Shown: piece after piece, positions 1 to 64,000 of the stretch
Position numbering within the stretch: the stretch's first letter is position 1
Layout: each line of letters opens with the position of its first letter
Assembly: GCF_901000735.1 (NCBI RefSeq)
Contig: NC_081542.1
Coordinates: 20,413,093 to 20,477,092, forward strand
Origin: Corylus avellana
Lineage: Eukaryota > Streptophyta > Magnoliopsida > Fagales > Betulaceae
DNA length: 64,000 nt
Direction: 5' to 3'
Program-made: the position numbers and the translations under genes
Notes under the pieces: model-generated
Database searches by the model: none
What the model saw: only the letters and a program-made list of their open reading frames with translations
Told to the model about the DNA's origin: nothing

Positions 1-1440
1 AATCAAAAAGTGTAGTACAGTAAAAGCAAAAAGCACTATCGTAATGGCAAAAAGCAAACGCGAACCTTAAAAAAGCAAACGGCAAGGATCGTCATTCAAA
101 GCAGGAGCAAGACAAAAGTGCCACGTCACAAAAGAAGAAAATCGATCAAAGGCAAAGATTATTCACTTAAAAAAAAGGAAAAGTGAAAATTATTTANNNN
201 NNNNNNNNNNNNNNNNNNNNNNNNNNNNNNNNNNNNNNNNNNNNNNNNNNNNNNNNNNNNNNNNNNNNNNNNNNNNNNNNNNNNNNNNNNNNNNNNACAC
301 ATTTGATAGATACCAGTAAACAACATCTGGGGTAAGTGGTTGCTTTTCCTTGCATCCTGTTTTATTTTCAAGATCTGATTCATTACCACTAGCTATTAAA
401 AGTGTTTCATGATAATTGTGGAATCTCTATACTAACCTTCATCTCAGTAGATGATAAAGTTTTATGTTCCATCACTAATTTATAATGCAGTGTAAAAGGA
501 CTCGTGTGGTTAGTGTTTGTCATTTTGTGTAGACACCAAAACAAACAATGGCTTAATGGTTAAACCCTTCTTGCACAAACCCATGTGGGTTCAAAGCAAA
601 GAATGGCAAGAAGTAGTTGTCCAATTCGGCAGACATACTATCAGCTCAACCCTAAGCTAACTTTCACTCTTCCAATGCTTGTTATAAAAGCTTGTGTGAA
701 GGCATGCCAAAAGTGGTTGGGCACAAAGATGAGCAAATGTCAGACAAGAAGTATCGGCCAGAGCAACTCCTATCCACTGAACTTATTACTCAATTTAATT
801 GTCTCATCACTGATGCCACTCCTGCCACATAGAATGGGGGGTACATATTCTATTTTTATATTATATGCATCTTATAACCAAATACATGCAGGAAAAGTTC
901 AATGTATGACGAGTTTGTTTCCGAACTGCCATTAAATAGCTGCCAACAAGATGCTCTGCCTACTAAAGCCTTTAGCCCTGAGCACACCAAGGAGTTCCAT
1001 CCCAAGATGTGAAGAAACTGGGCTTCCTAATTGCTCTAAATATTGAGCTCATGAAAAGCCATTTCACAATTTATAGGGTATCATGGTGGACAAAGGGAGC
1101 TCATTTCCAAGACGCGGAACTTGCTATTGGTGGCTTACAAGAACGTGATCAAAGAGCGTATAGTTTCATACGGCCTAGCATCACTCCGCCTCATACGGTG
1201 GAGCATCACTTCGCCTCTCCATGGCTGAGCATCGCTTCACCACACCAAGGCCAAGCTTCGCCGAGCTTCGCCGCTCCCTGTTGAGTCCATGATCGCCTCA
1301 CCCTCGCTCACTATCACCGGATCTTGCCAAAAGTTCACATGATCCCTAGATTTCCTAGGAATCCAAGCAAAAGGATCCCGAGAGTCACATATCCAAGAAT
1401 GGGGGTATCTAGTTTGAAGATCATCTATGAAATTTGAAGA
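1..1440. other. Unassigned sequence with a 100-N gap
   Basis: Nothing here could be assigned with confidence. A scaffold gap occupies 197-296. The short open frames have no recognisable motif. Because a gypsy integrase remnant starts at about 1441 on the plus strand, part of 600-1440 may be the decayed internal region of the same element. That is inference from position only. Confidence 0.4.
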
Positions 1441-1605
1441 AACGGCTTGGTGAGCGCAAATGAGGCAGTCTTCCCTGCTAGGGTTGGATCGAGAAGCGTT
1501 TCGGCTCAAGTGCAATAATGAAAGCCTCAAGCTACACCTTGACATGCTGTAGGAGAAGCAGGACTAGCCCCAAGAAACCATGGCAACATAACAAGAGTGA
1601 GCGAC
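1441..1605 (+). pseudogene. Ty3/gypsy (Tat/Ogre-like) integrase C-terminal remnant
   Basis: Two adjoining frames give a decayed copy of the integrase C-terminal region of plant Ty3/gypsy pol. From 1441 the frame reads NGLVSANEAVFPARVG, close to the family's conserved tract ending in TEAV-P-E-G. A frameshift follows, and from 1511 the next frame reads NNESLKLHLDML, resembling the following conserved stretch (NDEALRLDLDLL in relatives), then in-frame stops. Integrase inserts retrotransposon DNA into the host genome; this copy cannot be functional. It lies upstream of tandem arrays, a polypurine tract and an LTR on the same strand, in the order expected for the 3' half of a Tat/Ogre-lineage element. 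The match is by eye, so the lineage is less certain than the family. Confidence 0.6.
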
Positions 1606-2086
1606 TTGACACTTCAATCAAAAGAGGCTCCTCGGTGGAAAAAGCCAAAGTGCTTCCCCGAGAACAACTCGGTGAGATACTCGAGGAGCTTTCCCGAGGA
1701 CGTTAGTGAGGAACACAGTCGAAGAGCCTATAACTCATTCTCTTTTGAGAAAAACAGCCAAAGAGGTTTCGCGAGGGGAGTTGGGGACAGCATCCAATGA
1801 CCTTCCAAACTAAACCTCTCGGGCATAAAACCCTCGGAATGTTTGTGGGAGAAAACCGTCTCGAACATAAAATCCTTCGTCAAGGAATGTTCAACGGTCA
1901 GACCAATACAGAGAGTTCGAAACAAGAACTCTGATAGGAGGTTCTAAGGAACTCTCTAGGGTCAAGCACTCAGCCAAAGAGCTTTCCCGAGACCAATCTC
2001 GAGAAACATAACTAAGGCACTTTTCCAAATTTAACCTGGCTTTAGAACATAAAGCCTCTGAAGTAGGATTGTTCTAAAGGATTCTC

Positions 2087-2185
2087 GGGAAGTACAACTG
2101 AAGTTTTCCCAAGTCAAAAGGGAAGTACAACCAAAGTTTTCCCGAGTCAAAAGGGAAGTACATCCGAAGTTTTCCCGAGACTAAA
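2087..2185 (+). repeat. 33-bp tandem repeat, three copies
   Basis: Three adjacent units start at 2087, 2120 and 2153. Each begins GGGAAGTACA and ends around TTTTCCCGAGTCAAAA. The array lies in the presumed 3' untranslated region of the gypsy element whose LTR starts at 2814. The surrounding 1620-2090 sequence also repeats CCCGAG/CTCGGGAAA motifs less regularly. Confidence 0.85.
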
Positions 2186-2254
2186 GGAGACATTGCCAAA
2201 GAAATTTCCTGAGATCAAACTCGGGAAACATAACTAAGGCACCTTTCTAAGTTT

Positions 2255-2531
2255 AACCTGTCAAGAACGTAAATCCTTCAAAGAATGTGTGTTAGAAAAA
2301 GGTTAAACAGCTAACCTGTCAAGAACGTAAATCCTCAAAGAAGGTGTGTTCGAAAAAAGGTTAAGCAGCTAACCTGTCAAGAACGTAAATCCTTCAAAGA
2401 AGGTGTGTTCGAAAAAGGTTAAATAGCTAACTTGTCAAGAACGTAAATCCGTGTGTTCGAAAAAGGTTAAACAGCTAACCTGTCAAGAAAGTAAATCCTT
2501 CAAAGAAGGTGTGTTCGAAAAAGGTTAAATA
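2255..2531 (+). repeat. 58-bp tandem repeat, five copies
   Basis: Units start at 2255, 2313, 2371, 2429 and 2477, each beginning AACYTGTCAAGAA and ending GGTTAARYAGCT. Three full units are 58 bp. The fourth is 48 bp because ten bases around TTCAAAGAAG are missing. Hypervariable tandem arrays between pol and the 3' LTR are a known trait of Tat/Ogre elements, which fits the neighbouring integrase remnant and LTR. Confidence 0.9.
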
Positions 2532-2796
2532 TTTCCTGAGGCCTAGCACTTAGCCAAAAGCACTCTACCGAGCAATCACAAGTAATTTATAAATTACTGT
2601 CAAGATTGCTAGGAGTGATGCATAAATAATATCATTGCAAGCAAATGAAATGACTAGTAGTTTGATCAACCCAAAATGTCCTATTATTCCAAGTATATAA
2701 TTACAAAATAGAAGGGCCAGCTTTGGGAGCTCCAGGGCTTCGGTCGCAAATACGCATAAGATTCCCGATGCCCGACCAGCTGGACAAGTCAGCCAT

Positions 2797-2813
2797 GGGA
2801 ATTGGGGGGTAAC
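2797..2813 (+). promoter_or_regulatory. Polypurine tract of the gypsy element
   Basis: A purine-rich GGGAATTGGGGGGTAAC immediately precedes the TG that opens the LTR at 2814. This is the position and composition of the primer for plus-strand DNA synthesis. Confidence 0.7.
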
Positions 2814-3237
2814 TGTTAGGGATAAAATCCACTATGGGTCCCACTATGTCTTAACAACCCTTAATTATCTCATAAGGTCCTATGTTATCTCAACTACTTC
2901 ATATTATCTCCCCACTATTTCAAATGATTCTTCAATCATCTGAAGGGAGAAGATTAAGGAAGCAGTTACAGAGATAAAACCCTATAAAAGAGAACTCAAG
3001 ACATAGGTAAAGAGGATTGATCATTCATTTTCTCAATAGATAGCTAGCTCTAGCTACATTTAGACCCCATATACGACTGCTAACTTAAGCATCGGAGGGT
3101 CTACGGGGCCTTCCTCAGAGACCTCTTTGACACTCTTATTATTTTGTAGGAGCCCGAAGATTGATGATCATAGACGCTTCGAAGAACGTAAAGATCACAC
3201 CAATAGGAGACTATTAGACCAAAAAAATGCATCAACA
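2814..3237 (+). mobile_element. 3' LTR of a Tat/Ogre-like Ty3/gypsy element
   Basis: The segment opens TGTTAGGGAT and closes ATCAACA, giving TG...CA ends over 424 bp. It follows a polypurine tract. A TATA-like CTATAAAAG sits at about 2983. About 90 bp further on is a tract with GCATCGGAGGGTCTACGGGG, the type of R-region sequence seen in Tat/Ogre LTRs. The 5-bp sequence after it (TTCTC) does not occur just before 2814, so this is the 3' LTR of a longer element rather than a solo LTR. The 5' LTR was not found in the window. Confidence 0.75.
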
Positions 3238-3460
3238 TTCTCTATTTCAAGTCAAATACAAATCATTGCATTCCGTTTCGTACAAAATCTCAAGCACCAA
3301 TAAATAAGAATTAAAATTACAAAAAATGACACATCTTGATCACCTTGACAACATGCAAATGCCACTGACACTTCATAGAGAAATGCTATATATGGAAGAC
3401 CATTTATCTGCATATACGCAGTGAAAGTAGTCCAGAACAAGGATCGGAAAAGGATATATA

Positions 3461-4371
3461 TGTTGGAAATAATTTTGGATGGTGCACAAATTCTCATTGA
3501 TATAAAATCATTACAATCTAAAAATTAACAATAAAATAAATAACATACAAGAGATGAAAATAAGAGTATGGAAAGATCTCACAATGTGCTATAGAATCAC
3601 GCAAGAGCGTTGTCCTTAAAGGTTGATTCATGCCTCCTGGAGTATATAACTCGGTGCGATCGGATTCTTTGACACGCAACCTCCCAGGATTAGACTATAG
3701 CGTCTACCTTCGTTAAGGACGCACTTCCTATAACGAAGAGTAATAGAACAACCCTTTGATTTGCTTGATTAAAAGCCACATAGAGAAAAACACCAAATAG
3801 AACACACTAGGTGGACTTTTATTTTATAGGCAAAAACTAAATAAAAATGCCCGAAAAAATTGGATGTAAATATATAACTGCTTTTTCTCTCTCTCAAGAA
3901 TGCCAACCAAACCATAACAAAAGTAGTCTTTTATATTACTATTTTGCTAGAAAGTGTCAAATTAAGTTTTGGTAAAACTTAAAGAAATTTAATGCCAAAC
4001 GTATTAAATAGTCAAACGGTTGAAGATACAAACCATTAAACTTCACCAATAGAGAAAGTCATTTGGTCAAAAAAATAAAAGATAATTAATGGCCAACGGA
4101 TACAAACGGAAAACCAAAATCAATGGGTTAATGACCAAATGTCATAACATAAAAAATGGAAAATATTTGTTAATGATCAAATGATCAATTGCCATAAAAA
4201 CTTGACAATTAATTCCAACGTTCAAAACTGTAGAACGGAATAAAGACTCATGGATAATTTATATAGTCGAATGGTAAAATAATTTCAAGCAATAGTAATA
4301 AAACTATTAATAACCAATGGCTGAAAAATTAAAGAGTTGAAAACAAGTGTTTGTAACACACAATTAGAACA
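3461..4371 (-). mobile_element. 3' LTR of a minus-strand Ty1/copia element
   Basis: On the plus strand the segment opens TGTTGGAAAT and closes TAGAACA (911 bp). Reading the minus strand, it is directly preceded by the purine run GTGGGGGAT (plus-strand ATCCCCCAC at 4372-4380), a typical copia polypurine tract. The copia pol remnant at 5150-8200 lies upstream in the same orientation. The right boundary is well supported by the tract; the left boundary rests on the TGTT...AACA ends only. Confidence 0.65.
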
Positions 4372-4638
4372 ATCCCCCACATGTTACAAACACTAGGATA
4401 GAAGGAGATTGAAAGCATCCATCGATGTGGTATCCGAAGGTTTTAATCACACCTAGGATAAATAAATAAGAATTTAATGAATCGTGGTAGAGTTACTTTT
4501 AACCAAATCCACAAGTTAATCAAACTTATCACCCATATAACTTTCTCCAAAAAATCAAATCAAGTCAAATCAAATCAAAGAAAATTGGGTTGTTCTAAAG
4601 CGGGTTGGCGCCTTATACAGGCCATGCGCCTCTGGGTT

Positions 4639-5024
4639 TCATGAGGGCTCTAGAGACTTGCCAAAGTCTCATAATCGGCGGCACCACCTCCACACTCACA
4701 TAGGTGACGTCTATCAAGAATGTGTGCAAAGAACATCCCATCCCAACAAGTAGGGACTATGGACCCATTAAGAGTTTTAAACTCATCCTTACTCACTCTG
4801 CATCTTTTGTTGTTATACCATAAAATGGCTTTCATGAGCGCTCTAGAGACCTACCCAAGTCTCATAGGAGATAGCACTTCCACACTCATATAGGTGGTAT
4901 CCATCAGGAGTGTGTGTAGGGAACACCCCATCCCAACAGGTAGGGACTATAGATCCATTAAGAGCTTTAAGCTCATCCTTAATCACTCTACATGTTGTAC
5001 TATCTGACACCATAAGGATGGACT
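4639..5024 (-). repeat. 193-bp tandem duplication in a copia 3' region
   Basis: Two adjacent copies of about 193 bp share GCTCTAGAGAC at 4647 and 4840, then the same order of motifs, including CATCCCAACARGTAGGGACTA. They lie between the RNase H end (about 5150) and the polypurine tract (4372). The short minus-strand frames in each copy are similar because the DNA is duplicated; I see no protein signature. Confidence 0.8.
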
Positions 5025-5403
5025 CATCACTAATCTTCTCAACAAGATAGCTAATAAACATAAATTGACAGTACCATAACTCATTTCACTTGTGACTTCG
5101 TTTCCCATTAAATCTCGTTCATAGGATCTCCAATCATAGAGGTTGGGTATCAATCATAGTGTCATGATTTGGGTATCAGTCCTATCCCCCTCGATGCTTC
5201 TCTCACTAGCCTTCTTGCTAGTGGCTTGGTCAAAGAATCTGCAGAATTCTTTTATGACCTCACAAAGTCCATGGACATATACCGGTCTCAACAAGCTGCC
5301 TCACAATATTGTGCACTTTCTCATTATAAATTCTTTACTCGAGCTTTGGCAGCCTGACAATCACAATAAACACATAGATCCAGCTACGTTAGCATATAAA
5401 GGC

Positions 5404-6440
5404 TGAAAAACTAATACGACTCTAAATCAAACAATCATGTGCGGAAATAAATCATCAATCACAAACACAGAGATTTGTTTACAAAGAGGAAACCATTTAG
5501 AGAACTCTCTAAATGTAAAACCTCTCCGGGGCAGCCAAACCCAGGAAATCAACTAAATCAGCAGAATAACAAGAAATATCTTAATGTCGAAAACTTACAT
5601 AACCTATGCACTTGACATTCAAGTATACCAGACAAGTGACCCACTTATCTGCTACCGCAGTAGTTCTTCCAAAACATCTGGATTGTTCTTCTACGTGATC
5701 TCCCTTCACCGGAACTCCGGTTGACTTTGATTTCTTCAGCTACTTTCTTAGCCCAAAATATATCAAACTCTGATCATAAATCGTACCTATACCTCTATGC
5801 ATAGTTTCAAATATATAGACCATGGACTCCTAGTCCAACTAAAATACAAATTCAAATGCTAACAACCTTATCTGCTACAAGGCGTCCGGATGAGTAGTAA
5901 GCTCGTCCGGACGAGAACTAGTTTCTACGTAGAATTTACATGCAACACATTAGAAGTCCGAACGACATGAATGACCGTTCGGACGAAGCTAGGTTAAAGA
6001 CGCTAACTCTAGTTCTTTGGAGCGGCGCGTCCGGACGGTAATGCAGACGCGGATTCAGATGAAGCTCTCGGGTTTCTTTCATATCTATTGCGTCCGGACG
6101 GTACAGCAGACGAGACTTCAAACGAAGCTCTCGGGTCTTCTTGCATAGCTATCTCGTCTGGACGGTGGTGCAGACGAGACTTCAGACGAAGCTCTCGGGT
6201 TTTCCTGCATAGCTATCTCGTCCGGACGGTGGTACAGACGGGGCTTCCGACGAAGCTTTTTGCAAAAATTTCATTCTTCTGGTCCGGACGTAGTGCAAAC
6301 GAGCCTTCAGACGAATCACTGTGTAATTCATCTATTTAACTTATTTTTGCTATCTCGCACATTGCACATTCAAATAAGCAAATTAAACACAAGTATTTTG
6401 TTCACACGAATCCAGCCAATTCAAAAACTCTAAACTAACA
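5404..6440 (-). mobile_element. Solo LTR (copia type) with target duplication AAGGC
   Basis: The segment opens TGAAAAACTAATACGACTC and closes CTAAACTAACA. It is flanked on both sides by the same five bases, AAGGC (5399-5403 and 6441-6445). There is no primer site or polypurine tract between, so this is a solo LTR left by recombination. It resembles the LTRs of the element at 51298-55736: same opening TGAAAAAC, same closing ACTAACA and a shared internal CTCCGGGGCAGCCAAACCC. From that relation its transcription would be on the minus strand. It interrupts the RNase H part of an older copia element. Confidence 0.9.
6029..6340. repeat. About 64-bp tandem repeat within the solo LTR
   Basis: Five degenerate units start with CGTCCGGACGG-like sequence at 6029, 6091, 6155, 6219 and about 6282. 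They share CAGACGAGACTTCAGACGAAG and GCATAGCTATCT. Looser GTCCGGA/GTTCGGAC motifs continue leftward to 5884. The related LTRs near 51.9 and 55.4 kb carry GGTCCGGAC motifs at the equivalent place. Confidence 0.8.
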
Positions 6441-8408
6441 AAGGCAAATTAAATAAATTAACCAATAGGTTCTTTAGCTATTCTTCTTCAGTTCATGCCT
6501 TCTCCAAGGCAATTAACTCTGACTCCATAGTAAACCTTGCTATGCAAGTCTTTTTGAGGACTTTCAAAAGATAGCTCCTCCAGCCAGAGTAAACACATAA
6601 TAGCCATTAGTAGGCTTTGCTCATCTGAATCAATAATACAGTTGCATTCCTTTCAATATAGCAGGATAATCACAATATGACAAAGCAAAATTAATTGTGC
6701 CCTTTGAGAATCTCAACAATTTAGAGATAGCATTAGAATGGCTCAATACCATGGTTATGAGTATATCTACTCAATTTACTAACAATATATGTAATACCAA
6801 GGCATATACAGTTTGTCAAAACATCAAGCTACCGATGATTTGTGCATATTTTTCTTGCAAAAACACCATCACCATGAATCTTAACCAAGTGTATTTTTGA
6901 ATCATATGGTGTAGACATAGGTGGATAATAAAAGTGCTCAAATCTTTTAAACATCTTTTCAGTATAATATGTATGAGATAAAATAATGCAATCATTATCC
7001 CTAATATCTTTAATGTCCAATTTGACATTAGCTTTACCTATATCTTACATATCAAAATTAGATGCAAGAAATAATCTAACTTTATGTACAACATCAATGT
7101 TAGTTCAAAATAAGCAAGTCATCAATATATCAAAAATAAATAATGACACATTCATTATTGGAAAATTTGCTATGCATTTACTTGCACCATTAATCAAATA
7201 TGTATTAGACAACATCACCTTGTCAAACTTTTCATGCCATTGTTTAGGAGTTTGCTTTAATCTATACAAGGATTTTACTTGTTTGCACACTTTATGTTCT
7301 TGACCGGAGATTACTAGTCCCTCGGGTTGTTCCATATAAATCTCTTCATCATTTAAAAAAATAACTTTGACATCCATTTGATGTATAACAAGTTTATAAA
7401 TATAAGCAATGGCAAATAACATTCCAATAGATGCAATTTTAGTAACCGAAAAATAAGTATCAAATAATTAACATATGCATTTACTTGTAGCTTTTAGCTT
7501 CTAAGTCTACCATGTGCTTATCTATTGTATCATCCGGTTTAAGCTTATTCTTAACCATCTATTTATAACCAATTGATATGCTCTTAGAAGGTAACTCAAC
7601 GAATTCCAAAGCATGGTTAGACATAATTTATTCCAATTCATTATTTATAGCTTCTAACCAAAAAATGCATCAAAAAGAGATTTAATTGCTTCACCATAGC
7701 ATATTGGATCATCATCAACAATATAAGAAATAAAATCCATACCGAGATTCCTTTTCGTTCTAGCTCGCTTGCTTCTTCTCAATTCTTACACATTATCAAC
7801 AATTTTATTAGAAGCACCAAAAAATCATGAAATATTTTTTCCTTATTTTTCAAAGGAACACATGCTCAGAGATAATAACATTTTTTAGATTCAATAATAT
7901 TATTGTAATCTAAAACACCACTCTTGATAATAAGGAATCTATAAAATGAACTATTATATGCAAAACCAATAAAATTACAATCATAGGTTTTAAAACCAAG
8001 TTTCCTCATGTTAGGTTTGAGTAACATAACATTTGCTGAATAACCCCACACTTTGAGGTATTCCAAACAATGCTTATGAATGTGACAAACAAAATAATGG
8101 CTTCCCCCCACACTTTGGTGGATAGCCCAAAAATTGACAATCATAGCATTCATCATTTCTTTTCATTTTCTTGGTGTTGCCAAGATATACATGTATAAAT
8201 CTATCATACTGAATGAAATAAATCAAGTAATCACAAGAAAATAAAATTCCTTAATAGCTCACAAGAACTTTAAGAAATAACTTCTATGAGCCCATTTTTC
8301 TGTAAGTATGATCTATCATTTACTCTTCTTTCTTTTTTGTCAATTGACAGTTCTAAAAGATGTTTCAAAAAATATTAATCATCACTTGTGATTTTTCAAC
8401 ATGATCCT

Positions 8409-8409
<1 letters not shown>

Positions 8410-8443
<34 letters not shown>

Positions 8444-8543
8444 NNNNNNNNNNNNNNNNNNNNNNNNNNNNNNNNNNNNNNNNNNNNNNNNNNNNNNNNN
8501 NNNNNNNNNNNNNNNNNNNNNNNNNNNNNNNNNNNNNNNNNNN
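8410..8543. repeat. (AT)n microsatellite running into a gap
   Basis: An (AT)n run reaches the 100-N gap at 8444-8543, which probably explains the assembly break. Sequence continuity across the gap cannot be assumed. Confidence 0.8.
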
Positions 8544-9948
8544 ATTCATATTTTAGCCCTTAAACTTATATATGTTAATTCCTTAGTATTGTTAGTTTGT
8601 GCCATTTTACTTCATTTTTGTATTTTCTTTATTCTATAGGTTTTTGGAAGAAAAGAAAGCGTTTCTGGAAAAGTTCCAAGCTTAAAGGGCAAATTGGGAA
8701 GACCTAGAAGATTTGGTCAATATTAATCAAATAAAGGACATGATTAAATAGAAATTTCTCAAATTGAAGTTAAAATCGGATTTTATTCAAATTTGGATTC
8801 TGCACATATTTCGGTATTTTGACCATAACTTTCAGCTCAAATATCCGATTGAGGTGATTAAAGCGGCATTGGAAAGTTGATTCGGACTGCCGCTATGCCA
8901 AAATCACCCTACAAGATAAGAACGCAATTCTAGACGAATCCTATTCCGATTTTGACTTAGGTTTTCTTTATCCTAATTGAACTAGGACTTAAATCTCCGA
9001 ATTTCCTAGGATTACTAGGGCTTTTACGACTCTCCTAAGCCCTATAAATAGACCTCTAAGCCTCACAATTCAATACACAATTTCAAGGAGATAACTTTGG
9101 GGAGAGGAATTGGAGGCTACTTCTAGGAGTAGTTTTCGGTTCTTCTTTACCTTTTCTTTTCAGTTTTATTTTAATTAAGTATAACTAACTCTTAAGGTGG
9201 GCTAGATTGAAGCCCTAATTATGTTTATTTAATATTTCAATATTGACACCTTTGTGATAATCATATTGTGTTGCTTAACTTGATTAATTCCTGTTTTCTT
9301 GAATTCCTCATATGTATGTGATTGGCCATTATATGCATGTGGTATGGATTAGTTAATTAAATCAATTTGGATGACTGAGTCCTGGGTTTAATAAGAGTAA
9401 CAAAAGAAATCCACACCGGGTTCTTGGGTTAATCAACATGGAAAACCGGGAATATACACCCATGCCCTCGGTTCAGTGTGTTTGTCGATTTTCATAGATT
9501 TATGCTTTCTTAAAGAACAACTTAGTATACACACATGCTAAATCCTTTAAAAAAGAAAAGAGTTAGAGTATACACCCATGCCTAACTCGTTGCTTAGGAA
9601 AATCTATAGCTTAAGGAGTATACACCAATGCCCTTAGGTTAGCAAATATTGAGTATTTATAATATGATTGGATCATTGGCATATTGTTATATTATCTAAG
9701 TATAATTAGTGGTGAATATCAAAGCCCTACCTTTACCTTTATCTTTATCTTTATCTTTATTTCTTTTCCTTAGTATTAATATCAATCTCATGACAATTTT
9801 GATATTTTAATTAATTCTAAAACAAAATCAATAATCCTCGTGGGATCGATCTCGTACTTGCTACACTACACTATCGTTTGATCTTGTGCACTTACGAGTA
9901 AAACGTACTAAATATTATCTATTAATTTAGGTAATATTTGGCACAACA
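8544..9948 (+). mobile_element. Athila-like Ty3/gypsy LTR, left end in a gap
   Basis: The sequence follows the same plan as the LTRs at 16066-17319 and 20491-21744. A tract ending in a GTATTTT run with TATAGGT/TGTAGGT comes first. Then come GAAGACCTAGA, ATTCTGCACA, CCTATTCCGATTT and CCTATAAATAGAC (TATA-like). A repeat-rich middle and a 3' part with GTGGGATCGATCTCG follow, ending GGCACAACA at 9948. The middle carries short repeats such as GTATACACCCATGCC (9440-9640) and a CTTTAT-rich microsatellite near 9730-9765. No Asp-tRNA primer site follows 9948, so this is a 3' LTR or a solo LTR. Its left end is missing in the gap. Confidence 0.7.
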
Positions 9949-10160
9949 GAGGTCGACGTGAACGTGGCCTCAAGCTGGCAAAAACGGGCCTCAATCATCG
10001 CTTTTTTTGCTGCCATCTGATCTTTTGTTCTTCAATTTGTTTAGCCATCTCATCCATCTCNNNNNNNNNNNNNNNNNNNNNNNNNNNNNNNNNNNNNNNN
10101 NNNNNNNNNNNNNNNNNNNNNNNNNNNNNNNNNNNNNNNNNNNNNNNNNNNNNNNNNNNN
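9949..10160. other. Unassigned sequence and gap
   Basis: The 112 bases after the Athila-like LTR read on the minus strand as a short lysine/glutamate-rich frame (EMDEMAKQIEEQKIRWQQKKR). This is compatible with a gag-like coiled coil but not diagnostic. A 100-N gap occupies 10061-10160, so the join to the copia element on its right is not proven. Confidence 0.4.
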
Positions 10161-12609
10161 TTTCCAAGTGGTATAGCATGGAGGGCGAAAGCACAACTAC
10201 AGTTAGTGCACACTGATATTTGTGGGCCATTGGATCCCATATCATTTGGAGGTAACAGGTACTTCATTACCTTCATAGATGATTTTAGTAGAAAATCATG
10301 GGTTTATTTTCTCAAGGAGAAATCTTCAGCCTTAGTTGTTTTCAAGAACTTTAAGGCGCTCGCCGAAGGGGAGAGTAATTACAAGCTTGTAGTTGTCAGA
10401 TGTGATCGAGGGGGTGAGTACACCTCAAATGCATTTCAATATTTTTGCAGAGAAAATGGAATCAGACATCAACTCACTGCAGCCTATACCCCACAACAAA
10501 ATGGGATAGCGGAAAAGAAAAATTGCACTATCCTTGACATGACGAGATCCATGCTAAAAGAGAAAGGATTGCCGAAGCAATTGTGGGCGGAAGCTGTAGC
10601 ATGCTCGGTGTATTTGCTGAATAGGTGCCCAACAAAGAGTTTCAAAAACATGACACCTCAAGAAGCATGAAGTGGATACAAACCTAGTGTTGCACACCTT
10701 CGAATTTTTGGGTGGGTTGCATATGCTCAAGTTCCTGAAGCAAAAAGAAAGAAGCTTAATGATCGAGGTGAAAAGTGTATCTTTGTCGGCTACAGTGAGG
10801 AGTCAAAGGCATACAAGCTCTATAACCCACTAACAGCTAAAATAGTGGTTAGTAGAGATGTTGTCTTCAATGAAGAAGAAGCATGGAATTGGAGCAATAA
10901 AGAGGCGAACAAAGAAAATGCTGTCTCAGATGAATCTGAAGAGCAAACGCCAGTTTTGACTCTGTCTGCCCCACCAACATCTCCTCAACCTATTTCACTC
11001 TCTTCAATACACAGAAGTCCTACATCTGGTTCTTCATTTTCCAGTGACAGTAGTAACAGTGGAATTCCAACTCCTATCAAGATGGAAAGTCTTAGGGATG
11101 TCTATGAACGTTCAGAAGAAGAAGAAACAAATTTTTTTCTGTTTCTATGCAGATCATGAGCCTTTAACCTTTCAAGAAGCTGTTGAAGAAGACTGTTGGA
11201 GATCAGGTATGGAAGAAGAAATCTATGCTATTCAAAAGAATGACACTCCCACCAAAGAAGAAGACGATTGGTGTCAAATGGGTGTATAAGATCAAGCGAA
11301 TTGTAGATGGCAGTATTGATCGATATATGCCAAAGCTTGTAGCTAAAGGCTACAAACAGAAGCATGGAATTGACTATGAAGAAGTCGTTGCTCCAGTTGC
11401 TCGACTTGACACAGTGAGACTATTGATCTCACTTGCAGCCCATCGTAGTTGGAAGATATACCAACTGGATGTCAAATTAGCTTTTCTCAATGAAGTACTT
11501 GAGGAAGAAGTGTACGTGGAACAATCAGAAGGTTTTATTTCACAAGGAAAAGAAGATAAGGTGTATCGTTTGAAGAAGGCTTTGTATGGCCTAAAGCAAG
11601 CACCACGAGTTTGGAATGCTCGTATTGGTGATTATCTTCTACAAAATGGATTTATAAAATGTCCATATGAGCACTCTGTCTACATGAAGACTGACAACGA
11701 AGGAGAATTTCTGATACTTTGTCTGTATGTGGATGATCTGTTTTTCATTGGTAGTAGTGAAAAGATATTTGCAGAGTTCAAGAAGTCCATGTTCAAAGAA
11801 TTTGAAATGGCTGACAATGGACTAATATCATATTTTTTTGGGATAGAAGTGAAGCAAGAAAATGGTGGAATATTTATCTCTCAAAAGAAATACATGAGAG
11901 AGATATTGGAAAAGTCCAAGATGGATAGCTGTAATGCTGTCAACACTCCTGTCGCAACAGGACTGAAGCTGTCAAAAGAAGGAGAAGGAAAGCTTGTTGA
12001 TTCAACCCTGTACAGGAGTCTCCTCGGAAGCTTGAGATATTTGACAATGACAAGGCCTGACATACTCTATAGCGTTGGACTCGTAAGTCGTTATATGGAG
12101 ACACCAAGAGAATCTCATTGGCTAACTGCAAAGAGGATTCTAAGGTATATTACTCATATAGTGACTGGGGAGGTGACTAAGATGAGAGAAAAAGCACAAC
12201 TGGTCATGTGTTCTATCTTGGTTCAACCGCTTTTTCTTGGACATCTAGGAAGCAGGCAATTGTAGCTCTATCCTCATGTGAAGCAGAGTACATAGCAATT
12301 TCCTCTACTGTTTGTGAAGCCATATGGTTAAGAAATCTTTTGGAGTCGCTGAATCACCCAAAAGAAAAATCTACTGTGATTCCTGTGGACAACAAGTCAG
12401 CAATCAAGCTCTCAAAGAATCCAATGCAACATGGAAGGAGCAAGCATATTGATACCAGATTTCATTTTCTAAGGGACCATGTGAAGCAGAAGACAATTGA
12501 ACTTGAGTATTGTAATACCAAGGAACAAGTGACTGATATCTTTACAAAGCCACTGCCAGTCGAACCCTTCAACATGTTACGTGAGATGCTTGACATGAAG
12601 GCATTTTGA
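10161..12609 (+). pseudogene. Ty1/copia pol (integrase-RT-RNase H), broken
   Basis: This is a well-preserved but interrupted copia polyprotein. Integrase core: HTDICGPL at 10205, the second aspartate in CDRGGEYTS and the glutamate in QQNGIAEKKN. An in-frame TGA follows at 10668-10670. The integrase end continues (IFVGYSEESKAYKLYNP), then a Ser/Pro-rich linker to a stop near 11157. A frameshift leads into reverse transcriptase (11183-12160) with KWVYKIK, IYQLDVKLAFLN, ALYGLKQAPR and the catalytic YVDD at 11726-11737. Another frameshift near 12160-12205 precedes RNase H (12208-12609: ALSSCEAEYIA, DNKSAIKLSKNP, HGRSKHID, DIFTKPLP). The C-terminus is intact and is followed at once by a polypurine tract and LTR. 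Gag, protease and the 5' LTR are lost at the gap ending 10160. The short linker and motif set suggest a copia lineage other than the element at 5150-8230. Confidence 0.95.
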
Positions 12610-12621
12610 TTTGAGGGGGCG
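12610..12621 (+). promoter_or_regulatory. Polypurine tract of the copia element
   Basis: TTTGAGGGGGCG lies directly between the end of RNase H and the TG of the LTR at 12622. This is the usual layout in copia elements. Confidence 0.8.
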
Positions 12622-13066
12622 TGTTGAAGTGCAAATAAAAATCCAAAGTCAAAGAAAGCAAGCTGTACACGTTCCCTTCTAATTTTTCTAACATTTCGGG
12701 GCATCTTTGGTTTACTTCAATTGGCTTAGTAAATTATGCATTGCCTTAGAAGTCAAAAGATATTTGTTAGAGCAACTTTGTTGGACTTTTAGTGGCAAGT
12801 TAGGCGCAACTATTTTAGACTTTAATATGTAGCAATTTTTTGAGTTTCTTTTATTGACTTTTGTATGTTAAGTAATATTTGTGTTCACAAGTAAGAAATC
12901 CTTATATAAGGATATTATGTACGTTAGATTAATTAAGTAGAAGCAAGTGGAAGCTTGATATTTCTCTTCAATATTAAAGTATTATAATTCATCTTGTCTT
13001 TTGTTCTTTCTATTCTTTGTGAGTGTCCGTTTATTTGGGTATTGATTTGTAAACTTAATCCCAACA
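12622..13066 (+). mobile_element. 3' LTR of the copia element
   Basis: The 445-bp segment opens TGTTGAAGTG and closes TCCCAACA. It starts right after the polypurine tract. A TATA-like CTTATATAAGG lies at about 12900. The partner 5' LTR is not in the window, so age cannot be estimated here. Confidence 0.85.
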
Positions 13067-13663
13067 ATTACAAACTCTAAAATATAAAACAATAAACAAG
13101 TCCTACACAAAGCACTCAAACTTAAACAAATCATAAAACTAATAATTCTCCACCATATCTTAGAAGATATGTCTATGTCCACCGAATAGATTAGATATGA
13201 TATGCCCAAGATATGATCTTTCCTTTCTCAATATCTTTGTCTTCTTGTCATCATTAATCCACTCATTTTTATTTGAAGCCAATTTCAACAATGTGATCCT
13301 GTTGAAAATGTGTGTGAATCGCAACAATGTAATAACACCTCTCAACAGCCCGAAAGCGAAAAGGATTCTTATCCCATTTAGCAATTTTCATGAATCTAGT
13401 AACCTTGGCGTTAAAATATGAACTCTCCAACACTTGGAATAGTCACTTTTATTGCTTTAATCAATTTCTCGTAAACAATGTGAATAATTATTTCAAGTCT
13501 ATTCATTTTTTTTAATAAATAAAATAATCAATTTTGTGTACTAAATGCATCCTTAATCTTTTGAATAATATTTTACAAAACTTTGTTCGTACGTACTAAA
13601 TTATGAGAGGGGAGAGATAGTTAACGAAAATTTGGGTGGATCTTAAATTTGTTTCCATGGATT
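13067..13663. other. Unassigned, AT-rich
   Basis: I recognise no gene or repeat between the copia LTR and the CACTA element. Short open frames on both strands have no motif. The last three bases (ATT, 13661-13663) are the left target duplication of the CACTA transposon. Confidence 0.5.
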
Positions 13664-14310
13664 CACTACAAGAATTTAGGTCTTTAGGGGCGACTTGGAG
13701 TCGACCCTAAAAGTCTTAAAGTGGACGCTGTTGACAACAGCGTCGACTTTTCGACCCTAAAGGTGTCGACGCTAATAGTCCGGCCCTAATGATCAAATGC
13801 GTGATTATCAGCGTCTACTTAAAGTCGACCCTAATGATCACTTTTAGCATCCACTTTATCGACGCTAAAAGTCAAAATGTTTTGACCCTAAAGATGATGT
13901 AAACGGAAGCCATAGTCGACCCTAATAGTCAACCATTAGCGTCCACTAAAAGTGGACGCTGATAGTTAACCATTAGCATCCACAAAGTGGACCCTAATGG
14001 TCCTAAAATTTTTTTTAAAAAAAATAACTATCAGCGTCCAAACCAAAGTGGACGCTGATAGTTAACCATTAGCGTCCACAAAGTGGACCCTAATGATCCT
14101 AAAAAAATTTTTCAAAAAAATTAACTATCAGCTTCCAAACCAAAGTGGACGCCGATAGTTAACCATTAGCGTCCACAAAGTGGACCCTAATGGTCCTAAA
14201 AAAAAAAAAAAAAAAATTAACTATCAGCGTCCAAACCAAAGTGGACGTTGATAGTTAACCATTAGCGTCCACAAAGTGGACCCTAATGGTCCTAAAAAAT
14301 AAAAAAATAA
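13664..14310. repeat. CACTA left end: TIR and subterminal repeats
   Basis: After the terminal CACTACAAGAA come many direct and inverted copies of AGCGTCCAC, AGTCGACCCTAA and AGTGGACCCTAATGGTCC. From about 13930, a unit of roughly 65-70 bp containing ACTATCAGCGTCCAAACCAA and TTAGCGTCCACAAAGTGGAC repeats four times, separated by A-rich stretches. Confidence 0.9.
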
Positions 14311-14323
14311 AATAATCTGCGAT

Positions 14324-14472
14324 CGATCACACAATCGTGTGCGATCGATCACAATACCAGTAGGTTTTCGACATTTTGCGATCGATCGCACTTCGCAAAA
14401 TATAAAAAACCTACTTGAAAACCCACTGGTACTGCGATCGATCGCACTCCAAGTGCGATCGATCACAGAACT
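14324..14472. repeat. GCGATCGATC-rich inverted repeat inside the CACTA
   Basis: GCGATCGATCACA or GCGATCGATCGCA occurs six times in 150 bp, in both orientations. The two halves (around ACCAGTAGGTTTTC and its inverse GAAAACCCACTGGT) can pair as a stem. The repeated GATCGATC core is itself palindromic. Its role is unknown. Confidence 0.75.
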
Positions 14473-15308
14473 AGGGAACAGATTCATATATTCGTGAAAC
14501 TTAGATTTCTCTTGGCTGCCTTAGAATCCATTTTGGGCTCTATTTTATAATCATTATATGCTGGTTTAAGAGATCCATTAAACTGAAAAATGATGTGCAT
14601 GTTTGGCGGTAAGGATATCTTTTCTAACTTTCATCCTTGTTCAATTCGGTAGCTTACTTGAGAAAAGACAATAAAAAGAATATGGAGAGTTAACCATAGA
14701 TTATGGTTATCTCATTCTGTTTAGGTAATACGTTTTTATTCCAATAACCTAAGCTAAGTGTTTTGGGTTAGGCAATTCTCCCACAGCTGCCCTGTATGCG
14801 TAAAAGAAATTGTAGCTGAATGAACTAACTTTCAGTTGCTTAGCATTTCCTTGGTCTAGGCAAAAATTAATAAATATGGATTTTGGCTGTGGAAAAATAT
14901 GAAGATTGAGAGGAGAATATTAGCATTTCCTTGGCATTCAGTTTGCTGGAATTTTGACAGGATATTGATAGCTAGTGCAGCCAAGTGCAGGATTTACTCA
15001 TGAATTTATGGCTGGAAATTTCGAAACTCTATAAATGTTCCCCTAAAAACATTTATAAAAAGGAAATCTTACCAAGCTTAAAATACATACACAAACATAT
15101 TTAGGCTTTCATAACACTAACCTTTTTATAGGGATATTCAAGTCAACAATATAATGGAGTGTAAAACTAATAAATTCCTGCACATTTTCAATCCATCAGG
15201 ACAAGGAATTGACAAATATAGTATGCTAGAAAATGTTTTGTACAGAGTTTTAGTCTACCATACAACTCTATAACCTACACCCATAGCCATTCTCACTATC
15301 CATTATTA
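14473..15308. other. CACTA interior without recognised content
   Basis: I see no coding similarity in this stretch. It could be intron or flanking sequence captured together with the phosphomannomutase fragment to its right, but nothing in the sequence proves it. Confidence 0.4.
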
Positions 15309-15998
15309 CTATAGGCTCGCAGAAGATGCTTTATGAGCCACAAGACCATTCTCAGAAAATACATAATCGTAGTCATCAATAACTGCAAAGAGAAAAGAGA
15401 CACTTAATAGTATAGTCATGTACATATGAAAAATTGTGAAGTAGACAACTGCATTTGGCCCTGATTTTGAGAACTATTGAAAACCAATCAGATAATGCTT
15501 ATAAAGGTTAGACTTGAAACTCATTTATAATCCATAGAAAACATAATGCTTGATTGTCAAGGGTCATGACGAATATTCACATGAAAAATACATTTGAAAG
15601 CTAAGAACCAAAGTATATTTTTAGATCATGTTGAAACAAATGGAATAATCAAACAGATTTTGGGTTCCTAGCTCTTATAGCTAAGCAATTACCTTTCGAA
15701 GTTCCCGCGTGAATTCTAACAGCATTGGAGTGACCACCTAGCATTTGAGTGGAAAAAGTTGCATCAAAGACAATTTCAAGCGGATACATGGAAATGTTAC
15801 TTCCATGCAATAAATCTAAGAAATAACAACTTGCTTACATATATCCTATGCTGCTGTGACCATAATAATATAAACAATACAATGGAACAAAATTAGGAAG
15901 CAAAATGAATCAGAGAAGAAAATCGGTACCTTTCTTGGAGCAGTAAGGGTCCCATCCACATCAAATAAAGCAATTAAACCACGATTCCTAATGGCCAT
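15309..15998 (-). pseudogene. PMM: Phosphomannomutase gene fragment (captured)
   Basis: Phosphomannomutase converts mannose-6-phosphate to mannose-1-phosphate for GDP-mannose and ascorbate synthesis. Three exon-like pieces are visible on the minus strand. Exon 1 (15998-15930, 23 codons) starts MAIRNRGLIALFDVDGTLTA, with the catalytic DVDGT motif of this HAD-family enzyme, and ends at a GT donor. Exon 2 (15737-15693, 15 codons) reads VVTPMLLEFTRELRK between AG and GT sites, in phase with exon 1. A third piece (15382-15309) reads IDDYDYVFSENGLVAHK after an AG acceptor, then diverges to a stop at 15309-15311. The exon that normally joins the last two (with the GGSDL motif) is absent, and so is everything after. 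Splicing exon 2 to the third piece would be out of frame. It lies inside the CACTA, 68 bp from the nested LTR element. Confidence 0.9.
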
Positions 15999-16065
15999 TT
16001 CGCTCAAGATATTTTTCTGCAACACCAAATCCACAATATCACAACATCAAAATTATGTAAGACAC

Positions 16066-17319
16066 TGATAAGTGCCAAATATTGCATATTTCGACACTTT
16101 TATTTACATTAGTTAATCCTTTAGTTGTGTCGTTATTTAATATTTTGTGTTAGTTTTGTGTTTTTAGTATTTTGTAGGTCGTTAAAAAAAAACTACAGCT
16201 TTAAAGGGAAAAATGCGAAGTTTGGAAGAAAGCATATTTTGAGAAGACCTAGATGATGTGGTTAAGTTCAACCAAATCCAAGGAAAAGGTTAAATCGGAT
16301 TAATGATCAGATTGGATAAGATTCCGGATCGGATTCAAATTCAGATTCTGCACACGTATCAGTATTTTGACTGATTTTCCTAATTCGGACGGTTTCTATG
16401 CCAAAATCGCCCCGCAATTATAGGACACAAATCTGGACGAATCCTATTCCGATTTCAGACTTCTATTTTGACTAGGAGACAGACCTCCGAATTATCTAGG
16501 TTTACTTGGGCTTTTAGAACTTTCCTAAGCCTATAAATAGACTTCTTTGCATTCAAGAAAAGATACACAATCTCATTGAGCAAAATTCTTTTGTTTAGTT
16601 TTTCTTTAGGTTTAGGTTTAGGTTTAGATTTTATTTTTATGTGGAGCTAAATTCCCAACTAATGTTGGGGATGAAGCCTCACCGATGAAGAACAACATCA
16701 CTTTTATGTAAGTTTTTATTATTCTGATTTTATTGGGTTTTATATTTCAATTGTTTTACTTTTAATCAATTGTATGGAGTGATTCTTGGATATCTCTTGT
16801 GATTCAAGGATACATGTGATGATTTGAGATAATTTCATATGATTGATTGCTTGGCTTTTAACTCATAAAAATTGGATATCCCTTGTGATTTGTTCTACGG
16901 ATACATCTGGTGTTTCAATTGAATTTGGATTCCTTTTGTGATTTGGTCAATGAATGGATACATGGGATGGTTTGATTAATTCTTTGAAGCATAGTAAAAC
17001 ATATCTATGATTTAATTTGTGAGAACTTCGGATTAATATTGATGAACATAAAGTATGTTGTTATGATTTGGTGAGTGTGAATTCTCAAACCTTAGTACCT
17101 TTATCCTTAGATTTACTTATTTTATTTAGTTTATGTTTATCCTTTAATTTTCAAAAACTCAAAAATCAAAACCCTTTTGGAACTAGATTAGGATTTAATT
17201 AGTTTAGATATAAATTGCTCTTTCAAAAATACAATTCTCTGTGGGATCGACCTCGCACTTGCAATCCATTAAATTACAATTGATTCTTGCACTTGCGAGC
17301 TAAATAAATTTGCACAACA
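16066..17319 (+). repeat. 5' LTR of the nested element
   Basis: 1254 bp, TG...CA ends, partner of 20491-21744. A TATA-like CCTATAAATAGAC lies near 16528. A TTTAGG-rich run lies at 16608-16628. The U5-like end contains GTGGGATCGACCTCGCACTTG, also found in the diverged LTR ending at 9948. Confidence 0.95.
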
Positions 17320-17325
17320 AGTTTT

Positions 17326-17343
17326 TGGCGCCGTTGCCAGGGA
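17326..17343 (+). promoter_or_regulatory. Primer-binding site, tRNA-Asp type
   Basis: TGGCGCCGTTGCCAGGGA begins seven bases after the 5' LTR. This sequence is the usual minus-strand primer site of Athila-like plant gypsy elements. Confidence 0.85.
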
Positions 17344-17756
17344 ATTGTTCAATTTTTGAAACCAATTTATTTCTAAATTAGTGTTATTCTTCTACTAGTT
17401 ATAATTAGGATTTTATTTTTCTGCAATTTGTTTTGTTTTATTCGTGTTTCTAATAAAAAAAAAAGATTTTTCTTGTTGTTTTTTGTTTTGTTTGGCTTGT
17501 TTTACAGTTCTGCCGCAGCACCTTCCACACATCAGCGCGATTGAGCGCACTCACAACAAAGGCAGCAGTTCCATAGTTCTTTGCCAAAAAATTTATTTTT
17601 GGTCCTTTTTGTGAGTTTTTAAATTTTTTTTCTTATTTTTTTATTTTATTTTATTTGTGTTATTTTTTTTGGTTTAGTTTATTTTATTTTATTTTTTTAA
17701 AAAAATGGTTAATGTTTTATGTGGGATATCTGCATGCTAAAAAGTGAGGGGGAAGC

Positions 17757-19080
17757 ATGAATTTTCATTTTAATGATTTTAATGCATCTCCTAGTTATAG
17801 GACACCAACTCCTACCAACTACCATCAAAATTTTTACCTACATAAACCATGTTCATACTGCTTCAATCTCTATCATCATTATAGTGATTGTCCATCATGG
17901 AGACAAGCTTCTAATTTTCCATATGAGCAAATGAACACTAGTTTCTCCAGTCCAGGGTTTGATTCAAATTCCAATTATTACAACCCACACTGGAGCAACC
18001 AATCTAATTTCTCATGGTCAGCTCAGGCTACAGGAAATTATGCTCACCAATTTGATGAATTGCACCATTCAGAATATCCGCAATTCGATCATCAAGCTCA
18101 ACCTCCTGTTTATCAGTCTACCACTCAAGTGCCACAACCTGCACCACAGTCATCACCAGAAGACATGATGAAAACATTAATAGAAAAAGCCGACCAATCC
18201 AACTCACAAACCATACAAGAACTGCGTCAATTCAATCAAGAGCTCAAAGATGAACTGAATCAATTCAATCAAGAGCTCAAAGATGAACTGCATCAATTCA
18301 ATCAAGAGCTCAAAGATGCCAATACTCATGCTACCGCAGGGATGGAAGAATGGATTGGCGAGAGTGAGAATGAACATCCATCTGAACATCAACTTGACCC
18401 AATGACTCAATATTGGGACAATGAGAGCATAGAGGATAACAATGAGGAACAAGAGCTTCAAGGACACCTGATGGCTAAAGGACACTACATGATTGTTGAG
18501 GATGAGTCCGAAAATTCTTATCATGAGCATGTCCAAGCCACCTCCAACTTTGAAAGAGAGGAAAGTGCTACAAGAAATTATCTTCTTAAAGATGAGGAAA
18601 TTGTGGATAACAAAGAGGAGCACGCAGAGCAAGTTGAGCATGCTCAAGTTACCACCACACTTGAGAGTGAGAAAATTGTTGATAACATTGAGGAGGAAGA
18701 AAAAGAAGAAGAATTGAGCACCCTGAGCAAGTTGAGCACCATGAGAATAGTGAGCCCCCAATGGATCCTAATCTGCCCAGTGACATGGAAGTGAGTACTG
18801 AAGCTCCTGCCTACATCAATGTCCCTCTTGAGACATATCAAGAGCCTAAAGCTTCATCGCCTGAATGTCTTAAAGAGCCATCTTATGTCAAGATACTCAA
18901 AAGACTTGTTCACACAAGCACACAAATTTAGGAACCACTTTCCTAAGAAGATCCTTGGAAGCAAGAAATTCTACATAAGATGGCGAAATATCCTTCCAGA
19001 GGGCTATAAAGTTTTGAAATAGAAGGGGTGGAAGGGATTGGTTGGACATCCGCATGATAGGGGGAAACGCTATAAAGTTT
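17757..19080 (+). pseudogene. Gag-like CCHC zinc-knuckle protein of the nested element, frameshifted
   Basis: The first frame (17757-18794, 345 codons) starts at an ATG about 410 bp after the primer site. A CCHC knuckle (C32, C35, H40, C45; CSYCFNLYHHYSDC) suggests RNA binding in a particle. The next 100 residues are Asn/Ser/Gln/Tyr-rich (NPHWSNQSNFSW). An 11-residue coiled-coil motif QFNQELKDEL repeats three times (33-bp tandem repeat at 18227-18319), followed by a Glu-rich tail. Near 18717 the frame shifts. The other frame continues with ETYQEPKASSPECLKEPSY, shifts again near 18895 and continues with FRNHFPKKILGSKKFYIRWR, then after a stop at 19019 with KGWKGLVGHPHDRGKRYKVF. Plant genomes carry many copies of this protein type. 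Two frameshifts and the stop make this copy non-functional. Confidence 0.8.
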
Positions 19081-20490
19081 TCTCCTCCAGTTTATTTTCT
19101 GCACTTCACTCCAAAAATTCTTTCTTTCTTTTTTGTTCTTTACATGTTAATTTTATTTGCTTTTGTTTCTAACAGCAATTAATCTTTTGATATTTGTTTT
19201 TATGAAAAAAATATTGCTGTTAGTTTTTGTTGACAGGTGTTTTGGTGTTTAAGTTTGGGGGACGCCCTAGCCTTCTTCACACTCAGATTTCCTTACTTCC
19301 GGTAATGTATTTCTACATTACACATTGAGGTCAATGTGTAATTTAAGTTTGGGGGTATGGAAAACACTTTGTCTGTTTAATTTTGTTTTTATTTGTCATT
19401 TTGTGTTAAAAAAAAAAAAATTGTGCTATGTTGTTGTCAAGTTTGAGTTAAACTATAACTGTGATTTACATTTCATTTGCTTGCTTAAAGGGTTGAACAA
19501 ATTATTATGTTATTAGGAGTCAGAATCCCTTGACTTATTTTTGGGTAAAAGAGATTTCACTTGTTTTGAGATAAATTTTCATGAGCACATTAGTATGTTT
19601 TCTATGAGGTATGATGTTTGAGCTTAGGCTTGTTCTCTTTGAGATTTGTTGGATGACCTATTGATGAATAACCATTGGCTTGCAAGATATAAAAAAAAAA
19701 TAAAAAAATAAATAAAAAAGAGAAGGAAAAAGAAAAGAAAGATCATGTTGAGTTTTCCGCTGAGTAACCGGACCTCTTGCCTCATTAACCATTGAGTGTT
19801 CGCGTAAAAAGGTGTGAAGTTCAGTGTTGATTTATGATATGGCTAATCTAACTTCGTAGCCTTTTTGACTTAAGTTAATAAGATCTTAGGAATGTTCTAC
19901 ATCTAGTGCCCTAAAGCCACCTGGCTTGGGAGTCATTGGCCTAACACTTGTTACATGAGTCAATTAGAAAGCCTAAGGGAGTTAGACATTGTAGAGCCTG
20001 TAAAAAAAAAAAGAAAAAAAAAATGCATATCTTGCCTTGGTTGTTTCATTTGATAGAGATTCTTACAAATTTTATGGAACTTGTCTTGAGTTTAAGCTAA
20101 AAACTTCATGATTGTATGCTAATTACACTTTACACATTTCAGAACATATGAGGTCTAAATTGTCCATTTATGAGTGATTTGAATATGGATTTCCTTTTGA
20201 CAGTGATGAAGGTGTTTGTCTTTTTAAGCTTGTTCATGAATAAGAACTAGGGTTTATGTGAAATTTCTTTCTTGTTAACAACATAGTGCACAATGTTTGT
20301 GGGTATCATTCCTGTTAAGCCCTCACGAGACTTCACTCGTCCACTAGGGATGCCTAGGGGTTTAAAAGGCTTGTTGCATATGCTAAATGCAATCGTCTCT
20401 CCCACGAAAGAGGATTTATGTTTCTTGCTTTCATTTTATTTTTCGTTTTGTTTTGCTAAGGGACTAGTAAAATGTAAGTTTTAGGGTGTT
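19081..20490 (+). other. 3' noncoding interior of the nested element
   Basis: No reading frame is recognised. AAGTTTGGGGG occurs at 19250 and 19342, resembling the polypurine-like tracts scattered in Athila-type 3' regions. Poly-A runs occur at 19410, 19690 and 20000. The stretch just before the 3' LTR (AAGTTTTAGGGTGTT) is the likely functional polypurine tract. Confidence 0.6.
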
Positions 20491-21744
20491 TGATAAGTGC
20501 CAAATATTGCATATTTCGACCCCTTTATTTACATTAGTTAATCCTTTAGTTGTGTCGTTATTTAATATTTTGTGTTAGTTTTGTGTTTTTAGTATTTTGT
20601 AGGTCGTTGAAGAAAAACTACAGCTTTAAAAGAAAAAATGCGAAGTTTGGAAGAAAGCATATTTTGAGAAGACCTAGATGATGTGGTTAAGTTCAACCAA
20701 ATCCAAGGAAAAGGTTAAATCGGATTAATGATCAGATTGGATAAGATTTCGGATTAGATTCAAATTCAGATTCTGCACATGTATCAGTATTTTGACTGAT
20801 TTTCCTAATTCAGACAGTTTCTATGCCAAAATCGCCCCGCAATTATAGGACACAAATCTGGACGAATCCTATTCGATTTCAGACTTCTATTTTGACTAGG
20901 AGACAGACCTCCGAATTATCTAGGTTTACTTGGGCTTTTAGGACTTTCCTAAGCCTATAAATAGGCTTCTTTGCATTCAAGAAAATGGACACAATCCCAG
21001 AGAGCAAAATTCTTTTGTTTAGTTTTTCTTTAGGTTTAGGTTTAGGTTTAGATTTTATTTTTATGTGGAGCTAAATTCCCAACTAAGGTTGGGGATGAAG
21101 CCTCACCGATGAAGAACAACATCACTTTTATGTAAGTTTTTATTATTCTGATTTTATTGGGTTTTTTATTTCAATTGTTTTACTTTTAATCAATTGTATG
21201 GAGTGATTCTTGGATATCTCTTGTGATTCAAGAATACATGTGATGATTTGAGATGATTTCATATGATTGATTGCTTAGCTTTTAACTCATAAAAATTGAA
21301 TATCCTTTGTGATTTGTTCTACGGATACATCTGGTATTTCAATTGAATTTGGATTCCTTTTGTGATTTGATCAATGAATGGATACATGGGATGGTTTTGA
21401 TTAATTCTTTGAAGCATAGTAAAACATATCTATGATTTAATTTGTGAGAACTTCGGATTAATATTGATGAACATAAAGTATATTGTTATGATTTGGTGAG
21501 TGTGAATTCCCAAACCTTAGTACCTTTATCCTTAGATTTACTTATTTTATTTAGTTTATGTTTATCCTTTAATTTTCAAAAACTCAAAAATCAAAACCCT
21601 TTTGGAACTAGATTAGGATTTAATTAGTTTAGATATAAATTGCTCTTTCAAAAATATAATTCTCTGTGGGATCGACCTCGCACTTGCAATCCATTAAACT
21701 ACAATTGATTCATGCACTTGCGAGTTAAATAAATTTGCACAACA
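20491..21744 (+). repeat. 3' LTR of the nested element
   Basis: 1254 bp, the same length as the 5' LTR with roughly 3% difference by eye. It is followed by the right target duplication GACAC. Confidence 0.95.
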
Positions 21745-21749
21745 GACAC

Positions 21750-22553
21750 CACCATTATACCACTAAAACTTTAATAACTAGACAACTAACCGTATCCACA
21801 ATAGATGACCAAAACACATAAGACCCAACTTATTCTAAAGCCAGCGCACCATCCCAAAAAAATAAATAAATAATTAAAAATTAAAAATGCATCTTCTCCA
21901 CTGTCACACAACCAAAACAAGCTTTAGCCAAAGAGCTAAAAAAATTCAACACAATCTCTCAAAAAACCATAGCCTCATGTATGTTTAGTGTACATAGTTT
22001 TTATTAGATGCATTCTCTTGCTAGCGTCAGCTGAAATTAGCTCACAGTACAATTACCAAATGGGAATTTCAAGAAATGGGCATTGTGCTGAAAACAGAGG
22101 AGCAGATTCTCAAAGGGACTGATTGGGAAATCAGGACTCGAGTAATGCGTGCAGGGAAATTCAAGAAATCTGAAATAAATAGGGATCTGTGTTGCAGATC
22201 GGGGCTTCAAGATAGAATTCTATGTAAATAAAGTTGTTAATCAGTTTGATTTGAAGGAGTCTCTAATGTCTTTGTAGTTTGTTGTTTGTCTGTAGAAGGT
22301 GGTCTCAGTTTGTAGCAGTAGTAAATTTGTGCGCAGTAGCAGTAGGTAGTTGTGTAAGTTTGTTTTAGTAAAATGATGCTCATTCATCCAAAAACAAATT
22401 TCTACAAATGGGGTTTATACAAGAACAAAGAGAACATGGCAGAGGACAAGAAAAGGCAGAAATTTGAAGATGAAAAATATCATAGAACAAGAACCCAAAA
22501 ACTTAAATACAAAAACTGAGAAAAATAAAAATAACAGAGAGTGAGAGAGAGAC
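21750..22553. other. CACTA interior without recognised content
   Basis: Past the nested element the CACTA interior resumes. No coding similarity was recognised before the DJ-1D fragment. It could be intron or flanking sequence carried with the captured genes. Confidence 0.4.
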
Positions 22554-22670
22554 CTAATGACCAGAAGACTGATGAACGGCAGTGCAGCAGATATCGCCGG
22601 CCTTCTTACCGGGGCACACGGCATCAACAGAGACTCCAAATGCCTGCAACGCTTGAAAAGGAACCATCGC
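22554..22670 (-). pseudogene. DJ1D: DJ-1 homolog D gene fragment (captured exon)
   Basis: Plant DJ-1D proteins belong to the DJ-1/PfpI family; glyoxalase III or deglycase activity has been reported for family members. Reading the minus strand after an AG acceptor at 22671-22672, 38 codons give [20 protein letters not shown] followed by [18 protein letters not shown], then TAG. This matches the family's exon that follows the opening LCGDYMEDYE stretch. The normal continuation after GH (QTYSESRGHNF) is lost and replaced by CT-rich sequence. The first exon and the catalytic nucleophile-elbow region are absent. Upstream on the same strand (22990-22700) is CT-rich sequence with GGCGC motifs that could be a captured 5' leader. 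The piece lies inside the CACTA between the nested retrotransposon and the 18S fragments. Confidence 0.85.
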
Positions 22671-22728
22671 CTGCAATCAAAAATCACACTGCAAGACATT
22701 AATCACATACATCAATTCAAAGGTGCGC

Positions 22729-22840
22729 CGGAGAGAGAGCTTAGTGCGCCGGAGAGAGAGAGACTAGCGCCGGAGTGAGAGAGAGAGAGAGAGAGAGAGT
22801 GAGAGTGATGAGGGAGGTGAGTGAGAGGGAGAGAGAGGCA
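22729..22840. repeat. GA-rich microsatellite region
   Basis: (GA)n runs interspersed with GCGCCGGAG, densest at 22771-22810. On the minus strand this is a CT-rich tract 60-170 bp upstream of the DJ-1D exon, like many plant 5' leaders. Confidence 0.8.
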
Positions 22841-23070
22841 GAAATTTCAGAAATTTGAGGGATTTTGGTGTTTTTGAGGTTTGGGGGAAAAAAACACGGT
22901 GTCTGAAATTTTTGGTTCGAAAATTTCATACACCGCGCGCGCCACTTGTTTGCGCAAAAATTGAGCATAATCAGCAGCAACAAATTTGGTCGCCACTATT
23001 TAGGATTTTTTTTTTTTTTTTTAAATTATACCTACAATATTTTTAGAATAATTAAGTACCTATATATATA

Positions 23071-23184
23071 TTAACTGATTTAATGAGCCATTCGCAGTTT
23101 CAAAGTCTGAATTAGTTCATACTTACACATGCATGGCTTAATCTTTGAGACAAGCATATGACTACTGGCAGGATCAACTAGGTA
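23071..23184 (-). pseudogene. 18S rRNA gene fragment, nucleotides about 1-114
   Basis: The minus strand reads TACCTAGTTGATCCTGCCAG, the start of plant 18S rRNA with one change from TACCTGG. It continues through CATATGCTTGTCTCAAAG, AAGCCATGCATGTGTAAG and TTAAATCAGTTA. It ends where AT-rich CACTA sequence begins. As an isolated piece it cannot give a functional rRNA. Confidence 0.93.
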
Positions 23185-23339
23185 CGAACCCTAATTCTCT
23201 GCCACCCGTCACCACCATAGTAGGCCTCTATCCTACCATCGAAAGTTGATAGGGCAGAAATTTGAATGATGTATCGCCGGCACGATGGCCGTGCGATCCG
23301 TCGAGTTATCATGAATCATCAGAGCAATGGGCAGAGCCC
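23185..23339 (-). pseudogene. 18S rRNA gene fragment, nucleotides about 230-385
   Basis: The minus strand reads GGGCTCTGCCCATTGCTCTG, then ATGATTCATGATAACTCGAC, TCAAATTTCTGCCCTATC and GAGAATTAGGGTTCG. This is a later block of the same 18S gene. It is joined directly, with no spacer, to the block for nucleotides 1-114, but in reverse of the normal order: reading the minus strand, 230-385 comes before 1-114. Nucleotides 115-229 are missing. Confidence 0.93.
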
Positions 23340-24248
23340 TATATATATATTAGTAATTAAATAGTATATGTTATATGAATAATTTAATATTTATGTGTAT
23401 GTATTAGTTGACATACTAACTAGTTAGTTCATAAATTAACATATTACTTAGTTAATTAATATATATTAAGTAAATATAATTAAGTAAATGTTACTCAATA
23501 CTTCTATGTATATTACTTATTTTATTATACATGTGTGTGTTATATATTAGTATTGACATACTACCTAGTAACTAGTTAGTTAATAAACTAACATATTAAC
23601 TAAGTTAATATATATTAAATTACTAACTTACTATAATTAACTATAGGTTATTTTGACAAACAAAAAAATTATATGTTACTTAATATTTGTATGAGTATTA
23701 TATATATGAATATATATTATATACATACTTGTTAGTTATTATATACTAACTTAGTATTACTATTAAGTTAAGTGGTAGATCACATGATCTAAAGATTATG
23801 TGAATTGTAATTAGAAAAAAAAAAAAAAAGATTATGTGAATTATTATATCATATAGTCATATATATCACAAATTAAGTGATTAATATTAGAATCAACAAT
23901 GAGTTTGTTTAGAGATATATGTTGTTGTTATGTTTAGAGTATTACGTTGTAGATATCATTATAAGTTAGATGTTACAACATATATATGGTCTACCATTAT
24001 AATTTATATAATTATATAAAATGATCAATTGATGATTAAATCATATGATTATATAATAACAAAATATACATATATAATATGACGTAAGTCAGAAGTATAC
24101 AAACTCATACAAATACAACAATTAAGTACCCAGAGACTTAATAACTAGTTACTTAATAAACTAACATATTAACTAAGTTAATATATTAAATTACTAACCT
24201 AGTATAATTTACTACAGGTTATTTTGACAAAAACAAATTATATGTTAC

Positions 24249-24289
<41 letters not shown>

Positions 24290-24740
24290 CATACTTGTTC
24301 GTTAATATATATTAACTTAGTATTACTAAGTAAGTTAACTATTTTCAAAAAACAATGATATGATGATGTGTACTATCATTCTAATTACATTAGATCATAG
24401 TTAATTAGTTAATTAAGTATGCTCTAGTGTAATTAGAATGATAATACATATGAACATGATCAAATAATGTTTTTTTTTTTTTTTTGAAAACTTTGTCCTA
24501 TTCTTCATGAATTAAGTTTCATAATATTTAAGTATAATGTATTATCACTATAGTTTATATGATTATATGACATGATCAACTGATTATTAAATCATGTGAT
24601 TATATAATAACAAATTATACATATATAATATGATATAAATATACAAATACATACTAAAACAATAATTAAGTATCTAGAGACTTAGTTTCAATGTATGTTA
24701 TAAGTCCATCTATGTTATACATTACTTTTCAAAAAGTTTT
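23340..24740. repeat. AT-rich CACTA interior with direct repeats
   Basis: Very AT-rich. A block with AACTAACATATTAACTAAG, a TTACTAAC stretch and GGTTATTTTGACAAA occurs near 23580-23780 and again near 24150-24320. (TA)n lies at 24250-24283. The outer part (about 24350-24740) recurs in inverted orientation at 63610-64000 in the second CACTA copy. Confidence 0.8.
24374..24443. repeat. 70-bp near-perfect palindrome
   Basis: Left arm TATCATTCTAATTACATTAG pairs with right arm CTAGTGTAATTAGAATGATA around TTAATTAGTTAATTAA. It recurs at 63913-63982 in the other CACTA copy, so it belongs to the family. Confidence 0.9.
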
Positions 24741-25617
24741 AGTGGATGCTATTGACCTTGTAGTTTAATTTTATTCTTTTTTTTTTTTAATTTTTTAGAA
24801 GAGCTTTAGCGTCCACCAAAGTGGACGCTAATGCTCAGTTATCAGAGTCCACTTTTAATGGACGCTATTGGGCACAGTTTTATTTTTTTATTTTTATTTT
24901 TATTTTTCTACCTACTCTTTAGCGTCCACTTTTAGTGGACGCTATTGGGCATCAATTTTATTTTTGTAATTTGTATTTTTATTTTTCGACCGACTCTTTA
25001 GCGTCCACAAAGTCGACCCTAATACTTAACTATTAGGGGCGACTATCAAAGTCGACCCTAATACTTAAGTATTAGCGTCCACTTTTAGTGGACGCTATTG
25101 GGTACAATTTTTTTTTTTTTTTTTATTCTACCTACTCTTTAGCGTCCACAGAGTGGACCCTAATACTTAACTATTAGGGGCGACTTTCAAAGTCGACCCT
25201 AATACTTAAGTATTAGCGTCCACTTTTAGTGGACGCTATTGGTCATCAATTTTAATTTTTTATTTATTTTTTTAATTTTTCTACCTACTCTTTAGGGTCG
25301 ACACCCTATTGATCTTTTATTTGATTGTTTTTCTTTTTTTATTTTTTTCCAGCTTTTAGCGTCCACTTATAATAGTCGACGCTAAAAGTTTTTTTTTGGT
25401 CACTTAAATTTTTCCCGCCCCTTAATAATTCCCGCGTGTATATTAGGGTCAACTTATTAGCGACGCTAATAGTCAACCTTTCGACCCATTATTAGCGTCC
25501 ACTTTGATGTAGACGCTAATACTTAACTATTAGGGGCGACTTTCAAAAGTCGCCCCTAATAGTTGAGTATTAGGGGCGACTTTTTAGTCGCCCCTGATGA
25601 GCAACTTTCTTGTAGTG
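24741..25617. repeat. CACTA right end: subterminal repeats and TIR
   Basis: Repeated TTAGCGTCCACTTTTAGTGG palindromes (each of the form TTAGCGTCCAC/GTGGACGCTA), CTACCTACTCTTTAGCGTCC units and TAGGGGCGACTTTCAAAGTC palindromes lead to the terminal TTCTTGTAGTG. Repeat content mirrors the left end. Confidence 0.9.
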
Positions 25618-27182
25618 ATTTATTCACCTTGAACAAGATCAGGTTATGGTGCATTAGGTTTGAGATGCATGGTTTATTTTTAGGAAGATATAAGTATAGC
25701 ACCGACTTGGGGAGGCTTATCCATATGGACAACTTTGGTCCAATGAAATCAAATGCCGACGTCCATGTATTGAAATAGTTGAAAAAAGAAGAAAGGGTTC
25801 TGAATAATCCTTATCTAATCCTAGCAAGCTGGAGAATGTCGATCAAGTGGGCAGGGCGTGACTCCCTCCAATCCATATAATATGAGAGAAATGACATCAA
25901 AAGAAAATATGTTTAATTATAAGATTCTACTTCCGAGTGATTGAGGTGTTAATCAAGATTGCATTTTTGGAAATGTAAATATTTTATTGCATAGACAGAG
26001 TTTTTCATGCTAGATATATCTAGCTACCAGATAAAAAGCAATTTAAGACTCTTTTTGTTTCGACCTAAAATACTTTTTGAAAAACGCTTTTTTAATTGTT
26101 TGGTGTTCGGTATGACCTAAAACTTATGATCAAACTGAAAATATTTTTTTCGGTTGATTAAAAAAAACTTATTTAATTTCCGTAAAATGGGTTTTCTTTT
26201 ATAAAACCGTAAGCAATTTTTTGAGATTGAGCTTCTCATTCTTGTACATGCATGCTCTCTCTTAGCTTGCACACACACACACACACGCATAATAGGGGTA
26301 TAATCAACCTAGATGCTCAAAACCATAAGCTTCTCATTTTCTTTCTCCTTCATTTTGACGATTGAATCTAATTCCCTCAGGTAGAAAATTGAAAGAAAAA
26401 AACAAGATTCCTCTTCAACCGTTGGAATCATTCCTAAACACATTCTACTAATAGGAGTTAACTTAGCTTGATTAAAGATTGGGGTATTACAAAACATATT
26501 GTTGATGTTGGGTGAACTAATTAAGCATTTTTGTATGATCGAGTACATTAAATAGAGTGTCACTGGTCAAAAATGGAATTTTGGTAGAGTCTCACCACCT
26601 AGGAAACATAAGTCACACCTCAAATAGAGAAACCACATCTCAAGATAATTAGCATAAAACTTTAATACTTTCATTGATCCAAATAAACTTGGCTACATTG
26701 ATATATATAGGAACCAATCTCTTATTTGATAAAGTACTAGAACCACAACTAAATGATAACTATTACTAGGATAACATAAATGATACACAATGGCCGGTAC
26801 TTTAGTAATTGATTACACATAAACTATGTTTATTGAAATGATAAGATAATTAAACAACTCCTTTTGCTGGCCGTTGTGTGACTCTACATAAGGAAGTTCC
26901 TGTAAATGGTAGCTTGACTATAATCAGCACACTATGGGCTTATAGAGAAAATTACAAAGGAAAATAAAAATAATGGTAGTTCTAAGCAATGAAGATCACG
27001 TTGAATTCTTGATGGAAATGATTCATAAGAACATCAATTCAAAGTCCTCTTTTGCTCAATTCTTTCTCCAGCCTTCCTTGTTTAAAAACTCTTGACCACC
27101 TTTAACAAATTAATTTGTCTTCCTCTTTGTTTCACTTGCATTTCAGATTACTAATCACTTGCCCAATGATCAACATCTTCTG
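25618..27182. other. Intergenic; AC microsatellite; downstream of the ankyrin gene
   Basis: ATT at 25618-25620 is the right CACTA target duplication. An (AC)n run lies at about 26269-26286. The stretch 26590-27182 lies directly downstream of the minus-strand ankyrin gene and should contain its 3' untranslated region. I could not fix a polyadenylation site. Confidence 0.4.
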
Positions 27183-28559
27183 CTAAAATAGCTTATGTTT
27201 ATGTGGCCGAAAAAGAAACTTGGACGAGTATGTTGATCGCAAAATATCAACCCAAAGTTGATAATGTAGCAGAACAAATAAAGTAACTGGGATACTAGCA
27301 GAAGCAATTAGAATAATTGGAACCCATGCCACTTCACTGTAATAGAACAAAAAGCAAGTTGCACTAAAAGCTACAATCATGCTTGCTATAGAGACGAAGA
27401 GTGTTGTAAATCCAACCAACAACTTTGTAGGTAATGACATGAGAAAATCCTCTTCCGCATAACGTGAAGTCAAAATTGACAAAAATATTAGCATTGAAGT
27501 TGAAGAGAAGAGTAGTGCCAATGCATCTGATATGAAAAACACCATAAACCACTTACTTTTCAAAAAAATGGGTGTTCCTATTTCTTGATCGTTGCCACCT
27601 GGTACAGTAAAAGCTCCAGCAAAGACCACTGTGGCAATCAATGCGGCCACAAGCATGCAATAGTTTGCTGTGTCTTTCATCCACTTTTCTCCTTGTTCTT
27701 TTAACTCTTTATGTTTGTTTTTGAATAATTCCCAAGGTGTAGCCGCAAGTCCACCGTCTTGATCTATAACCCTAGGTTGACATTTTTTATCTGTATTTTC
27801 CGTCTTCGTGTTTGAAGGTGTATTCACAGCTTTATTGTCTTGATCTTTATCCTCAACTTGACCTTTTTGATATGTATTCTCCAAACATTCACAGATACAT
27901 ATATCCACACGTTTACTCTTTCGATCTATATTCTTCAACTTCTTGTATAAAGGCGGCACAATCTTTTCTATTTCCTACAATGATGGAGGTATAAATAATT
28001 TACAAAATGCAAGTGCAACCAATAAACATGCAACCAATAAACATGCAATCAAAAGAAAAAAAACAAATTCAAATCATATAATTATTACCACCCACCTTAA
28101 ACCATAGTAACTCTCGTTGCATTTGAAGGGGCGCTCCAGATATGATATTAAGTCGATCTAAAGGAGCCAATTGTCCAGCTAAGTGTAGCATGTTGAATTC
28201 ACTATTTGTGTATTTTGCAACCATACCCTTGATAGCGCCTAACTCATATATTAGATTGAACACATTCTCTTGTCGATGTCTAACAGCAATGTGAAATATT
28301 GTTTGTACGTTCTTGTCTACTCTCCATATGAGATCAGGATAAGAGCCTATTAGAATAATTAAATATTCAACATTCCCTAATTCTGCAGCTTCAAAAAGAA
28401 GAGATGAATGCTCCTCTAGGAGGTCTATGAACTTGTCTTCTGGCAATACTAGAACCTCTCTCCAAAGGAGTTGAACTAATTTATGAGCGGGTAATTGGAT
28501 CAAAGCTTTGTTACACGTCCCTTTGAACCCTGGGATTATTAAAAAAAAATAAATTAATT

Positions 28560-28590
<31 letters not shown>

Positions 28591-31500
28591 CTACTCAAAT
28601 ATTGTTTGGTAAGAAATAAATATGGGAACAACAGTAACTATCTGAGCAAGATTCATAGGAAGATATCATTATATTTAAACTTGGGAAAATTAGTTTGTGC
28701 TTATGACATTGAGACTTAAGTTTTCAATTTTATAAATTCGAGACATGTACTACAAGCATTTTTAAATCGAGACCTCAATTAACTTTCTCATCTAGTAGGA
28801 TAATCAAAATAACTATAAAACTATAATTACCAGATTATATTAAAAAAAAAAAATTATAATTACCCAATTATATTAAAAAATTGGATTAGTTTTTTTTAGA
28901 GTTGACTATAGAGGCCTCCTCCATGACCTTTGTGAGGGGTGGACCTCAACAAGGGGATTGCAGAGGTCCCATGATCTATCTCTCATAATCACGGAAGCGA
29001 ACTCATAGGTCGCATGATTAACAAATATCACTATTTTTCTAATAAAACAATAAAATAAAATAAAAATTGCAAAGATTGGGTTTTGGTCAGGACTTAACGG
29101 AATTTGCAAAAATATCAACACCAAATCTTTACATTTTTTTATTAAAAAAATAGGGGTATTTTTGGAATTTTGAAAAATATTTAATAAAAAATCATAACAG
29201 AGGGGATATTGAAAAAAAATTAAAAGTTCGATACCCTAAATTGAAAGTTTTTTAACTTTAGAGAGTAATTTCGAAATGAGTGCAAATTCAAGAAGTTTTT
29301 TTTGATGTTTCCCTAGCTACTATCTTCCTTTTTTTCTTTTTTTTTTTTTTTTTTTTGAGCATTAAGATCAATGCAATTGAATTAAGTAAAAGACGCTCAA
29401 ATATTGTCTCCAAAAAAAAAAAAAAAAAAAAAGGAAGAAAAAAGGCTACTTACAATTCTCTTCTATGTCTCTACAAGAAAGAGATACAAATATTGTGACA
29501 GATTGAGACATCTAAAATATAGAATGATTTGTCCCATTAGAATTTCCCATAGTTATTGAAATAGATATCAAGTAAGCTAATTTTCTCATTCCGGGGTGAT
29601 TTGAGTAAAACTGTCATTAATTAGTGTGATCAGTGTAAAAAAAAACAACTACTAGGGAAATGTTTCATATTTGTGCAAGTAACAAAACTTGTGTTGTAGA
29701 GAAACTCACAGGAGTTGAAGCACCTTTCCCATACTGATAGCTGACTTCTGCTGTCGAATGCAAGAGGTTTTCTAGCCAACTCTTGCAATGCTATCTCTTC
29801 TTCGCTATTCTTCATAGTTGCTAAAGTACTTGGGTCCTTTTTCAGAATTGTCAATGCTATATCTGTCCACAAAACAACACATTTGATTTAGTCATTGTCA
29901 AAAGTTAGTTCAAAATTATTGTATGCTCAGTATATTGTGTTATTAATTATATAATTAAATTTATCATTTTCTAATAACTTAAGCTTTTGGGATAAATGGT
30001 ACTTAACATAGTATCAAAACTAATTAGATGTTATAAATTCGAACCATGACTCCATAATTCACTCTTATTTCAGCCCAGGGAGGAACCGCGTTGGGCCTTG
30101 GGGAGACCCTGGACCCCCCAAGGCCCAAGGTGGTCCCAAAAAAAAAAAAAAAATTAAAAAATTCTTATAAAATTTAATTTTTGACCTCCTAATTAAAATT
30201 AATTTTTTTTAGAATTTTGCCCTCCAAACACAAATCTCAAGTACTTCCGCCCCTGAATTTTCAGCTAAATATTTCAGGTTGGGCATCATTCATCCATGTG
30301 GGTTTTATGCACAACATTTAAATTTAGTATTCATCTTAATATAATCACGAGCACATATTAAATATTCCATTTTCTTGTTTTTGGACCAAAATTAGCTCCT
30401 CTATGAGTAGCATGTACACTAAATATGCATTTAGACAAGGTTTTCCCTAAATTAGATTGAAAAAAAAAAAAAAAATGTCCAAGGATGAGTTCTGGTTGAA
30501 AATTTTCTAACACTACGAAAGTTGTGCTACAATGTAGAATTAATTATTAGTCTTGTGAAATTTTCATGATAGACATTTCACGTTCAATTGAAATTTCAAT
30601 ATAAGTAGATCAAACTGAAAGTTAATTATCTCAAACTCCTAAATATTAGTGAGATGTAGAACATACCATACATATCAGTAGAAATAGTGGCAACAAGGAT
30701 ATCAATGCGTTCGATAGGTTTCAAATCTTCAAAAGGAGTCACGTCGTATAGATACGACACCATCTTTCTACGTCCATTCGAAGCTGCAAAGTAGAGTGGT
30801 GTCTTTTCTTTTCTACCACGGACTGATGGCAGTTTCTTGTTCTTTTTCACCATCTCCTTAGCAATTGACACGACTTTGGATCCACCAGCAAAAGCAGCAA
30901 AGCAAAGGGCTGTGTTTCCATTTTTATTTTTTAATTCTATGTCCTCCGAAGTCATATGTTTGACCAGTTCTTTTACAAAAGTGGCTTGTTTTGCTGCAAC
31001 TGCAATGTGAAGAGCTGTCTCATTCCGTTCTGTTATGGGACTACGAACGAGATCTCGATATTTCTCAATTAGAATCTTAGCAGCTTGCCAATCTCCTTTT
31101 AGGGCAGCTTTATAGAGGCAAACCGAAGTGTCAAGGTAATGAAATCTTTCTATCCCTGGAAATATAGATCATAAATATCTAATAAGGCAGCAAATGAAAT
31201 ATTTCTTCTTTTTTTGTGTGTGCTATGTGAGTCATTCTCTACTTTGTTTTTTTTCATGACCAGAAACCCCACCAAGGTAGGGTGTGACGTCTCACATTGC
31301 ATGCTTTCGCTAAATGGTATGAAGCATTATAGGATAAACCCAATAATAAAATTGTACGAGTTTGGTCCAAAACAGACAATATCGCATCATTTAAAGTGAG
31401 GTATTACATATGGTATCAGAGTTCAAGCCCAGTCTGAAATGGGGGCGTCCACAAGCCTATAAGAGTTGCCAGTGAGGACGCTGGGTCCCAAGAAGTGGTA

Positions 31501-32008
31501 ATTGTGACGTCCTACATACCCTATCAAGTAAAACCTGAAATCCATGCCTTACGCTCCTATCAATGTATGTGGACCAGTACTTGAGTAGTTGGCTTCACTT
31601 GGAGGCTGGCCCCAAGAGGCAATTTGAACTTAGTGAATTTCGAACCTCAGACCATAAGGAACACCTAAAGTCCCAGGCTTCCACCAAGTGAGCCAACCCC
31701 TTGGCCTATAGAAATGCTTACAGATCATTTTAGCGAAATTCACATTCAAGTGTTAGTGAGTTGGAATGGAATGCATAGCATAAAACAAATTAAGGAATTC
31801 ATATATAACACTTCTCCTTAATTAAGATATTAATTGGAAAAGTGATTTGTGTATCATATGTTCTACTCTATGTGACAGCATATAGACAACAAAGAATGAG
31901 AGATCACTCACTCGCTAGATTTTTCTCATCTGAGACGGGCTTATCTGATGGTGTATTTGATTCAGAGGAAGTGGATGCTTCTTGATCGTTATTTTGTCCA
32001 CTTCTCAT
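27183..32008 (-). CDS. Ankyrin-repeat membrane protein with PGG domain (ACD6/ITN1-like)
   Basis: Five exons on the minus strand: 32008-31912, 31155-30667, 29862-29710, 28529-28096, 27974-27183. All introns have GT-AG ends, phases agree, and the 1965 bp encode 654 residues. The start ATG (MRSGQNNDQEAS) opens a hydrophilic N-terminus. Ankyrin-type repeats follow (LYKAALKGDWQAAKIL, NETALHIAVAAKQ, GNTALCFAAFAGG, KTPLYFAASNGRRKMVSYL). A second group lies at about residues 300-385 (LLFEAAELGNVEYLIIL, TIFHIAVRHRQENVF, NMLHLAGQLAP), then RELLWFKEIEKIV. The PGG domain is at about 472-520 (WELFKNKHKELKEQGEKWMK, AGAFTVPGG). Four hydrophobic segments follow to the C-terminus. Such plant proteins sit in membranes and relatives act in defence and salt or ABA responses. 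This member's role is not shown. Residues 423-476 hold a 27-residue duplication. No disabling change was seen. Confidence 0.93.
28690..29275. other. Possible MITE-like insertion in ankyrin intron 3
   Basis: The intron between exons 3 and 4 has A- and T-rich runs (28565-28590, 29333-29356, 29414-29432). Ends that look loosely inverted occur at about 28690-28760 (AAGTTTTCAATTTTATAAATTCG) and 29225-29275 (a CGATACCCTAAATTGAAAG stretch). No target duplication could be fixed, so this is tentative. Confidence 0.25.
30077..30256. mobile_element. Possible hAT-type MITE in ankyrin intron 2
   Basis: The segment starts CAGGGAGGAACCGCG and ends ACTTCCGCCCCTG, imperfect inverted ends resembling the CAGGGGCGGAA termini common in plant hAT elements. 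TTTCAGC-like sequence occurs on both sides (30071 and 30258), offset by two bases, so a clean 8-bp duplication is not shown. The interior has GGCCTTGGGGAG and an inverted CCAAGGCCC. Confidence 0.4.
31283..31530 (+). mobile_element. Degenerate TRIM-like element in ankyrin intron 1
   Basis: A 126-bp LTR-like segment (31283-31408) opens TGTGACGTCTCACATTGC and closes GAGGTATTACA. It is followed by a primer site TGGTATCAGAGTT at 31411 (initiator-Met tRNA type). About 100 bp on, TGTGACGTCCTACATACC (31508) looks like the start of a second, truncated LTR. No coding capacity. It fits a terminal-repeat retrotransposon in miniature that has lost its right end. Confidence 0.55.
31553..31712 (-). mobile_element. 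tRNA-derived SINE in ankyrin intron 1
   Basis: The minus strand has a polymerase III A-box-like TGGCTCACTTGGTGG near 31700 and, about 40 bp downstream, a B-box-like GGTTCGAAATTC near 31650. This is the arrangement of tRNA-related SINEs. The 3' end and target duplication were not fixed. Confidence 0.55.
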
Positions 32009-32503
32009 TTTTTGGAAATACCTCACTCCTTGCAATTGTCACCTTTCACTTTTGTCTTCTTTCTTGAGGCTCTTTACTTCACAGCACAACCTTGGCCCTT
32101 TTCTTTTCTTTTGTAAGAAATAAAATCAGATAGAAAACATAGGATCAGTACACAATCGATAAGTTATTCATTTGTAAATAATCTCAATTTATGGGAAATG
32201 ATAATTTACAATGGTTTTGTTCAAATACGTACCAAACATGCATGAAGGCCACGTTGAATAAGAGAGATATTTTCAACAACAAAAATATATATATTTTTGT
32301 ACGACAACTTAATATATACGAACACTATATTACGTATATATACATATCGAGATACTAGCAAATTTTCCGAACAATTGAAATTAACATGTCAGCATTATGG
32401 AACAAAAACATAAAAATATCTCGAAATTCTGGCTAGCGATAGGGAGTTGAACTTCACAGAGGGAACGGAGTTTTTGTGAAGGGAAAGAGTTTGTTATACT
32501 AAC

Positions 32504-32556
32504 CTCGCTGGATCGTTTGAAACGAAGTCCACCACCAGCACAAACGAATATATAGA
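32504..32556 (-). promoter_or_regulatory. Candidate core promoter and leader exon of the ankyrin gene
   Basis: On the minus strand a TATA-like CTATATATT lies at 32556-32548. About 30 bp downstream is a short stretch ending CCAGCGAG|GTTAGT (32504/32503), a good splice donor. A leader exon spliced to the ATG exon through a 5' intron is plausible. No transcript evidence is available here. Confidence 0.35.
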
Positions 32557-33189
32557 ACAAAAAATTAATAAAATAGTAAAGTAAATAATTTCGTTTAATA
32601 CTAAAAGAAAATTACAAGAAGCCCCTCTCGATAATACGCAAGCAATGCTTTCGTAAGAGATTGACGTCACTAATGATCAAATCATCTTTTGATTTCTAAA
32701 ATTTTGTTATGTATTAATGCATCAGCATGTGGGTTGACCACTAATAGTTTAACAACCCAAATAATGTCTGCAAGCCAGTTGTAAGCATTCCAAGTTTCTA
32801 TGCATGAAAATTATAGCCCAACAACTCCCAACACTTATTTTAATAAGCTTAAACAAAAATAATATGAAATTTAAAATTTTATCATCACAGAATCAATCAC
32901 GAAATATTATGAAATAAATAAATCAATCAACACAAACAAATTTTAATGACAAAGTGAAAACCCTTTGAACAACTCAAAAATAAAACCATTATGAAATAGC
33001 CTAAGCAGAAAATTAATTTTCTATAGAAGAATGAGAAATTACAAATTGTTTAGACTTATAAAATTTTTGCAAAAGGCACACATTTCTACTAAGCAAACGA
33101 CCTGCTTACCTTATACCACAATAGTACTTCTCCCAAAATTTATGGAAAATTCTTCTACTTGACCTTCTTCGCTTGTATGGACTTAATGG
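32557..33189. other. Intergenic, AT-rich
   Basis: Upstream of the ankyrin gene's candidate promoter. No gene or repeat recognised. Confidence 0.4.
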
Positions 33190-34130
33190 AATCTTCTTTT
33201 ACCACACACCACATAAACATTTAGAGGATGAAAGGGAGATTATTAAAACATTGGAGTATGGAATTACTCCATGTGAGCAGTGTGGAATAGTGATGAGATA
33301 AAAGTTCAATTTATAGCAATACTCTTAAAATTATATATCCTCTCTTAAGGTCACTCAGGATTTAAGGTCTCTACCCAATATTGTTGATGAAAACTATGAT
33401 TATTTCTTTTGAACTTACTGAGAAAAATTATGATCAAGTTCATGGTTTATTAGAAGTAGAAGGTGGCTTGGCGGGATCTCATGGGTACAGAATAAAAAAT
33501 GTTGTTATCGCGCACAATAATGATGAACAGTATATAGAATCGAAAAGAAAGAAAGTCGAGACACAGATTTAACGTGATTCGGCAATGTTCCTACGTCTAT
33601 AGAGAGGCGGCTGTATTTTTCTCTTAATGATTCAGGGTTACATCATAACATATATATAGAAAAAACCCATAAATCCTACTTGTACAAATGTATTAAGAAA
33701 ATCTCCAAAATATTCCGGCAACAATTTTGGTTGAACGAAGAATCTCCTGCGACAGGTAATATTTTGAATGTAATATTTGTGATTTATTTTGGATGCTAAG
33801 AATCAATTATCAATTTCTTGATGAGTGAATACACTTTTTATTCTTCGAACCCGACAGTTTTTGTGTGGACCATAAAGATCATGATAAATCTCTTTCACCA
33901 AGAACAATTAAAGAAGCGTGCAAGATCTTTCTTCCAACTACCTACTTTCGAAAGATCAGAAGCATATCCAAAAATAATAAATGTTATCCTGCTGAACCTA
34001 TGTGTGGATCACAATAATTGAATGTAGGTATCCTTATCTCATTTAGCAGCCTATGTGTGGATCACAATAATTGAATGTAGGTATCCTTATCTCATTTAGC
34101 AATGCCATTAATTGGACTTGTCGTTATCTA
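33190..34130 (+). repeat. Segmental duplication, copy 1 (partner 39290-40360)
   Basis: This copy and its partner share, in the same order, CACCACATAAACATTT, GAGGATGAAAGGGAGAT, AGTATGGAATTACTCCATG, CTCTCTTAAGGTCACTCA, GGTGGCTTGGCGGGATC, TTTATTTTGGATGC, CAGTTTTTGTGTGGACCATA and ATCCTTATCTCA. Copy 1 has its own stretch at 33560-33740 that does not align. No protein is recognised; the short frames beginning MSEYTFYSS in both copies are shared because the DNA is shared. Within it, ACCTATGTGTGGATCACAAT to CATTTAGCA (about 33995-34103) is itself duplicated in tandem. Confidence 0.85.
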
Positions 34131-34371
34131 TATATATCAAACTTATCAATTGCGGGTAAATTGTGTGAAAATAATGTTCAAACTTGAAACTATTTTTATA
34201 ATATTATTTTAAATTATTAATTATTTTAAAAGATTAAAATAACACAACATAATAAATTTAGGTTACGTTTGATATGCACGATTGATTCAGAGGGTGCTAG
34301 AATTCATTTTATGAAGAGGAAAGTGTCTCGTGGCAGCTGTTATAAGATCAGGAGCTTGTACTAAAATAATA

Positions 34372-35014
34372 CGGAAAACTTTACTTACCCCCATGAACTT
34401 TTTCGCATTTTGCAAACACCTTCCAACATTCAAAATCTTTCACTTTGATGTAGCAAACTTTGATTTCTTTCTACTTTCCCCATTCCATTAGGATTTTCTG
34501 TTAAATCCTAACGGAGGGGTGTTAAATTCTTAAAATACCCTTAGTTTTTCTTAAAAATTAATTATTTAAACAAAAAACTTTTGACCCGTGGGTTCACCGG
34601 TGGATCTAATCCACCCATATTGTGACCCACGGGTCATAATTAAAACCAAAACAAAAAAAAAGAATAGACGGTGGGTGGGTCACTTGCGGGTCACTTGTGA
34701 CCCATGATGGGTCACCAAGTGACCCAACGGAGGGTCACTTGTGACCCGCTGTGGGTTAGTGACTCACAATGGGTCACTTTTTTTTTTAATATAATAATTT
34801 TTTATTTACAAATAAGGGTACATTTAAAATTTTAAAAAAATTTAAGAATATAAAGGTCTTTTACTTATTTTACCGTTTGATTTAACTGCAATATTTAATG
34901 GTAGAAAGTATTTGGAACGGAACAAAAGTTCAATACACTAAAGTGAGATATTTTGAATGTTGGGAACTGTTTGCAAAAAGCGCGAAAATTGATGAGGATA
35001 AGTGAAGTTTTCCC
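34372..35014. mobile_element. Mutator-type MITE with 9-bp target duplication
   Basis: Inverted ends of roughly 100 bp: left CGGAAAACTTTACTTACCC, right (inverted) GGGAAAACTTCACTTATCC. Both are followed by a TTTTGCAAACA tract, CCAACATTCAAAAT and CACTTT. The nine bases AAAATAATA flank both sides (34363-34371 and 35015-35023), as for Mutator-like elements. The centre (34580-34770) is packed with GGGTCAC/GTGACCC motifs. No transposase. Confidence 0.85.
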
Positions 35015-35023
35015 AAAATAATA

Positions 35024-36074
35024 ATACATTCAACCATAATCAATGCAAACAATCAAGTAATTAAGACGATAACTACGGCCCTACACTAAGAGAGGCGTGA
35101 GATTTGAGACACCATGCATGGGAGGAGAGAGCAAACCCTCCCTTATATTCCTTTCTTCCTTCTTCCCTTTCTCATTCTCGTCTCTTTAAGGCCTTAGTTT
35201 GCTTTATCGAAAACATTACCGGCCTCTTTTGAGGCTCTATCTTACATATCAAACCCTTCACCAAAGGTCCACAGTTAATACCAATTTTTCACCGTCTCTA
35301 CAGTGTCTAAAGACGAATCTGTTAAGGTTATCTGCTTGAAATTTTAAGAAGCTAGATTTACGTTTTTAAGCCATGAGAAAATCCGTGGGCCTAACTTATC
35401 TCATAAAACCGGTTCAATAAGAAAAGTTTACCCATTTTTTATAACCGATAAAAAGAGACCAATTTGAATATTAATTTTCCTAAATAATATTAATCCGTAA
35501 CTCTGGACGTACGAAACGTGGCATCCTTGATATCACCTAAAAAATACGACTTCTTCTCTCTGCTCATATCTCTCTCACCAAGACAGTTAGATTCTTTATT
35601 AGTTAGTTGTCTATAGTTTGAGGGCCAGAGGGAGAGGAAAAAATAAATATATAACTGGCCAATTAGTGGTCCTCGTTTCACATTTTAAGATTAAGTAAAC
35701 TGTACAAATCAAATATTGTCTGAAGGACAGATATAGTTGTATATTTTTTATGCCAAAACGAGTAATTAAAAATCACTTTATTTAGTTTTGCTAATGAATT
35801 TTAAAAGACACCATATATCGGATTATCTAGTTTTTTTTTATCTATATCATTTAAATTTTATTTTTTATTTTTTTTGTAAGGATTGTATTTTTTTCAAAAG
35901 AACTATTGGGAAAAAAAGAAATGTGGAGAGAGAAATAATACGAGTAAATTTTGGGAAAAGAGGAATGTTTAAGAGAAATAATATGAGAAAAATTTGAGTA
36001 GAGATGTGGAAGAAAATTTTGGGAAAAAAGAGATGTGGATACATAAATAATATATTAATAAAATGAATGTGTGA
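35024..36074. other. Intergenic with dispersed repeat fragments
   Basis: 35370-35440 resembles the LTRs of the TRIM at 42495-42826 (GGGCCTAACTTATCTCATAA, AACCGGTTCAATAAGA). 35490-35600 (minus strand) resembles 49400-49500 (GGATCC/ATATGAGCAGAGAGAAGAAG). 35880-36120 has repeated GTGGAGAGAG/GGGAAAAGAG motifs. No gene recognised. Confidence 0.5.
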
Positions 36075-36623
36075 ACAGTGTCGGTGAATGCAACAAAAAT
36101 GTATTTTGCATTTGAGATACATAATTTAAGTAGATAGTTTTTTAGTGTTTTGCTTATTTATTTTAGATAAAAATAAAAAATAACTAAGCCATTATAAGTG
36201 CTTTAGAAGTAGAAGATGGCTCGGTGCATTGGATCAATTTCTTGATGTGTAAGACACCTTTTTTTATTCTGACCCGTCAGTTTTTGTGTGGACCATAAAA
36301 CAAGAGGTCCTTAGTTGTTAGTACAATGGAAGAGATAGATACTAAAACTAGGGCTACTATTGCATAATTTTGATTCTGTGAGCATGTAGTACTCCTTACG
36401 TGTATGGACCATGAAACTAGCTAGACATCCATTGCCTTTCGTATGATTCCTTTGAGTTTCTGTGATTTGGATTAAGTATGGTCAAATAATAATTGTTGTA
36501 CACCCCTAAAAGCTAGGAATGTACTAGAAATGCATTTGTAGCGGGGATAGAAAAGCTAGAAAATTATTGTCTATTTGAGAAAGTTGTGAAGAATTGGGCA
36601 GTGGCAAAAGATGTGATTCACTA

Positions 36624-36866
36624 TGTTAAGAATATTACTTGTTATTTACTTTTTTAGGTATTATTAGTTTACTAGGTTTACCTTTTCTTATTCTACTAGG
36701 TTTACCTTTCCTTAATCTATTAGGTTACTTGCCTCTCTATAAATAGAGGCATCTGTATTCATTATTATTATTAGAGTCAATACAATGTAGTCCATTGTGT
36801 GCTTTCGCTCTCTCTCTCTTCTCTCTCTTTCTTCCGCTTCTAATATATTATCCAATATATTTAACA
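36624..36866 (+). mobile_element. Solo LTR, 243 bp, with target duplication CACTA and empty site
   Basis: Opens TGTTAAGAATATTACTTG and closes ATATTTAACA. Five-base duplication CACTA lies at 36619-36623 and 36867-36871. A TATA-like CTCTATAAATAGAGGC lies at about 36735, then a (CT)n run. Unit 2 of the tandem duplication shows the uninterrupted site (GATTCACTGGAATATGCTGC at about 38034). The insertion therefore came after the duplication, or was lost without trace from unit 2, which is less likely. The duplication sequence happens to spell CACTA; this is not a CACTA transposon. Confidence 0.92.
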
Positions 36867-37129
36867 CACTAGAATATGCTGCAGATCTAAAAACTAATTG
36901 AAATAGTGACGTTCAAAGAGTTTAACAAAGCATAGATAAAATTTGGATGAAAGAAATTTCTCATTATATCTATGACATTGTTTTGTTAAAGCAATTAACA
37001 AGCTCTATTTTTATGATATGAATAAAGAAGATGCATTGTTATTATAAATAAACAAATGCAATATACCATCCATTTCTCGTATTGGATTAATTTATTAATT
37101 AAGGGTCTCCAATACAGGACAATTTATCT

Positions 37130-37480
37130 TTCTATTTTAAATTTGATTATCCTATCATACATATCTTTCTAAATAGATAAGGTATTTGTTTCTCTCATAT
37201 TAACTGATGAGTCTATTGTTGATTTATTATCCTATCACATATATCTTTCTATACAGCTATATATCGATCTATTTGTCTCCTATTAACGGATGAGTCGATT
37301 GTTGATTTATTATCCTATCATACATATCTTTCTATATAGCTATTTGTTTGACTCTTATTAATTGATCAGTCTATTTTTTTCTTTTTTTTTTCTTTTTTTT
37401 TATTGTATTTGTCCATTTCATGTTAACTTATCAGTCTATTGTTGATTCATCATCTTGTCGTACATCACTCTTTATACAGG
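37130..37480 (+). repeat. About 78-bp minisatellite, block 1
   Basis: Degenerate units contain TTATTATCCTATCAYAYATA, TCTTTCTATACAGCTAT, TTTGTCTCYTATTAACTGAT and GAGTCTATTGTTGATT. About four copies occur here. Further blocks lie at 38290-38683 and 38784-39180, and inverted copies at 50490-50660. Confidence 0.85.
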
Positions 37481-38289
37481 TCCATATCGGTGAATGCAAC
37501 AACAATGTATTTTGCATTTGAGATACATAATTCGATGTAGATAATTTTTCAGTGTTTTGCTTATTTATTTTAGATAAAAAATAAGAAAATGACTAAGTCA
37601 TTGTGAGTGCTTTAGAAATAGAAGATAGCTCAGTGCATTGGATCAATTTCTTGATGTGTAAGACACCTTTTTTTATTCTGACCTGTCAGTTTTTGTGTGG
37701 ACCATAAAAACAAGAGGTCCTTAGTTGTTAGTACAATGGAACAATGGAAGAGATAGATACTAAAACTAGGGCTAATTACTATTGCATAGTTTTGATTCTA
37801 TGAACATGCAGTACTCCTTACGTGTATGGACCACGAAACTAGACATCCATTGCCTTTCGTATGATTCCTTCGAGTTTCTATGATTTGGATTAAGTATGGT
37901 CAAATAATAATTGTTGTACACCTCTAAAAGCTAGGAATGTACTAGAAATGCCTTTGTAGCAGGGATAGAAAAGCTAGAAAATTATTATCTATTTGAGAAA
38001 GTTGTGATGGATAGGGCAGCGGCCAAAGATGTGATTCACTGGAATATGCTGCAGATCTAAAAACTAATTGGAATAGTGACATTCAAAGAGTTTAACAAAG
38101 TATAGATATAATTTGGATGAAAGAAATTTCTCATTATATCTATAATATTGTTTTGTTAAAGCAATTAACATGCTATTTTTTTGAGATGAATAAAGAAGAT
38201 ACATTGTTATTAAAAATAAATCAATACAATATACCATCCATTTCTCATATTGAATTAATTTATTAATTAAGGGTCTCCAATACAAGACA

Positions 38290-39180
38290 ATTTATCTTTC
38301 TATTTTAAATTTGATTATCCTATCATACATATCTTTCTAAACAGATTAGGTATTTGTTTCTCTCATATTAACTGATGAGTCTATTGTTGATTTATTATCC
38401 TATCATATATATCTTTCTATACAGCTATCGATCTGTTTGTCTCCTATTAACTGATGAGTCTATTGTTGATTTATTATCCTATCATATATATCTTTCTATA
38501 CAGCTATCGATCTGTTTGTCTCTTCTTAACTGACAAGTCTATTGTTGATTTATTATCCTATCATACATATCTTTCTATGTAGCTATTTGTTTGACTCTTA
38601 TTAGTTGATCAGTCTATTGTTCATTTTTTTATTGTATTTGTCCATTTCATGTTAACTTATTAGTCTATTGTTGATTCATCATCNNNNNNNNNNNNNNNNN
38701 NNNNNNNNNNNNNNNNNNNNNNNNNNNNNNNNNNNNNNNNNNNNNNNNNNNNNNNNNNNNNNNNNNNNNNNNNNNNNNNNNNNTTTTTTTTTTTTTTTTT
38801 TTTTGTTCTTTTTTTAATTGTATTTGTCCATTTCATGTTAACTTATTAGTCTATTGTTGATTTATTATCCTATCATATATATCTTTCTATACAGCTATCG
38901 ATCTATTTCTCTCCTATTAACTGATGAGTCTACTGTTGATTTATTATCCTATCATATATATCTTTCTATACAGCTATCGATCTGTTTGTCTCTTATTAAC
39001 TGACAAGTCTATTGTTGATTTATTATCCTATCATACATATCTTTCTATGTAGCTATTTGTTTGACTCTTATTAGTTGATCAGTCTATTGTTCATTTTTTT
39101 ATTGTATTTGTCCATTTCATGTTAACTTATTAGTCTATTGTTGATTCATCATCTTGTCGTACATCACTCTTTATACAGGT
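38290..39180 (+). repeat. About 78-bp minisatellite, blocks 2 and 3 around a gap
   Basis: The same unit continues on both sides of the 100-N gap at 38684-38783. The sequence after the gap largely repeats that before it. The gap is probably an unresolved tandem array, and true copy number is unknown. Confidence 0.85.
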
Positions 39181-39289
39181 ATTTGTCCCATTTGATTTCA
39201 GGATTGGTTGTAAATGATTATAATAAAATCAAATCAAATTTGTGATGCAACCAAAGAATCTTATTTTTATGCACCAAATGTTGCAAAAG

Positions 39290-40360
39290 ACCACACCACA
39301 TAAACATTTGGAGGATGAAAGGGAGATAATTAAAATGTTAGAGTATGGAATTACTCCATGTGAGAGTGTGAAATAGTAATGCGATAAAAGTTCAGTACGT
39401 AGCAATACTCTTAAAATTAATAAAAGTTCAGTTTATAGCAATACTCTTACAATAACCCTCTCTTAAGGTCACTCACGATGTAAGGTCTCAACCCAATGTT
39501 GATGAAAACTATGGTTATTTCTTCTGAACTTATGGAGAAAAATTATGATCAAAGTGCATGGTTTATTAGAAGAATAAGAAGGTGGCTTGGCGGGATCGAT
39601 CTCATGGGTATAGAAGAAAAAAAATAAATTGAAGTCAACATAATATAATAGTTTTAAATTTCTCAAAATTCATTTTCTCATAATAGCCTCCAATAAATAT
39701 ATTGATTTTTTTTTTTTTTTTTTTTGTTGTCTAATATTGATTTTGCATGGTATAAATGGAGTGATAAATCTAGAAATAATGCGAAAAGTGAAAGGAAAAT
39801 AGTGGAAGAAAGAATACAAGAAATTAATATGGTTCAACCTTAATGGTCCACCTCTAGTACCACAGAAAAAATCTCATTTGCTTCAATTAATAACACAAAT
39901 TTATACGTTCAACAAATTTTATACAAATTGAAAGTAGAAAATTAACTATTATATAATATATTGCATGAAATATTGTGATTTATTTTGGATGCTAGGAATG
40001 AATTATCAATTTCTTAATGAGTGAATACACTTTTTATTCTTCGGAACCGACAGTTTTTGTGTGGACCATAAAGATCATGATAAATCTCTCTCACCAAGAA
40101 CAATTAAAGAAGCGTGCAAGAATCTTTCTTCCAAGTATATTACACAAGACGTGCTTTCCTAAGATTAGAAGCATGTACAAAAATAATAAATGTACATTCA
40201 ACCATTATCAATGCAAACAATGAAGTAATTAATTAAGACGATAACGTACAACAGGCCCTCCACGTGATCCTGATGAACATGTGAGTGGATCACAATAATA
40301 GAATGTAGATATCCTTATCTCAATTTGCAATGTCATTAATCAAACTTGTCAACTACGGGT
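39290..40360 (+). repeat. Segmental duplication, copy 2 (partner 33190-34130)
   Basis: Direct-orientation partner of 33190-34130, about 6.1 kb away. It has a private AT-rich stretch at 39610-39960. The two copies flank the tandem duplication and minisatellite block. Confidence 0.85.
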
Positions 40361-40774
40361 AAATTGTTGAAATAATGTTAGAACTTAAGATTTTTTTTTT
40401 TATAATATTATTTTAAATCATTAAATCATTATAAAATTATTTAAAAATTATATATAAAACGCAATATCTCTTTAATTTTACAATATAGAGATTACATATT
40501 ATTTGATTTATTTTTCATCTATGACCAAATAAAACATGTTAATTTCTCTTTTTGTGGAATAAGATATATAGTTCCTCACTTTAATGTTCAGACTTTGCAA
40601 ATGATCACGATCAAATCAAAAAAAATCATTGAATATTCTTTAGGATTTTTTTTTTCTTTTTCTTTTAGGTTTTTTAAGTAATCAGGGTCCATGCAGGGTA
40701 ATATTGAATATTGATTATATGGACATACACTGCTCTGATGCTTAACTAATATATATTTTGTTTTGCGGCATGCA
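40361..40774. other. Intergenic, AT-rich
   Basis: Nothing recognised. Confidence 0.4.
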
Positions 40775-41000
40775 AGATCTCATTTTCATCCGCGGGAAAA
40801 CGTTGGGAGTCGCGGGAATGCTACTGTGGTACGAGAGCATGTCTAAAGACTTCATGGAAAAACACGAATCCGGGAAGGCGGTTCTTTGGATGCTCTAAAT
40901 ATGACGAAGGATCACCTTGCGGTTATTTTAAATGGTACGATCCTTCTATTTGTGCACGCGGCGCCCATCTTATACCTGTTATGAGAAAATATAATAAATT
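40775..41000 (+). pseudogene. GRF-type zinc finger gene fragment
   Basis: After a possible AG acceptor (GCATGCAAG), the frame reads ISFSSAGKRWESRE, then CYCGTRACLKTSWKNTNPGR, RFFGCSKYDEGSPCGYFKWY and DPSICARGAHLIPVMRKYNK. This is the GRF zinc finger: CxCG, the TSW-NPGRRF core, a third cysteine, and CGYFKW. The tail matches small uncharacterised plant proteins of the At4g04775 type. GRF fingers bind nucleic acid in some proteins; the role of these small plant members is not established. No start codon in frame or clear downstream donor was found, so I treat it as a fragment. It could be the first exon of a longer gene whose later exons resemble 43340-43742. Confidence 0.7.
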
Positions 41001-41399
41001 TAGTTTACGTTTGGTATGCAGAATGGCTATTTTATTAGAAAAAAAAATGATATTTTTATTATGAATAAAAGAAAGTTGAATCGAATAGCCTTGATATTAG
41101 AGTATATGATAATTTACGAATACAATATTCGGAATACACATTTCTTCATGAGCAAAGCGAATGACTATTTCATTCAACGAAGAGATATTACAAAACCAGC
41201 AGTAATATATACTGCGTATATACTCTCTTAACATATTTCGGACCTACGTGAACCACTAAACAAGATCGAACGGGGAGGGAGATAGATAACTAAAGTTCAG
41301 ATAATAAGTACAACATATTTGTTTTTGATAAATATTATGATTTCAACCGTGGGGAATGTCAGTTTTAAGATGATTACCATCTCATGTATTTATTGATTC

Positions 41400-41472
41400 T
41401 AGATTGGCAAAAGACCAAACACACCGCAAAAGCCGCCGATGGTTAAACCGTCCCCAACAAGCCCTGGCCGAG
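41400..41472 (+). pseudogene. Decayed second copy of exon 2 of the 43-kb gene
   Basis: TTGATTCTAG|ATTGGCAAAAG through AAGCCCTGGCCGAG|GTATAT matches exon 2 of the three-exon gene (43340-43411) including its splice sites. Relative to the exon at 43340 a base is missing in the AAAAAGG run, shifting the frame. It lies 400 bp downstream of the GRF finger fragment, which suggests the finger and this exon once belonged to one gene. Confidence 0.75.
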
Positions 41473-42494
41473 GTATATTTTTAAATATTAAAGGTTGCGT
41501 TTGGGGAATTTGGCCAACCTACTGCATTCACAATTGCAGCTGTCACATTTAGTTGACTTAACAGGTATTAATTTGTTTGTCTTCTTAATTGTGTCCATCA
41601 TCACCATCGCCTATGTTTACTTGTCATTAATTGTGTCTGATTAATCCTAGTACGTCGATTATAATTAGTAAAATAAATACAATATTAATTCAATTTCAAA
41701 CATTAAAGATACCCAGTGAATTCCTAGCTCACATTATCAAAGGGGAAATTGCTTTCAGTTCTGATCATAGATATCATTACTATGTCACTTTCTTTTGTTA
41801 ATTGTTAGTGATTTGGAACCAATTAAGGTTCAGTGAGGTCCTGCGAGAAAGAACTCTAGCGTCGGGCCGTCGGCTGTATGATGAAAGGGCTTCATATTTG
41901 AATAATTATTCTCATGTTGATATTTTCAGATTGATGGTTTCTCTTTTATCTTTAGTTTTTATATTATACTATTTCTAGAGTATTTAGATTGACTAGAGTT
42001 TTAATTATCCTTTTTATTTTAACAACATATAGAAACTTGTCAATAGATTTTAGGACCTTTATTGGATAAGGCTTTCAGGGCTTTTCTTAGGGTAATATTA
42101 TTTGAGGGAGTAATGCCACTCTTCATGTCCGTGTGATAATAGGTGTAAAGAGTAACATTATTCTATTTGAGAGAAAGTCACTTCAAACATATCACATTGG
42201 TTGATGTCAAATAAGAGTGTAAAAAATAACATTATTCATTATATTTACTACTGCTAATCTTCACATTTACTTATCACACTCATGTTACACCAACAAATTA
42301 ATATGATTATCTTAAATAGATCTCATGTGAGCAATTTATCGAACACGAGTTTAAGAATTGGGTATGGTTGTCCGTTCGCATGCTTGATTGATAGGAATGT
42401 ACAGAGGCAGATGGCAAAATCCTAATACTTAATTTCGGTTGATTTTGATGGTTACAACGTAACCTTTAAAAAAGTGACATGTATCTCTTAGCAT
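41473..42494. other. Intergenic
   Basis: No gene or repeat recognised between the decayed exon copy and the TRIM element. Confidence 0.4.
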
Positions 42495-42826
42495 TGAAGA
42501 AATTCGTAGACCTAACTCATCTCATAATACTGGTTCAATAAGAGAGTGTTGTTCATTCCTTATAAACATGCCCAAGATCTTGTTCACAAGCAATGTGAAA
42601 ATATTTCTCAACACTCTCCCTCACGTGCAGACCGATATTTTTCGTGGTCCTTGTCACGGACTAAGTAGTGTGGGCCCCCATTCTTTCTGTGGTAGGCTTT
42701 GATACCATGAAGAAATTCGTGGGCCTAACTCATCTCATAAAACCGGTTCTGTAAGAAATGGTTGTCCATTCCTTATAAACATGCTCAAAATCTTGTCCAC
42801 AGGCAATGTGAGACTATTTCTCAATA
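42495..42826 (-). mobile_element. TRIM retrotransposon with target duplication AGCAT
   Basis: Two short LTRs (42495-42613 and 42718-42826) open TGAAGAAATTCGT and close TTTCTCAACA or TTTCTCAATA. The five bases AGCAT flank both sides (42490-42494 and 42827-42831). Reading the minus strand, the upstream LTR is followed by TGGTATCAAAGCC (initiator-Met tRNA primer site, plus-strand 42705-42717). Before the other LTR is the purine run GTGAGGGAGAGTG. The 104-bp interior has no coding capacity. A related fragment lies at about 35374-35440. Confidence 0.92.
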
Positions 42827-43026
42827 AGCATATGGTAAGCACATGTATTTTTAATATAATGTGTCTCTCACTTACTTTTTAATATCATTGTTAGAATATA
42901 TAAAAATATATTTTTTTTTTATAGTCTATATTTGGTTGATATTGAAATATTCCCTATTTAAGGCCCTATTGGTGACGTTGGTCGTTTGTGCTAGACTAAT
43001 TACACTTACTTATTCTACAAGGGCAA

Positions 43027-43742
43027 ATGGCGCCTAAACGACCTTGGAGTCCTTCGCCCAAAGATGATGGGGATTCTAATCCCCACGAGGAAGAAGACCC
43101 TCCCCACCGTAGCAAAAAAAGAAAAGAGTCTAATCCCCACGAGGAAGAAGACCCTCCCCACAGTACACGACGGCGAAATGACAAAGGTTTTCCTTTAGTA
43201 ATGTTAATTTTTTTTTTTTTTTTATATATATATATATATTTTTAAAATTGATGTATCTTTTAAATTTATATTTAAATTTTTGATACATCATTCGTAATGT
43301 TGGGTGTATAGGAGACTAACTATATTTTTTTTATTCTAGATTGGCAAAAAGGACCAAATACACCGCAAAAGCCGCCGATGGCTAAACTGTCCCTAACAAG
43401 CCCTGGCAAAGGTATATTTGTTGGCGCAATTTGCCTTATTATTAAATTGCTATGTTAATTATGTCGTTTAAGGTGTCAATCTAAACAAAGAATGTTATGA
43501 TTAATTTATTGTTGAATATAGCAGAGTCCAAGCGACCACGGAGGGAGAGTTCGCCGTCCACAGCAGAGGAGACTCCAGCTTGGTCTAAGCTGATGACGGC
43601 ACGTTTTGACAATCATTTCAAACTGCTGGAGACTCAGCTCGCAGAAGTGCAAATTCAGATTGGTGCCCTCACTAGCACTATGGGGGAATTTCATTCTGCA
43701 TTTAATAATCCTCAACGGATACCATCTACTGATGAGGATTAG
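43027..43742 (+). CDS. Small three-exon gene, 150 residues, function unknown
   Basis: Exons 43027-43186, 43340-43411 and 43522-43742 have GT-AG introns, matching phases (both introns after the first codon base) and a total of 453 bp. The protein starts MAPKRPWSPSPKDDG. It carries the acidic motif SNPHEEEDPPH twice, 18 residues apart (54-bp DNA repeat at 43075 and 43129), separated by a basic KKRK stretch. Exon 2 encodes DWQKGPNTPQKPPMAKLSL. Exon 3 begins with basic SKRPRRE and ends in a probable coiled coil (FDNHFKLLETQLAEVQIQIGAL). The basic clusters suggest nuclear localisation. I do not recognise the family. A decayed copy of exon 2 downstream of a GRF zinc finger (40775-41472) suggests a link to GRF-finger proteins. 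Intact frames and splice sites argue for a real gene, but the start could lie further upstream. Confidence 0.6.
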
Positions 43743-44691
43743 ACTTTGATGTTCTATTTGTAGAAGATCGTATAATTATACTTGTATTGTATTTGCTGTT
43801 TGAAAACAATTCTCATTGCAATAAACGTAGATGATTGTGATCAGCTATAAAGTAACCTTGTTTATCATCCCATGCATTTAGTAGTGGTTAACTTTATCAA
43901 ATAAGAGGCTAGTGCCTATATGTATCAATGTAAACGAGTTTATTTTAATCAATGAATAAATGAGATTTTTTTTTTTTTTTTTTTTTTCAAGCTTTCTTAG
44001 ATAGAGATTTCTCTTTTTGAGTTGTGATTCTTCTTCTTTTAGTGATAAAGTTTTACCAAAATTCTTTTTTGGGTAGTGAGACTTTGGTAAACATAAAATT
44101 TATCTGTCTTTTCTTTTGTTCGTTTTTATCCATTTGAGTAAAATTTTCATCGATTTGTGATTAATTTAAAAAAAAAAAAAACAACCATGGGAAGCCTTCA
44201 AAAAAAAAAAAACCTTATGAAGCGTCGTATAAACTGATGCAGGGTGGTTATCAGCCAAGCTGATATATGCAAGCCCAACAAATGTCCTGCCAGGATGCGA
44301 AGAAGTAGTGACGGAGGAATATATGCAAGCCATTGTGTGGTGCGCTCATGGGCGCGAAGAAACAACACGTGATGAATGACTGTTAAGACAGGTTGATCAG
44401 CGATTTAAGCGATTGGGAGAAGGAATAATTTGAATCTGGTGCATTAAAGAGTGATCTGTTTATAAGGAATTAAGCATGTTTGCATTGTAAAAACCGCTTT
44501 ACTATTCCTTTAGTATTTACCTACCTTGAACACTCCTCCTCGATCAACCTTGGTTATCTCAAATAAATCAATTTTATATCACTGTAAGTCATACTGCTAA
44601 AGCTCTCTTCTCTCTCCTCAAAGTTATCCCCTTCCATCCTCTCCGGCAACTTGGGGAGGAGGGATTTCGACTCCCTCCTCTCCCCTCCCCC
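43743..44691. other. Downstream of the small gene; unassigned
   Basis: Poly-T at 43969-43986 and A-runs at 44168 and 44200. 44220-44690 has no recognised content. It ends in a pyrimidine-rich CTCCTCTCCCCTCCCCC stretch before the gap 44692-44791. Confidence 0.4.
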
Positions 44692-45599
44692 NNNNNNNNN
44701 NNNNNNNNNNNNNNNNNNNNNNNNNNNNNNNNNNNNNNNNNNNNNNNNNNNNNNNNNNNNNNNNNNNNNNNNNNNNNNNNNNNNNNNNNNNATTCTTCGT
44801 GTTAGTGTGTTTTCGTTTTACTTTTAGTTTGTTATTGAGTATTATTTATATTTAAGAATCAACATTTCTTAATAGTTGTTGTTGTTTTTAAATACAGCAG
44901 TCAAAATTTTTAAAAATCATGAATTCTATTTATATGGTTTCTTTACTTTATTTTGTATCATTACTTTATTAAAAGATTTGCAGGTTCAATTTTCTTTAAT
45001 TAAAATTGCATTTTTAGAATTAAGATAATATGTTTTTATATTCCAATGTTATTTTCTGAATTTGACACTGAATTTAGAAAAAAGATGAGAGGGAGTTTTC
45101 AATCGTTTTTTCTCAATGAAAAAAATATACTACAATTCTTTTTTTTTTTTTTTTGCTATAACAGTTCTTTTCAATTATATTAGTATCTTCATTATTTTAT
45201 CTTTATCCTATGGTTATGTTCTTCCATTTTTCGTTTGTGTCCCTTATATTTTTTTCAAATTTATATATTATTTTTCTTTCAAATTGATTACTTCTCTTTT
45301 GTAATCAAATTGACATATGGATTCTTTACTTTATTTTGTATCATTACTTTATTAAAAGATTTGTAGGTTAATTTTCTTTAATTAAAATTACATTTTCAAA
45401 ATTAAGATAATATATTTTTTAAAATATATTACTGTGCTAATGGAAAATTATAATGTGTTTTTATATTCCAATGTTATTTTCTAAATTTTACACTCAATTT
45501 AGAAAAAAAGATGAGAGGGAGTTTCCAATTGTTTTTTTTCTCAATGAAAAAAATATACTACAATTCCTTTTTTTTTTTTTTTTTTGCTATAACAATCAT

Positions 45600-47505
45600 T
45601 GTAACACCCTAGATAATTATTAAGTTTATTATGTAAATACTTAGTTGCATTGCGGTTGAGAAAAGAATCCACTGAAGGGTACTCAAGCGAAAAAAGGTAA
45701 GTATTTTACTTACTAGGCAAAATGTACTATTTTTAAAGTATAAAAGATGTTTTGCTTGAACGATTGATGTATGATGTTTTGAGATACTATGATTGTTGGT
45801 GATGTTCTATGAGATGTGTTGGATGAATGTTTGATGTAATGTTTCTATAAGCTTTTATGGATTTGCATGATAATGTGATGATTATGTTGTCATGAGTATT
45901 TCGATAATTCGTATGGTTTACCACATGATTCTATGATTTTATGATATGAGTTACGACAGCATATGATTGTATGAAAATGATGTTAAAAGAAAGGTAACTA
46001 GTCTTACTTTGTAGATGGCCCAAGTACGGGCAAGCAAAATAAGGTTAGGGATAAATGATGATAAAGAAAAGGTAACTAGTCTTACTTTGTAGATGGCCCA
46101 AGTAGCGGCAAGCAAAGTAAGGCTAGGGACAAATGATGTTAAAGAAAAGGTAACTGGCCTTACTTTGTAGATGGCCCAAGTAGCGGCAAGCAAAGTAAGG
46201 TTAAGGACAAACGATGTTAAAGGAGAGGTAACTGGTCTTACCTTGTAGATGGCCCAAGTAGCGGCAAGCAAAGTAAGAACGGTCCTTGTTTTGTAGATGG
46301 CACAAGTAGGGGCAAGCAAAACAAGGATTGGCCTTACTCTGTAGATGGTACAAGTAGGGGCAATCAGAGTAAGGACAGAGACAAATAATGTTAAAGGAAA
46401 GGTAACTGTTCTTACTTTGTAGATGGCACAAGTAGCAGCAAGCAAAGTAAGAACGGCCCTTGTTTTGTAGATGGCACAAGTAGGAGCAAGCAAAACAAGG
46501 ATTGGCCTTACTCTGTAGATGGCACAAGTAGTGGCAAGTAGAGTAAGGACATGGACAAATGGTACACAGAGAAACAAGAAACAAGAATGACAATGATGAG
46601 CATGAGCTTGCATGGCATATGAATATTATAATGATGATGATGATATATGATGCTTGCATTGTTGCATATGATGATTTTTATGCTAGACGTATCGGTATGC
46701 ATACGAGACGGGAGATGGAACCGTGCGTATGTATATCGTTATGAATAGATGATTCGTGGTGACTTTTCATATGTTTTATTGCTAAGTTATATAATATGTA
46801 AGTATGTATAAAGTTAGATGGGTTAGTATGTGCATGTTCCGAGAGCGGAAGATCGGGCTTACGTATACTTTCACAACTGATCTAGTATGTTTTCAAATGA
46901 TGATTCTTTTTGAAAGCCTAGTGAGTCCTATACTGCTGAGCGTCTCTATTTTTATGGAGACGGCGGGCTCATAAAATTCGCCTGCATCATGGGTGGTGGT
47001 GATTCCTGTGATGCAGACGATGTTGTTGATGCAAGTACAATGACCCTAGATGATGATTCAGTGGCTATGTATCTGGGTTACCACGGTGTCTGAGGCCTGG
47101 ACACATTGGATGTTTATTTTGTAGGACTAGTTGATAGCCCTCTTTTGTGGAGCATTCATGTATATGCTTAGGCATTGTTATTTTGTATATGGCTCATGTC
47201 GTATGTGACATTTCTGTATAGCCATTCTTTTGTATGTAAGCTTTACTCACATAGATGTATTTGTCAGCTCTAATGTATTATGTTATGTCTTATGATATTT
47301 ATATTCCGCTGCAAGGATATGAACTCTGATGAATCATGAATGATGCATATAACTCTGTGAGACTTATGATATTGTCAATCAGGTTAATGCATGGGTTCAT
47401 GGCATACTACGGTATCGCCATGCCACTGTGACAATCTGCTTGTTGTGGGTTATTGGTTTTTAAAAGAAAAACTTTTAGTCATGTTTTATTAAGCGGGTCG
47501 TCACA
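45600..47505 (+). mobile_element. Solo LTR, 1906 bp, Ty3/gypsy (Tekay-like), target duplication ATCAT
   Basis: Opens TGTAACACCCTAG and closes GGGTCGTCACA. ATCAT flanks it at 45595-45599 and 47506-47510, and the host sequence (GCTATAACA...TTTTCAATTAT) is continuous across it, as the parallel copy at 45150-45180 shows. Length and ends resemble chromovirus Tekay/Del LTRs. No primer site, polypurine tract or gene lies inside, so it is a solo LTR. The tandem repeats at 45985-46560 are part of it. Confidence 0.9.
45985..46560. repeat. 78-bp tandem repeat inside the solo LTR
   Basis: GGTAACTRGTCTTAC recurs at about 45993, 46071, 46149 and 46227, a 78-bp period. After that a shorter variant built on TTTGTAGATGGCACAAGTAG and GGCAAGCAAA continues to 46560. 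On the minus strand the repeat keeps open frames of up to 220 codons (LLAATCAIYKVR repeats) because the period is a multiple of three. Confidence 0.9.
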
Positions 47506-47814
47506 ATCATTTTCAATTATATTAGTATTTTCATTATTTTATCTTTATCCTATGGTTATGCTCTTCCATTTTCCGTTCCCTTATATTTTTTTTTCAAATT
47601 TATATATTATTTTTATTCAAATTGATTACTTCTCTTTTGTAATATATTTAATTATATTAATGAAGAAAACAAAAGGTTCCCAAATTTCGTCTTTTTGTCT
47701 TTTTTTTTTTATTATTATTTTTTATTATTATTTTTTATTCTTTATGTCTTCTCTTGCTTTCTGTTTATATCCTACAACTAAAACATAGGGGTTTTATTTA
47801 GGATGCATTTAATT

Positions 47815-47950
47815 TTTTTTTTTTTAAGAAAAAATTGTTAAAATTTCATTAATCACAAATATAGACAGTTCAGGTTGATCTGTCAAAACAATATCACGAA
47901 TACATCTTGGTATATCAAAAGACCAAGACTTCTCCACAACTTGTAAACAT
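47815..47950 (-). mobile_element. 5'-truncated LINE with 13-bp target duplication
   Basis: The plus strand begins with a poly-T run, then TTAAGAAAAAATTG and AAATTTCATTAATCAC. Reversed, this is the typical ...TTAATGAAATTTT...poly-A end of plant L1 elements. GATGCATTTAATT flanks both sides (47802-47814 and 47951-47963). Only about 135 bp of the 3' end is present. Confidence 0.8.
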
Positions 47951-48291
47951 GATGCATTTAATTGATGTCTTAGCAAAGAAAACAAAAGGTTCCCAAATTC
48001 TCTCTTTCTCTCTCTCTCTCTCTCTCTTTATTTTTTCTTTTTCTTCTCTTACTTTCTATTTATATCTCAATGTTATTGTGTAAATTTTATACTCAATTTA
48101 GGAAAAAAAAAAAAAAAACAGAAAGAGAGAGTTTCCAATTGTTGTTTCTGAATGAAAAAATATACTTTAGTTCTATACTTTTCTTTTTGTTTTCTTTTTG
48201 CTAGAACAGTTCTTTTCAATTATTAGTATTTTATTTTTTCCCTTTTTTTCTCTTTACCGTGTGGTTATGTTCTGCCATTTTCATTTTTGTT

Positions 48292-48332
<41 letters not shown>

Positions 48333-49294
48333 CACACATTATTTTTAGTCAATTAATTACTTTTCTTTTGTAAATTTTACATTGAATTCAGGAAATTAGA
48401 TTTTTTTCCTGTGTATCCTAAAAGTAGTTCATTTTATATATATGTTGTTATGTTATTTCGTTCTTCGTTTTTTTTCCCCTTATATTTTGTTCTAATTTAT
48501 ATAATTTTTTTATTCAAATTTACTATTTTTCTTTTGTAAATTTTACGTTGAATTCAAGGAAATGATAGTGAAAAAGAGGTATGAGGTATGGATTTTTAGA
48601 TTATGTTGATATACTTTTTCCTATAACTCTGAATTTCATTGGAACTAGGGAAAATATAGAGAAAGAGATATTTATTTCATGTTGTATTGTTTTTCCTTTT
48701 TTCCTTGTTTTCTGTTCTAATTTATATATTATTTTCATTCAAATTTCTTATTGTTCTTTTGTAAATTTAATTGACTTTGTTGCTCATTATGTTTTTTTGT
48801 GTTCTAATATTCCTTCTACGATTTTTTATCTCTTTCTTTGATTAAAGAAATAAAACTACTCCTATGAGAATAAATATTTTAATATGTTTTATGGGTCTTA
48901 TGATTTAAGGGTCTTATGTTTTAACCCATTCCACATTTTCTTCTTGCTGTTTTGTTTTTTCTTTACACTTCTTTCCTTTTTAAATTACACATATGAGAAT
49001 TTTTAATTTGTTTTAATTTATATGGATTAAAACTAAAATTATATATGGTTCTTATCAAAGTATATTTTTATGTGATTTATATATTCATGCAAACTTATGT
49101 GTAATTGTGTCACTATGTTTAACAATATACTGTTGAATAACCTTTAGTTTTTTTTAAAAAAATTAAAATAGGCATGATAGATCTTTTTACACGAATTCTT
49201 TGACCTATAATAAAAAATACAATGGAGATGTGTTTTAAGTTTTAAAATTAAATTATAATGAATAATTCCGCGCATAGCGCGGGTTCTAAGCTAG

Positions 49295-50480
49295 TTTATA
49301 TATATATGCATATGCAATACATTAATAGTTTATTTTTCTACTTTCAAATTGTCATAACTTTGGTTAAAAAGTATGAATTGTTGTTGGTCTAATATTTTAA
49401 AGGATCCATACTGTCTTGGTGAGAGAGATATGAGCAGAGAGAAGAAGTTTTTCCTTTTAAGCTTTATCAAGGATGCCAGGTTTAGTCCAGAGTTACGGAT
49501 AATATATTTTCAAATTAGTCCAGATGTTTGGTAGAGTCTCAGTATCAAAGAGAAAGGAAATCACCCTACAAAAAGAAAAATTCCATCTCAATAGCTTAGA
49601 CTTATTGTAGGGAAAGACAACCATAAAATAATTGTAAAAAAGAAATTTAACCTATGTTGAGAAAAAATATTAATCAAAAGATTAAAATTATTATTTTCTA
49701 TCATGTCAGAAGTACAAAGGATCTCTTGTTTTATGGTCCATACACGTAAGCTGTATATATATATATATATTCACACAATCAGAACCATGCAATAGTAATC
49801 AGCCGAAGTTTTAGTTATCGATCTCTTTCACTGTACTAACAACGAAGGACCTCTTGTTTTGTGGTCCACACAAAAACCGTCGGGTCAGAAGAAAAAAACA
49901 AAAAATGTTCACACGTCAAGAAAATTGAGAAATTGATCTTTACAAATAAATCACAATATGACATGCAATACATTAATAGTTATTTTTCTACTTCTAATTT
50001 GTGTAAATTTCCTTAAAATTACGAATTAATGTGTTATTAATTTAAGTAAATTAGATTTCTTGGTTTTGCATTATCATTTTTGATGTTAAGGATAATATAT
50101 TGATCTTAAAATGTCATCAAACGAGTATCACTAGTTGGACACTTTTTTTAGTTTCATATTTATTTTTTCCTCCCTCTCAAAATATAGACATTTTGCTTTG
50201 TGATCCACTTTACACACAACTTCAACATGTGATGGATCACAGGGATCAAATGAGTATAATTTGGGGTTGTTGAGAGGGTGTTATTATCGTCTGACCAGGC
50301 TGTTTGCATTGTACAATCTTTTCTTGCGATCCACACACAGACTCAACGGTGCATTATTAAGTTGCATCAGTTTTTGGTTGAGGTGTTATTATCGTTTGAC
50401 ATGCATGCATGACTGTTTGCATACTAAATTCATTTTTGTAATGGATTATTGTTTACTATTATGTATATTAAATTATTTTT
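49295..50480. repeat. Inverted, rearranged copies of the 35-38 kb repeat family
   Basis: 49420-49490 matches the inverse of about 35490-35590 (AGAGATATGAGCAGAGAGAA, AAGGATGCCA). 49715-49935 matches the inverse of about 36230-36420 (TATGGTCCATACACGTAAG, AAGGACCTCTTGTTTT, GTGGTCCACACAAAAAC). 50260-50430 contains two loose copies of GTGTTATTATCGTYTGAC and GACTGTTTGCAT. No gene seen. Confidence 0.6.
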
Positions 50481-50489
50481 GACTGATTG

Positions 50490-50660
50490 ATTCTCAAGGT
50501 GTATTTTCTACTTACTATACCTGGACAGAAGACTTAGATAGCGATGTATAAGAGGATAATAAATCAACAATAGACTTATAAGTTAATGTGAGAAAGACAA
50601 ATGCCTGTTTAGAGAGTGATGTATGAGAGGATAATTAATCAACAATAAACCCATAAGTTT
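50490..50660 (-). repeat. Inverted copies of the 78-bp minisatellite
   Basis: Two units containing GAGGATAATAAATCAACAAT, AGACTTATAAGTTAATGTG and GATGTATGAGAGGATAATTA are the inverse of the minisatellite at 37130-39180. Confidence 0.75.
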
Positions 50661-50726
50661 GAAAGAAAAGATAATAGCGGAATAACAAAACAAATATAAG
50701 GATTTTATGTAGTTCGGTCTATGACT

Positions 50727-50838
50727 TTTTTTTTTTTTTTTTGACATGTCCACACAAGGAGGAGAGAGAATTCGAACTAGTGACCCCCGCTTCATAAGCC
50801 GTGGTCCCCAATCAATTGAGCTACCCTTTAGGGACCTA
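50727..50838 (-). mobile_element. tRNA-derived SINE with A-tail
   Basis: The minus strand reads a start near CTAGGTCCCTAAAGG, an A-box-like TAGCTCAATTGATTGG and, about 35 bp later, a B-box-like GTTCGAATTC, ending in poly-A (plus-strand T-run at 50727-50742). Target duplication not resolved. Confidence 0.7.
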
Positions 50839-50930
50839 GACATCCTTAAGGCTTAGATTTTTAGTTTTATATAGGTTATCAATTTTATTTGTAATTCAAT
50901 AATAGGTTTGATCCAAAGTTTTAAGTTCTA

Positions 50931-50970
<40 letters not shown>

Positions 50971-51297
50971 TGTAACAAACTGCATTAATTCATCCAAATA
51001 AAAGAGATTACAACAACAAAGAACAAAATGAAAATGCAAGCTTAACAGCAGAAACTGATATAGACAGACTCCAAGCACCTCAAAGTACTGGAAGAAGATA
51101 GTAACTTGCGAATGCAGCTGATGAAAGCTGCGGCGCACTTTGATGGATAAAACTATCTAAGGTAAGAAAACTCCTATAAACTTAAATCTACACAAGCTTC
51201 CAAAGAAACTGTGAAGATAAAGAAGATACATAACAAGGAAAAAGAGATTCCTTTCACAGCCAGAGAGTCTGAAGCCCAACCAGTTTAGGTTATTTTT
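50839..51297. other. Unassigned; (TA)n microsatellite
   Basis: (AT)n at about 50933-50970. The stretch 50985-51290 has no recognised coding content. It may contain the far side of the gene fragment seen to the right of the LTR element, but I could not align it to anything. Confidence 0.35.
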
Positions 51298-52167
51298 TGA
51301 AAAACGCTATGCCGACTCCAAAAACTTGTTTATCACAATTTATGCGGAATTAATATTATGTAGCAAAAAACAATTCAATCACCCAAAATATATAAAGCAA
51401 TAAAGAGGCAGACACAGATATTTTGGTTATGAAGAGGAAATCTTTTAGAAACCGATCTAAAAGTAAAACTTCTCCGGGGCAGCCAAACCCAGGAAATCAC
51501 TATCAAAAGATTATCCAGAGATTACAGACACTAGGAACACTTACAACCCTTTGCAAGGCCTTGGCTCTGTAAGATCGACAAGCCTACAACTCGTCTCCTT
51601 GCTCACAATCTTCTTCAACGTGATTCTCCTTTACCGGACCTTCCGATAGACTTCTCAACTGTAGATTTATCAAAGGAATAATTAAAACTCTAAGAGATTC
51701 AATTTAGCGCTCACCACATATGATCTCTCTTAGCACAGCCTCTGACGAACTCTCTGGGGGTGAAAATTCGTACTACTCTCTTCTATAATGATGCATATAT
51801 ACCCCCGACAAAACCCTAGACTTAACCCACTTAAAATCACGTTTTTGGGCCTAAAACTTACGGGGTGTCCGGACATGTTAATGGGCGGTCCGGACACGGC
51901 TTTGCGGAGCAAGATTTTAGTTTCTGGAAATGAGGTCCGGACCCGGGGAATTGAGGTCCGGACCCGGCCTGTCCAGTCTTGATCAACAGCTCCGATCGAT
52001 AGGCGTTTGTGGTCCGATTGAGCTGAAATTTTGCAGGGACATTCATAACACATGAATCTACATTATGAACGGTGAAGATTGGATTCTGAGCATCTATATC
52101 AGTGTTTGAGCCGTGAACAGTAGCATATGCATTTTGGAACTGAAGTAAGCCAACACAAGAACTAACA
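51298..52167 (-). repeat. 3' LTR of the gag-only element
   Basis: 870 bp, partner of 54864-55736. It contains CTCCGGGGCAGCCAAACCC, shared with the solo LTR at 5404-6440, and three GGTCCGGAC motifs at 51887-51965. Confidence 0.95.
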
Positions 52168-53812
52168 AACTCCTCCTTTGGCAATTCAGTGACAAAACCA
52201 AAATGTCGAGCCAATCCCATCATCTCCCCATATTTACTCCCCCTTTTTGTCACAGAATGACAAAAGGTCTTCATGTTTCCTGAAACACTTCACAAAATAT
52301 ATCAAGGCATATGTGGAACAAGAAGACATAAATAAAACTCATGATAAAAAAATGACGTAGAATGCGTGATTATAAAGAAACATCAACAAAACTCCCCCTC
52401 AATGTATGACTCAATTAACAACAGGAAACTGAAAATGCAAAGCATGTTTCTCCCCTTTAAAAGTTAAATGAACACACATGATAACACATCAATGACTCAT
52501 GTATTGCACAATGAATATCCAAACATGCTCCAAATATGTAAAATATACATGAGACTAGAAATGGCTAGAAACTCATATTGCTTAACCCAAGCCAAGAAAA
52601 TGTTCCATTCAACTTATGCTTGTGTGGTGTGTGGGTAAGCCATCCAAAGAGAAAAAATTTCAATTTACAAAATGAGGAGAAAGTTTCACCACCATGAGGT
52701 TTTGACAAGTATATCAAATCAAAAGTTAAACCTTATCATACTAGGGCCTAGCCACTCTCATCCTATACATTTCTCTTTGTAAAATATTTTGCACAAGTTT
52801 GACACAGTGAAATAAATTCCTTTTGGAATATGATCTTTTGATTTTATTTGTTTCACTATTTTGTTTATTTTTCTCTTTGAAAAAGTGTCCTTAAACTTTT
52901 GGTGCTTATCACAAAAGAGAAAGCAGGAATTTTTAAGCCCTAAGTTCAACTAGCATATGGTCAATTTGAAAAATATGACTAGTCAAAAACCTCATATAGC
53001 TACCTAACAGACCTCACAAATAAAGTGAAACAAAACCTCAATTTAAGCTTAAATGTGCACAAAAGATAAAGCATAGGCAAAATGTACCACATAAGCTCAG
53101 GCTTTAGGTAACCACAAAAACAACTCCATTGACACAAATTTTCATCTCATGCATATTAAGAACATTCCAAGACGTAAGGAATTACATCCATAAAACGCAA
53201 CATGAGAAATTAATGGACTATCTAGGTGCATAAGACAAAAGAAAGAAAAAGAAACAATCAAAGTAACATATTTTTGTCTTTTTGAAATTTTTCACAAAAG
53301 AAATGCACACAAAAGAAAAACAAATGCAAAACAAAGAAAAATGCAATGCAAAACAAAACAACATGCTTGAATTGAGATTACAACAGGCAAGACATAAATG
53401 TCCTTTAGCATTAAACTTTCATCACATCTTATAGGTCCCACTACAAAATAATGATTTGGTTTAATAACTACTTCTAGGTCTTCACAAGACATTACACATT
53501 CCTGAACATTTGATTAGCAAGTAGACAAAAATCTTGGTGGTCCGCACACAACATCTCATCTATAAGCTTTTCAAAGATCATGATATATGAATTTCTTGAA
53601 AAATCCTTTATGAATATGCCTCAAAACATGAATCTCAAAACAATCATGTATATACTCTTCATACAGAAAGTGTAACAACAAAAACAATGCAATGCATAAA
53701 CAATAAAACAAAAACAAAAAAAAATGCAAAAAAAAAAAAAAACAACATGTTCTAGGATATTACAAAATAAGCAAAACAATCAATCCTAGGCATGTTATTG
53801 ACTCACCTAACT
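52168..53812 (-). other. Noncoding interior of the gag-only element
   Basis: Between the gag stop and the 3' LTR lies 1.6 kb of A-rich sequence without pol motifs. ACTCCCCCTCAATG occurs at 52389 and near 53834. On the minus strand the polypurine tract AAAGGAGGAGTT lies next to 52167. Confidence 0.7.
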
Positions 53813-54793
53813 TTAGGTGAGATCACTACCACTCCCCCTCAATGGGTGAATGATATCATCCTTCCTAACCCACACTTGAGAAATCTTAGGTCTAGACTTA
53901 TGACTTTGCTCAAACTTATCTAGCCTAGATAGCACTTCTCTCATCATTATGACCAAACCCTCACTTTCTTTCCTAGAATAGGAATTTTCACTTTTATGCT
54001 TATGGGATTTCAAATCAAAACAATTTGATCGAATATGACCAACCTTTCCACAATGATGACAAGTGAGCACAAACCTTTTAGAAGGTAATTTTCTATGAGG
54101 ATGCATGACTCTAAGCTTAGGGTAAGATGCATGATGCTTAACATAAATTTTCTTACATTTCTTACCATGGAGAGTCGGAGCAGCTGCATGATTTTCTTTC
54201 TTTGGAGCAGCTTTGAATTTCCAACAGTTTGGTCTAATGTGACCAACAATCCCACAATGATGGCATGTAGGAAAAAACTTACCTTGAGTTTGTTTAACTG
54301 AAGGAGTCTTAGAAAAATTAGCCTTGGTTTCTTTAACATTCACAGGCTTAACATTCAAGGACTCATTAGAAACATGTGAAGTAGATGCACCAACATTATC
54401 AACAATCATACTAGGCTTGTTAGGAACAAATTCTTCAGTACAAAGAAAACTTTTCAAATTATCACTAGAGAAATTTCGTGAGAGTTCCTTAGAAACATTC
54501 AATTCATTCTCAAGTGATAAAGACTTTTCAACAAGCACAGAAATCTCAGATTTCAAAGAATCAATCAAGATATGTGATTTAGACAAATCATTCGCCAAAG
54601 ATTCTTTATCAGATTTCAAAGAATCAATTAGGACATATGATTCAGACAATTCATTAACAATAGATTCATTCACATGTTTAAGATCTTGAAAATCTCCCAA
54701 ACAATTTGTGTATTGATGTCTCAAAATAGTGAATTTTTCCAACAAATTGTTGAAGGAGTTTATAAGATCATATTCCCCTTGAGAAGTATTCAT
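53813..54793 (-). CDS. Gag-like protein with two CCHC zinc knuckles
   Basis: 326 residues from ATG at 54793 (57 bp after the primer site) to TGA or TAG before 53813, with no interruption. Residues 15-110 form a probable coiled coil with a repeated SHILIDSLKS/SYVLIDSLKS motif. Two retroviral-type knuckles follow: CHHCGIVGHIRPNC (C177, C180, H185, C190) and CHHCGKVGHIRSNC (C245, C248, H253, C258), each preceded by basic stretches. The C-terminus reads SQVWVRKDDIIHPLRGSGSD, as in gag ends of some copia elements. The N-terminal gag domain usual in copia polyproteins is not evident, so this looks like the central and C-terminal part of gag. It presumably binds the element's RNA. The intact frame despite about 4% LTR divergence is notable. 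Confidence 0.9.
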   Translation of the reverse strand: MNTSQGEYDLINSFNNLLEKFTILRHQYTNCLGDFQDLKHVNESIVNELSESYVLIDSLKSDKESLANDLSKSHILIDSLKSEISVLVEKSLSLENELNVSKELSRNFSSDNLKSFLCTEEFVPNKPSMIVDNVGASTSHVSNESLNVKPVNVKETKANFSKTPSVKQTQGKFFPTCHHCGIVGHIRPNCWKFKAAPKKENHAAAPTLHGKKCKKIYVKHHASYPKLRVMHPHRKLPSKRFVLTCHHCGKVGHIRSNCFDLKSHKHKSENSYSRKESEGLVIMMREVLSRLDKFEQSHKSRPKISQVWVRKDDIIHPLRGSGSDLT

Positions 54794-54849
54794 AGCAAAC
54801 AGGAGTCAACAGATCTCACTCAAGAATTTAATCCAAACAGAGTGAACCC

Positions 54850-54861
54850 GCTCTGATACCA
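54850..54861 (-). promoter_or_regulatory. Primer-binding site, initiator-Met tRNA type
   Basis: Minus-strand TGGTATCAGAGC two bases inside the 5' LTR edge (54864). Standard primer site of copia elements. Confidence 0.9.
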
Positions 54862-54863
54862 AT

Positions 54864-55736
54864 TGAAAAACGCTATGCCGACTCCAAAAACTTGTTTATC
54901 ACAATTTATGCGGAATTAATATTATGAAGCAATAAACAATTCAATCACCCAAAATATATAAAGCAATAAAGAGGCAGACACAGATATTTTGGTTACGAAG
55001 AGGAAACCTTTTAGAAACCGATCTAAAAGTAAAACTTCTCCGGGGCAGCCAAACCCAGGAAATCATTATCAAAAGATTATCCAGAGATTACAGACACTAG
55101 GAACACTTACAACCCTTTGCAAGACCTTGGCTCTGTAAGATCGACAAGCCTACAACTCGTCTCCTTGCTCACAATCTTCTTCAACGTGATTCTCCTTTAC
55201 CGGACCCTTCCGATAGACTTTTCAACCGTAGATTTATCAAAGGAATAACTAAAACTCTAAGAGATTTAATTTAACGCTCACCACATATGATCTCTCTTAG
55301 CACAGCCTCCGACGAACTCTCTAGGGGTGAAAATTCATACTTCTCTCTTCTATAATGATGTATATATACCCCCGACAAAACCCTAGACCTAACCCACTTA
55401 AAATCATGTTTTTGGGCCTAAAACTTACGGGGTGTCTAGACATGTTAATGGGCGGTCCGGACACGGCTTTGCGGAGCAAGATTTTAGTTTCTGGAAATGA
55501 GGTCCGGACCCGGGGAATTGCGGTCCGGACCCGGACTGTCCAGTCTTGATCAACAGCTCCGATCGATGGGCGTTTGTGGTCCGATTAAGCTGAAATTTTG
55601 CAGGGACGTTCACAACACATGAATCTACATTATGAACGGTAGAGATTGAATTCTGAGCATTCTATGTCAGTGTTTGAGCCCGTGAACAGTAGCATCTGCA
55701 TTTTAGAACTGAATTAAGCCAACATAAGAACTAACA
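54864..55736 (-). repeat. 5' LTR of the gag-only element
   Basis: 873 bp. A TATA-like run on the minus strand lies near 55376-55360 (GGGGGTATATATACATC). Three GGTCCGGAC motifs or derivatives lie at 55430-55535. Confidence 0.95.
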
Positions 55737-56553
55737 CTCTGGAAACAGCTTCCACCATACTTGGTTCAGAATATGCTGCTGCTGCTGATGCTTCAGTACT
55801 AGACATTTCTGCAACCCCAGAAACTCTATTACTATTCAATTGGAGAAGAAGCACTATGTAATATTCCAATTTTAGAACGAGGATGGAGGTCAGCTTACAA
55901 CAGGAGCCGACATGTTTGAACTATCGGGCTACCAAAACGCCTTTTTCAGTGCGTAAATCCCAATTAAGGACGCCGATCCTTCTTGGCAAGTTGCTGTTTA
56001 GTCAGATTTTTTTTCTTTTTCTTTTTCATATTTTTTAATGGTCAAAATTTAATTTTTTTTTACGCAATTAAACATCATTTTTTTTACGCAATTAAAAGTC
56101 TTCTACAATAATTTCTTGTGCGAAACCGAGCTCGAGCTCGGTTCTTGAACGAGCCGAGCCCCTTAACTGGTACTCGGCTCGGCCGGCTCGCCAGACCTTT
56201 GCATGGCCGGCCGGGGTGGTATTCACCGTTTTCGGCTTTTTAGAGGTTCTCTGACCTGCCACCGTAGCTGTGGTGATGGTGCTAACGCACTGCACCATTT
56301 CCTGGCCCGACCCATTTCGCTTTTTCTGCAAAAATCATAAAGAAAATGAACTATAAAGTAAAACCTATACAGATTAAAAGCTCTGCTTTTATTTGCCAAA
56401 CAAGCTTAAAAACAGAGTACATACAGTTGCAGCACAGTCCACATCAAGATCCACGGCAACTTCACCATCGCCATCATCATCTGCCAGCAAAAGCTGAGAG
56501 AAACTGGTTGCCCCTCTGAGATGGTCATCCCCAAATCCCTCATTCTCCGCCAT
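55737..56553 (-). pseudogene. Fragment of an unrecognised host gene cut by the LTR element
   Basis: On the minus strand an ATG at 56553 opens a 43-codon exon (56553-56425) reading MAENEGFGDDHLRGATSFSQ, then an Asp-rich stretch ending at a GT donor. After an AG acceptor a second exon could start at 56335 (KKRNGSGQEMVQCVSTITTA, GQRTSKKPK) and runs open to a stop near 56092. A third exon-like piece after GTTGCAG at about 55805 reads EMSSTEASAAAAYSEPSMVE and runs straight into the LTR at 55736. Phases of the first two pieces agree. I recognise no domain. The low-complexity, acidic and basic patches would suit a transcription regulator, but that is a guess. If real, the gene is truncated by the retrotransposon. 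Confidence 0.4.
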
Positions 56554-57274
56554 CAGAAACCCTTAAATCAATCTTCCACCCATCAAAAAAAAAAAAAAAA
56601 CCCAAGTGTACAAAAATCAGGACTTTAATCTCCTCTTGACCAATGGCATGCAGTGATGGTGAGCAACCGAGACAGAGAGACGGCGGGAGACGAGTGAGAC
56701 AGACGATTGGCAACCGAGACAAGAGACCGGCAGCGGCGAGAGAGCAGGCGGCAGGGTCTGCAGGGATGAGCGTGAGAGACGACCGAGTGAGACAGAGACG
56801 ATCGGCAACAGGGAGAGAGCAAGCGGCGGCGAGAATGATGGCTGCGTGAGTCTTGAGAGAACTGATGATTAAGTTTAGGGTTAGATGAACATGAAAGTAT
56901 ATACCATTTCCAAACACTCAATTTCATCAACTCAAAATTTAATGTCTGGGCAGCTAATATTTTATAAATCATTAAATTTAAAAAATTAAAGGCTACGATT
57001 TCATAAGATAAGATTTTTCTATTTTTAGTAATTGAAGCCTTTGGAGGTCTCAATCCTACTAGCCTCAGGTCCAGCTGTTTCCAAAAAGAAACACCTTTAT
57101 AGTGATCAAACGGCGTCTTCTACAATGTCAAAAGTGCTGACGTCATAGTGGAAATCTGGAACGTCTTGGCCTCTTTTAGAAGATAATAATTTGTTTAATT
57201 AATGTTGGATCAAAATATTCCACTACTTTAGAATATACTTGAAGAAAAGTGGGAATGGGCTAATTAATTGTTAA
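56554..57274. other. Unassigned; purine-rich GAGAC stretch
   Basis: 56640-56850 is rich in GAGAC, GGCGGCGAGA and AGAGAGACG repeats on the plus strand. On the minus strand this CT-rich tract lies upstream of the ATG at 56553 and could be its leader. The long minus-strand frames across it are Ser/Arg/Leu-rich repeats without domain signs. Confidence 0.4.
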
Positions 57275-57560
57275 GATAAAGTGGACTTAACTCCTTCAAA
57301 TTATCATGATAATTTACTCTTAAAACTAATAATTAAGAAATTACTCCTATAGAATTTTTAGTAAGACAAAAATATTCTTAAAAATTTGAAAAAAAAAAAT
57401 TAAAAATTAAAAATTAATATTTTTATTTTTGTTTTAGTAAGGGCAATTTCTTTATTTTTTTATTTTTTAAATTTGGAGTACATTGTCATTAATGTTTTGG
57501 TAGTTTGGAAGGTAAACTGTCGCAATTGATAATTTGAGGGGGTTAAATGGACTTTACCCT
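57275..57560. mobile_element. Mutator-type MITE, 286 bp
   Basis: Inverted ends: left GATAAAGTGGACTTAACTCC and a TTCAAATTATCA tract; right inverted AGGGTAAAGTCCATTTAACC and CCCTCAAATTATCA. Nine-base duplication AATTGTTAA (57266-57274) and AATTGTTAT (57561-57569) match in eight positions. AT-rich interior, no coding. Confidence 0.8.
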
Positions 57561-57711
57561 AATTGTTATTTTATATTTTAATCTAATGAACTTCAACAAT
57601 AATAATAGTCCTTTTTATATTGTTCATAGGGTAATGCTAGCCTGCTAGGGACCAAACATACTGGTATATATATGAATAATCTTAATTAATTAATGTGTGA
57701 TTTTTTTTTAG

Positions 57712-59653
57712 GAGGGACATTTGCATTGTACTACAAGCTATATTCCCGATATGCGAAGGTGGGTTTGATCCCAAGTCAGCAAGCAGAGGACCAGGAGGTC
57801 TCGAATTTCCAGCTCGAGTTGCCGAATAGCTGTTCGAAGAGGGCATCACGGCTCAAGTCTAAGCTCGAAAATAGCCAGTTCACCAAGTTCTTCCTTTTGT
57901 TCGCCACCATGCTTGGTACTTCCATGGTCATTGGCGACGGCATCCTCACCCCTAGCTTGCATCTCCCGTTTGTTTGTCTTTTAACTTATACTATTCTTTA
58001 TAATAATTCTAGAAAGATACATTGAGGTGAAACAGTGTGGTTCGATCTATTCGGACTCTTAAAATATGACTTAAGTTATAATTTTAAATGCCATAAAAAA
58101 GTCTTCATTTATTTCATTGAACACTAATTGATTTTCAAATGATATGGTCAAAGATAGATAAAAAAAAAAAAAAAAAAAAAAAATGTGAGTTTGTAACTTA
58201 TTTATCATTGATAATAATGTACTTAAATTTTAAGATACTTAAAATAATACTTTGTCAAAACGAAATACTAATTAAGATAGTGGAGTTGAACAATAAATTT
58301 TTTGATTATTTTTATTGTTAAGGAATCCCATATTGATTAGATATATAATTTTTCTCCTGAGTTAGGTGCCACTTTGTCAGCATGCATCAATGACAAGATT
58401 TTTTTTTTCTTCAATCTGCAAGAGTTGCGTCTCTTACTGTTTTATTGATCTTCTCCGTTGAGCTTTGGCTTATTTAATTTCCTGTCACAATTGATGGAAG
58501 TTTTGTCAGCGGTGGGAGGGATCAAGCAAGCTACGTCTGCAATGACGGACAGTAAGTCCCATCTGAAACACCAGACATTTTTTCGGGGTCCCATTTTTCT
58601 TTATTAATTTCCTAATAATGTATGCCCATTTTGACTACTAAAATGCATGGCGACAAAGTTTAAGAATAAACACTTTATTATTTTGACACATCAAACACTT
58701 TTGTACGTGGGGCAAAACAAAGTTTAAGAATAAAATTAATTAAGATGCTTTAGTGTTAATTAACAAATTATATATTCATAATACATCTTCTTTGTATACA
58801 GACATACTTCTCATTATCTCCAATGTTCTTGTCGTTGGCACTGTGGAGCTTCTGTATTTAAGCTCGGTCCTCTACAAATTCGACCAAGGAGGATATCTTC
58901 CACTAGCCTTCGCCGCAGCTGTAACGACTATTGTGTATGTTTGGAATGATGTGTACAGAAGAAAGTATTACTTCGAGCTTGATCACAAAATCTCTCCGGA
59001 TAAGCTCAAGGAGGTTGTCACCGGAGCAAACTTTAGTCAAATTCCTGGTCTTACAATGTTCTATTCTGAGCTTGTTCAGGGAATCCAGCCGATTTTCAAG
59101 CGCTATGTTGAAAATGTGCCGGCATTTGCACTCGGTTCTTGTTTTTGTTTCCATCAAGTCATTGCCGATCGGCAAAGTTTCTGTGGAAGAGCGTTTCCTC
59201 ATCCGTCGAGTGGAGCCTAAAGATCTCAATTTGTTTCGCTGTGTTGTGAGATATGGATACATGGATGTGCACAATGAGCAGGACCCTTTTGAGGTCTTGT
59301 TGATTGAGACATTGAAGGAGTTTATTGCATATGATTTTTGGTTTTCTCAAAGAACGCTCAACAATGATGAAAATAATGGGAACAATGGTGCGGTGGTTTA
59401 TGGAGCGAATGATGAAAAGAAAAGACACAAGGGAGATTGAGGTTGTGGAAAAAGCATGTCGTGCTGGGGTTGTTCATTTGATTGGTGAGAATGAAGTGGT
59501 CGCGGGGAAAGCGGCTGGTATATATAGGAAAGAGAATTTTGATAGATTATGCTTACAATTTCTTGAGGAGAAATTTGAGACAGGCTGAGAAAGTATTTGA
59601 TATTCCTCGATCACAAACGCATGCTGAAAGTGGGCATGACTTATGAACTCTAG
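57712..59653 (+). pseudogene. HAK/KUP/KT potassium transporter, broken and internally deleted
   Basis: Functional members are 12-13-helix plasma-membrane K+ transporters of about 780 residues. Three exon-like pieces remain. Piece 1 (57712-about 57957, after TTTTTTTTAG) reads GGTFALYYKLYSRYAKVGLI to LLFATMLGTSMVIGDGILTP. Piece 2 (58501-58551) reads LSAVGGIKQATSAMTD between AG and GT. Piece 3 (from 58802 after TACAG) starts in the last helices (SNVLVVGTVELLYLSSVLYK, FDQGGYLPLAF, YVWNDVYRRKYYFELDHKIS). It continues through the cytoplasmic C-domain and ends HKRMLKVGMTYEL at 59653. The exons for most of the membrane core between SAMTD and the last helices are missing, as is the N-terminus (GVVYGDLGTSPLYV region). 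Piece 3 has at least four frameshifts, near 59128, 59390-59440, 59518 and 59612. It resembles the HAK5-type cluster by eye only. Confidence 0.92.
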
Positions 59654-60719
59654 AAACTGTGTGAATTGAAGAAGAAGCTAAGAATACACATTTAGATGAC
59701 ATAATTCACATGTATTATCTTATTTCCTTTTGCTAATTGATATATAGAGAGTATACGCGATGAAAGAATTAATTAAAATACTTTTTTTTTTTTCTTCATA
59801 TATATGTTCAAGAAGACCATACATATATAGTTTGTGAATTAAAGTAATTAAAGTCATATATAAAGGGAAAGATTCAGAAAGAAAAGTACCTTGGCCCCCC
59901 ATCCTCTGCCAAATTCAATTATTATGAACCACTAGAGGTTGCAGTCTTGCAGATGCATGCATTGAACCAATTTTACTCAGTACCAAAAAATAAAAAATAC
60001 AAAAGTCAGGTTCATTTGATTTTTCTAGTGAAGAAAAAACATGGACTCATATAGGCAACTTGGCTTCCTCTTATTTGTGATCATTATGGGCATATTTACA
60101 ACACGTGTTTGACATTAATGCCGTGGTAGGGTAGCTTGATTGGTCCCTAAGTTAACAAGCAGGAGGAAATTTCCTGCGATGCTGCGCGCGTGACCTTGAC
60201 TAACTCCCGCGCACTGACGTTGACTAGTACGTATGTAACGTATGGACATGAAAATAATGTTTAATTGCCTTTAAAAGAAAAAAAATAAATTGTAGAGGAC
60301 TTGTATGGACAGAATTTTCATTCAAATTGGGTTGAAAAAATTCATACAATCCAGTTTAGAGAAAAATTTTATCTTTTTGTATTTATTTTAAATATTTAGA
60401 TTTAATTTTATTCCCTTATTTTTTAAGAAAAACTTAAAATAAATTTGTACCCTTAAAAAAACTTTGTTATAAATTGATTTACAACACCTAAGCCAAATCT
60501 TGTCCTTCAATTCCCAGTAAGCTGTCGAAAAAAAATTTCTTATACTTCTTTTAATGGCACCTAAGTCAAATCCCACCCCTCGATAACTAGCAAATTGCAA
60601 CTTAAAATTAAATTTTGACTGTTCAATTTTATTTTATTATTATTTTTTTTATTTTTTATTTTTTATTTTTAAATCTCATCAAAATTATCCATTCTGTCAA
60701 TGACCAATAAACAATAACT
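59654..60719. other. Intergenic, AT-rich
   Basis: Downstream of the transporter pseudogene. No gene recognised. T- and A-rich runs occur near 59785, 60280 and 60640. Confidence 0.4.
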
Positions 60720-62710
60720 TGCCAAGTAGGATCGACGTCCCTTGGGGGGTGGCTGAAGCAACCACATGGCCTTTAGGGGTCGATCGGCCAGCCCCAAGGG
60801 CCAAATTATTACTATTATTATTATTTTATATGGCCCTTGGAGATGACCGATCCACCCCAAAGGGCCTTCGGCCACCCTCAACCAGGCCTTGGCGGTGGAT
60901 CGGCCATCCCCAAGGGCCAAATCAAATTTTTATTTATTTATTTATATTTTTTTAATTTGGCCTTTGGGGGTGGCAGAACCATCCCCAATAACCATTGGGA
61001 TGGCCTCGGCCACCACAGACTGGCCGATTTGGGGTGGCTGAAGCAACCCCCATGCGCAAAGTGGGTGGCAACCACCCTTTACTTTTTTTTTGTTTTTGTT
61101 TTTACTATTTTAAAAATATAAATAATATTTTATTATAATTTATATCAATGGAACAGATGTTTCATTTATGGCCTCCAGGATTTCTATAGAGAGATCTTGA
61201 CCATTAACTGAATATTCTTTAGTCTAAAATAGACCGAAGAGGATCCTATTCTGTGTTGGATCCATCTTGATCCTCTCCGGTCCATTTGGATTTTGGATAA
61301 GAGAGTATCCAATTGATGGTCAGGATCTCTCTAGGAGGCCATAAATCGGACATTTGTTCCATTAATACAAAGTAAGAAAATATTATATGTTTTTTAAAAA
61401 AGAATTAAAAATAAAATAAAAAAAATTTAAAAAAAATTAAGGGGTGACTGGCCACCCCAGTTGGGGCTAGGGGCGGCTTTGGCCACCCCAAACTGTTGAT
61501 TTGGGGTGGCCGAAGCCACCTCCACAAGCCTTGGGAGAGGCCGATCCACTCCTAAGGGTCATCACCCTAGACTGGCTCTTGGGGGTGGCTAAAGCCACCC
61601 CATGACCAAATCAATTTTTTTTTTTTGGTTGTTGGGGGTGGCCGAGCTGGGCTGGTTCGGCCAACCCCAAGGGCCATATATATATATATATTATTTGGCC
61701 CTTAGGGATGTCCGATCCACCTCCAAGGGCCATGCCACTCCCAAAGGCCAAATCTTTTTTTTTTTTTTTTTTTTTTTCTGTGCCCCTTAGGGGTGGCTGA
61801 ACCACCCCCATTGGGGTGGCTTCGCCCACCCTAGACTAGCTGGTTTGGGGTGGTTGAAGCCACTTCCATGCGCAAATTGGGTGGCCGGCCCCTTATTTCT
61901 TTTTTAATTTTTTTTATTATATTTTTTATTATTTTTAAAATATAAATAGTATTTCATTATAATTTATATTAATGGAATAGATGTCTCATTTATGGCCCCA
62001 TGATTTCTATAGAGAGATCTTGACCATTAACTAAATATTCATCAGTCCAAAATGGACTGGAGAGGATCATATTCCGTGTTGGATCCAGATCCTCATTAGT
62101 CCGTCCTCTCCGATCTATTTTGGACTGAAGAGTATCCAGTTGATGGTCAGGAGAGAGATCCTGGGGCCATAAATGGGATATTTGTCCCATTAATACAAAG
62201 TAATAAAATATTATATATATATTTTTTAAAAAGAATTAAAAATAAAATAATAAAAAAATAAGCAGGTCATAGCCACCTCCACTGGGGCCAGGCATGGCCA
62301 CCTGCAAACAAAACATTCAGCTACAGCCACCACGCGGCCACCATCCACCCCCCATACAACAATCTAGATCGCTTTGGAGGTAGTCAGCTGTTCTGCATGA
62401 CCAAATCATATATTTTTTTTGGTCCTTGCGGGTGGCCTGGACTTAACCCCACCAGCGGGCGTACACTTTCAATGGTGGCTATAAACCACCCCTTAATTTT
62501 TTTTGTATTATTTTTAAAACTTTTTATTAGTTTGTTTTTTTTTAATTATTTTTAAAATATATATAATTTTTATTTTTAATTTTTAATTTTTATTAATCGG
62601 ACAGATGTCCCATTTATGGCCTCAATATCTCTCTAAAGAAATGTTGACCGTTAATTGGATATCCTCTGGTCTAAAATGGATCGGAGAGGATCCTGTTCCG
62701 GGTTTTTGGG
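60720..62710. repeat. Composite repeat: GGTGGC-rich blocks alternating with palindromes
   Basis: GC-rich blocks built on GGGGTGGCCGAAGCCACCCC-like inverted motifs and CTTGGGGGTGGCTGAACC-like motifs lie at about 60722-60930, 60960-61080, 61440-61900 and 62260-62500. They alternate with AT-rich spacers and with a palindrome of about 230 bp. The palindrome occurs at 61143-61370 and 61966-62198 and as a single arm at 62591-62705. Its arms share ATGTYYCATTTATGGCC, GAGAGATCYTGACCATYAA and GGACYGGAGAGGATCC. No protein is encoded. It may be part of foldback or satellite-like transposon ends; the class is not established. Confidence 0.75.
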
Positions 62711-62879
62711 GATGTTGCACCTCGCTTTGACCCTTCCCGTTGGTTTTCTTAGAACCGTTCTTGATTTTTTTTAAACAATAGCTTTAGCTATTTCTTAAGT
62801 TTAGGGGATAAAATTAATTTTTATTTTTCTATCTAAATATATTTTACAATAATTTCTTTTATATTTTCTCAAACTATTA

Positions 62880-63215
62880 AAAAATTATTTATTTATAAAA
62901 TATAGGGAAACATATAATTTAACCCCCTAAACTACCAACCATTTTCATTTTAGCCGTCTAATGTCCAAAAAGTGATAAAGTAGCCCCCTAAACTATCAAA
63001 CAGTTACAATTTGACCACTCTGTTAATCATTACGATCAAATAGAATGAAAATTTTAAAACTACGTCGTTTTGGCAAGGTTAAGTTACTAAAATGCCATTT
63101 TGTAAAAAAAAAAATCAATTTAAAAAATGTCCCCCCAAAACGACATCTTTTTTAGGGAAAAAAAAAAATTTTAAAAAAAGAAAAAAGAAACATTGGTTTT
63201 GGGGTGGGCAACCAC
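62880..63215. other. Possible MITE fragment running into a gap
   Basis: GGGAAACATATAATTTAACCC and a following CCCTAAACTACCA tract resemble the inverted ends of the Mutator-type MITEs at 34372 and 57275. GTAGCCCCCTAAACTATCAA repeats the theme at 62981. The right part is lost in the gap 63216-63315. Confidence 0.35.
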
Positions 63216-63315
63216 NNNNNNNNNNNNNNNNNNNNNNNNNNNNNNNNNNNNNNNNNNNNNNNNNNNNNNNNNNNNNNNNNNNNNNNNNNNNNNNNNNNNN
63301 NNNNNNNNNNNNNNN

Positions 63316-64000
63316 AAATAAAAAAATAAAATTGATGCCCAATAGCGTCCACTAAAAGTGGACGCTAATACTTAAGTATTAGGGTCGACTTTGAAAGTCG
63401 TCTCTATTAGTTAAGTATTAGGGTCGACTTTGTGGACGCTAAAGAGTAGGTAGAAAAATAAATAAAAAAATAAAATTGATGCCCAATAGCGTCCACTAAA
63501 AGTGGACGCTGAAGACTCATTATTAGCGTCCACTTTGGTGGACAATAAAGCTCTTCTAAAAAATTTAAAAAAAAAAAAAAAGAATAAAATTAAACTACAA
63601 GCTCAATAACGTCCACTAAAGCTTTTTGAAAAGTAATGTATAACATAGATGAACTTATAACATAAATTGAAACTAAGTCTCTAAATACTTAATTATTGTA
63701 TTAGTATGTATTTGTGTATTTATATCATATTATATATGTATAATTTGTTATTATATAATCACATGATTTAATAATCAGTTGATCATGTCATATAATCATA
63801 TAAATTATAGTGATAATACATTATACTTAAATATTATGAAACTTAATTCATGAAGAATAGGACAAAGTTTTCTAAAAAAAAAAAAACATTATTAGATCAA
63901 GTTCATATGTATTATCATTCTAATTACACTAGAGCATACTTAATTAACTAATTAACTATGATCTAATGTAATTAGAATGATAATACACATCATCATGTCA
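63316..64000. mobile_element. Second CACTA copy, same family, inverted and cut by the window edge
   Basis: 63340-63630 carries the TAGCGTCCACTAAAAGTGG palindromes and the TTTGTGGACGCTAAAGAGTA tract of the CACTA right end. 63610-64000 is the inverse of about 24350-24740, including the 70-bp palindrome (63913-63982). Its CACTACAAGAA terminus should lie within the gap 63216-63315. Whether it also carries the captured gene fragments is beyond the window. Confidence 0.88.

Follow-up and report, generated by a model that had tools for sequence, protein, structure and literature searches.

A multi-source Pack-CACTA element of hazelnut carrying phosphomannomutase and DJ-1D gene pieces and a permuted 18S rDNA fragment

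A CACTA element split by an LTR retrotransposon

The window, meaning the whole 64,000-nucleotide stretch of Corylus avellana DNA that was analysed, contains an element of the CACTA superfamily at 13664-25617. It displays the features by which membership is recognized, namely CACTA terminal inverted repeats, a 3-bp target-site duplication and subterminal repeats in direct and inverted orientation. The terminal inverted repeats are CACTACAAGAA on the left (13664-13674, plus strand) and TTCTTGTAGTG on the right, finishing at 25617, and the duplication ATT flanks both sides (13661-13663 and 25618-25620). Bases 23-32 from the termini, AGGGGCGACT, are common to both ends at an identical offset. The subterminal repeats occupy 13664-14316 on the left and, together with the terminal inverted repeat, 24731-25617 on the right. 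Their motif TAGCGTCCAC/GTGGACGCTA occurs four times in the left end, 12 times in the right end and five times in a relative at 63316-64000, and is found nowhere else in the window. This relative is a second family member in the opposite orientation (minus strand), truncated by an N gap and by the end of the window. Adjacent to the left repeats lies a CGATCGATC inverted-repeat (foldback) stretch (14317-14469).

When the window, stripped of N, was put through 100 dinucleotide shuffles, none of them produced an inward-facing pair of ends with matching 3-bp flanks at a spacing of 0.5-30 kb, and single 11-mers arose at a mean of 0.03 per shuffle. The end comparison, motif counts and shuffles bear out the matching ends, ATT duplication and subterminal repeats claimed in the first-pass annotation; both ends belong to one family, rather than to different elements as would have spoken against its reading. 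No transposase family was detected at E 0.1 among the 33 of 138 window ORFs scanned, a result to be expected of a non-autonomous copy and one that weighs only against a claim of autonomy.

The element is split by a nested LTR retrotransposon on the plus strand (16066-21744; LTRs at 16066-17319 and 20491-21744), with the target duplication GACAC. Its LTRs are 1254 bp long, with 1218 matches and 35 mismatches. At the eight other loci that carry PMM the insertion site is empty, as it is in the donor gene, and the retrotransposon is younger than the CACTA element. Comparison of the copies supports its insertion as an event seen in the window copy alone of nine PMM-bearing loci.

Captured segments and their likely donors

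Between the ends lie pieces of a phosphomannomutase (PMM) gene, a DJ-1D gene and 18S rDNA, all on the minus strand, as the first-pass annotation had described. The PMM segment consists of three blocks. Block c (15025-15326) contains exon 6 (15122-15177) and the start of exon 7, whereas block b (15329-15672) contains part of exon 4 (about 15328-15382). Block a is interrupted by the retrotransposon, with exon 2 (about 15693-15737) and exon 1 from its ATG (15930-15998) in one part (15673-16065) and the upstream side of exon 1 in the other (21750-21965). The query, a single joined sequence in which as many as ten residues (SSASLIENVQ) do not belong to PMM exons, matched PF03332 (E 2.4e-10) and phosphomannomutases in the PDB (E 3.9e-12). 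Independent confirmation comes from donor DNA matches of 95.5-99.1%. The likely donor is a gene on contig C11 (3.69 Mb), to which the three blocks are collinear at 95.5, 99.1 and 97.4%; among four PMM loci compared (five were found), it alone matches up to the PMM|DJ joint. In the donor, about 196 bp and about 744 bp lie between successive blocks, and one joint has a 3-bp microhomology.

The DJ-1D segment (21966-22722) comprises exon 2 (22554-22670) and parts of both flanking introns, and was identified by matches to Arabidopsis DJ-1D structures (E about 1e-26). Its likely donor is the second gene on C5 (31.02 Mb), which agrees at 732 of 770 columns and gives sharp edges at 21966 and 22722. 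In a tree, seven element copies group in a single clade that excludes both donor genes (support 97/95). Thus the PMM and DJ-1D genes predicted to exist elsewhere in the same genome were found, with matching introns. The GA-rich stretches flanking the DJ-1D exon were considered as a capture signature, but the left one falls within the donor match and the idea was discarded.

A further captured segment (14470-15024), to which no gene is assigned, is 91% identical to a locus at 23.52 Mb on C2 (likely donor C2:23522367-23523940). Some other elements have just a portion of this segment. Accordingly, the earlier reading of a multi-source Pack-type CACTA stands, but its three sources become four: C11, C5, C2 and rDNA. 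Also missed at first were the two permuted fragments within the 18S piece. These correspond to 18S positions 1-113 (23072-23184) and 227-381 (23185-23339), such that 227-381 is fused to 1-113; no extra bases separate position 381 from position 1, which is the mature 18S 5' end. Scans restricted to short stretches gave RF01960 scores of 106 and 81 bits, and it was absent from the results of wider scans. The 18S reference gave no matches to the viral contigs. On one side, the piece is separated from DJ-1D by a stretch (22723-23059) partly similar to two relatives that lack rDNA, L020 and L021; on the other is an AT-rich core (23340-24730) that is also present in relatives without rDNA.

Copies of the element and the route of assembly

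PMM, DJ-1D or rDNA pieces were found at at least 11 loci on eight contigs, and PMM exons, DJ-1D and rDNA occur together at five. As anticipated, other copies in the genome carry or lack individual pieces. Joints are common to several loci, which are therefore copies of one assembled element. The permuted 18S arrangement is identical at all six rDNA-bearing loci found among 38 fetched loci and the window, and a shortened PMM|DJ joint is present at eight loci (the window, C1, C3, C5, C6, C7, C2:19.58 and C8:18.58). The likely donors lie elsewhere in the genome and several dispersed copies hold the same capture, as in Pack-TYPE elements. Matching 3-bp flanks are present in three of the four copies with both ends read (ATT in the window, TTT in L019 and AGT in the copy at 8.8 Mb on C8), whereas those of the fourth, L010, are unmatched (cct/ttt). 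Both ends of the C8 copy read CATTA.

More of PMM and of DJ-1D is preserved in the C8 copy, whose PMM closely resembles that of C11 (97.7-98.8%). Compared with this copy and C11, the shortened joint corresponds to a deletion bounded on either side by ACCA. Comparison of copies supports this deletion, in which a 4-bp microhomology accompanied loss of the extra PMM and DJ-1D sequence and which explains the shorter form, as well as an exchange, in one direction or the other, at the TA repeat beside the rDNA. Judged on structure, we call the C8 copy ancestral-like. Its rDNA, however, is the most diverged of the six (8.6% from an Arabidopsis 18S sequence and 6.3-7.1% from the other copies), and a later second capture on C8 may have taken place instead. 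Two further candidates were set aside: L015, as a single-capture intermediate and as evidence on the order of DJ-1D and rDNA capture, since it has DJ-1D and no rDNA but an N gap upstream and a place in a poorly resolved part of the tree; and a kinesin in L021, with E 0.046, below the curated cutoff, and no PDB match.

The family is a genuine multi-source Pack-CACTA family, of a kind already known; its permuted 18S piece and partly ordered history are unusual. As a whole, the locus is very probably one copy of a non-autonomous Pack-CACTA family that captured DNA from four sources and then spread. An ancestral CACTA element would have acquired DNA from four nuclear sources, the likeliest route being repair-type template copying, in which a break or gap inside the element was presumably repaired by copying other loci with short microhomology joins. 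The target duplications and shared joints suggest that the assembled element then spread by cut-and-paste, with transposase presumably supplied in trans. No function is indicated for the captured pieces, and their chimeric transcription is possible.

A fusion model has been proposed for Arabidopsis Pack-CACTA, as outlined in parts of PMC13317346 (a review) and PMC8903248. Here, neighboring CACTA insertions around a host stretch would lose their inner ends and move together. Insertion of a CACTA inside a family element does occur, as the C5 copy has one at the site of window 21994-21996 with the duplication ATA. However, one element holds sources from three contigs as well as rDNA, and PMM itself is made of three collinear blocks with the donor gaps and microhomology described above. 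Moreover, the sole end-like site (two mismatches or fewer), at 22687, lies inside the donor-matching DJ-1D stretch; this search covered 14470-16065 and 21750-22722 of the window, and in the C8 copy the original PMM|DJ joint was read in part against both donors. We consider fusion fairly unlikely.

Origin of the 18S piece and relation to known elements

The rDNA could instead be a separate RNA-templated insertion, in which 18S rRNA was copied to its 5' end, followed by a jump to a second rRNA at 381 and insertion at a TA repeat. The start at 18S position 1 and its clean junction with 381 agree with this, as does a 14-bp direct repeat, CTATATATATATTA, flanking the block in the window (23060-23073 and 23339-23352). 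We rejected this repeat as proof of a target-site duplication because it lies inside a TA run and the right flank of other copies (L010, L011 and L013) differs. About 0.1% of 20,000 random pairs from the AT-rich core reach a match of at least 13, but one of 27 TATATATA pairs does too. In addition, no poly-A was seen, and either a template switch at the DNA level or a permuted circle of rDNA would fit equally. In an empty-site test within the window, poly-T was all that matched between the left flank and the core, and the rDNA-less relatives do not serve as a clean empty site, as the left side is just 70-74% similar in L020 and L021 and largely N in L016. An RNA-templated insertion is unlikely. 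A fuller scenario, in which a reverse transcriptase reaching the rRNA 5' end switched to a second molecule and the CACTA took up the resulting copy of mature 18S, amplifying it afterwards through DNA transposition, is quite unlikely; if true, a DNA transposon would carry and spread a processed-rRNA fusion beside gene captures made at the DNA level.

It is highly improbable that the pieces inserted independently into an old CACTA as background, with no captured cargo: the LTR retrotransposon is one such insertion, but several loci, on different contigs, have identical joints and the pieces therefore moved together.

Similar to Tgm-Express1, a soybean CACTA described in part of PMC1947982 as holding five host gene fragments, introns included, in 5.7 kb, the hazelnut element carries several host gene fragments with introns. 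Unlike what that account covers, the hazelnut family has an 18S rDNA source, and several copies and donors could be compared. The hazelnut family also differs from the Pack-CACTA and Pack-TYPE elements of PMC8903248 and PMC13317346 in its permuted 18S piece, the words rRNA and rDNA being absent from the main text of each. Ribosomal sequence inside CACTA elements is mentioned in a passage of PMC5688495, citing Wicker 2003, although it is 5S rDNA-like there and 18S in hazelnut. Chenopodium CACTA elements, according to sections of PMC8978399, hold captured gene fragments and satellite arrays, much as the hazelnut family holds captured gene fragments and tandem repeats; rRNA and rDNA are likewise absent as words from the main text of that paper.

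The way in which DNA transposons acquire host genes remains a matter of debate. Likely donors, one long copy, several shortened ones and relatives lacking single pieces are all available here in a single genome, allowing the predictions of repair-copying and element fusion to be compared at each joint. For tracing the hazelnut CACTA family, the 18S fusion is a convenient marker.

Bounds of the element and its copies

The genome holds one assembled arrangement in dispersed copies, whose likely donors can be located and which, in the window, was later entered by a retrotransposon. The window lies at C2:20413093-20477092, and its copy is bounded at 13664-25617 by CACTACAAGAA ends flanked on both sides by ATT, with ten more bases shared between the two ends at the same offset. 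The motif TAGCGTCCAC/GTGGACGCTA occurs 16 times over both ends, five times in an oppositely oriented relative at 63316-64000 and nowhere in the rest of the window, and none of 100 shuffles of the window produced two inward-facing ends whose flanks match. The matching ends, ATT duplication and subterminal repeats of the first-pass annotation are thereby borne out. No transposase family was matched by the 33 of 138 listed translated stretches that were scanned (≥45 residues).

The phosphomannomutase (PMM) segment is found at at least nine loci (of 547 candidates, 40 were scored), DJ-1D exon 2 in at least eight elements (all 22 candidates scored) and the 18S joint at at least six loci (38 fetched loci, some overlapping, plus the window). 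Together, carriers of any of these occupy at least 11 loci on eight contigs; these counts, like that for partial segment 4 below, are lower bounds. Five loci combine PMM exons with both DJ-1D and rDNA, namely the window and copies on contigs C1, C3, C5 and C8 (8.8 Mb), the last two broken by insertions. Copies lacking some fragments, to which the first-pass annotation had looked for support, also exist: a C6 copy has DJ-1D and rDNA but no more of the PMM piece than its upstream end, and some relatives lack rDNA. The C5 copy (5.19-5.21 Mb; loci L013 and L033) contains a second CACTA element, with a 3-bp ATA duplication, at the position of window 21994-21996, where the C8:18.58 Mb copy (L032) likewise shows a CACTA end.

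Sources of the captured pieces

Outside the elements, PMM genes or parts of them are found twice on C2, twice on C7 and once on C11; four of these five were fetched for comparison. The C11 gene matches 15025-15326 (97.4%), 15329-15674 (99.1%) and 15672-21969 (95.5%), and its match alone among the four reaches the PMM|DJ-1D joint near 21966. Collinear with this gene, the element nonetheless skips ~196 bp of it at exon 3 and ~744 bp covering the end of exon 4 and exon 5, and one joint shows CTC microhomology. For the DJ-1D piece (21966-22722), gene 2 on C5 gives a sharply bounded match in 732 of 770 columns, against 720 of 776 for gene 1. Judged by these alignments, C11 PMM and C5 DJ-1D gene 2 are the likely donors, the kind of locus that the first-pass annotation had proposed to seek in the same genome.

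Of DJ-1D the element carries exon 2, bordered by AG and GT, together with part of each flanking intron, so PMM and DJ-1D were captured at the DNA level, as initially proposed from the introns. In the window, the last codon of exon 2 is TAG. Seven element copies form one DJ-1D clade apart from the donor genes (support 97/95); locus L015, left out of this tree, differs from other copies by 5.2-5.9% over its shorter stretch. An annotated Carpinus fangiana DJ-1D protein (P0321) contains an intron-like stretch resembling the translation of a DJ-1D intron stretch in the window, probably a gene-model error.

The earlier count of three sources holds as to there being several, and rises to four. Segment 4 (14470-15024) extends, in a C8 copy, into a 1.6-kb stretch with a 91% match to C2:23522367-23523940, a likely fourth source on sequence grounds; a GDSL lipase gene is recognised in the fetched C2 stretch, but outside the captured part. 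Part of segment 4 alone (150-361 bp, 97-99%) is present at C3:15177597, C5:6562932, C2:41605848, C3:15633643 and C2:40054312, which may be earlier or reduced forms. The C5:6562932 and C3:15633643 places adjoin CACTA left ends.

The minus strand reads 18S 227-381 and then, with no bases in between, 1-113, in the numbering of an Arabidopsis reference. Rfam aligns one fragment from model position 1, so it starts at the mature 18S 5' end, and the other to positions 223-386, the last bases running past the joint. The arrangement is identical at all six loci found and therefore most likely formed once; its template may have been either rRNA or rDNA.

Order of events

The C8:8.8 Mb copy (C8:8782476-8799341; CATTACAAGAA ends, AGT duplication) has PMM extending past the stopping point of the other copies and keeps DJ-1D exon 3 beside exon 2. 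Its termini (L031 3977, L012 9342) both read CATTA in place of CACTA. An identical shortened PMM|DJ-1D joint, a deletion bordered at each end by ACCA, is shared by eight loci; given the longer C8 copy and the ACCA, we read the shortened form as derived. The rDNA of the C8 copy is nonetheless the most diverged of the six, which counts against a simple picture. To the right of the rDNA, L010, L011 and L013 have a 0.8-kb stretch also present in rDNA-less relatives, whereas the window (from 23340) and L009 have an AT-rich core, a difference that we read as an exchange at the TA repeat that could have gone either way.

The nested LTR retrotransposon (16066-21744) has LTRs of 1254 bp that are mismatched at 35 of 1253 aligned positions (K 0.029). 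All eight other PMM-bearing loci and the PMM donor gene carry just one copy of its GACAC target, so the insertion came later than capture. The interior holds one overlapping pair of opposite-strand ORFs (≥120 residues); we regard the longer as gag-like, although it falls below every Pfam cutoff.

Capture most likely proceeded by repair with templates copied from other loci; a deletion would then have produced the shortened joint, and the assembled element would have transposed in trans. The fusion model proposed for Pack-CACTA in PMC13317346 and PMC8903248 is a possible alternative capture route.

Neighbouring features and the wider CACTA family

Elsewhere in the window are Copia-type remains (10206-12609; integrase core, RVT_2), a PGG-domain protein piece (27183-27959), a potassium-transporter piece (58753-59220; PF02705) and a pair of direct repeats (0.87 kb, 95.8% identity) that enclose a zinc-knuckle ORF at 51297-55736, probably another LTR retrotransposon. 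Within 60894-62143, MIR477 and MIR5565 match both strands below the Rfam threshold, likely as inverted-repeat artefacts.

As PMC1947982 describes, the CACTA element Tgm-Express1 already exemplifies multi-gene capture with introns, as found here, and maize Pack-CACTA elements, like the hazelnut element, contain DNA of several loci (PMC8903248). A 5S-like sequence in CACTA elements is mentioned in PMC5688495; among the titles and abstract openings listed by searches of open-licence literature, none concerns an 18S piece in such an element, which is weak evidence of absence. One rDNA-less relative, at C3:16.13-16.14 Mb (L021 from 5848 into L022), contains part of a cytochrome P450 gene (PF00067, 1.8e-7) as well as a glutamine amidotransferase class II match (PF00310, 7.5e-6), and the wider CACTA family thus seems to hold other captured genes.
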